From Heliopora coerulea (taxonomy: Eukaryota > Cnidaria > Anthozoa > Scleralcyonacea > Helioporidae): a DNA stretch of 64,000 nt. The translations under genes were made by a program, and so were the position numbers. The stretch is taken from the NCBI GenBank assembly GCA_030142905.1, contig JASJOG010000260.1, positions 124,001 to 188,000 on the forward strand, read 5' to 3'. Under the pieces are notes generated by a model that searched no databases, had not been told where the DNA came from, and saw only the letters and a program-made list of their open reading frames with translations. Each line of letters begins with the position of its first letter. Positions within the stretch are counted from its first letter, which is position 1. Positions 1 to 64,000 of this stretch are shown in pieces.

Positions 1-317
1 GCTGTTGTTGTCTATGTGACTGCAACACAATCTGGGAGTGGTTGACAGAGTTTGTGAGAGCACTGAACCAGGAATAGCAGTTTCCTTTTTACTTTTAAGA
101 TAAAAATGTCATTTAAAGTAACACTAAACTTTAGTATATTCTGTCACTTAGGTTGAAAATCATTTTAGTATTCACTATTAAAGTAATGATAAAAACTAGT
201 TTTGAAATGATATCCCTTTTTAATGTTTCATGGTAAAAGAAAACCAATGATAAAAACAGCCTACCATATTAGATTAACTACAAATGTTCTTCAAAATTAA
301 CTCAAGTCAAAACTTAC

Positions 318-2380
318 AGTAGTTTGCACTTGGAATCAATTGGTGAAGCACTGCGTTTCTCACTTTCTTCTGAATAATACCACAATTCTGGCTCCCAAAC
401 TCCGTTCCTAAACAAAAAAGGTCATACTTTCTGCAAACAGATAAAATAACATCAAAGTCTGAGTTGACTGCCAGCAACTAAAACCTAAATGGGTTCTTTT
501 AATGATCAAAAGCATTCTTGTATACCACTGCATTAGATGGCTATTTACACACCATGAGAGATATCTTAAAGACCAACCATGCTCCTTAATAATAAGTTTT
601 GACTTACTAAAGGAAAGTGTCTGTTCTAGATTTTAGAGAACACAATTTCCATAGGGAGAAACCTCACATCTGTGAGGGTCCAGTTACAGCATACAATTAT
701 CATGATATACAGCTGTTCATCCAAGCATATAAAATGTTGTTGCAAGGGCATAACTCATTCTTTGACTTGTTTGTTAACGTAACTTAGCAATATATCCTGA
801 AGACAAAGTAAGTTAATTGTGTACACCAATATGAACAATCATGACAATTACTTTGTGTAAATGGCTCTAAGCTGGTTGTAAATAGACTTTCCCATGCAAA
901 CACACCGACTACTGTAGTAAAGATTATAGCTTAATGGAAACAGGATGCTTTACAATTTGTTTAATTATCATTCTTTAATACAGTGCCTCCCATGCAAATA
1001 AATACAAAGAGGTTTTCATACTGATTTTGAAGATTTTTATGCCAGTTGATGTGTGGCCTCTAATAACTAAAATCACAATTAGGCCCTGAACAGAAAAATG
1101 GTTGACTATTCCTATATAACATTATTAGATGATGATTTTTATATAAAAACTGGCTCCCTTAACTATATTTGGTAAATGCAACTACCAGAATGGATGAAAT
1201 ATTTCATGATACATGTACTTCTCATTCAAATATCCAATACTAACAAACAATGCTCATAATAGCATGAAAAAATGTTGTGTTCCCCAGACATAAGGGAAAG
1301 TGCACCATTTTCAATGCATGTTTTTTAACTGAAATAATTTGGTATTTCTGGTACAGAAGATGTTTTACTACAGGTGTAAACATTTGGGGAAAAACCCCCA
1401 ACTAATTCTGATGCAGCTTTCACACTATAAGATCTTGGTAAAATCTTACACAACCCCACTATTCAAAAGTGTAGAAATGGAGAACATAGTTCTGGAGAAC
1501 TTCTTCCATTAGAAAAACCCCATAATAATGCCAATACATGCATGATATTCATAACTTAAAAACAACCTCATTAAATTATCTCTTCTTCCTGAAGCGTTAT
1601 TACTTGTTTGTACATATTACAAAATGTACTCATCCTGTTTATTATATTTGGTTTTGTTTAGCCTCTCTGTAAAGAACATGGCAACTTTCACAGATGAACT
1701 GTATAGAAGAATTCTTCTAGTCAGAAATCCTGACCAGCTGTAGTATCGTACAATCTACAGAAACAGTTCAAACAAGATATTTCCTTATCAGTCACCTGTT
1801 GCAGTACTTGTCTGACAGACCAGAAGGTCGAATTTTGGTCACTGGAGAGTCCTTCAAGGCCAACAGTTCGTCCTAAATAATCCATGTAGTTTAGAAACAA
1901 AACAAAACAACTTATCAATATGCTACTTATCAAGAGTATAGACCGCTCTGGTCGAGAAAATTTAAATAACCATGCATGCATTTTCTACCTTTGAATACGT
2001 CTTCTTGGCTCCAGCACGTGGAATGTCATTGAGCCGGGGCGTTTCGGCTTTTCCCCCTTCTTCCATTAATTCTTCATCAGTTTCCAAAGTTTGTGTTCCT
2101 TTTTTTAAAGAAGAAACATGAGTTAAGTATGGAAACATGTCTGTTGACAGAACGAAAACACGCAGATACAAAGACAAACATGTCACTTTGTACACAATTT
2201 ACTGAAACAGTACCAATTTGTACTTGAACTACAGTTTTTGTAAGCCTCTGCAATGCCTTTTCTTCCATTAAGTAATAAAAATACCACAACGACAGCCGCC
2301 TTACCTGGTATTTCTGTCCCGTTTACGTTTACAACCTGGCTCTGAGTTGGTGTTAGTAAGGTTTCAACAGCAACACTCAT
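318..2380 (-). CDS. EIF4ENIF1: eIF4E transporter (4E-T) N-terminal exons, partial
   Basis: 4E-T binds eIF4E, shuttles it, and represses or stores mRNAs in P-bodies. Four exons read in one frame with GT-AG ends: 2380-2305, 2098-1989, 1872-1796 and 407-318. The diagnostic stretch spans exons 2-4: YSKDELL (the canonical YxxxxL-phi eIF4E-binding motif; human 4E-T has YTKEELL), then RPSGLSDKY and NGVWEPELWY, which match human RPSCLSEKY and DGVWDPEKW closely. The ATG at 2380 gives about 60 residues before the motif, including an acidic segment, longer than the roughly 30 in human. Exon 4 ends at a CTGTAAGT donor; I found no further exon in 1-317, so the rest of this large protein lies beyond the left edge. 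The 1.4-kb intron 408-1795 shows nothing recognisable. Identification rests on motif similarity from memory; splice phases all agree. Confidence 0.85.
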
Positions 2381-5300
2381 AATTCTTCCCGCGTTTTTCG
2401 AAAAGAATCCAACAAAAACTTAGGAAGAACGAATATAGGTCTCGGAATTCCAATTCTGTTTCCGGTGTTTCGTTCGGGCTTGTTAGGAATTTTTAGTTGC
2501 GCGTTCTAAGACTTGATGTCAGTTCTTCCCGGGAAGCCATTTTGCCTTGAAGAAAATAAAAGTTTGAACAACAGTAGCAAGCATGCGCAGTACAAAATTT
2601 TGTACCGAGTCCCTTCTTGTCCTTCAGATTTCCTCGGCCAATTTCCGGCGAAGTTGATACTGTATTTTGAAAACCAAGAGAAAATGACGCAAGATACATT
2701 ACGCTCACTGAAACGCAATATGTCAAAAACATATTTCTCAATGGAAACTCGAGAAAAAACAACTCCATTGTGTGACCGGTTACACGAAAACGAACGAGTT
2801 CCTTTTCTCATCATCAATGGCAAAGCTTCCTAAGATACACGTGGCAAAGTAATAATGATAGTGATGATGATGAATATTAAAATGATGAAGATGAAAATGA
2901 TGATTATTGTGAAGATGGTGATGATAATGATGATGGCGATGAATAAGTTGGTCAGGCTCTGGCTTAGTAGCCATCCCTTCGATTTCTTGTTGTATTAAAT
3001 CAAGGGAGGTCTCAACTTCCGTTGGCACAAGCATTAATAAAACGCTAATCGATTCTTGGTAAAAGCTTCCCACTCGAGTGAAGTGTAAAGCGAATGAAAG
3101 TTCTAAGTCACTTCCACGTGCGATTGGATGCGAATCTACTCACGTGATGTGAAAAAGATCAGGAAATAGATCCGTGGTACTGCGGCACGTATACCCCTAC
3201 GGGAAAATCAACAACTCGAACAAACGCATATTTTTTTTGAAATATCTTGGCTTTCCAATAATTAAGTTTTAATTATTTATCAAATATTCTGGCATGCATT
3301 TCTTTTCTTTCAACAGCGGTTACTTCACAGGCTGTAGGAAACCAAGCAGGATTAACAGAAGAGGGTTTGTAAACTTTCAATCAAAACAGCGGTGGAAACA
3401 AAAGTAGCACCGTAATTCTCGTGATCACGTCGTGATTAACGATTTTGCACATGTGGAGGGGATTATAAGGATCTGCCAAGTTAGCAAGCGATTAATTAGA
3501 TTCTAAGGCAAGTGGCTTGGAGAGGGTTAAAATAGGGCAAGAGGAGAGTGGTCATTGCAGACAGTTGATATCGTGATTATCTTGAAGCAATCTATCAATT
3601 TCACTTGAGGCGATCTTAACCCTGTACCTAGCCCTCACTAGTACCTTGTCCAGAACTGAAACTTCAATCAAGTATTTTTGACGCCATTTAACTGATCACG
3701 TGCGTGCTATGAAGTGAATGCCAAGCCAGCTGAGCAGTTGTCTCATGGCAGCATTAGCATTATTCTTTGTGAGGATCGTGCTAATAAGCTATTGATACGG
3801 TGATCACTTCCCTCAGTAGAGCGAACAAGAGCGAGATTAGAAACGCCCGCGAAGTGCCGATATCGTTAGTGGTAATTAACAGGAGTAAATCCAAAAATAT
3901 ATTGAAATTACTTGCCATATGAACCAGCTAAAGTGGTGTATTTCCTAAGATGACAGGCTTAACAAAATTGACACCGTGATCGTGTTCCCAGATATCATTT
4001 GTTAAATCTTGATCTTAGGAACAAACTCTCGTGTTTCCTTTCAAAAGGATGACAGAGCTGAACTCATGTCACTAATACCAATCTGATGAACAAAAAGTTG
4101 ACGAAAACTTGACTAGAAATTTGTCGACAAGCCACCAGCCCGGTTTACCACAACTTTCTGAATGCCATATGACTTTTGCGCTCGTAACTGTTCCAAAACC
4201 CGTGTTGGACGCTTAAATGTAAAAGTCTTTCCTATAAGCGTGACGGGATTAGGATCATATATATATATATTGGAATAACAACTTTTAAGTAACATAAAAA
4301 TTTAAGACGCAACCCGTCACTGTTTCCCTGTTGAACTGACAAGGGTTCAATGAAATATCATGGTTTAGTTCATTGAACTCTTTGTTCTTTCACTAAACAC
4401 TTTATCAAAATTGTATTGCGAAATAAAGTTAATTTTAGCTTGAGTACATGGGCGACAGCCATATTTTCCAGAGGGTGGAGGTGGAAGAAAATCTTGGACG
4501 ACACGAAATAATCAGTAGTATGATACGACTATATTCCACTAACCCACTGATAAAGTAATAAAATTCGTCAACTAATTAAACCCGTTGCCCGCGTTGTGTC
4601 CGATGAGGTTCTGAATTATTGGGAATGCAACCCAATAGTTAGTGGGATTGTAAGCTTATGGTTAGAGTTGGGGGTTGGGTGAGGGTCACTGTTCCTTACA
4701 TTTCCAGTAATTATTGACATTATAGTAATTCTCCACCCAATAACTTTATTGGATACAACATATGGGCGGTTTATAGTTTATGCTGGATGCCTTTTAGCTC
4801 ACATAATCCCTAACTTTTAACGGGTAGTTGGGCCAAAGATTTTATTTGTTCAGAAACAGATTAAATAAAACTCTGATGTTCTGATCTGCAAAATGTAAAT
4901 ACTCCCTGACTTGAAGACGCCCATGGGTGGATGTGCGAAATCAATGGATAAATACCAACTCTTAGAAAACATTACATGCGGAGATACCCAGTCTCCCACA
5001 GCGTTGTTTCTTGTAGGGAAAATTAAGCTTGAAATAAAGACAAAGTTACGAACTTTGGTTGAAATCATATTGTGGAACAACAGGGACATCTCACCCAGAG
5101 CTTTTGGATCCTGGTGGTCAAGTAATTCTTGAAATTACTTATTCACGTTGATGTGCGTCATACCTTTCAGAATCCATCTGCGCGAATCCCACGCCAAACG
5201 TAGGCAAGGGCTTGTTTTTCTACTCGCTCCAGGCCCACCAGGTGTTGCCTTGCGGTCAGATATGCAGGCCACTCCCACAGGCTGAGTTTTGGACGTCGAC

Positions 5301-6546
5301 CAAAGTTCTTAGCATGTGGTTTGACCAGCGCCGAAACACGCAAATTACAGACAGTCAACATTTCTTCCGTCACGATAGAAAGTGTTTACGAGTAAGTTAT
5401 ACTCCAAAATAAAACTAATCAAAGTTAAATTCGAACACCCTTACTCAAAACAATCGTTTTTTTTAAATAAATGCTACAGAAATCGTTAAATTCAGCGAGG
5501 CGAATCTCGTTGCCTTAACGACACCCGCGCTTGTGAATGCACGCAAGGCGTTTGTGTCGACAGAACGCCATGCACAATGGAAGATTGCCAAGAGATTTTT
5601 GGGTTTCGTTGATTATCTTCTTCGAACAGCTGTTTTTGTTTTCGATCTCCATTGTTTGCCTTGAGCGTCTAAGGAGAAGGGATCAGTAACCCACAGGAAA
5701 AGTTACGAATGCCGGTCATCAGTTAGTGCAAAAAAATTATTTTTAGAGACTTAATTAGCGCCCGAAAAACGGCTTCAATGTTCAGTCTGGCAATGTCTTA
5801 GCCGCTGGATCTCAACTGTTTTCGGTACTTTTTGTCGGAAAACGAGAAGGCCGGATGAACGTAACCAATTAGTTAAAAATCACGCAATTGAATTGGGGCA
5901 ATCGTGTCAGTTTGGTCTTTGCATTTACCCTCACGAGAGGTTCAAATACATTTTGGTCACTATCACGCAAACCTTCCACACTTTACAACCCAATATCGTT
6001 AATAAGTCTCAGCTATCCATGAAAGTGATCTTTGATATCAAATTTGCATAAATTTATTTCTGGGTCTGAAAATAGACAAGAAATGCGAAACTACAAGACG
6101 TGGGTTTAACCCCACCTTCTTCGGTGTCCTCTCATCTTAAACAAAGATTTTTAACAGAAAGTGAAAAAAGGAAGAAAAAAATAGTCGAAAACACAATTAT
6201 TTTGAAAATGAAAAATATGCAACTTTTGGTATTTGGAACATTTGCCAAACTTTCTGGCCAATGGTATCACTCCGGTCCTTCCCAGGGTGCATCGCGGGCT
6301 CATACCCAGCAGCGACTGTGCATGTGGCAAGCTGTGTTCCAAAACAGAAGTTCCAAAGGTTGCGTTGGAACGAGTCTGTTGGTTTGGTCAAGAGGTGAGG
6401 TCCTTGGCAAGGTGTTGTCATTGCCTGTTGAAGTTTCCTGGCGATCGGAACGGCTGTTGGCTCCATCACCATGGCTTGGTGTTGAGAAGAAACATTAAGG
6501 AGCATGTACACAGCTTGTGAAGGCCTTCGCTGGGCTTGAAACCTCG
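2381..6546. other. divergent intergenic region between 4E-T and NLK
   Basis: About 4.2 kb between two divergently transcribed genes, so it should hold both promoters. No exon-like ORF with homology was recognised. It contains a GAT/ATG trinucleotide tract near 2857-2945 and a short AT dinucleotide run at about 4258-4270. The stretch 6100-6546 is probably NLK 5' UTR or promoter: an in-frame TAA at 6496 closes the NLK frame upstream of its ATG. ORFs of 95-170 codons on both strands here look like chance ORFs. Confidence 0.6.
2857..2945. repeat. (GAT)n-like trinucleotide microsatellite
   Basis: Imperfect run of GATGAT/AATGAT units. On the minus strand it translates to a His-rich ORF, which is an artefact of the repeat. 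Confidence 0.8.
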
Positions 6547-13140
<6,594 letters not shown>

Positions 13141-15708
13141 TGAGGCAACAAAAAATGCCCTAAATACTGGTCATGCCATAAAGTCACTCATCTCAAGAGG
13201 AAATTGAAATTACCCATGAACTTTTTGGTGCACCTTTTGTGTCTCAGAAATGAAGAATTTAATGCCAAGGTATTGTTGGAAGCCAAGTCAAGCTACTTAC
13301 AATTTACGTATAATTTAAATCAGCTGTCATTGAACACAGTGACTAGGCCTGTCAAATCTCACAAAACTTTTGTGGGTTAAAATTTTATATATTGTTTCAA
13401 TGTTTTTCTAAAGGCTCTGACAAACTAGGAAGAATTATTTTTAGTTTTTAATTTTTACTAACGACGTGTGCTAACCAGAGGAAGTGTTTGAAAACTGCAG
13501 GTGACCAAAGACGTGACAGGTTTAAGTTCATCAGATACGAGATCAAACTAGACATTCCTGAGATTTTTTGGCAAACATGTTTTTTTTGTTTTAACTGTTC
13601 TGTGCTCAACGTACTATTTCACACAGAATGAACCCAAACTTCATGTAAGACTCAAAATGCTGACAATATTTCTTTGCCCTGGCCACCTCACAACATCAGT
13701 AAAATGGGATAATTGCTGTCCCAAGTACAGTATATTATCTTTTTGGGGGTTGAAATCTTGTGGGATTTCTGAAACATTCCCACTTTCATTCCAGTTTGGC
13801 ATCAAATATATTAGATTTCCATTATCTCTTAGAAAATACTGTTTTTCCCCTCTATTGATGTTGATGTAATAATTATGAACTATTGCAAGAGGAGTGTTGC
13901 ATCAAGTACAAAGACCAGGATTGTTGCTGGATGAAAATGAAAATTCAATTTGTCTTGAAGTTTTCTATAGTTACAAGTTTAGAAGTCACATAAAACCTGT
14001 ACTTCCATTAAACTGGTTTGAAGGCCAAAGAACAGTAATTGTGTGTACAAAGTACTGACACTATTGAGGTATCAAAAACTAGAGTATGTAGTTCTTAGTG
14101 CCAGCAAGAACCATGCAAATGCCAAGAAGGTGAAGGAAGGTATTCAACCAACTATAAGGTATTTTTAGTACAGGATACAACACTCCGAGTACTGGAAATA
14201 GATTTTCAAACAAATCAATGCTTCAGTCAAAATCCATGAAAGTACATCATTGAAGTTGGCTTAATTTATAGAAATTTTAATCACATTTTGAGAAAATAGT
14301 CTTACTGAAGTTTTGTTGCAGAGTTGACATCTATTCTAAAAATACTTTCATGAAAGTATTATGAAATTACTAGTTGACAAAACCACTTACGTACATTACT
14401 AATTCTTTTCAAAAAAAAACAACAAAACATAACCGTTCAAGAGCACTCATTGTGAAAATGAAAACCTGGTTTAACTATTTATTTATTTATTTTGAAGAAA
14501 ATGATCATCCAGAAATATTATAATTTTTGTTTAACTTAAGACAGTTTTGAATAAAGATCAAATTTAATGAACATCTGCTATCATTTGTGTTGTGAATTTA
14601 ATCTATGAAAGTCCTAACTGGCTCAATTTAGTCGTACCCAAACGTCATCAGCCATATATAGTTTTCAGGCTCATACAGAAGCGTTTTAATAAAAAATAGT
14701 GGTCACCGAACTCTTTCGAATTAAGTTAGAACGGTAATTTGGAGCTGAACTGAATCGCCACTGTTGCAACAACTCAAGCAGTCTACATTCAACGAAATTT
14801 CACTTGTTTGAAAGTAGAACTAGGGGATAATAAAGACTATTATCCATAGCAAAACCTATAGCATCATTTTTGCTTCATTACGTGAGCTACCGCGCCCAAC
14901 GTTGGCGTGGGTTTAACACAGCTTCTATTGACGAATTTCAAGATGTCTTGCAGCCATGTTTTCCCAGAGAATATGTCTCGGACATATTTTTGGGGTAAAA
15001 ATGAAAGTTGGCCAAATGTGCGGAAATTCTACCGCTCTGGCAACTGAGCTGCGAGGGTCGTGACCGAATGCATTGGTCTCGAATTTTGCATCTATAGAGA
15101 CGCTAATGCCGCTGAAGTAGAGTATACTGCAGAAAAATTAACCATTTACACTAGACTGCATGTGACTGATTCTCAATGGGAAGCCCCTAGATTCGCATAT
15201 TTCTAAGTTGAGTCCCGGTTGAGTCTTGAAGTGATGGAATGTGAGTACCTATTACAGATTTTTGAAAGAGCGTCTACTCCCCCATCTTTTTTGGGTATAC
15301 TATAGTAGTTTTAACATTTTTTGAGCCAGAAACGTCAATCGCCAAACCCACCAGTCGGCAAAGAGGTCTCCTCGAGTTAAACCGCTTGGCTTTAGCCAGG
15401 GTAAAAGTACAAAAGGCTGGTTTGGGGGTGATATGTGGGTTAATCTGAGAAAGTCTTTAACCATTTAATGCCCAGGCTGAAATGCCGTAGATGAGAAAAG
15501 TCCTGAATGAAAAAATACCCACTTCGTTATACAATTTTGTTTATAGCACCTTTTATCACATCGCGAAATGCGGTATGCAACCTTTATGGTTGTAAACAAA
15601 TATTGTAAGCAAAACAGCACTTGTTAATTGGCATTTATGTACAGTTCAGTACAATGAAAATTTACGTCTTGCACAATTTAGTCAGAAAACGGTCTCTTTT
15701 TCAGGTTT
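13141..15708. other. convergent 3' flanks of NLK and MDH2
   Basis: NLK (plus) and MDH2 (minus) end towards each other here, so the region should be mostly 3' UTR. An AATAAA at 14550-14555 is a candidate NLK poly(A) signal and a minus-strand ATTAAA (15464-15469) a candidate for MDH2. There is an ATTT run at about 14478-14495. No coding exon recognised. Confidence 0.55.
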
Positions 15709-18700
15709 TTAGTTATTTGCAGCAAAGTCTTCACCTTTCTTGATATTTTTCTGAAGTTCGGGCAACAACTAAATGATAACAAATTAACTAATTTTACTCA
15801 CTAATCAGATAAAAGTACTGATAACCCCATGCAATATATGATAAAACTACAGATGCTGGAAAGTTAGTAAGAACGTTAGCCCAACGCAAATGCTTTTCAA
15901 ACAATTCATCATGAGAACGTCTCCAGAGTAACCATTTTGAAAATAATATTGAATACGAGGAATGTTTGACTGGGTATGAAAACAACTAACTTTGTTGAAA
16001 AATGTGCCTAAACCCGAGTTTTCAACCAGTTTCTGATTAGCTGATTGAGTTACCCTATTAAAATAATGATTTATTCCTTCATTCAAGCTGTCTAGGTTTG
16101 ATCTAACGATCAAATCCTTCCTTTGAAATGTGCATGGCATCTCAAACGAATCCGAATTTAACCCTTTAACAGCCAGTATCCGATGTAAGAAAGGAAGCAC
16201 AAGAGACAACCGAGAGAGAATATTCACCAGGAGATTAAGTAATATTTAAAAAACGAGCAGGATCGCTTTATCGGATATAAAACATGTACCATGAGTTTTT
16301 TTAAACGGCTCGTAAAACAAACCCCTTAATACTCTAATTCGCAAAGAAAGTCTGAAAATTTATGTTTCCGAAGCCGAGGAAACTGAAAGAAAAAAGTAAG
16401 CGTGTTTTTACCACATATAAAGACACGACATTGTTATGATTTTCCGTTGTATTTTCCTCATGAGTTCTTAATGAGTTTTTTTTTTAAGAACACGTAATAA
16501 ATTAGATCAGTCATTAATAAGTTAAGGAGAAAATTAGGTTGAAAGTTGCCAAGATTTTATGCTATAGAAGATCAGATTTCCGAACGAACATTTCAGTACT
16601 GATTATTCTTTTTTTTGCTGAAGAACCGATTACTAGCAAACTTTACTCAGCTGTCAGTTACGGCCAAGCCCGAATGAATTTTTAGCTCCGGCTTTAGATT
16701 TTTGAGTGGAATACGTAAATCGTAAAAATGAGAGAAATCTAGTTATTTTCGTGGGAATACAGCGATTGTAGACTCTTGATTTACGCAGTAAAACTTTGCT
16801 AGTGCTATGGATATTTTACGCAAGTGGGGTGAAAAATTCAAGAGTAAAAGGCCGTGTACCCTTTGCGTGGGGAAAAATCTACCAAAACCATCCAGTAAAT
16901 TATTTGTGGACAAAATACCTCTTCAAGTTTCTTCTTTTCGAAGTCTGATAGCTCACCAAGTCCAAGATTTTTCACTAAACCATTTTTCTAAAATAAAATA
17001 TACAGCTTAGCAATGTTTCAAGAAATTGAGGATTTGTTTCACATTTCATTTACGTTCTATGTTCAGGAAAATGTAAGCAAACATAGGAAAGAAATAATTA
17101 GAAGAGATAATTCGTAATGTTAGACAATTCATGAATGTTAATTATATACGCAGATGAGCAAATATTTTGCCAGCAAAATCTCACTAGGAAGCTTTTAAGT
17201 CAGATTTTTTTATTCTCACTGCCATTTTGGCAACTGAATTTACATAAGTGAAAGAACATCAGTTTTTTCGATCAAGTTACAAAATAATTTGAGTTGTATT
17301 GTTGCTTAGATTCACAAAATTGAAAGTTCCCCGATTTTCTTATGAGCCTTGAACTCGATTCAAGCAATCTTGATTCAACCCCAGACTTTTCTCAAGCTGT
17401 TCTTATTAACCCATAATTTACGCCAACTTGTCATTTTTCAGTTCTGAATTTAGCCCGCAGCAGCTGTTATTTAAGATTAGCATCGGCTGAATACACGTAA
17501 AAAGTTGTTGCAAGGGAATTTATAGTGCGAACAGCGGAGCGAAATCCTTTTTATCCGGTTTTCTAATTGCAAGTTCTTTCACGACTTTTTTCTTTAGCCT
17601 TATACCAGTTCTCCATGAGTGAATTCTTTCGTTCGATGCGACCATGACAGGGGGAGATTTCCAATTAGTAGCTTCCGAGCGTTCGTAAAACGAAAGAAAA
17701 AAGTTGCTCGCTAAAAAATTGGCAAGTACAGAACCGCGTTTACCAGATTTACGGTCGAATTTATTGGAAACTTTTTCAATTTTTACAACCGAGAAAAAGT
17801 TCGTCAGTGGCAAACTGACTTGACACAAAAGAAAAAAAATGCAAAAATTCAAGGTTTCTGGCAGACCATTTGTTTGCAATCAAAATTTTTCATCTTAACT
17901 ACTCCCTATTTAACGGTGAACTTACCCCAAGCTCCAGAGGCGTCGAGAAATACGAAGCAGATGTTACATCTGATTGAACAAACGCACACTCCACAATACC
18001 GCTGTCACCTCGTAGCGCTTTCAAAAGCTAGAAAAAAAAAAGGGCGAACACAAAGAACGTGATCATCATAAAATAACTGCATTATTCGAATGCATGTTTA
18101 ATGGTAAATTTGTTTACGCTTGCTTGATAAACGAACTGAGTAGAAGACAATGGACACGATATACGGTAATACTTGGTTTGAAAATGACCCTGAAAGAGAG
18201 TTGAAATATTACTGTATATCTTTTTGTTTGGTTTGATACTGGCCCTGAAATAAGGTTGAAATATTACCTTACATCTTCTCCATATTTTTACTTGAATCGC
18301 AAGGTAAGAACTATAATTTTCGGAATCTGTTTTACTTTATACGTCAGGTTGTTTCGAGTGATTTAAGTTTTTGGTCCAACTGCTCTTCCCCGCTGATTAA
18401 AAACATCATCAGAGGTTAGCTATAACAAAATCTCTGAGGTCGACATGTGTGGTCCGTTGGAATCATAGGGTTAATGGGAGCCATTGACTCCTGCAGGACT
18501 TTCCCACCCGCTGCAGAAAAAACATCTACTGTAGCTTTATGTCCTATTGCTTTTTTACTAAAATGATTCGTAATTCAATTGACCAGCATGGTATTATACT
18601 ATTATCCCTGGACATCAAACAGTTAAATCCCCATTTGTATACGTGAAATTCGATGACTGTTTCCGTTCCTTAGTTTTCAGGAACTACATCTTCGCTACAA

Positions 18701-21700
18701 CCTAACATAGAGGCTACAGCTGCTGAAAGGACCGCTGTTATTTACTCTCTGCGGCATAAAATCATCTCGTGTTTGCCAAAATAAATCAGGCTTGGACTGG
18801 CCATTGTGCCATCGTACCGTAGAACAATAGTCAGCCATTGTTCTGTGGCGAGATGGCATAATGGCCAGTCCAAGCTTGAAATAAATCAAAAGCCTATCGC
18901 CAGTAGGAATGGAAAACCATTTGAAAACCGGGTAGGTGCGCTTTATCGGATCTTTAACAGGAGGCCAAAGCCAGGAAGGTTTAGAAATCGATGTTGTTGA
19001 GGCCGCAAAAATTTGACGACAAAAGAAAGCGGGACTTGTATGACATACGTCGATAAGGCACGGTTACAGTTTTTACCATGTGTATCTATTAATGAATTAT
19101 TAATAACCTTTAGGGGGCTGATTACATGGGAAAATTTCAATTCAGGCTGAAATTCGGCCCGGCAGACCGGGTTGAAAAAAGTCCCGATTACATGAAAATA
19201 TTTCAGCCCGGGCTGAAACTGAAATCGGAAGTGAACCCAGGAAGGAATTTGTCGGTAGCTTTTGTTGTTTTGGCAATTTCCATCTTCCCACGTCTGTCAA
19301 TCATCTTTTCAGACCAGGATGAGATTTTTTCGTGCGATTACATGGGATTTTTCAGCCCTGGTAGCTCAAACCAGACTGAAACTTTCTCCATGTGATCGCG
19401 AGCTCCGTTTTTCAAGTATTTTGTCAGAAGGCCGGGCTGGAATTTCAGCCCGGGCTGAAAATCTCCATATAATGAGCCTGTTAGAAGAATACTTCCGTAT
19501 GCTGTGGTTGCAATATACTTATTAGGAAGCTAAAAATATGAAGCTTACTGAAAATACAAATCTTGCTCCAGCGTAAGCCATAGATAGCGTTGCTGAACCC
19601 TGAAAGAAAACAATTACATGATTTCATAATTTGGTTTTATAATTTAATCTCCAACACTGCTGCAAAAATCAAAACAAGTGAAAAAATATATTAATAAAAT
19701 GAGCAAGTCTAAAATTACTTACAGCTCCAGCCTTGGCATTGACGACTTCAGTTCCTGCATTCTGAATTCTGTCAGTCAATTTTTCCACTTCCTCCTGGGT
19801 GAAAGATGCTTTAGGCTGCATCTAAGATAGATATCACGTACACCTGAACGTGTTAACTTATTGCTGTAACTTCACGGCATATTTTTAGTACCTTCATTTT
19901 AACTATGTTGTGGAAAAAACATCAGAGTCTAAGAGTTGAACAACTTTATATACAGTTAAAATTCAGTTGTAGTAAATCGTGATATATATACAGTATAACA
20001 GCTGGCAGCTGGTGAACTTTGCTGGTTAGTTTTACTGAAGATCAGCTGTAAAACTATATCAAATTGGAATTTTGAAAGTTTACCTTTTGCAACACCATAT
20101 CCAACATTATTATATCCAAAGAATGTTTACAGATACAATGTTTAAAACCATTTGTATAAACATACGCAGCAATGGAACTAGGATGGTATGTAAATTGGAA
20201 TTTGTTGGCTGCCATATTTCTAGGGGAGCATGCTTCCATATTTCCCTAGAATGGATGGGCTAAGGCCCATTGTAAGGGTCCTGCAGACCCCAAGCCAGCT
20301 ACTTTGAGAACACATCTGTCCACTGAAAACTTAGAGACAACCCTGTTTACACATCAACCCTGCTAAGTTTTCTGCATGTATGTAGTGTATGTGTGTATGT
20401 GTGTATGTATATATGTATATATATTTATAATATAAATAATTCATGATAAAAGATATTAAAGTTTAATGATTGTTATAAAATAATGACATAGCTCACCCCT
20501 GATTTACAGAAGCTTTTCACGCTATGTTCTTGGTTAGAGTTGTTGGAATCTTCACTATTTTTGATAAACATGAATGTTTATGTGCATTTCTATGACTATG
20601 GTATTTCTTTACAATATACATTGATGTCCGTGCTGTAAATAGTACATAAATAAAGTAGATAAATGTATGTAGAAGTACTATTTACAAAATGGGGGAGGGC
20701 ATTCTTTATCAGGATGTACATACACAAGGTATTGCTGAATGTCTTTGTATCCTAATACACAATGTTCACAAAGATGAAGTACCAGCAAGTAAAAAATAGC
20801 TGTGGGAGATGAGAGCAGAAGGCAGCAGCACTGTTGGTAAATGTGATACAGAATTTAACTTTTATTAAACAGGAAAAAAAAAGGTACAGAGCAGGAAGCT
20901 TACCTGAGAGAGTAATGGCAGAATGGTAATGCCAGAATGTCCACCAACAACTGGTACTTTCACTTTGCTAACATCAAGGTCCTTTAGTTTAGGAGGAACA
21001 AAATAAAATGTGAGTATACAAATCTAAGTAATTTCAAATCCATGCAGAGTAATAATAGGTCTGTTGAAAGACAGAGATATGGCAGTCATGTCTGAGCTTT
21101 TTTAGGTTAAAAGACTACAAATATGCCTGTGATGATATCTTTTGAACATTATCTATAGCTAGATGCTAAAAACCCCAGACATTTTGATGGGCACACAGTG
21201 TTAAATATTATCATAAGAATTTCCATGGAAAATTTTATTTTATAATATGTGATAATAAATTGACTACAGAAAATAAATGATGACAATCTAGATGGATTAC
21301 ATCTTTTCTGGGTTGGTAGTTCTTTGATCAAATTATCAGTTTTGAGGCAAGGCCCTTCATCGGAGTGAAATGTAAAGGTCAAACTTCACTCTGACAAAGG
21401 GCCTTTGCTCAAAACATCAGTTTCCTGCTTATTAGTTATGTATATATTTTTTGGCAGTACAGAACCCTTTGGCTGTTTCTAAATCATCTGGTGTTAGTCA
21501 GACAGAAAGAAAGCCAGCTTCCTTAGAACTTGACAAGAGTTAATGTGAAAGAGTTTTTAACTTTTCCTGACAGGTCTTTCATTGAAAGTAAAAGAACTTG
21601 GCATTACCATCAGTGACACACCAAGGGGCTGCCCCTTTTCACCTCTTGAAAAAAGTCAACATGATACTTTTAACTCTTTTCTGACTGTAGGTCTTCCATT

Positions 21701-24700
21701 GACAAGTAAAATTATCTGGCACTAGCTAGGGCAAAAACACTAACAGATTACTTAAATGTCTGAAAAGAGTAAATGAAAGTTTTCAACTGATTGTACACCT
21801 CCCATTAATGAGCAAAATTATCTAGCTTTAGTCACAATAAAATGGTATCAGGGTCTTACTACCTGGAAAGAATTAAATGATAGTATTAAATGGGTAATAA
21901 AAGTCCACTTACTTTTAATTCTGAAACAAATGTGTTTGAGCGGACAATATCTAATGTAGTTACTCCAAAGATTCTAAAAGACAAGCAGCTGGATTAGTAT
22001 TAAATGGTAAGACAAAAATTAGAACAACAAAAAGAGTATTATGCAGGGTGTTAAAGCTATAAACCTTGATGGGTCAAAAACACCTTCTTTCTTGAAAGCT
22101 TCGCATGCTATTGGAACTGTTGAGTTTACCTTTATTTGTAAAGAATGGAATGGGAATAATAAGTTAATAAATAAAACAAAGGTTTAGTCAAACTTTAACC
22201 ATGCTTTAATCCTTTATAACTATGTGCAACAGATAAAAAAGGAAAATAAATCTAATTTTTCAGGAACATACTTACAGGATTTGAAATTATGCTAATGATG
22301 GCTTTTGGACAATTCCTTTGAAGAATAAAAAGAAATACCAAACACATTCTCAGTTAGAAAACTACTGCATAAAAAAAAATTTTTGGAAGGAGAATGCTAT
22401 AGCATACAGTAGAAAAAATTCAAAATTTGACTTACTTAGCACAGGCTTCAGCTAATGCTTTGACTATGCTGGCATTAGTATTGAACAAGTCATCTCTGGT
22501 CATACCTAGGAAACAAGAATTAAAAACAAACTGTCATAACCATACTCAAATGGGATTACCATGATGAAAGGAAACCTCCATTCTGATTAGAATTTAAACC
22601 AGTGTCTTTAAGTGTACTACCACAATGAAAACCATATCTGATTAATACAAGTATATGTACCATAATAAACATTGTCCCATGCATTATCAAGGTATAACAA
22701 TGTTACCTGGCTTTCGTGGTAGTCCAGCTGGTATTGACACAATATCACAATCTTTTAATGCATCTGCTATCTGCTCAGTACCTTGATGTGCAGTTACCTT
22801 TGATAAGAGTTTAATTCGTTTAAGGTAATTTATACTAAACATTTGAAACTGGGTAGATATTAATTTTCCAGTCCTCTGAAGTCAAATGTTTTACTCTTTC
22901 CACTTTTTTGGGGTTATAACCATCATTTAATATGAAGCTATGATATATTGTGGTATATACATTTGTGATGTTCCCAACTGGATGTCATGCAAGACTATTT
23001 TCTCACAAGTTTGCAAGTAAGAAGCTTAATTTGCCACCAGAATATTTAATTCCATATTATGTTAATAGTTTCCAACCATCTTTAATCTATTGCAAGTCAA
23101 GATATGCAAATAATGCAACTTAAACTATTATAAACCCTGAAACAGCATACTACCTTTTGATTTTTTCTACAAAAATTGATTTTACAATATCAAAAAATCA
23201 TAATAATCACAACTGCCAATGATTGATTTCATATTACCTTTGCTGATGATTCAATATGGCTGAGATCAGCAGCAACACCTACAGTGGAAATTAATGACAA
23301 TTGTAGGTGACAAATTGAGCAACAACGGAATCAAAGCAGCTCTGTTTACTGGAAGACACTCAGTAATTTAGAGCACATCATGAAAGTGAAAGATTTCAAC
23401 ATAAAAATTAACAATTTACTACAAGTAATTGATATTATAATTATTCATCAACAAATGTTACAGTAAAACATTTTGTTCATCAGTGCATTTTCACACCACA
23501 ATTAAAAATGATCTTTTTACAAGTCTGAGAGTCTCGAAACTTTGTGTAAAAAATTTTTTATTCAATTTTTGTACTAAGCCAAAATTCTTAAGGGTTACAG
23601 GAATTCTAAGGCACGGGGGTCCAGTGTAGATAGCTTCGATAAAACTGCGGTGTTCTTGAGGTTATACACTATCTAAAAGATAGAAAAAAAGCTTCTCGAT
23701 GTTTCGAGTGAAGGCCCTTAGATAGTGTATAACCTCAAGAACGCTGCTGTTACAGGAATTATTTAATAGAAGGGAAAATTTATGGATAAGACAAAGCATT
23801 ATCTATTGTAGCATCATTGTATTCTACCTGGTGTATTCACTATGTCATATAATGCCAAATGATCAATCATGGGAGACATCTTGAGAAGTAATGACAGTGG
23901 TTGACCAATACCACCAGCTGCTCCTAACACAGCAACTTTGGTACTGTTCTATAAAAATGAGAAAACAAAATAGGCAAGAAAGTTGTTGAACAAAACCAGA
24001 TATACCAGACTTAACTGTAAAAAAAAATTGAAAATTTGAAAAAAAATTGAGAAATTGTGTATCAATATATCACAAATATGGCACTACATTTTATCCCATT
24101 CTTACTTTACTTTTGGTAGTCGACTAATGACTAACAGCTGATCAATACCCTACATGGTTTAAATACTGGTTGTATAAATGCAAGGTTTGAATGGTCATCT
24201 GGTCAAAAATATGTCCTGCTTGGTAAACAGACAACAAATGTCTGAGAATAACCAAATTTACCCAAAGGACAGACTTGTAAATAAGTCGAACTACTTGCAG
24301 CACCAGAAATATCTCTACAGGTTAACTGCAATAGCAGATTTCATGAAGAGAATTTTTCAATTGCTTGACCAATTTTCCCAGCCACGTTGTACTGTACAAA
24401 TATCTTGAGTTACACATTATTTGCTTGGCAATAAGCAGGCAGTATTAGAGTGGGGATAGACCTAACAGGTATGGGAATTAACGCGAATAAGGTATTGGAC
24501 AGGCTCAATGGAAAAGGACTCAATGAAGGAGGAACAACCAACTCCTAACTGATAGGACATGGTAAGTCGAAGAGGAAGAGCACGCAATATTAAGACTTGT
24601 TACTTAATAAATTTGTATTATACAGACGTGTCAACGAACTACTGGTTGAATAACAATATCGCTACTAACTTATTTCTGAACAGACGATAGCACCCAACAT

Positions 24701-24873
24701 CATCTGCACACATGTACAATGGTGAACATCAGCTAAGTTAAAGGATTGAATGCAAACCATTTTTACCAATTCTTTTGTACATTAACACGCACCTTGCTTG
24801 ATACAGAGAATGCTCTGATAGTCCTTCTTGCTCCCCGAAGGGTGTAAAAGCAAACCTGTCCACCGCGAAACAT
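15709..24873 (-). CDS. MDH2: mitochondrial malate dehydrogenase, complete 14-exon CDS
   Basis: NAD-dependent interconversion of malate and oxaloacetate in the matrix (TCA cycle, malate-aspartate shuttle). Exons on minus: 24873-24793, 23948-23828, 23278-23238, 22797-22707, 22505-22436, 22315-22276, 22129-22065, 21973-21913, 20981-20904, 19821-19723, 19599-19549, 18027-17926, 16987-16919, 15768-15709; 1029 nt, 342 aa (human MDH2 338). Visible: Arg-rich, acid-free presequence over residues 1-27, NAD loop GAAGGIG, substrate arginines R109 and R115 in PRKPGMTRDD, D178 and R181 in TTLDIVR, catalytic H205 in VVGGHSG, and tail [11 protein letters not shown]. The first exon encodes exactly the presequence, with the mature enzyme starting at exon 2. 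No frameshift or missing exon. Introns carry fold-back repeats listed separately. Confidence 0.97.
18789..18878. repeat. 90-bp palindromic MITE with 10-bp target duplication
   Basis: Nearly the whole 90 bp folds back: GGCTTGGACTGGCC at the left and GGCCAGTCCAAGCTTG at the right, extending inward through GTGCCATC and GAACAAT. It is flanked on both sides by AAATAAATCA (18779-18788 and 18879-18888). It lies in the MDH2 intron between exons 11 and 12. Confidence 0.75.
19113..19479. repeat. GATTACATG-type inverted-terminal element
   Basis: The ends form an imperfect inverted repeat of about 40 bp (GGCTGATTACATGGGAAA against the complement of the 19440-19478 end). GATTACATG with CAGCCCGGGCTGAAA-like palindromes recurs inside at about 19185 and 19335. 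A related fragment lies at 63.46 kb. No transposase ORF is seen, so it is probably a non-autonomous DNA element. Confidence 0.55.
20380..20430. repeat. TGTA/TA-rich microsatellite
   Basis: Short GTATG/GTGTATG/TATA run in an MDH2 intron. Confidence 0.6.
21332..21418. repeat. fold-back repeat in MDH2 intron
   Basis: The segment with GTTTTGAGGCAAGGCCCTT is followed by its imperfect complement AAAGGGCCTTTGCTCAAAAC, with GGAGTGAA/TTCACTCT nearer the loop. It resembles a short MITE hairpin. Confidence 0.55.
23652..23742. repeat. perfect 24-bp inverted repeat in MDH2 intron
   Basis: Arms at 23652-23675 and 23719-23742 are exact complements (GTTCTTGAGGTTATACACTA...). The loop of about 43 nt contains GTTTCGAGTGAAGGCCC, similar to the 21.3-kb fold-back. 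Confidence 0.75.
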
Positions 24874-26347
24874 CCCGGTTCTACTGAGGAAGTGCAACTG
24901 TGCAAACTCAGAGCAAAATACAAATAAGTATGGCCGACTGAACTGATAAAATTGAAAGAAAATCCCAGGTGAACCTCAAGGGACACGCGTCTACAGGTTA
25001 TCCCTTTTTCACCCCGATAATTCGTGTAATCGATAACATTTCCAAGATGCCCGCAACTCGAATTCATATTTTCTTTAATAACTGCCTGGGCGCTTATTAA
25101 ATTTTTCCATTATTAGAGAGGGCGCTCATTCAAAAGGGATACTCATTTTGAAATGGATGTAATGGAGGACGTCATCTCAAGCCCTATGCTGTCGACAACG
25201 GAATATCAAATATCAACATACCGGATTCTATTAATCAATCACTCTAATGCTCCTAGCATTCACAAAAACTGGGGATTGACTTCGTATGCTGGAGCAGCAC
25301 GCCTAATGGCCTTTTAAACAAACGGTAGAATATATTGCACCAGTAAAGCCCGGTGGCGATTTTAAAATTTGAAAAGTGGAGGGGTCCATCAGGGGCGGCG
25401 GAACGTAGAAATTATTGGGGGGGAGTACACGCTAGTTTAGAGTTCACATTCTGCAGTGTGGGTTAAATCTAGCAGTGAGTTGAGAACGTAGTCCTTAGTT
25501 GGAAATGTCTTCTGTAAAATTTTTAGGAAAAAAACTTAATAAGTACATATTTAAAGACCATGATGAAATTTTAACACACAACTCAAAATTGACGGCAAAA
25601 GGCAATTTAACGGAACAGGTTGTATAAAAACCAATGTTGTAAAAGCAATTTTTTTTTGGGGGGGGGCAGAACCCCCAAACAAAATTATTAGGGAACCAGT
25701 GCCCCCCGGCCCCCCACTTCCGCTGCCCCTGTGCATTAGCAGTTTTGCCGATATTGAAGCAGTAGCTTCACTGAACAGTACTTGAAAATGAAACAAAATG
25801 GATAGTCATATTTGTATTTTTTGTCAGGCGTGAGTGCTGGGAATTATTGCTGCACGCTTAGATTACAGCTCACATAATACGTGGGTTGCGTGATGCTGAT
25901 GATGTCTGACTTTGTCTCGAAACAGTAGAACAGCAAAATGTTGTTGCCTAACTTTTTTTTCATTCAGTTATTACACCTTAATTTGGGTTATGAATCTTAA
26001 TCTTTGACTCAACTTTAGAGACTAAATGAAGTTAGGTAAATCATCAATTGTAGTGGCGGTTGTGATTCAGCCGTGTTTCGTTGTTATCCCGACCATACTT
26101 TACGAAATATCAAGGATTTGTCATATTTTCTTGGTAAAGCGTATTTAACAGAGGAGATGCTCTGGAGACGGACGCACCCTTAAAATTTGGTCAAGAGGCG
26201 TGTTTGTTCCAAAATATGGCCGTCTGGATTGATATTAAGCCTAGTTTCTGGAAGTGGCATATGACAGCATTCCAAGAAGGTAAGAATTTCAGTATAGAGA
26301 TGTATATGTTCTATATACATGAGCGTTTATATAACAAATTTAAATAG
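24874..26347. other. MDH2 5' flank and STYXL1 3' flank
   Basis: Spacer of about 1.5 kb between two minus-strand genes. It should hold the MDH2 promoter and STYXL1 3' UTR. It contains G/C homopolymer runs (about 25425-25431, 25657-25666) inside a segment that looks like repeat debris. No exon recognised. Confidence 0.5.
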
Positions 26348-29300
26348 TTAGTACTCTGGTTCATTGATATCTGTCACTGCACGGCCAGAAAGCTTTTCCT
26401 CCCACTGTGAAAGCTGTTTGATGAAGGTCCGATTGGGTTGCATGTTTCTTTTGCATCGTTTGACGTGATGGTAAGCTTTCTAAACAGAAACAATACCACT
26501 GAAGGTTATAAACAGAATGAATAGCGACGATGTTCTCTAATCCAGCAAAGAAACAGCATGGCCGTTAAGTTTGTAAAACTAGATCTGATTGACAATAAAC
26601 CTGAAAGCTTTTTGCCAGAAGTATTAATTTGAGATGTATCGTATTTTAACATGTGACGAGGTATTTTTTTTTAAAGAGTTTTGCAGCTTGGCGTGACTTC
26701 CTCAGATTAAGACTTGCAAAGTCATGTTTGAACTATACATTAAATGTGTTTCTGGGCAGTTTGCAAGAGAGTTTTTGCGCCTCGTGTCACATATTAGGGT
26801 GCATCAAAACTGCAGCTTTGCTGAAAAATCGCTTGCTTTTCAAACTAGCTCTACTCTAATTTTTAGAAGTACCGTTATAATCTGGTATAAACTTGAGATA
26901 GCTGTTATATCTTTACTAATCACTGGACACTTACGTCGAGATTCCATTTCTTGGCCCACATGAGATAAGCAATGGTGACAGTGATACTGCGACTTATGTT
27001 GAGTGCAGAACATACGATGATTGACTGACCAGGAAGATCTTTGTAACTGTCTAAATAACCAGAAAATCTTTTAAAATTTGTCAAACGTTTATGTCATACA
27101 TCTGGGACCACAAATTACTGATTCTTTTGTTTTGGAAGAGAAGCCACTTTGTCCTTGACGTCGGAGTCGTGTTTTCAACTCCTTATTGTGTGGAATGTTG
27201 CACCAGGTGCCCGCGGGTTTCTTCCAAATATTGTTAAAAATCGGGGCATTTTAATCGTAAACTGAGGGAAATCTCACGATGCTGCAGTTCGGAGAAAGCA
27301 GTCAATTCGGTATTTTAACCTTGACCGTATCGCTGAATGGCAATTACCTATAAACTGGACGACATCTTGAAAGTAAGAGTAAATATCCATGTCGCTTGAA
27401 TCCTCCACAGGAATCTGGAAAACTTTGTTAAATTGCGAGATTTCTTGGCCTCCACTCGAAAACCTTAGAACGAAAAGGTCTATTTAATCAGAAAACATAT
27501 TCAGGAATGTAATTTTCAACTTATCATACAAGTTCTTGCGGACTAGTTATAGATTGGCAATTCCTTAAATCTCGTAAGAGAGGAAATTTAGGTGTTGATT
27601 GGAGATATTGTCATCCATGATAAACTGACACAAACATCCTAATTTCATCCATGTTCAAGATACATTACATTGTACCTCATGGCAGGCGAAAATCCTCTTC
27701 TAGAAATGCAACGACGAGCCGCTGAAGCTAAAATTACCGCGGTTGCTGCCACCAAACTTGCCTGTCATACGTCTTGGTGTTGTTTTTGATAATTTAACAC
27801 AGGTGGAACAACTTGTATATTTTTAAATAGTTGTACCTAGGAAACCACTATTTGTACGCGTAGATATACAACACATGAACAATGAAGTAACTACCGTATT
27901 CAACTCACAGCGTGTCTTCAGAAGTAGTAACATTGACATGAGCTTTGACTTTCAAAACTTTGTTTATATTTGGACTTTGTGATTGTTTTACTGTTCCTGA
28001 ATATAAGAAACCAGGAATAATTTCGATCGGATAGGCTTCAAAACAGTCCAGCTCCTGTATAAAAAATCATCCAATAAGACTAGATATGATCACTACTTAA
28101 TCATCAATATAAGCCATCCACCCTTATTGGAACTCTTCTTGATGGGACAATGCGCGATATCAATAGAAGCATACCAATGGTGTGTAAATGATCTTCTGTG
28201 TCCTCAGAAAAGGATAAAGAGCGGAAAATTCTTCAAACCCACCTGAAAGATAACAGTAAGATCTACATCGAAACAAAACGATTGACAGTATATAATATTT
28301 GTGTTAGTATTATGAAGGATGATGTACTTGGGTGAAGAACAAGGATATACATTAGCGCTGCTCTAAGTGAAGTTCACTTGTGAAGTGAAAACTCACAAGT
28401 GAAGTGCACTTGGAGCAGCGCTAATATGTATCTTTGTATTAATATATATGCATGTAAATACTTTATATCGTATAAATTTAATATTTACTTGATGTACATA
28501 ATTATGCACTCTCTTGCATGTATAACTGTTAATTTACGTCCATGATTTCTAAGACGTTAAATCCTCCCATGCCGCATAATCTGGAAAAGCCTGAAGATTG
28601 TTGTCACTCCAAATTGCTGCAGTTCATGTAGTTTGGATAAGAAATTTTGAACAGTTTAATAAAACATGTATTTACCTTTGATGATTATAACAGGGTTCCT
28701 GCTGCCCATATCCCACAGCAATCTGGCACAAGCAACTGCCGGACTTCCTTGGAATTGAAAAGTGTGGAGATGCACATTAGCTTTCTAAAGATGTGAACAG
28801 ATATAGGGCTACAAATACCTTAAACCCAATAACTCTTTCAAGGCGGCGTAAGACCTCCATTGCTTTACTCTGGCTAATGCTATACGAATTTACTCGTCAA
28901 AGGGAGAGCTCCCGCCTCGAAAAAGTTAACGTTTAAATTTGTTTTCTTTTGTGCCTTTGTTCTGCCTTTGTTTTTGCTTTGTTCTCTCAGTGGTTCTTCT
29001 CTCCTTAGGTGTCCGATATATCGGAGACTGAGCGTTGAAGGGTCAAGCCTCATGGTCTTTTTAAATTTTATCACGACTAACGCCAGACAGTTTTATTCAG
29101 CAGAGCGAGACAGCTGTTGGTGAAGGAAGAATGAAATTAGTGAGAAAGTTACATATACCTTTGTCACTGAGAGAGTTTGTGTGACCGTCGTAAACAATGC
29201 AGTGTTCTTTAGTCTGCAGTTCAGCTTCATACGGTAGAAGAAATGATCCAGACTCGCTCTAAAGTTGAACAAAAAATAATTTTTTTACTCCAGTAAACGA

Positions 29301-31956
29301 ACATAATATTTACTAAAAAGAAATGGATTACTGAAGAACCTGGAATAACCCAAGGGGAAGTAAAAATACCAGGTAGCATGACATGAAAACGTAAACTCAG
29401 TCTGTTATAACAAATTTCACTTCAGAAAGGTGACTAATATTTCCTGCAATCTAAATTGACCCTGGAACTCAATCAGAAGAATGGACGTGCATGCCACAAA
29501 CAACTCGCCTTCCCCCTTGCCTGGATCGAGATTGACTAATGAGCGTGGTGGGGGGGTGGGGTGGGGTGGGGTGAATCGCGTGTCGTAGCTGGTGCATCAT
29601 GCCTCGCTCCTGTTTACCATCAGTCACGACGCACAACCCACGAAGTACGACGGACGAGACAAGAAGTTCCACGTAAGACGAAGAACACACGCTCCTCGCA
29701 CACAATGCACTAGGCACAATGCACGAGGCACAAGCCACGATGCACGGCACGCCTTCGTACGACGTCCAATGCGTGACCCACTACGTACGGCAAACGACGC
29801 AAAACCTGCGATGTCGGGCACACAACCCACACTTTACGACATCCGACGCTCAATCCACGATGCTCGACGAAACACCTTCCGACGTCGGATGCACACGTCA
29901 CGATACACACTATGCACGATGCAGTCTTCCACGTCACTTAGTCATTCTCGTTTGTGTCCCAGCATGGCACTCTACCGTATTGATGTATACCAAAGGTATA
30001 AATTAAAGCACTTACTCTGGGAGCAAACTTTGCCATCAAGATATGACTTTCATTGTATTGGTTCCGTTTTCTAGTATCTTTTATAAAATAGAAAATAGAA
30101 CTGATTTATGTATTGAAATAAACTTAAGACACTCTAAGCAATCTAAATCTTTCAACATGAGATCAAATACCCAATACCAACTGCTGGATCAGGATTTGAA
30201 CACATCAGTTCAAAGGTGGCAGGTAGTGGCTGGAATGACTGAACGACCATGTGAAACTGCAGTATTCAGCAATACCTCAATTAATAAAGGGGGAAATTTA
30301 GAGGAACAAACTCTATTTCAACGTGCAGTCATGCTACCATAAGAATGAATTATACTAGAAGGCACTATGTAAACTGGAAAAAAACTTAGTTAAAATTATG
30401 CAATCAGTAATATGATGGAACTTGATGGCACACTCTTAAATCCATTCACCCTACGTTGGCCAGAAATAGTCTTTCATTATTTCATTTAGTATGCCACATG
30501 ACCATAATTGTCAAAGGGAGACTCTGACAGTGGTCAGTTTAGCCAGTCGTTTGCTTATCTTATTTCTCTATTCAAATAGCAACTTCTCTGCATGCCAAAG
30601 ATATGATTTGTACACTCTAAAATACTTGTCTTTTTCAGAGCAAACTTTAAGTAAATTTAGGAACTAGGCAAAATGATAATGTAAATTTTTGTTTCCATTA
30701 TAATTTGACCTGTAATTCAAGTATACAATCAATTCTATTTATATAGGGCTTATAAATGTCATGATAATTAATAACTGGTTACATAGGAGCAATCATCAGA
30801 ATCTATTGTGATGTATTTGGGCAACTTATTGTAAACGATGAACTATGAAATTGCCATTAGGTTCTCTTTTCAAACCTTGGTAGATGACATACATTTTTAA
30901 GATGCAAAATTGAAAATTCATTAATTACAAGTCAGTTTTACTCATGAAATTTTTCATTTTTGGAGTGAATTAGGTACTTCACTTATGAAATCTATGAATT
31001 GGGGTGGGAAATTCTTCACTTTCTCGTTTTCTCATGCAAATTTTAGGGGTAAACTGAAGTTTGTTTCATTTTTATTTATTCTCAATGAAGAAAAGAAATT
31101 ATTACAGTAAATAAACCATGCTATAACGTCCAAGTTTTTAAGATTAGTAAATATTATGGCCATAACACAAAGTTCTAAGGACTATCACGTCTAAATCACT
31201 TGAAGATTTTTTACATCTGTTAAGCAGTGAACATAATTGCACAAATATTTCATATTTACCAAGAAGTAATAAATAGTTGGGATCACAAAGTCTTGCATAG
31301 TTGATATCTGTCTAAAAACAGAAATGGATGCAGGAAATTCCTAGTAACTACAATATTAAAACATATGGGAATTAAAAACTGAAGTAGACAATTTCCGTCA
31401 CATTTGTTACGAACGAGATTGTGTATTCCTCCTGTCGGGCATAAGATAAGTTGAAACAGTTCAGAAAGGTTTAACAGTAACATTAAAGTTAAGTCAAAGC
31501 ATTGTCGTGATCAGTTTCGTTTTGTTTTATAGCTCAAAATATTGGGTTTACAAATTGTTGTGCGTAGGATTATGTTTCGTGCCCCAGTTGTAATACATTC
31601 TACACCGTTTCTGGATGAAATATTTGGAAACCTGTGAGCGAACTACTGTTGTTATAACCTTTCAAGTAATAGTCTAGCCAGAATAAAGCCTACAAGGGTA
31701 AAAATTCCATCCTTTAATGGAGGAATACTCTTCCATTTCGATTAACACTTCACCAACGAATTAGCCGTGGTTGAGGCTGTAATTTTACAACACAGAAACA
31801 CGCTTTGAAAAGATGTTCTGTTGTCAAAAAATGAGTAAAGCTGAAGAAACCCCATCTCTTCTACGATAACAGTTAAACTATACATGCCTGGTTTAAAATG
31901 TTGAAGATATTCGTGGAATCACATAAATAAAACCCAGTGCTGGATTCGGCGGCCAT
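26348..31956 (-). CDS. STYXL1: STYXL1 (MK-STYX) pseudophosphatase, complete 10-exon CDS
   Basis: Catalytically inactive relative of MAP-kinase phosphatases: N-terminal rhodanese/CH2-like domain followed by a dual-specificity-phosphatase fold. Exons on minus: 31956-31884, 31307-31260, 30077-30016, 29258-29159, 28747-28676, 28242-28175, 28054-27909, 27463-27348, 27050-26935, 26479-26348; 933 nt, 310 aa (human 313). Matches along human STYXL1: ILNQ, RLCDPNYL, YNESH, CIVYDG, IKGGFEEFSALYPFLRTQK, YPIEI, KVKAHVNV, IPVEDS, ISRS, HVKRCKRNMQPNRTF, and the end VTDINEPEY. At the P-loop the HC of active enzymes reads CS: C242-S243, with R249 kept, so the nucleophile is Ser and the fold is predicted inactive, as in human (FS). 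The start sits in exon 1 (MAAESSTGFYL) within a GCCGCCATCTTG-like promoter motif. Splice phases all agree; the ends of exon 2 are the least certain. Confidence 0.93.
28341..28435. repeat. 43-bp-arm hairpin in STYXL1 intron
   Basis: The left arm 28341-28383 (ATTAGCGCTGCTCTAAGTGA inside) and the right arm 28393-28435 are near-perfect complements with a loop of about 9 nt. It resembles a short MITE. Confidence 0.75.
28935..29060 (-). repeat. dispersed repeat with TCCGATATATCGGA palindrome, copy A
   Basis: On the minus strand: CCCTTCAACGCTCA, then TCCGATATATCGGA (29012-29025), then a GAGAACAAAGCAAAAACAAA tail. The same order of blocks occurs at 61.35-61.44 kb on the plus strand. Confidence 0.7.
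29547..29572 (+). other. G-quadruplex candidate
   Basis: Plus-strand run with four or more G tracts of 4-7 separated by single T (GGGGTGGGGTGGGG core). It is antisense to STYXL1, in the intron between exons 3 and 4. Confidence 0.75.
29590..29935. repeat. cryptic CACGA/GCAC-type simple-sequence tract
   Basis: Degenerate array of short CACGA, GCACGA, ACGAC and ACACA words, GC-richer than its surroundings, directly following the G-quadruplex run. ORFs of up to 160 codons on both strands come from the low complexity. Confidence 0.6.
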
Positions 31957-33273
31957 CTTGTTTTCGTCAAAGTTGCCATGGTTTCATCGAAAAGTTTATC
32001 CAAAAAAAAACCAGAGAAAAAATGCCGACAAAATGGTCACCAGGGGGAAATATGAACCAAATACCGCAAAGCATCATTATGGACGCACAGCCTCGATTTC
32101 ATCGTTTTGATTGCTGTTCAGCATTACTCTGTTGCGAGCTGTACAGCACGTATAAACAAGACATTGTACACCTTGACAGAGTGGCATCAAGTGGTTGGTA
32201 CACGTCTTTTTGAATATTTCCCATGGTCGTTTTTTTAGAGGGATTGCTTTATTTTTCAAAAAATAATATTTTTAACAAAAATATCATCATCTCAGCGGTA
32301 GGAACGAAGAGCTACATTCCATGCAAAAATATTTACAGGTAATACTTCCTGAAAAGATTTCTGATGTCGTAGTTATTATATAATATTAATGACAATAAAT
32401 ATTCTCATATATATCTATATCTATCTATACATACACATATATATTTATATGTCTTAGCGTCTTTCCAGCTACCAGTTAGCTATCAACAGGTGGACAATCT
32501 GGAGTAGATTAATCCAATCACCTGCGAGATTTGGATCGCATATGTCTTAGTAAAGGATGTGACAAGGAAATGGCCATATATCCATCCTCATATTGGCTAC
32601 GGATGAAAGGGAAGTCACGTCCGCGCAGACAAATAATACTTGATACTTTCCCGGAAAAGGCGGACTTCCCTCAGGATAAGTTCCTGTTATTTCATGAATG
32701 TATGAAGCACATTCGGCAGTATCACATAACAGGCCGAAAAGGCCATCTCTAACAGTGCTACACAATGTTTGAGGAAGTTGATCGTCCCAGGTTCAAACTA
32801 TTTACTTTAGTGCTACACAATGTCGAACGAGTATGTTCAAACAGATTGAACGTGGATTTGAGGGACAACATTGGTCGCCAACGTAGCCAATAGGAGTTTA
32901 CATACGTGGCCATTTCCGCAATGACCTGGGACGGATGGTCTGGTTTTCTTTACCCCGAGGCTGGCCATGAGTTGATCATGTCGTCTCTGAAGTCTTTTTC
33001 TCCTAGTTTTTCCTACGGAACCATCTAAAAGTCATTCAAGTTCACAACGATGACATATAATGTTCTTGAGATTTTGCCGCAGCTGGAGTTCCATTGCTGC
33101 CCACGCGCATTGGAAGAAGAGTGCCATTATGCCCGTTTGCATTTTCTTCTTGACTGGGTTCTTCTGAGAATAAAAAAGGGAAGACTATTGAGACCTCTAG
33201 AGTACAATTTCGCTTTTAGTGTTTTCTTTGAGGCCTAATAAAACAAACGTTAGAAACAGTTCTGAATTACGAC
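31957..33273. other. STYXL1 5' flank and downstream flank of PDGF/VEGF-like gene 1
   Basis: No exon recognised. It holds an ATATCT/CTAT microsatellite (about 32401-32450) and a 15-bp direct repeat AGTGCTACACAATGT at 32754-32768 and 32809-32823. Confidence 0.5.
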
Positions 33274-36200
33274 CTACTTTTCTTTTAGTACAATATTTAG
33301 AGCTGAAGATCTGTTATTTGAGCTAATAGAATGTCCAACTGGTTTTCCTAATTATGAAATGTACTTGACTGTTATTGTATACAAACCATGATGTAAATCA
33401 ATGAAAGAACGCACATTTGTTCCACGAAAAACTCGTGTTCAGAAAGTCTGGTAATCCTTTAATACTTCGAGAAAAATATTAATCGATCACACAAATTATA
33501 AAAGAGCAAGTTTCTCACAGGAAAATACGAACCTTGCTTTATAAAGTAACACCTTCTTTCTGGCATTCGTTACCTTGTGTGTTTCTTACGTTAGCCTATT
33601 ACAAATATAGCATTTTTTAATTGACCCGAAAGCTTTTGTTTCCTCAAATATAGTCTGTCATTTTAAGAATTTTGCATGATGGCGTTTCTGAATCACCAGT
33701 GGCTTAATTATTTTGTCTACCAAAAAGTCATCTCCAGATTTAGCCGAGGATTTTGAAATACTAAGAAACTTACCAGGCCTACTGGGAGAGTACTTGTATT
33801 TGATGTAATACACAAAGCCAAAGATAAAGAAAAGGACAACGAATTCTCCAACCATCAACGCCGCAATTAACTTCCCTTGGCTGTTATCCGAGCCTGCAGA
33901 TGGAAAATGAACAGTTAATATAACACATTGAATAATGAACTTAATATTGCCCAATATTTAAAAAATGCGTAAAAAACGCGTGATCATAAAGATAAGGGAA
34001 GAACAAAATACAAATCAACGAGACACGAGATCAAAAACTGGAATCGTCACGCAAGGGAAGATTACATCTGAAAACAAGAATAAGAACTTAAGGACTTAAA
34101 GCCAAGACCAAACGCGTAAGACGGAAACAGAACCTCAAAATAAGTACCAAGCTTAATACCACAAGTCATGAAAAGATTTGAATTCAACAAGCAGGAGCAA
34201 TTACACTTAAAGCACTCTTTCTCGTAAGCCTGAGCTTGTGCATCGGGTTTTGTTCGTATTCGAAACAAACATTCCTGGGTATAAAAAATATACCATCCAA
34301 TATGACTGATCTCTCAAGTGGGGTGTTAGTGGCACAGTGATAGAGAATATGTCTCTCACTTCTGTGACTAGTTTTCAATTCCGGCTCTGAGTAACACTAG
34401 ATCTACGAGGGGTCGCCCTTACTCAACCTCCAGGGAGAATAACTTTGCTAGTTGATAGGGTTTTCCAGCATGAAAAAGACGCATTGAAATTCACAGTTAG
34501 GTCTAGCCTGAAGAAGACCAACACAATACGTTTTTTGACAACTCTAGCTTTAAAGAAAGGCAAGCTCACTATATCTCCATTAATGATCTATCATTTAATA
34601 TCAGAAGGTCCAAAGAAACCAAACCTAACCGCATTATCCTGACCTGATGTGATTGGATTGGTGGTACGAGACACTTAGCTTAAGGGCACCGTGAAGGTCG
34701 TTTACAAAGCAAGGACCGATCGTGGGTGGATATGGATTTCCTAGCAGAAAGGTTGGCCAATGACCCAAGTGATTTTGGGAGCCTATCCCCACAACCAGCA
34801 ACTTTTCGTAAGCTGTTCTCTCATGTTCAAGTAACTTTATACTCATTTCACACTAATAGGTAGTGTTCCACACATTAAGAAAACGAATGACTACAAGTTA
34901 GAGGTAGTAAAAAGGTGCTAAAGGTGGTAATCTAAGACAAACTCTTTCCTCACTACTGTACCTTTACGTCCTTCCACAGTTAGTGCGTTTCTCCTGCATT
35001 TGCATGTGTCTTCATCATAAGTATAACCAGGTCCAATTTTTGTACAATCACGTTTTTTCTTGCAGATCAATTTACACTGATCTCGGTCCAACCTCTTAAT
35101 TTCAAGATAAAGAAATATTGTTAATATACTTCTTAAGGTGTGCGTCAGGGGGAGAGGAGGACTGAAGGATGAACTGAAAGACAGGACGACAGACCGACGA
35201 ACTGATGGTCACACTGATGTATTGCTCGATTGTGTGCCGGTAACCTTTTCAAAAAAACTTACCAAGAAGCTCATCCAGTCGCAGTACCACAACGACGATC
35301 GGAAGAGAGCTTAAGCAAGCGTTGATGGGACCACTAAAATATCTAGATTCCGATCTTACTACCACTACTACTACGATTATTATCATCATCATTATCATCA
35401 TCGTTATCATCATCACCACCACCATCATCATCATCATCATCGTCATCATCATCATTATCACCGCCATCATCATCATTGTCATTATCATTATCGTCACCAT
35501 TACCATCATCATCATCATCATCACTATCATCATCATCGTCATTGTTTTCATCGATCTGGATGTTTTTGTTGTTGTCAATTCTGTTGTGGCTGATGTAGGT
35601 AGTGTTAATGTTGTTCTTGTTCTTAGATGGCGTCCATCGTAATTTTGAGAATTTCCACGACATGATTATATATTAATCATTTGACCAAAAATATCTACAT
35701 ACCCGAGGCAATCCCGAGTAAGCCTCAGCTGCATTCATCTTATTCTCAGCTCTTATTTCTCAATTTCTGATTCTTTAATCCTTTAATCCTTCTTCATCGT
35801 TTTACTATTATTATTATTACTACTAGCCTTATCCTGGTTTACTTATCTTCATTTCCTTATCCCGACACTTTCGTGAATTATATTATATTCGTGTGAGAAT
35901 CTCAAACGTAAACACAACTTACTTTCCGTCCCCGTGGATTGGGCGCTTGCAGGCTACACTCACATTTACAGCTCTGAGCATTCCAACTATACGAAGCACA
36001 AACAGAGGAAAGGAACAAAATCAGTGACAGCCATGGACACCTCTGTTAAAATTAATGCAACGAATAAAATGTATTTGACGTAGCGCAGTTCGTGGAAACT
36101 CAATGTTAATTGATCCAGGGCCAAGTTTTGGTCACACAGACGTATGGGATTTCCCGTGCCGTTCACGTTGGAATTGATCTGACTTGGATCAATCTGAGAG

Positions 36201-38743
36201 CTACGTGAGGTTAATCCCAGCTTTCGTTGAACAAGGACATCATGGCGTTGGTTCTCACTCAATAAATTGAGTATATGTTTGCACATGGTAAAAGCTGTAA
36301 AGCACTCGAATTTGATCTTATGGTCCACTTGCCAAGCAAACGATTTACCACAACCTTCTCGACTTGACTTGAAAGCAACATGCTTTACACGCGTTAACTG
36401 GCCTTTCAGAATTTCATTATGTCTTACGCAAGACGATTTTCTTCAAGTAAGACGAGATAACTTGGGATTAACAGGTTAATACCTATGTCCATGAACCTCA
36501 GACCCCGAGAGCTAGCCGTCCAAAATTTTACTCTGGTTAACTGTCAATGTTGTTTAGCAGTGGGAGATGTCTGGGGGTTAATAGGTTAACTACAGATCTG
36601 AAAAATTTCTGTGACAAAACATCCTTAATAAGAAGACCATTACGACTACCTTTCAAAAACGTGTCAAGAATTATCTATTCACCTGAAATCCGTTGGACAA
36701 CCTTTGGGAGCTTCATTGAATTTACACTTGCCGCATTTACATTCTTTCTCGTTTCGCTCAAAAAGTTCCGCTTTGCAGTCTTCGTGGTAAACACACTCTC
36801 CCTTGCAGCTAGTGTCGTTCTTCATGTAGACACGTTTTGACACAAAGCCATCGACGTTAACGGCGACCGTGTTTGTCGTGTTGCTTACACATTTTCTGGT
36901 TGACGGGCTATGGAAGTCGACAGAGCCTTGGCAACGGTAAAGTGTGACGAAGTACGGCAGTCCTTCTTCTTTGACTGGGACTACACTTGGAACAGGATAG
37001 CATTTGACATTATGGCTTCTGTTGAGCTCATCTAGTAGGGGAACAAAAGTAAAACGTTGTTTCATTCAAGAAAGATACTTCAAGAAAAAGATTAAAGCAA
37101 ATACACCTTGACGGGAATCGAAACTAGTCTTACTGAGTGAAGCACAATTACAAGTTTGAAAACTTACAGATTTGTTTTGCTACCCACTGACTGATATTAC
37201 AATATTTTGTCAATGCCCTTGAGCACAACGGCCGACACAAGCCTAACTATACTTGAGGTGAGCCTTGCCATCAATTTGCCTTCTACGAGAATGGGAATTT
37301 CGCGAAGCTCTCGTTTCTTACATCAACCTCGCCAACTCGAGTAAGTTGTAGGTTCTCTTCAAGCAATTTTCGCACTGGCCAACTCCAATTAAATCAAACT
37401 CGTTGCACCAATGCGCGATGATGAAGAATGTCGCGAATAAAGAACTTCAGATAAGCTCTTGATAAAGCCGCATAATTCTGGGGAGGAAATTAACGTTGTT
37501 TTTTAACGTGTGTAGCTTAGTACAATACACCGTTCCTTTATGGAGATCAAATAAACGTTCTGGATTATGATAGAAACAGAAATAACATTCTCGAACATGA
37601 TACGAAGTTTTGCAACAGAAAGTGTTCAAGTCTCGACCCTGATATTGCGTGTCTCGTAGGACATGCACAAGCAATCACAAAGTACTTTATTTGTGCGGAA
37701 ACGGATATGACAGCATATGGAGTGAAGTAGACTGGTGAATTACACGGAATTCAACCACTGACACACGTTGCCCTGATCCTCCTGCCTCAATTGACCGACA
37801 TTGTCTTGTTCGTTGAGTTACCAGTCAATCGTTCTCGCAATATAGAGAGAATAAGAATGGGATAAAGTAGAATTTGTTTGAGATTTTAAATCTTAAGGCG
37901 GCTTTTTAGTGAAATGTTCTGAAGTATGCAAATCTAATATTGAGCCATTTTTGACATTCCAAAGTATCACTAAGCGTTGTAAAGCGCTCAAACAGTTTTT
38001 TCCTCACGACTTCCTCAACGTTTGAACTCGTGGCCAATTAGACGTACGTACTGGAAAGCTTGGGTGATACAGGAACTATCCTTTTGATTTCAAATCCTGG
38101 GAGTGTTTCGCAATATCAAGTTAAAACACTGAACACCATTTAAAGGCCGCTAGTAAGTGTACACAGTCCCGATATCACCCGCTGAGCAAATTGGCGCATG
38201 AATTTGGGTTTTAAACAGACTGAATACAGAAGTTCAGCCTAAGAAGAATCGATACCAACTACCAACTATTATTAGATTGTTCCAGCGTGATTAATTACTG
38301 ACCATTTGAATGTTTTAAACCAGATTCGTAGGGCTCTATAGTAAGCCGATCATTTAACAAAGTACCAGATGGCTGACTCGCCTTCAGTAAAATAGTTTAA
38401 ATCTGATTTAGAAGAAATACGTTAATTTTCAAGTCAGGACTAGACGAAAACCGTTCAAAACATATCAACAGACGTAGAAACTGGAAGTCAAACTCCACAA
38501 TCAACATGCATGTATTTATTCCGAACTGGAGCAACACTTCAAAACAACGAACGCGTTACACCAGTTATACAACATAACTGGGCGATTCGTTTTTAAGACA
38601 ATGAACGAAGGAAAGGATTAAATGATCGCTAATTTACGTTAACTAACGAAATCTACAGGCGACAGCAGTGAGGCAGACTTACCAGACACAGATAAACCAG
38701 CATGAACCAGAAGAACTAAGCATACAATGGCGATTGAGAACAT
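33274..38743 (-). CDS. membrane-anchored PDGF/VEGF-like ligand 1
   Basis: Exons on minus: 38743-38683, 37031-36683, 35986-35923, 35094-34962, 33893-33774 and, tentatively, 33347-33274; 801 nt, 266 aa. Residues 1-20 are a signal peptide (MFSIAIVCLVLLVHAGLSVS). Exon 2 encodes a PDGF/VEGF-type domain: first Cys C31, FVTLYRC (C54), QGSV, RKCV, and NDTSCKGEC. Compared with VEGF-A, the two interchain cysteines and the C61/C104 knot pair are absent. CKCGKC and CKCEC motifs follow, then a Cys block ending DTCKC, like VEGF-C BR3P repeats. A transmembrane helix lies at about 211-233 (contains GE) with a short basic tail. Exon 6 starts GKPV, resembling GKQD in the sister gene, but the match is weak. If the donor at 33773 is not used, the frame reads on to a stop at 33658-33660. 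Receptor and function are unknown; a PDGF/VEGF receptor family kinase is the natural candidate. Confidence 0.8.
34326..34400 (+). repeat. possible tRNA-derived SINE head
   Basis: TGGCACAGTGATAGAG resembles an A box and TTTTCAATTCCGGC a degenerate B box, with TCTCTCACTT between them as in many tRNA-derived SINE heads. It lies in an intron of the PDGF/VEGF-like gene 1. It is too degenerate to be a working tRNA. Confidence 0.35.
35358..35545. repeat. (CAT/ATC)n trinucleotide microsatellite
   Basis: About 180 bp of imperfect ATC/CAT/TTA units, in an intron of PDGF/VEGF-like gene 1 between exons 3 and 4. Poly-Ile, poly-Met and poly-Asp ORFs on the two strands are artefacts. Confidence 0.9.
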
Positions 38744-38888
38744 CTTTGGTGAATGGATCAGTGTGTAAATAATCAGCCTTGATTGCTGCTGGAAGTCGTG
38801 GATTGCAAGTTAAAGGGATGTTAAAAAGTTGTAAAACGTTTCCTTCGGAGATGATGTTTGTTTGTAGTAAGGACGACAAAGTCAAGTT

Positions 38889-38898
38889 CCTTTTATCC
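38889..38898 (-). promoter_or_regulatory. TATA-like box of PDGF/VEGF-like gene 1
   Basis: Minus strand GGATAAAAGG about 150 bp upstream of the ATG at 38743. Position and sequence fit a TATA box if the 5' UTR is about 120 nt. Confidence 0.4.
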
Positions 38899-41800
38899 CG
38901 AAGTCTTCGGCTGTAAGTGTTCCGCTACTCCGCCAGGAAATGCTGTTAAGTCACACCCATATCAAATATCCAAGTTATCTCAAATTATACGCCCTCGAGA
39001 TTCACGACAACCAGTTTCCGGACGTTTCGTCAATTAAGGGTCAGGTCAGTCCCATTTTAACAACCAGCAGAGTTGCACTGTTATCGTGGGCGTCCCAGGC
39101 CATATCCTAGCACAAATGAGGATGCCATAAAGCTAAAATATTTACGAAAGGTCTCGCAAATAAAACAATTATCTTTGACAGAATTTTCTCGTGAAAATAA
39201 CCACTAAATTGTTTGACCAAGTATGCTGTCGAATGCCTTCCCACCGAGTTTACGAATTCTTTTCATTTGGACTCCTTCAAACATAGAAAGACTGTTTTGT
39301 AAACTGCACATTTTCTAGGGAACTCTTAGATATAGCGTGGTATCGAAAATGCGTTGGCCTACCTTCCGAGTTACCAAAAATAGAAATTGTATTTGTTTTA
39401 TGGTGGGTACTATCGAAACTTGTGTCTGGATCATCACTACGATTTGATCCTCTTCGTTGTCCTTCCATGGCAGTTAAACTCTTTCCAGTGAAGAGATTTC
39501 CTTCCAGTGGGAAGAAAATGTCTGGCGTAACCTACAGTAAATGTGTAGGATCCAATCGGTCCGTCCAGCAAGTGTTAATGATAAAGGTTTTAACCGTTTG
39601 TAGACCGGCAATGTCCTTCTACTAAATTAAGTCGTCTGGCATTGGCCAGAATAAAACCGTAAAACTGCAGAGTCCTGTCATCCCAGAAAGTGTTAACGAA
39701 ATACTTCTGGTACGTTAACCGAGACAATATGTACTTGCAATATATCTTATTATGAAATCCAATGGCAAAGGATTTTAGTCCTTTGTTTGGTAGAGTGTTC
39801 TCGAAGCCATTCTTACTCAACTCGATACGTTACCCGCACTCATAGTACAATAGTATTTTAACCTCTTCTTGTGATTGTCTCGTGTACACTCTAAGCGTGG
39901 GTGGCTGATGGTAATTTAAATGTTAACCAAGTGGCTAGAAGTGGTTAGAAGGGTTTCAAAAGTGAATAAAATATCCCGAGTTTATTCAAAATAGAAACTA
40001 ATATTGATGCATTCACAGGATAGTGTACCTAAATTCATACAATATTCAAGTTATCAAATGTACGTGAGTAATATACCAAGTCACTTCAAAATACCGAATA
40101 TGTAAATGCATAAAAGTCATTGTATGATCAATACTTCCTTTACATTTGCTTAGTACAAAAACCTCGGGAAGTCTTGTTATTTCACAAGTATCCCTCACTG
40201 ATCCCATGTTCAACATCGATTTATTTTGGTCGACAAAGATAAAACTCCCTTTCGCGGATTCAATATGCCAGTTTTAGGAAGTAAGTTAGTATATATCCAA
40301 TATAAAATGAAAAACGATAAACACGAATGACACGTGGGAAATTACCACACCTTGCAAAATAATGGAAAAATCGAAACTACGATTAAAGAATCAGGATTAC
40401 GCTGTTGACTCGGATATATTGCTGGAAAGTAAAGTCCCGTTAACGTTTATGCGTTTTTAAATGTATCTATCCATTTTCATTTGATCTAAAATGCATTAAA
40501 AGGTTTGTGTCCACAGGAGCATATTTATATCTCATTCGCTGTCCACACAAGAACCCTTAAAATAGTTTTCAAAAGTCTCCATTTTCGTTCATCCACACGA
40601 AAAACTATCGTTTTTGCAGCTTTCACTTTCGATGGCCTTTTCGAAAGCCTCTGCTTTCTATCGAAACAAATCCTCTAAGTCCCCATGTCGACGGATGGGC
40701 AAACCGGATAAAAAGGTTTGACTTTTCGTGCGGAAACGCATAGGCGTTGACGAAGCTTTTTTCTGTCCTAAGATTATCAAGTATACTGTTCAACTGCTTT
40801 AAAACTCGCAAATGGTTCAGTTTCTTTCCTTAGTTACGATGTTTTCCCGCAGTTCACTTTAAAATTTTACAAGTACTCTAAAGTGCCATGGTGAATACCT
40901 TTTCAATCAGTATTTAAGTGTAAGTCTTAAAATATGGCATCATCTTGTCTTCCTTGTGCTTAGATACGATTCGAGGCAAAGAGACCAAAGTTCATACAAA
41001 CGAGATTTCTCCCTTCATGATTCACCAACAAAATTTCCCTTCTCCAACCTGTCATAGTCACGACATCGAGGTTAAACCCCAATAATACTTTAAAACTTTC
41101 ATCGATGTTTTTGTATGTCACTTAAATTGCACTCAATACATAGATGAAGTGCTACAGTGACAGTTTAGTAGTTTGTCATACTGCGGATGTGAACCGAAGT
41201 AAGTTCTCATGCGTCCTATCATTCACTTTATGGAAGCGAAATTAAATGTTCCCGTTGACGCCTAACCGTTTCGAGTCGTCATCGACAACTACGCGAGGAT
41301 TGAATGAAAAACAATAATTTCATGGGTGTTGATGATTGTTTGATGGATTAAGCCTAGATGTAGTTCGGTGATTGATCTGGAGGCTGTAATGTTTGATTTA
41401 AGCAGCATACGTTATAATTTGATGTGGTAGCTTGCTTTCACAAGTGAAGCATAGTTCGTAATAAAAGATTTTCATTCGCAATTTCATTTTGTCGAGTTCC
41501 TTACAAACCTCAGGAGCAATAAGGCAAGTTACATGTTTGACACTCGGCGGATATGCAAGGGGATTCGTATATGACTGGTGAAAACTCGACAAGGAGAATG
41601 AAGCGGACTCTATGTTCCATGACCAGAATCAATGAGACTCTTCCATCGAAAGCAATAACCAGTTAAAATACTGGACTACAAATATGTCACACATGAAGAT
41701 AAATATTGTCTGAACGAACGTAGACTACTTGTCCAGCAAATATTTACTATCATTAATTCCTTGAATATCTGCATGGTAATAAGTATAAAACTAGTAAGAG

Positions 41801-41902
41801 AACTCATAAATTATTGCTTCAATCGGGTGCAAAATGCTTGAGACATTTATCAACTACTTGGTATTAATTTGCTTTCAGACATGAAAATGATCCTAAAAGG
41901 TT

Positions 41903-42025
41903 AACTTTTCCCCTCACTTCCCCTCCCCCCTGTATCAATGTTGATGTCCTGTGATGGCTGAGTGCTGGACATATCAAATTTATCTGCTTGACCAACATTG
42001 CTAGGGAGGGGGGAGGGAAGGAAAA
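41903..42025. repeat. C/G-rich imperfect hairpin
   Basis: TTTTCCCCTCACTTCCCC...CCCCCT faces GGGAGGGGGGAGGGAAGGAAAA, with CAATGTTG/CAACATTG further in. The fold spans about 120 bp. Confidence 0.5.
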
Positions 42026-45000
42026 TCAGACAAATCATTCTAGACTTAATGACACAGTTCACCTTCCGTACGAACGATTGTCTCAACACATTTTGCTCCT
42101 GATTGTTGCAAAGCTGGGCAGTTAGGTCGTTTACGAAGAGATAATTTGCCAACCGTGCTTATGGTTATTGACATTCGGTTAAACTTCTCAAAAAGCCGTT
42201 GATATAGACGAAGTCAAGGCTTGGTATGCAATTCAAATAATTGTGCATTTGGATTTATGCGTGTAATAACCTACAATGTTTGTAATATCCCAAGGTACTA
42301 AGACCGAATGTAGCTAGGGTAAAATAAAATTGAAGATAAAATCAGGAGGCAATCCCTTCAAAGAACAACTCATGAGGAACCCTTAAGTAAGGGCAGTGGG
42401 AAAAGACGGCTAGATTCTTGCATAAAAGATTCTTTTAAATTTGATGTTTCTTACAAGGTTTGTGCTTGTGCTCAAGAAATTCTACTTGTATGCTTTCATA
42501 AGTGTTACCAATTGTAAACAAATTTGACTCTTTCAGAAAAACATCGACAATTCCATCTCGATTTCCTACTGTGTACCGTAATTTTCCGAAAACTCAACTT
42601 TCCTGAAAAAACCCCTGTTCTTTAAAGAGCCAGAGTTGAGACAGAAACCGATCGTAATTGGGTTGTTGATTGTATCTTTCAGAGATCTGGGAAAATCTAA
42701 TCGATCATGGTTCCAGATCGTTTAACCATTTCCTTCTTTCAAAGAAATTACAGACCAAGAGGCAATGGACAACAAAAAGTTGGCAACAATCTTTCGGCTA
42801 AAAATTGGGCGTAACGTCTCGGTATTTTTGTTTGATGTTTCAACACATCTAAAAAGACGATTCAGAAATTCCATCTTCTTTCGATGAGTACGGTTATCTT
42901 TGAGAACGACTGCAAGTCCCATACAAAAGTAAGTACAAGAAACACTTTTGGCAAACAAGCTTAATGCACGAACAAATAAGAATCCTAAGCACGCAGTTTC
43001 TGCCTGCAATCAGAGTGACAGACCAAGAAATTGTTGTTGTGGGCCAGGAACCAAATGTCCAGCTGAGGTGTACACAAAATATTGAAAGAAATACCTCAAA
43101 AAAAAAAACCCCGCAGTGAGTGAGGGAATCTCAGAGCAAGGTTGATTTATGTTATCCAAGTGGGCAAAAGAAATGTTTGATACGGTTTTCTAATCACATT
43201 ACAAAGGAAAAGCTATAAACGTACGTAAACTAAACATAAACTTACTAATTATAAACTTATACACCGTAATACCCAGAATTTAGTTTCGCTATAAATAAAT
43301 AAAGCACGTTTGCCTAGGCAAACCCGCATACCATCGTAAACTGAAATTAAATAGATGCAGTGCTCCCCCCCCCAGTTCGATTTCTAGTGAGTAATTTTCA
43401 ATCGACACTGATTCGCATCTTGACCCTCGCATCTTAGATTTAACCTTCATGTAATCAGACGCCTATTGAAAGGATTAAAATTTTTAAAGGATTAAAGTTT
43501 TCGGGCAAAAGTGTTGAGAAACTGACTGGGTGACGAAAACATTTTACGTCATATACCGCTGTGCGATAGCTTAACAGACGTCTGAGGCGGAAAATCTCGC
43601 CGAATGCATCAGAGGATGTCAGCAACAGGAAGCTTACTGTACGGTCGCACAAATCCTGTTCGATAGCAATGGTCGACATCTACTTAACCTATTGGTACTG
43701 AAGGAATCAGAGGTTAAATTCAGACGTACCATCACACAGATATCGTGTTAACATGAGACTACTGTCAACCTTGGCTTTATCTCTTGACAGTAACATCGAA
43801 TCAGGACACGACAGGTTACAAGTTTGACTACCAAATACTAAAAGAACTGGGGTCAAATTCTTTGTTAGGTGAACTCAAAGCTTATAGCGAACGCCTATGT
43901 CTTATTTTTAACTCAAGTACATCAAATTATCCATATTTCCATCAACAAAAGCCTCAGACTGTTTATCTGGGATAACTAATTAGCTTCAATCCTGTTGACT
44001 CATTGCGGTTTTTTAATGACCCGAAAGTATGTCAAGTGAACGCCCCATTTGCAAACGTCGACCGCGCCATTATCTTTCGATTTCCATGTCAGCTCAAAAC
44101 CAGTTCAACTGCGTCATTTATTGCTTGTTGTCATTAAAAGTATATTTTAAGTAATTTAAGCGTAAGCAAAGTTTACTGATAAATTAGATCATAGTCAACA
44201 GCACGTCAGACTGATTCAGTCTGATTGTTATTTGATGATCTCAATGATGGCGCCAGCTAAGTAAGTCTAATCTATTGACAGCTGTCTGGAGTGCACTTGA
44301 TCAAATAAGACCAAGAACAGATTAAAATCAATTAAGTAGTCAACACAGCTATGCCAAATATCATTTTCAAGAGTCCAAATTTTATTTGCCGCAATACAAA
44401 CGAGCTTCAACCAATTACTTTTAGGTCATTAACCTTAGGCTAGACCATCCAATTAAAAGTTCGATAGAAGAAACTATCTGTCAGGCAGACAAAAACACGA
44501 GACTCAAGCAGCGAATAAATTCCCAACTTGGTTTCTGTTTTTTGATCTCTTGTCCAGGAACGGACTGATTAAATTTGCTGGTCTGATAAGAAGATTTAGA
44601 AAGACGTTCCTACCAGGTTGTCCTTGAGCTCTTTGTTTCAAAGATGGTGCCACAAAGAGTCAACCTTTCTGGCCTCAAAAACATGGCATGATTTTGGTAT
44701 CCGTGTGTGGCCGACTGTCAACCGAATGACATTGAAACAACTACGCTTTAAAACACTTGTTGTGCAATTTCCCAGAGAAGTATACAATATGTTGTATTTT
44801 TATCTCAAGCCCCCCCCCCCTCGTAATTCCGCTCCGCCGTCCCTGTGCATGGCAGTTTGCTCAGCTGTTTCCTCTCGTGTGCGGCGAAGTTTTCGTGAGA
44901 ATTTCACCTCGCAAGACCGTGAGGAAAATATCTGTCATGTTTGATATTTTTTGCTACGCGAGGCAGATTCCTCTCCGTGCGCGGTAGTCGCGTGAATCTG

Positions 45001-46436
45001 GCTGAGCCGGATTAATCAACTAGCCAATAAAATTGGGTGCGGCGGACTTAAGAACTGAAAAATCACCTGAATAAACAAGGACATGAGCCAGCACAAACAA
45101 CGACCAAACTTGGAAATAACATATACATCGATATGATATTTGAGAGCTTATTTTACGAAGACAACTTCGAATCCACTTCAGTAAACAAGCAGATCTTCGG
45201 AAAAACTTTTGGTTTTTATCAGGGTAATCGGTTGAGTGAGTATTGAGTTACGCATGAGCCAAGTTTACCTTTCCACATCGCTGTAATCATACTGTAACAA
45301 TCTGAGAGAGACGTGCTAATGGAATATGATGAACAGGAAAGAAACTAAAGTAATAGGATAACTTTCTATATCAAATAACTATAAGGATATAATTTGAGGT
45401 GCGCCGACTTACATGGGTGGGTTTGACTCTTCCAAACTCTCAACCCAATTCCTCTTTTTAAGAATGTTTCAAAAGCACTTGAAAAGCTGTGAAAACATCA
45501 ATTTACGAAGGAAAGGCAGTAAAGCCTGGATTCAATCAATGCTATAGACAGATGTCGAAAAGAAAACTTCAGGAAGCTCTTCTGGTCCTGAGACAACGCT
45601 CAGTCTTAAAAGTGATCAGAGAAGACAGTTTCAAAACTCGAAGCAAAGAAATTGAGAACGTGGAACACTAGTCTTTCCGCATTGAGGTGTCCTGTGATTG
45701 ACGAAAGATGATTAGAAAATAAAGACCGAAAGAGAAAGAGAAAGAGAACAGGATTTCCTGGAATACGGCCTGATGATAGATTGTGAAAGATGATCTGGGA
45801 TTTGCGGTACTTCTCTTTTTACATATAGAAGCAATTGAAGTTGGGTAATGACGACATGTAGAACTTCTATATTTGTCACCGTTTGGCAATGGGCAGTAAT
45901 TCCGGTAATTTCAAACAAGGAAGACAGTTTCAAATATTGAGAGAAAAAATGCAGGTAGAACTGACCTCTTGGGCGCACAGGCAATAAAATTAATTAACCT
46001 TAGTAAATCACATGTACTACTTTGTAAGAAAGGTTATATCAAACGAACTTACGGCAGTCATCGAACAAGTTTCAATTTAGAGAGTTAGTCTTTTGTGTTC
46101 CCTGTTAAGTGTTCCATAACATTCAATCAAGAGCTTCTGAACAGGATCCTAAAACTTCCCAGTATTACTTGTTCTAGATACCTGGAAAAAACAATCCAGT
46201 GATCATGAATTTCAGAAAACATTTGACAAACAATTCAACTGCTTCATCATTTAAAAGTCGAATTAAGCATTTCTTTTCGCGTATTTTTTTTTTTGATAAC
46301 CTTATAAAATTAAGGAGTATGTAGAATTAATTGTAAAGAAAATCTAAATATCCTTGATCGCCCTTATCAAGCAATAGCGATAACCAGTATTAAATAAAAT
46401 ATAAAATATAATAGAGCAGAAATACAGTATCCTGAA

Positions 46437-46466
46437 GACCAAAGATGGTTTTTAACCATCTTTGGT
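46437..46466. repeat. 12-bp-arm palindrome
   Basis: CCAAAGATGGTT and AACCATCTTTGG separated by a TTT loop. Confidence 0.6.
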
Positions 46467-47099
46467 TAAACCAAAACTCAAAACATGTTTATGGTTAGAC
46501 TTTATTTTAAGGTCGTCATCATATCAACAGCAAACTATCAAGTTTTCTATCTTTTTCTGGCACGATGTCACCTGTTTGACGAGAAAAATCATCCGGCTTT
46601 AGCCTGAATAAAATTGCAAGATTAAGCCAGATGGAAATAATGGGAGGCTGATCCTGCCGCGAGAGACTTAGCCATATCTGTTTTATACTTCCTAAATAAA
46701 GATCACTGTTACTGTTGTGTCAACCATAGAGATCATAAATTAACTAGAGGGTGAGTTACAGTTAAATGTCACTCTACATCGGGGGAAACATTGATTGCCG
46801 TCGTATTGGATAAATTGGGGCGCAAAGGAAACATGCCCGGATGAAAAGTTCAAGGTCGTGGTCAAAACCCACTTCATATTTGTCTATTTTTTTCTTTATT
46901 TTTTAAAACAAGAATGTAAAACAATTAACGCAAAAAGAATAACCAATGTAAAACAGTTATGGCAAAAGTAATAACCGACTAATATCCAGAATAAAGCGGT
47001 TTTTCTGCCATACAATTAATGAAAACAAACACGAAACAATTTTCCAAAGACCAGTTGTTTGACCTTGATGTTATCGAACAGACGGAAAAGGGGCTGGGG

Positions 47100-47185
47100 A
47101 AGGACAATTTGCTATCCAATTTACTCAAAATGATGGCGCTCAATTTCACCCAATTTTAGGCCCCATATGATCTCTGTGGTGTGAA
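47100..47185. repeat. dispersed repeat fragment, copy A
   Basis: TTTACTCAAAATGATGGC...CAATTTCACCC...ATGATCTCTGTGGTGTG matches, in reverse orientation, the segment at 51.62-51.71 kb. Confidence 0.55.
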
Positions 47186-47401
47186 CATCAACGAATTAAA
47201 AATCCTTGAAGGGATCAAAGGGATCAACCGTTTCCTGAGATGGCTCTCGAACGTATTCGAGTGCTCTCGCGCGCCGTTCACGAATCCCGAACGACTCCAT
47301 CTCCAGTTGCCTCACAACTGGAGTTTCCCACGATATGTACGTAATCGCGGTAACAGTATGAATGAACACACGCATTAATCCCCCTCTCTTCCGGTTTGTG
47401 C

Positions 47402-47408
47402 TATAAAG
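47402..47408 (+). promoter_or_regulatory. TATA box of PDGF/VEGF-like gene 2
   Basis: TATAAAG about 87 bp upstream of the ATG at 47489, allowing a 5' UTR of about 55 nt. Confidence 0.5.
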
Positions 47409-47488
47409 CCAAACTGAAAGGTATGAAATAATATAATCAGTTTATATCCTGCTACAAGTTTGTTGTAATAAGAGGCTTGGTGCTAAAG

Positions 47489-50400
47489 ATGAGTCACGAT
47501 ATGTGCTACACCGTTTATACTTTGACGATCTTAGTCATTTTCTCGAAGGGAATTTCTACAGGTGAGATTTGTAGATTAACTAGATGATCTTTTAGTTCAT
47601 GGTTTACGTCGTCTGCTAAATTTGACGTTATCAAGGTTTGAACTTCTTATCAGTGTCGTTACCTTCGGGGCTCGCACGAGGGATACTCAGAAGCCATGCA
47701 CGAAAGAATGAATATTTGGCTTTATATTTCTTTGCATAAACGATATATGGTTTATATATGATATTCTAGCGGTTGGCTTCGCAACAGTATCAACGTTTTG
47801 CAACAGTAAAGAGAATTTTTCACTAAACAACGGCAAAATAAACGAAATGTTTCAACCATCCTTGAAGCAATTATGTTCATAGCTTAAATAACTCAAATTT
47901 ACAACAACGATTAGCTGTTGTTGTTTTGAAATTCGAGCAGATTCTCCTCTCCGTCTGTCCGTCACCACTGTGGTCCGTCGAATAAGCAATCACAGTCAAA
48001 TCAATTATAGAGAGTCGATTTACGTTTGCAATTATTTTCCTTACTTATTCTCAAACCAAGAGTATAAAAGAGCATAAAAGAGTATTCAAATGAGCACATA
48101 GTATGCATAACGATGTCGGCTGATGGCTTCATGCCTGAAAAACCCACGCTGAATTTCCCTAATATGGCCGCTCACTTTATTGCATCCCAAACCACTCAGA
48201 CCGAGTGTGCGAGGAGTTGACAGATTCTCTGCCAAGAGGTTTTGATATTCAGAAGCTCAACTGGAGATTAAGGCAAATCGGAAAACGGGAGATAAATATA
48301 TAATGAATCCGAAAGCCCATACGAAAATAATCCTGTCGCCGAAATGCGATAACGTTATTCAAAATCTCAGCATGATGGTTTCGAGTTACTCGCCAGTAGC
48401 ATTCGTCAAGAGTTCATAGGCGTTGGCCTTCCGTGAAATAGTACTACGTTATCAGGCTGGAATTTTCCGCTCTTGAAAGGAAGTGGACGTTCAAGCATCC
48501 GTTTTATAGATGTCTGATGAATATTCTGAAGCGCTCACGACTGCAAATTGGGGGCTCGATGATACAAGCAACGACAACTATTACAACTAAAATATTTAAC
48601 TGTGGTTCCAGAAAATGTTTAGAAAGGTAATAAGAAAGCAAAGTCGAAACTACGTTAAGCATACTTAGCCACATAGCTCCGTAAAAGCTCTAAAAATGAA
48701 AGAATTATTACACGAAAATTGTTTTGATGACTTATTTTTCAGCCGTCTAAACTCCGATTCGAATGTCAAACTTTTGATGAGTTCAAGCTAACGCACAGCA
48801 GGTAAACAAAAGCATTTTCTCACGTGAATTAAGTTCGACTCGTGTAAAATTTCCTTGATGGTTTGACGAGGACCTTAGGATTGAATTTCTGGATTCAAAA
48901 AGTACCTGTTCATTCAGAAGAACACCAGATGAGACTTCCGTGGTCTACTATAGCATTTCCACCGATGTCACAGAGCGTGAGAGTTACTCTTGAAGTGTAT
49001 TGCACAATTTTAAAACAGTAGGTAAATCCCCGAATTCTGTTAACATTTTTATTCTACGTCAAGACGAACGTCCAATCGTCGCCGGGATTCTAAATGATTT
49101 GCTTAAAGGTAGTCGAATTAAAATTTCGACAAGATTCACGACATACCGTTCACGTGAACTCTAACTCTTCTATTCGAGAGGTCTTCTTTTGGCAAATTAA
49201 AACGTCCGGTGTTTGCCAGAATAAGGTGATAAAGACCTCTAAGGATGGAAAGGGATTAAAATTCTCCGTGGTTTCTGCGTAATGTATCATTTAAAATACA
49301 GAATGCCTTAGTTTTCATTTAAAATACAGAATGATTCCCAGAGTTTAACTGAAACTCAGAATACAAATGTTCACAACATTATGATTTTTGATGCCTCGCA
49401 TTTTAAAATATTCCATTATATAAAGATCGTCGTTCAAGTTACATTTGACGTAAATTTCTATTGTTGATGAAGCTACGTTGCGACACTTTCCCTTCCCAAA
49501 GTTTCCAACTTTTACTTCTGGGAATTTGACGTAACATAACCTATGACGCCAACTCAGCAGAAACGCGATGTTAAAGTTAAATAAGACGCGAGACTTTATT
49601 GACCGATTTAAGGATTGTTCCAAAAGGACAAGTCTACCATTTTTTATACAAGTCCTGTGGTTCCTTCTATCTTGCTGTGAAAATATGGGTACAAGATTTG
49701 TTATTTACTTGTGGTGTTTGCGTTTGTACTAATAAAGAAAGCCCATAGTGAAATATGACTCAACACATGTTTTGCTGAAGTGTCTGTGAAAGACTGAGAG
49801 CAATCGATGATTTCTCTGACATCTTGAGAACTCTCAGTCTGACGGAGTGTTAGTACGAAGTCGATCCCTCTGTTTAACAGAAATCATATTTCATCTCTCT
49901 GACAGGCGTAAATCTTAATTAGTGCAGGTCGGTGGTTTATTCTTAATTATTTATGACAACGCCCAAAACATGTTGAGAGTAAACACTTCAACGGTACTGG
50001 ATTATTCATTCATACAAACAAGACGTCATCGCTAGACAAACGTCTTGAGTATTTGATAATTGACGTATGCCGCAAGGGGAAATCAACTTGCTAGAACTAA
50101 CGCCATTAAGATATACAAGATCCGAACAAAGTGAATATACAAGTAAAAGTTTGCATGAAAAGTGATAAGTTATAAAAGAAAAGAGTCAGAAAAATTTACT
50201 TTATGGTCCGTCTAATCTGCAATTTGACATATTAGAAATGTCATCAAGCATGGATTTATTCAAACCCACACTTACCTGAGTGCAAGGTGACGTTAAAATA
50301 AATGAATAGTAAACATGGACCTATTTGGAGGATCGTTATGAACTAAAAAACCTTGACCAGCCGACAACTTCAAAAAATATAAGAGAAAGCAAATTCCGAA

Positions 50401-53400
50401 AACGAAGGCCATCTTTTAACTTAAGATTTAAGTTAGCGAAAGATGAAAACTGTGAAATGGTGATATTTCGATTTTATTGCAAAATCATCTTCAGACCAAG
50501 TGCAAATGATTTTGCAATAAAATCGAAATATCACCATTTCACAGTTTTCATCTTTCGTTAACTTAAATCTTAAGTTAAAAAATGGCCTTCGTTATGAACT
50601 AAATTAGGCATAAATCAAGTGAGCAAACCCACCCACATCATGTATACTTCTAAAAAGCCATGCTAAATTGCATGGCTGTGAACGTCTCTACACTGGGGCT
50701 TAAATATTTTCAGGGTCTCTGCGAAGTCCCACCTACACCGGTCCACCCGAACGTGGGCGCCAAGATTTGGAATGCGTAACTTCTGCTATATACTCGCAGA
50801 ATAACGCCACTGCCCTTTCATGAGGGATATTTTTTTCGGGATTCTGTGAAGTTATCACACATGATCACATATTGAGTGGATTGACCTGAACGATCTCGAG
50901 AATAATCGGTCGTTTAAGGATTAATTAAGCCCGTTCGCCATATAACCCGGACTAGCCTCAGGGATTTTGACGCTCAATCACGATTCTCAATCAAGTACCA
51001 CTTCAATGAAGAACATACCTGTAACTATGAACTTTAGCCTTCTTAAGATGAACTCATATATTCGCATCTGAAAACTGTGAAAGAAATTCCACACAAAGGT
51101 TTAATTAGAGAACCGTAGTTGAAAAGTAGGATGTTTGGCTAATTTAATATTAAAAATATTAAAATAAATTATGTTAAGAAGGCTAGCTACAGTTTTCGGC
51201 TCTGCAACCGCGATGTCTTTGTAGGTCAATTCAACTAATTTTCTTGTAGTCTTTAATTTGGTGGGGAAGGGGTCCACGTTTATCCTGTAGCCAAACCAAA
51301 AAATTTCTGCCATAGGTTTTAATGAAATTTTTGTATTTTTCAATTTTGAAGAGAAACTGCAAGCAGTCGTGGATCTTAAATTGCATTGTTTTGACGTCCA
51401 GCCTGCTTAGTAGTCGTACCTGCTTATGTCCCAGCAAAAAAGTTCAAAATGAGATTACCGAGACACATTTGTAATTCACGCACAGATACACAGGAACCCG
51501 AATTTGAAGCTGATAAGTTTCTTGGCTACCTCATTAAGAAGAAAAATCCCCAAGAATTTAAGGTTACATTCCTTCAGGTTATATTTTCTGATACTTAGCA
51601 ACATAAGTTCGGCACTTGAAGTAGCCAACACCATAGAGATCATATAAAACTACAGGAGGCATGGGGACGAAAACTGGGGTGAAATTGAAGGCCACCATTT
51701 TGAGTAAATTGAGGGGGGGGGGGGGAGAATTGCTCTTCTCCAGGTCCTTTTGCGTCTGTTGGAGTACCTCGCGGTCAAACAACTGTTGTTTAGAGCAGCG
51801 GTCCCCAACCTTTTTTGCGCCACGGACCGGTTTAATATTAGACAATATTTTCACGGACCGGCCTTTAAGGTGTGGCGGATAAATACAACAAAATAAAATG
51901 ATACGACGGCATAAAAACTGTGGTATATTGTAAATATAATAATAAACGTGAATCCACTGTGTACTCATATGCAACTTTATTAGCAGTGTCTTTGTAACAT
52001 CGCGCCAACAAAGTTATTTATTCTTTCTGTGCGGCCCGGTACCAAATGACGCACGGACCGGTACCGGGCCGCGGCCTGGGGGTTGGGGACCGCTGGTTTA
52101 GAGAACTGTTTCGTGTTTATTTCCGTTAGCTGTGTAGCCGAAAATGGCTTCTTCTTCGACATCCCAGTGATTTAGATTCGATAAAGCACCTACTGCGAGT
52201 TTTTTTAAATGACTTGAAAAACTAACTCTTTAAGACGTTGGTTTTGTGTAAGAAGTTTGAAAATTGATGTTTTCTTAAGCCGCAAAAGTTTGAGCAGAAA
52301 AGCGTATTTTTATCACATTTAAAAATACGGCACGGTTGTGATTTTCTTTTGTATTTTCCTAGTTAAATATTTCATTAAAAATTATTCTTATGCAAGTTTC
52401 AAATTCAAACTGAAAGAATTTTTTCTTCAAATAAATGAGGTTGATTATCTAAAGCAGTGGTTCCCAACCTTTTGCTTCCCAGGGACCCCTTCACTGATTT
52501 TAGAAAAACTTGGCGGACCCCCTTCCCAACTGAAACTGCAGCTTTGCCGATTTCATTGCTTCATTGCTTAAAATCTCTCCTCAAAAGATGTATTCAGGTT
52601 TGCTTTGCTCAGTTCGGCATGGAATAAAACCAAATTTTAAGTACTCAACATTGTATCCTCGTAGTTTAATCTTCCCAGTGGCAGATCGTTTCGAACTCAT
52701 GATTAATTTATGGGCAGAAAAACGCTCGAGAACTTTTCCTGTACGAACAAAGCTCGGGGTGAACAGGCGAAGCGTGGTTACATGTAACATGAGATGAAGG
52801 TGTGACCTGTTAAAACCTCAAAATTACGAGTTCTTATGTTACACTTACACCCTTCGGAATTTGCGATATTGACTGGTAGTTTGCAATAAAAAATAGTTGA
52901 ACCAATATTGCAGCTTGTCATTTGCCCAAAAAAATAGTTACCTTCTGCAGACCCCGTCTCTTTTGCGCGGATCCCTGGCGAACTCCTTCATCTTGGCGGA
53001 CCACCAAAAATTGTTTGCGGACCCCAGGTTGGAGACCACTGATCTAAAGGATATTTCCTGCAATGATTGCAACTATTTTGTCCGATGTAATCGTAACTCG
53101 TTTTAATAAGTGTAGATAGATTCGATAATATTGGTTGTAAGCGTTCTGTGGAGTTTACATTTATATACTGTAATATACTAGATTATTTATAATTTAACAA
53201 GGACCATCGTTGACGACACCACTGTAGGTAAAGATGTCATCCTTTTTAAAATGATTAATAAATAAACAAATAAATAAATAAATAAATAAGTAAATAAATA
53301 AATTCGAGGATGGTCGAACGTTAAAGAATTCTCACTGAAATGTATTATGTCGGGATAACATGCTCTCAATTTTCTTTATTTTATTTTACCTTCCATATTT

Positions 53401-55816
53401 CACAGGAATCGCACAGAAAGAGCTCAATGAAAAGCACAACGAATTCTGTAAACCCCGTCCGACGTTGGTCGCCATAGATTCTCCATCGTTTCAACTTTTC
53501 CCGTTTTTTGTAACGCTTCAACGTTGCGGAGGCTCAGCATACTATATCTCACCAGTGACTATGACGTGTGTTGCGAACACCTCGGTAGACGTCAAGATCA
53601 ATGCACGAAACCTCATAAGCTATGAAAAAGAAACTGTAGTTGAGAAAAACCACACATCGTGCAAACAGCAGTGCGTTAATACTGCGGACATGTGCAATCC
53701 CAAGACGCAATACTGGGAGCCCGGTCGTTGTGCTTGTTCGTGCAAATATCAAGATTCGCCCCCAGAGCCTTGCTCAGACAGATTCAAGTATGTAAAAATA
53801 AAACTTCAGTTGCACAATTATTCAAGCAAAGAAACGAAAAATGGAATGAAAACGTTTTCGACATTAACGCCGTTAAGGAAATGTGACGTTTCCTTTCGCA
53901 TGTTATGTCATAACTTGTTCCACCTGTCATTTCGCATGTCAGGTCACATGTCGTGTCATGTGTTATGTTATGTCACGTGTCGTTCCACGTACCTCACTAA
54001 TGTTATGAGTCATGTTCAAATGTCATATCATATAGAAATTCTAGAAAGTCATTCTTGGAAATGTTGTTCACTTTGAGAGTCCACTTTGTCACTACTCTAA
54101 TATTTCGATCACAATTTTTCAAGGAAATGAAGTCGCTTTTTTTTAATAGTGTTGCGTCTTGCACTGTTTATGACACGACATTTTCAACGTTTTTTAATCG
54201 TTTAGGTGGGATGGAATCCGTTGTGAATGCAGGTGCAACGTACAGCCGCACGAGCTCAACTGTAACGAGCAAGGAAAGGTGAGTTGCCTGAACTTCAAAG
54301 TGCAATTTCCCTACCACGCTCCCACAATACTGCACAAATAAAAATCTCATAGTTTGTGATAGGTTTTTCGTTGCAACACGTTTGTGGAAAGTCTGTGAAC
54401 AACTTTGAATAATGGTGTCATTTCAAAAAATACCCACAAGTTCTTTCCTGTCAACCTTTAGGGTACTACCTTGTTAAGTTGAACGGCCATATCAGCAGTA
54501 TCAGGGTTGTTGGGACATTTGAAATTAGTTTGCGGTTTTTCCTACACGAATTGAATGATTTTGAGATATTTTTGCTGCAGCAGAGAATAAAACTAGTGAG
54601 ACATGAAAGGAAATGGCTGGGTAATAAACGGAATGGAGAGAAAGTGAATAATAATACTGAAGTGAGAAGTGTTCAAAAATTTGGTCTATTTGGTCAAAAA
54701 TTAACAGTTTGTACGCTTTCAAACCAGTTTTAAAAAATTGAAACCGGTTTGAATACTATGAACTTAATGCTAAAAAACACTTGGAGCGTGTACGTGAATC
54801 CTTTACAAGTAAAAATATGCCAGTTGCAAATATAACAGGAAAGCTTCGTACATGAAAACGTTCAAATTTGATGTGTAAAATATTGTTTTGCATGTGAAAT
54901 TTCATGTTTAATTTCCCTAATCGCTGGAGTGTTGTATTATTCCAAGATATGGAGCGGAAAAAAATGTGGATGCGAGTGTTCGCCGTCGAGGGTCATCATA
55001 TGCAGAAGGAGAAATAAATTCTTGGATGAAAAGACCTGTAGATGTGTGGATGGACAACTGATATTAGGACCACGTAAAGGTACGATGTTACATAACTTGC
55101 ATTGTGGTTCGATACGGTATGCAGACGAAAGATACTAGAAAAATCCCATTGGCACTGTGTCCCTCAAAATGCCTGAAAACGACCGTGATGCCAAAAAACA
55201 TTACCAGCCGACAACTTAAAGAAGTAGAGCAAGAAACATACTCCAATCAATACCATCTTGTAAACTCAACATTTGAGCTATCAGACAAGACGAAACAAAT
55301 CTCGGTAATATTTTGACTTCATTTCAAAGTCATTGTCAAACCTAAAATAAAGTTACCATGATTTGTTTCGTCTTGTCTGTTTGCTCAAATATTGAGTTCA
55401 CAAGATGCTGTTCATCGAAGTATGTTTCTTGCTCTACGACCACGATGTAATGTCACATTTCCGTCAATATTTCTCCCAAACTGCAGCTAACTAACATGTG
55501 TTTTTTTCGTTTTTTTTTTCTGGAATAGATGACGAGACTTGCGTATCAAAATTTTTGCTGTATGGCATAATTATTGGCGAGCCCCTTGTGCTGCTAGTTG
55601 TACTCGACATATGCCTGTGCATGAAAGGTTTTGGATTTTTCTATGTTCTACGAAAGGCCATATCTCGTTCCAGGAAAGGTATGTGAATGGCTGTCGTTTT
55701 GACACACTTATAATAACTATAATAATAACAATAATAATAATAATAATAACAATAATAATAATAATAATGTGGGCACTGGAGTAGGAGAAGTACAGCTTCA
55801 GCCTACTACATATTTC

Positions 55817-55859
<43 letters not shown>

Positions 55860-56309
55860 CGATAATGACAGTGGTAAGCGTGAAAGTTATATTTAACACA
55901 CGAAAGTATTTTTTAAAAATTTTTTTGTCAAAAAAAAAAATATCAAAAAAAGAAAAACCAAAACAAAACAAAAAAACAAAAAACAAACAAACAAGGTTAA
56001 GCTAGCGAAATTGAACTTTGCTGTGATTAAGTTCGTTCGCAGTCCACTAAACAATTTTTAAAATTGCAATAAACATTTGAATTAATGAATGAACGAAAAC
56101 ATTTATTTTTGCAGGGATATCCAATTCTGTGTAAGCTGGCTTAAATAGAGCCCTGCAAAACTCTGAAACTTGACCAAATTGTAAACTAAAGGATCTGAGA
56201 GCTATCTCACAAAGCTTAATGTGTTTAACTGTTTATTTATTTTTTTCTTTCAGGAAAACAAGATCCGCCGCTTAGCCCGAGTTCTCACGAAAGGACAACG
56301 TATCTGTGA
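47489..56309 (+). CDS. membrane-anchored PDGF/VEGF-like ligand 2
   Basis: Exons: 47489-47561, 53406-53787, 54206-54278, 54947-55079, 55529-55678, 56254-56309; 867 nt, 288 aa, phases consistent and identical to the sister gene at 33-39 kb; exon 4 is 133 nt in both. Signal peptide at residues 1-24. Exon 2 carries the PDGF/VEGF-type domain: C39 in FCKPRPTLVAI, FFVTLQRC (C65) GGSA, MTCVA and NHTSCKQQC. Relative to VEGF-A, CHPIETLVDI, LMRCGG, LECVP and HNKC line up, but F59, S68 and A69 replace C51, C60 and C61, and the C104 position is not Cys. CACSC, CECRC and CGCEC repeats follow, then CX(n)DEKTCRCV, like VEGF-C BR3P repeats. Transmembrane helix at about 229-251 with E238 and D247, then a tail ending PPLSPSSHERTTYL. 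The 5.8-kb intron 1 is full of transposable elements. Predicted type I surface ligand or precursor. Confidence 0.85.
50348..50588. repeat. ACCAGCC-family hairpin element, copy 2, with 15-bp direct repeats
   Basis: Head ACCAGCCGACAACTTC, then 88-bp near-identical arms (50401-50488 and 50506-50593) around a 17-nt loop. The 15-bp TCGTTATGAACTAAA occurs at 50333-50347 and 50589-50603, as expected of a target duplication. The high arm identity suggests recent origin. Confidence 0.75.
51600..51715. repeat. dispersed repeat fragment, copy B
   Basis: Carries CACCATAGAGATCATAT and GGTGAAATTGAAGGCCACCA, the inverted counterpart of 47.10-47.19 kb. It ends in a run of about 15 G. Confidence 0.55.
51796..52095. 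mobile_element. hAT-type non-autonomous element with perfect TIRs and 8-bp TSD
   Basis: 300 bp bounded by the exact 15-bp inverted repeat CAGCGGTCCCCAACC / GGTTGGGGACCGCTG and flanked by the 8-bp target duplication GTTTAGAG (51788-51795 and 52096-52103). TIR start CAG and 8-bp TSD are hAT hallmarks. No transposase ORF. Confidence 0.92.
52455..53041. mobile_element. second hAT-type element with 8-bp TSD
   Basis: 587 bp from CAGTGGTTCCCAACC to GGTTGGAGACCACTG (TIRs with two mismatches), flanked by ATCTAAAG (52447-52454 and 53042-53049). No intact transposase; the ORFs inside are short. It sits about 360 bp from the first hAT element in the same intron. Confidence 0.9.
53248..53302. repeat. (AAAT)n microsatellite
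   Basis: AATAAATA repeats just upstream of exon 2 of PDGF/VEGF-like gene 2. Confidence 0.8.
53890..54030. repeat. CATGT/GTCA-rich cryptic repeat
   Basis: Recurrent GTCATGT, GTTATGTCA and CACGTGTCG words in intron 2 of PDGF/VEGF-like gene 2. Confidence 0.5.
55192..55437. repeat. ACCAGCC-family hairpin element, copy 3
   Basis: Head ACCAGCCGACAACTTAAAGA at 55203, then long arms of about 85 bp (about 55224-55308 and 55353-55437) with AGACAAGACGAAACAAAT in one arm and its complement in the other. Imperfect flanking ACGACCGTGATG / ACGACCACGATG may be a target duplication. It lies in intron 4 of PDGF/VEGF-like gene 2. Confidence 0.7.
55705..55860. repeat. (AAT)n trinucleotide microsatellite
   Basis: Two blocks of ATA/AAT units split by a unique segment of about 40 bp, just after exon 5 of PDGF/VEGF-like gene 2. 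Confidence 0.9.
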
Positions 56310-57404
56310 AAAATAATTAAATTCACGTTTTCTTAGTCGGTCGTTCAAAAGGCACCACTGGATCAGGGACGTGCAACCACGTCAAAAAGGGGGATGGCTG
56401 AAAACAAAATTTATTATCATTTCTGGATGTGCTTAATATGTGGATTCGCCGTTATCTTTCATTGTGTTAGCTGTTTGATGCGACATTTCTGGTTTTAAAC
56501 AATTGTTTCATGACAGTGACATGGCACATCAACGGATGTGAATGCAATCTTGAGGATATGGCTGGAAAAACACGGCCGTTTTTGTCGACAGACCTTGCCT
56601 GAATTCAAAAACTTATCAAGAGATGTCGCATTTAAACCGGTCAACCAAAACAGACAAAAGGATAAGATAAATTAAATTTAACCCAGTATTAGCGTTAATT
56701 ACCTTTTGAACAACTGGGTGGACGGAAGACTTTGTTCTGTCGCCGTTAACTGATCATGAAGACTCGTATACAAATTTATATAGCCTTATTTATATAGCAT
56801 AAATTTATATAGCCTTATTTATATAGCATAAACAATTGCCATAAATCTCCATATTTTTCCCCGATCAACCCGATCAACAAAGTATCAACTCCAACGCAAG
56901 TTGTACATTATTAATTAACAGAGGTTCCAATTGGAATGTAATTTAAATTTTTACTTTTAAATCACAAACATTATCAAAGATATTTTTAAGTTATGAAGTT
57001 ACCTAATCTTTCTGTTTTTGTAATTACACAAGAAATATGTATTGGTAAAGATTACAGTAACACTTTAAGTATTCCACTTGTACTTTATAAATTGATGAAT
57101 TATTTCGTTTATTTGTACTGAATTAATATATATCTGTATAACGCATATACATTTTATTAACTTCAAATGACCTGATCACTGTTTATATTGATATATTCAT
57201 ATGTGATTAATCTTTAAAGGCAGCTAAAGTGATTAAAAATGTTCATCCTAGAGGAACGCAATGAAATATGAGAGAATTACCACAAACGAGTTAAATATTT
57301 CATTTAATATCCTAAGCATGTTTTAATAACAAAGCATTCTGTTTAAATCTACACATTTACCACCTTTACAGAGCATCAGTTTTTAGATTTAAGACGTCTG
57401 AAGC
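56310..57404. other. convergent 3' flanks of PDGF/VEGF-like gene 2 and the polycystin gene
   Basis: The two genes converge here. It holds a 29-bp tandem duplication (56772-56800 and 56801-56829) and otherwise AT-rich sequence. If the polycystin gene splices at 57470, its last short exon would lie here; a CTGAG acceptor near 57400 followed by a four-codon tail is one possibility. Confidence 0.5.
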
Positions 57405-60400
57405 TCAGTCCTGGTTCCCGTCGACATGCTGGTAAAATTTAATACCGGAAAAATACTTAAATTCTCTTACCTCGATCCTCAACTCAAATGAAACCATGGA
57501 ATATGACTCGCTTTGGCTCAAATACATCTCGTCTTTATTATCCTGGTCCAACAGCTCACCATCTTTCCTCGAACCAGGTGAATATTTTTTGGAAGCGCCA
57601 CACAGTTCTTTCGAAAACTCCACAAATTCTTCTCTGTTTACCTTAGCCAACCAATCAAATCTCGACAGTCCCAGGCCTCGGACGAACAACTTGTGTAAAA
57701 ACACTTCTTCAGCCCTGTCGTCCAGGACCAGGGACTCGAACAGAGACTCGAAAAGACTTACCCGCCTTTTTGCCCTGCCAAAGATGCTGTCCTCTGTCTC
57801 TGGAATACGACTTTCCAAATACGTGTTCCTTTGACGAGTTCTCTCATCAGATGTCTCCATTAATTCGTTTTCACTCAAGAAATAGCGGCAACAAGAATTG
57901 GGGATGTGCAACCTTCTTTCATCCATCTCACGTCCCGAAGATTTACCTCCACGGCATTTATTTGCGAGGGATCGAGTCTCTGTTATACCAAGCCAAGCGC
58001 GCAGTTGCTTAGCCACAAAATCCAAGAGTTCGTACTTATTCTCCTGGTTTATTGCGCTGCTTTTGACCAGAAGGAATGCCTCGAGGATTACGGAAACGAA
58101 AAGGTTCACGATCACGAAAACTCCGTAAAACATGGCCGAGAACAAGAAGATTGGACCGATAATACAGTTTGTGCCTTCCAAGGCATGGAAATCGAAGTGA
58201 CCCATGAAGAGACTGCAGAGCGTGACAAACGTGGCTGGTATATCGCGGAATGTGTCTAACTCTCTTGAGAAGACCAAGTAGCCAAAATGGGCATACGCGA
58301 CAAACAACGTGAGAAATACGAGAGAAAAGGCCGCCAACGGCTTAGCACCTTTTCTCAGCGTACCTTGCAGAAAGGACAGGCGCCGGTTAAAGCGGAGAAG
58401 TTTGATGACACGAATCCAAGAGATAAAAACGACGAAAGCGATGAGATGACCAAGAAGCAGATCAGCGAATGCCACGAGTTCGAAAGTTATGAAGCGTCTT
58501 TCATTTGCCTTCAACGAGTGAACCAATTGCTCGACTAAAGCAAGTCGAATGAAAAATACCCCAACACAAGCCGATGCAACCAGTATGATAAGAAACTGTA
58601 AGCAGCTCCAAAACTTAAAGAAATACCTCACCTTATACCGGTATAGTTGTTTCGCCTCACGGTAGATAAAAATTAAGAAAAAGAAAAACACAAAAACATG
58701 GGTGGTGACGGAGAAAGAATCTAAAACTCCACTCAAAGCAAACAGTTTGGTCACCACAAATCTAGCGCGTTTCATCATACCATTTATCGGGGTTAGCTCG
58801 ACAGTAAGTTTTCCCAGACAGAACAAATTAAGGGGTCCGTTATAAACGTTAATTTCTATGACGACTGCACGCGTCCTTTCGTCAAGCCATCTGTGGGCCT
58901 TGAGAAACGCAAGGGTTTCTGCACTTCGGGTGCGGTTTGACAGCTCGAGATCCACAACGAAGCCATCCTCGTCATACGTTAGAATGGACACTGCAAGAGC
59001 AGAGACAACACGAAATCATGTTTGGTTTGAACGCCAAAAATTGACCGACATTGACAATACGTCAGCAGCAAGGGACATGATTTCCTAAACTTGGGGTGAG
59101 AACAAAGCAAAAATCGACTTGTTATTGAAATTGATGACACACCGGAAATAACGTCATCATTCAGTTCCCTCACTGCTCCTGCATTGTCATAATACCCTAA
59201 CATAGTTCCCTCACTGCTCCTGCATTGTCATAATACCCTAACATAGTTCCCTCACTGCTCCTGCATTGTCATAATATCCCAACATTATTCTCTTACGCAC
59301 TATGAACCCCGAAACATGTTCCAAATCGACTCGACCTCCTTTAAAAAAACAATATCATTTGCTTAATAACATAACTTACACTTTGGATGTTCAGAGTCAT
59401 GAAGCGAAGTCGAATGGTACTTCCATGGATCTGACGGCGAAGAGGAGTTACACGAGATAAATTTGGTCATGGGCGACCAACCAACATCATAACATGAAGT
59501 GTCCTTGTTCACCTCAGAGTACCAGCCATGACACTTTTTTATCTTCTCGCGAAAGTATTTGTGGACTAAGCAGGAGTCTGTATTAGAATAGAAAAGATAA
59601 AAAGAATACGGGATGAGTGGCTCCGTATTTTCTGAATTGTTTCAGAATGAGCTATTATGTCGCCTTGGTCATTTCGCTTTATCCCTAACGAAAGAAATAG
59701 GTCCCTATGGCAACGATACCTTATCACGAATGAGCAATAAGAAAGTTCAACAGAGAACATTGAAAAGTTATTCAAAACTGGTCGTTACCCAAATATCATT
59801 TCTATTTGCTTGGCAACTTTTTGCAATTGAGGTTATGAGAAGGGTTAAGCAATGGACAGGGAGATTAAAACATTTGCTGAATTTGAAAGCAAAACCTTAC
59901 TCGTTTGCAGATTCTTTCAGAATTTTAAAAAAACACCAAAGGTAAAAAATATCAAATCTAGTCAATATCTTTTGGCTGCAAAGGAGACAAGGGCTCTTGA
60001 GCGACTTACAACTATCACATATGAAGGGACTGAATCTGTTAAGAAAGGCAATTAGCCATTGTAAACATAAGCGGGAGGGTGCCGGTTCTTCGGAGGACTT
60101 TTGTCATGAATAAATAAATCGTCAGCAAAGATGCATGTCACATTACTTACTTTGTTTTACCCTTGTCTGACGCATTCTCACATGCCCAATAAGATACAAA
60201 TTTCTCATGGCAACAGTTCCTCTTCCTTCAGGAAACGATCGCTGGTTGAACCAAAACGAAGAAGAGTAAAGACCGTTGAGTAACGTATCGTTCGCCCAAG
60301 CAAAGAAACTCTCCACGTCTGAAATCTATAAAGAAGAACATTATTCTTGATACACTTAAACGACCAAGAAGAACTGCGAAAATAAACCAAGAAATCAGAA

Positions 60401-63400
60401 ATAAATAACAGATAAACCGATAGAAAGAGACAGAAACACAGACACACCAACTGGTAGAAAAAGGTGACGAATCTCAAATGCGCATGCTTCTCAATCGCGT
60501 TTGAGATGTCCACACGCCAAGCTACCAAATTCTATGCAATATTGTACTACCATACGATTAATTACAATAGTAAAAAGCGAAGGAGTGTGAATAAAAACAG
60601 GAAGAGGGAGATCTCTTCATACCAAACTCTTGCTAATAGAGATCGTCCCTAGTAGCTTATCCCCTCAAGAAAGGGACTAAATTTCAAGGATCTGCAGATC
60701 CTGGTCCTGATTGGATTATAGACGGGATTTCACTTTCTTATCCACCCTCACACGTTTTCCTCTTTCGTTTATATCTAGCTGGTACCCTCTGTTCATCCTG
60801 CACTAATACTTAGCCAATTTGGAACAGGTTATCCTGCACCTCCACTGAGATGAAATCAATTTTAACTCATGTAATTATACAACACGTTTCCTACAGCACC
60901 TACAAGGAGCTACAAAGACAAACCTTTGCTCAACATGTTAAAGTTTGTCTACCTTTCATTGACTGAAGAAACATGAGAGTGACAAATGTTTCTATCTTAG
61001 ACTACCTGTTCGAACGATGTTCCCTCGCCGTCAGCTCCAGCAACAAACACGTTTGTCATGACTTTATTTATTTCAAACGACATGGGGTTCTTATTTCTGT
61101 AGGTCACGCTAGACAAACATAATAGAAACAACACGTAGAGCCCAAGTTCTTTGAGAAGAGCGCTCGTCCTAAGTTCTTTTAATCTGCGGCGAAAAAAAAC
61201 GTAGAGGAGAAAACAAGTGTAAGATTTCGAACTTTTATATGGTGGAATAAAACAAAGTTTTGCAGACCATAGAGAGATCCACTTCCTTCCCCGAACCACT
61301 CATCCTTCAAATGTTAGATGAAGTCTTTCAAACAGATTTTTGTTTAACCCTTTAACGCTCAATGTCCGATATATCGGACAACGAGAACAAAAGAACAAAT
61401 AAGAGAACAAAGCAAAAACAAAGAAAAGACAAGGAAAAAATGAAAAAAAACCCAGGTATTAAACGGTTAACATAATTTACGGAAAATTAACCTTTTGGCT
61501 CTAGCTTCCTGCAAGTCTTTCTTGTTTGGTGGTCTTAAATGGCTCATTGCGCAAGATAACGTTATGTCATCTTCTAAAAATCAAAATAAAACTAAGAACA
61601 TAAATTGGTCCATTTCTTCACATTCGGACATGCTACATATCTACATAGATAAACCTCTTAAAACAACCATTCACACGCCTAACATCAATCATTAAACTTT
61701 GCGCACAAAGGCAAGCCGTTAGTGTTTTAGTCGGGGCAATTCTCAGAATTTTAGCTTATGTCTCGTCACGGTACTGAATTTTATTTTAAGACTTTATAAA
61801 CACTCGGTAAATTTGCTGCAGACGCCATATTCGATGTTAAGAAGAGCCAGATATGGCTTGCGAGCCATTCCTTACCGACTCCAGTCTCCCTACTTTCGTG
61901 ATCCCTCCGTTGAGAATTCTGACTATTTTGTTTGATTTCTTCACGTTCAAGGTTTTGAGGTTTCTTGACGATTAATGCCGTAACGATAGCGATGGCAAAC
62001 ACCTAAAGACGGAGGAGTATGAAAAGAAAAAGTAGGGAAAAAGTATCGGCCTCTACTTCCTTACAATTGAAGTACATCAACGAACAGCAAAAGAACCGTT
62101 GTCACGTAATATTAAAGCGTACACCACGATATACCAAATAAGCCACACCATACTTCACTAACATACCACACTTAATCACCACACCAAAAATTTGTCCACC
62201 ACACCATATAATATCACACCAAACCGTATAACACTGCATCAGCCCACATTACGCCATTTGTAACACCCACACCACACAAAATCACACACCACACCACTTT
62301 AAATTACACCTCACCGCACCTTATCTAAATAACCTACCTCACCACTCCATACACCACGATACACAACTCCACATTACACCTCACCACACCACTCCACCCC
62401 ACCTCACCTCACCACACAATCCCACTTCACCACTCCATGTTACTCTATACACCACACCACTACACATCACACCTCACCACTCCATGTTACTCTATACACC
62501 ACTCCACACCACACCACTACACACCACACCACTACACATCACACCTCACCACACCCCACCTAGCCAAACCATTTCTGCACTCCATATTACACTATACACC
62601 ACAGCACACCACATCACATCACACCTCACCACACCACACCACACCACCCCATCTAACCACCCCAGCTCGCCACTCCATGTCACACCATACGCCACGGCAC
62701 ACCACTCCACATTACACCTTACTACATTACAACTCTCCACACCACTTGTACGCTCCATACTCCATACATACATCTTCTACACATACACCATGGCACACCC
62801 CTCCACGTCATACTGCATTCCACCCCATCTAACTACACCATCTCCGCACCATATTACACCATACACAACGGCACATCACTCCACATTACACCTCACCATA
62901 ACATACCTAATCAAACTACACACCATACATGATACCAAACTACACCACATTGTACCATATATTAAAACATGCCACATCATCTCATACTTCACTAATCCAT
63001 GGGTTATAACTAAAGTGTAAGTACATAATATTGAATCATACTTGAAGTGGTTCACTAATTAAGACGTCTTGAATGAAAGAGATTGTCATGGAAGTGATCC
63101 ACCGAGCGGAAACATCTTTTCCAAACTGCAAACCGTAAAGAACAACAAAGAAGGCGCAGGTGATGGAAGTGAGGCACAAGCCAAACCAACCAAGGTAGAT
63201 GTACCAGTACGGTAGCACAAAAGACGTCTTCCGCAAGTTAAAATGTTCTACCATTTTTAGCCGTTTCTCGGAAATCTGTACTTCTAAGTCAGCGTCCGTA
63301 ACTACGTCATCTGTTTCCAAAGAACTAACCTGAAATCAAGGTCAAAGTTACCATTGGTAACCGACTTTCCTGTTCACTAAAATCTGATTTCTATTACTGC

Positions 63401-64000
63401 ATTTAGCGTAAAAACTTATCAATAATTCACAAGGTAGAAACAAAGGAAAATCATGACCAAGGGCCTGATTATATGGAGGAAATCATCCCACCTTGCCGGG
63501 ACGGGACGTTTTGCCTAGATCCAACTCTTACGATCAACCTCTCGTTAAAATCAATTTGTGATTACATAGGAGGCTTGTCTTATCCCGACAATAGATGGAA
63601 TACTTTTTACTGAAGGGATCCCGCCTGAGATAAAGCGGTGAAAAAATGAGTTTGGAGCAAAAATGAGGAGGTTAATTGCGCGAGTCGACATTGGAAGTAA
63701 ATAAAATGTTGATTTCCCTAACCATTTCATTGGCGTCTTTAAGGTTTATGTCTACGGAACTACCACCAGAATTAGTTGTGCTTTCAGTGACAATTGTATT
63801 GAGACCTTGCCGACAGTCTCTGGACTTGAAACAACAAAAAAACATCTCGTAAAACCACCATATCGAGCTGTTTGCCTTCAAAGCCAGGATGTCTTTGTCA
63901 CACGGCTTGGATTCGACATTACGGAAAATCCAAACAAAGATAACATTGACTGGCAGAATAATAAGAGTGCTGAGAATCCCAATGCCCATCTCGCTAACGC
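57405..64000 (-). CDS. polycystin-1-like protein, C-terminal half, partial
   Basis: Member of the PKD1/PKD1L/PKDREJ family, large membrane proteins whose C-terminal block resembles a TRP channel. Exons on minus: 64000 to about 63723, 63329-63042, 62002-61804, 61573-61492, 61183-61006, 60325-60151, 59577-59380, 58990-57471; phases agree. From the right edge: TM2 (GIGILSTLIILPVN), two TM segments, the RLRPP-like SHLRPPNKKDLQEAR, TM6 (LLKELGLYVLFLL), the extracellular TOP domain (NDTLLNGLYSSSFW, LIGHVRMRQ, DEDGFVVDL, RWLDERTRAVVIEINVYN, NLFCLGKL), then TM7-TM11 with GHFDF before the last helix (IVNLFVSVILEAF). TM1, PLAT and extracellular domains lie beyond the right edge. A tail of about 170 residues follows the last helix. 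The 3' end is uncertain: GAG|GTAAGA at 57470 or read-through to a stop at 57405. The first two exon ends near 63.7 kb are also uncertain. Confidence 0.88.
59163..59285. repeat. 41-bp minisatellite, three copies
   Basis: Unit beginning AGTTCCCTCACTGCTCCTGC repeats at about 59163, 59204 and 59245; the last copy has a few substitutions. It lies in the polycystin intron just before the large last exon. Confidence 0.85.
61345..61440 (+). repeat. dispersed repeat with TCCGATATATCGGA palindrome, copy B
   Basis: AACCCTTTAACGCTCAATG, then TCCGATATATCGGA at 61365-61378, then GAGAACAAAGCAAAAACAAA. It matches copy A at 28.9-29.1 kb in the opposite orientation. A fragment (AACCCTTTAACAGCCAGTAT) occurs at about 16160. 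Confidence 0.7.
62130..62995 (+). repeat. ACACC/CACTC-type cryptic satellite tract
   Basis: About 850 bp of CACACCAC, CACTCCA and ACACCTCACC words, nearly devoid of G on the plus strand, densest at 62390-62760. It lies in the polycystin intron between the exons at 63042 and 62002. ORFs rich in His/Thr/Pro here are artefacts. Confidence 0.85.
63459..63640. repeat. GATTATATGGA-type element fragment
   Basis: GGGCCTGATTATATGGAGGA and, internally, GTGATTACATAGGAGG resemble the ends of the 19.1-19.5 kb element. It lies in a polycystin intron. Confidence 0.45.

Follow-up and report, generated by a model that had tools for sequence, protein, structure and literature searches.

The divergent genes and their surroundings

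The window analyzed here is a 64,000-nucleotide stretch of the Heliopora coerulea genome (C180:124001-188000, C180 being our label for the contig). It carries two genes, A on the reverse strand and B on the forward strand, each predicted from the DNA to comprise six exons. They are divergently transcribed in a head-to-head arrangement, and the 8.7-kb spacer given in the preliminary description is borne out, with 8,745 bp between 38743 and 47489. The intron phases, described earlier as common to the two genes, are indeed 1,2,0,1,1 in both, and all junctions are GT..AG. The predicted proteins consist of 282 (A) and 288 (B) amino acids. Exon 1 provides the start codon and a signal-peptide-like segment in A (38683..38743, -; hydropathy 3.32 over 11 residues) and, more weakly, in B (47489..47561, +; 2.22 over 11 residues). 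The domain order had been given as signal peptide, cystine-knot domain, CxCxC repeats, one transmembrane helix and a short tail. We recovered a signal-like exon, one Cys-rich domain, CxCxC-type exons, one hydrophobic exon and a short tail; the part of this description that does not hold is the full knot.

The end of gene A had been placed at 33274. We consider this end improbable and dropped it: a stronger-looking acceptor, TTTTTTATTCTCAG, precedes 33163, and on its account exon 6 was chosen at 33042..33163 (-), with the frame checked, as the predicted cytoplasmic tail and stop. This tail is weakly similar to the tail exon of gene C, a paralogue on the same contig (a score reached by 28 of 2000 shuffles), which also spoke for this end. 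Exon 6 of B (56254..56309, +) encodes a predicted short cytoplasmic tail and stop, and its product resembles the tail of neither A nor C. In both genes, read-through from exon 4 into intron 4 would add a short in-frame end, such that secreted forms are possible by retention of this intron.

TATA-like boxes are present upstream of both start codons, TATAAAG for B (47402-47408, +) and ATAAAAG for A (38890-38896, -). With separate boxes, each gene would own its core promoter, rather than depend on one common promoter in the spacer. A promoter scan of the spacer with bacterial models, which are unsuited to an animal genome, led nowhere. The introns of gene B harbor several repetitive elements. Two mutually related palindromic elements, probably MITEs, are found in intron 1 (50346-50593) and intron 4 (55193-55437); their arms measure 93 and 85 nt and are 96% and 87% complementary, respectively. 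Two further elements in intron 1 (51797-52100 and 52456-53040) have ends like CAGNGGTTCCCAACC, which we take to be typical of hAT-type transposons. Directly beside gene B lies a 528-aa open frame (57405-58991, -) with a match to polycystin-type cation channels (PKD_channel, 143.5 bits; Polycystin_dom, 68.2 bits). None of ten other frames of the window had a Pfam match, and the Rfam and tRNA scans of the window were empty.

VEGF homology domains and their missing cysteine pair

Exon 2 (36683..37031, -, in A; 53406..53787, +, in B) encodes the domain that had been ascribed to the PDGF/VEGF family, and the two exon-2 proteins are 40% identical. Profile searches were performed over the animal's own genome (430 Mb, 769 contigs). 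A profile built on three further VEGF domains from the same genome (those of gene C and of the loci C223 and C135 on other contigs) scored B at 73.4 bits and A at 38.3 bits, compared to best scores of 27.8 and 14.8 bits, respectively, among 1000 cysteine-fixed shuffles of each. The top two PDB matches of a profile built from A and B alone were VEGF structures (E-values of 0.00097 and 0.0012); at E up to 10, seven of its eight matches involve VEGF, and the eighth is a ribosomal protein. A five-domain profile, which includes the three normal VEGF domains, reached VEGF-A at 2e-9 and matched human VEGF-C and VEGF-D as well. These profile comparisons support the ancestry proposed earlier, although the Pfam PDGF model (PF00341) matches neither protein, even at E up to 10. 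Searched against the genome at the same threshold, PF00341 gave ten matches, with A and B absent among them. One of these (C223) is above the cut-off and nine are below; C180:345109 is among the latter, as are three array loci of C180 that are nearly identical to one another.

Single-sequence searches were less productive. Neither A nor B alone retrieved a PDB chain at E up to 1, and the VEGF domain of A gave no candidate in a large protein database whose animal coverage is uncertain. Pattern scans gave 12 matches in viral contigs and 40 in prokaryote genomes, none of which was confirmed. AlphaFold, given the exon-2 sequence of B in a two-sequence alignment whose second row was A, produced a model with a pLDDT of 37, which is uninformative. 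In a tree of eight VEGF domains, for which the C334a and C334b sequences (loci on a further contig) were each assembled by joining two exon frames by eye, A and B split from the rest with a value of 61, too weak for dating the duplication. Judged by domain homology, A and B are divergent paralogues of the VEGF family.

In the knot of VEGF-A, the bond Cys26-Cys68 passes through a ring formed by the bonds Cys57-Cys102 and Cys61-Cys104. Alignments of five and of eight domains show that A and B retain Cys I, II, IV and V, four of the six cysteines that make up the knot. The position of Cys III is occupied by Val in A and Ala in B, and that of Cys VI by Gly in A and Gln in B, whereas both cysteines are present in all five of the domains from C, C223, C135, C334a and C334b. 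The domains of the array genes D1-D3, also on C180, keep Cys V and VI, lack Cys IV, and have cysteines beside, not in, the Cys III column. The inter-chain cysteine is likewise absent, as Ser stands next to the Cys III position in both A and B. Thus, of the "cystine-knot domain" of the preliminary description, the VEGF homology domain stands, and the full knot is rejected for both proteins since Cys III and Cys VI are replaced in each. That both partners of one bond are gone, and this in both genes, suggests that these two positions really pair. As A and B lost the same pair, it is likely, judging from the alignments, that they fold without the cystine knot of the family.

There is an engineered counterpart. 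According to the relevant passage of PMC2759523, citing Muller et al. 2002, the C61A/C104A variant of VEGF-A (PDB 1MKK) lacks, like A and B, the bond that corresponds to Cys III-Cys VI; it has a similar structure with no knot loop and unreduced stability, and folds more poorly. It differs from A and B in that it is a laboratory mutant of a secreted protein. Presumably, this mutant retains its inter-chain cysteines.

The CxCxC motif is found in exon 3 of both genes (35923..35986, -, in A; 54206..54278, +, in B) and in exon 4 of B (54947..55079, +). Exon 4 of A (34962..35094, -) is a Cys-rich spacer. The fourth exons had been called identical; they do have the same length, 133 nt, but their sequences differ. 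The Pfam CXCXC model scored B at 14.3 bits, just under its cut-off of 15, and did not match A. When the repeats were compared in pairs, cysteine-fixed shuffles reached the score in 0 (B-C), 73 (A-B) and 33 (A-C) of 2000 cases. Repeats of the CxCxC/BR3P type after the VEGF domain are a feature of the VEGF-C/D-like subgroup, and A and B have it. Human VEGF-C and VEGF-D similarly combine a VEGF domain with C-terminal Cys-rich silk-homology repeats; they differ from A and B in being secreted, with a full knot and no transmembrane helix. Cnidarian VEGFs, as characterized in the main text of Rauniyar et al. (2023, PMC10328876), are VEGF-C-like and resemble A and B in the succession of VEGF homology domain and BR3P/CxCxC repeats and in that the inter-chain cysteines are often missing, but unlike A and B they mostly have the typical knot.

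Anchor exons in a local cluster

The two genes do adjoin, as the preliminary description had it, yet they belong to a group larger than a pair. All six VEGF-domain loci that we found on contig C180 (A, B, C and D1-D3) carry an anchor exon. In gene C, which lies 165 kb downstream of B, a single exon (C180, ~345.06-345.62 kb) encodes both the VEGF domain and the repeats. By inspection of the sequence, this exon can be joined through a phase-1 donor to an anchor exon at ~346.22 kb, with a tail exon following at ~347.45 kb. The array genes D1-D3 lie between B and C, at 269, 288 and 307 kb of C180, ~18.8 kb apart. Their VEGF-like exon can be joined directly to the anchor exon at phase 1, without CxCxC repeats. 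Aligned over 3.2 kb, the D1 and D2 loci show 13 mismatched positions and 6 gap columns; D3 is further from both, with 62 mismatched positions and ~590 gap columns. The D copies have a minimal VEGF-like domain with an unusual cysteine pattern (CxxCxxC, without Cys IV), and a second, degraded anchor-like frame follows array copies 1 and 2. A diverged extra copy of the VEGF-like exon of the array genes is present at C157:1401666-1401896, with no D anchor within about 4.6 kb downstream. It is likely that A and B arose by duplication within this local cluster of anchored VEGF genes (A, B, three D genes and C).

The predicted transmembrane helix is encoded by exon 5, at 33774..33893 (-) in A and 55529..55678 (+) in B. 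The 19-residue mean hydropathy of the segment is 2.56 in A, 2.50 in B, 2.91 in C and 2.55 in D. The anchor exons were compared in pairs against 2000 hydropathy-preserving shuffles, the counts being 10 for A-B, 7 for B-C, 6 for B-D and 0 for C-D, compared to 73 for A-C and 1824 for A-D. When 142 other hydrophobic open-frame segments served as the background, A-B and B-C outscored every one and B-D and C-D outscored all but one at most, whereas A-C (5 and 9) and A-D were indistinguishable from chance. At the inner membrane edge, Asp followed by GFxYxL is common to B, C and D, and A has only GFxYxI. In A, B and C, the short juxtamembrane stalk that precedes the anchor contains a basic pair, RK. 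By these sequence comparisons the anchor exon is common to B, C and D; A is joined to the group through B, because A-C and A-D fall within chance. The earlier claim of a membrane anchor on both copies is hence supported by related exons of paralogues, strongly for B and by way of B for A. A Gly-Glu lies inside the predicted helices of A (MVGEFVVL) and B (IIGEPLVL) and is absent from C and D; its buried acid could have a role in helix pairing.

Loci on other contigs were searched for an anchor in limited flanks, with C334b left aside. At C223, C135 and C334a the repeats continue into stops or splice sites, and the motif of the B and C anchors was not found in flanks extending to 132.0 kb (C223), 2112.0 kb (C135) and 4376.0 kb (C334a). 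Hydrophobic frames are present in these flanks, and the scan would miss an A-like anchor because A itself fails the motif.

A possible contact-acting VEGF

In the predicted models, A and B are not secreted without an anchor, unlike canonical PDGF/VEGF. Since they lack the full knot and, in these models, are not secreted, we class A and B apart, as VEGF-homology-domain proteins without these defining traits of canonical PDGF/VEGF. Domain homology, loss of the cysteine pair, common intron phases and related anchor exons (B, C and D; A with B) are present in the DNA. We consider it an even matter whether A and B are single-pass membrane VEGF paralogues without the III-VI bond that would probably signal by contact to neighboring cells; our confidence is held at this level because the anchor of A is tied in by its likeness to the B anchor alone. 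With splicing, topology and disulfide pairing as we infer them, each would be a type I membrane protein whose VEGF domain is borne on a Cys-rich spacer and held at the surface by the transmembrane exon. The membrane would hold two chains close as a non-covalent dimer, in replacement of the missing inter-chain bond, and a VEGFR-like receptor on the next cell would be engaged by contact. Cleavage of the stalk may offer an optional release of the ectodomain of A or B.

Ligands of receptor tyrosine kinases that are anchored in the membrane are known. SCF and CSF-1 are displayed on the cell surface and may also exist in soluble form. The likeness of A and B to them is in the proposed mode of action only: SCF and CSF-1 have a four-helix cytokine domain, whereas the domain of A and B is homologous to VEGF instead, and we know of no reason to expect a relation in sequence or fold.

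The anchor might, alternatively, be a processing device, with membrane precursors that are shed and an active ligand that is soluble. Many EGF-family ligands are made as membrane precursors and shed, VEGF-C itself undergoes processing, and the RK-containing stalk of A, B and C, short and next to the membrane, would suit such an arrangement. RK is, however, a poor proprotein-convertase site, and its codons are located at a splice donor, which may account for its conservation; we regard this reading as unlikely. We are similarly doubtful that A and B are no VEGF agonists at all, being decoys, antagonists, or proteins of cell-surface recognition or adhesion. Their strong divergence, the loss of Cys III and Cys VI and the lack of an inter-chain cysteine would be in keeping with such a role. 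Yet the engineered VEGF-A without the same bond retains similar structure and stability, by the passage in PMC2759523, and inter-chain cysteines are commonly absent in invertebrate VEGFs, by the main text of PMC10328876.

A less probable reading still, which we consider improbable, is that the joined models are wrong, either because splicing does not connect the hydrophobic exons with the VEGF exons or because the main products are ordinary secreted, VEGF-C-like proteins. Usable splice sites abound, exon 4 is followed by in-frame ends, and C223, C135 and C334a have repeats with no recognized anchor exon in the flanks examined. Against this, B, C and D1-D3 have related anchors, each following a phase-1 junction, and the anchor of A is like that of B; wrong models would have to explain this by an odd coincidence. 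As for earlier reports, no title or abstract among the matches listed describes a membrane-anchored cnidarian PDGF/VEGF, in a search with preprints and most subscription papers outside its scope, a result that does not prove absence. Neither "transmembrane" nor "tether" appears in the main text of PMC10328876, where both uses of "anchor" mean other things, and the portions of PMC8764167, PMC5979509 and PMC8870065 that we consulted hold nothing on such a protein.

The contact-signaling interpretation can be extended to the whole group, with slightly less than even confidence: the local cluster would make tethered VEGFs that act by contact, and A and B would be a natural "knotless" VEGF, with the disulfide lost as in 1MKK. 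A natural pair devoid of one knot disulfide tests whether the knot serves folding only, as the engineered mutants suggested. VEGF/PDGF ligands are regarded as diffusible, with a range that is determined by splicing and by binding to the matrix. A cluster of VEGF domains tied to the membrane would bring contact signaling into the VEGF/PDGF family. If the proposal is true, VEGF signaling in this animal would have a secreted and a cell-contact branch, and a cnidarian would provide a case of VEGF acting over short distances in an animal that has no blood vessels.
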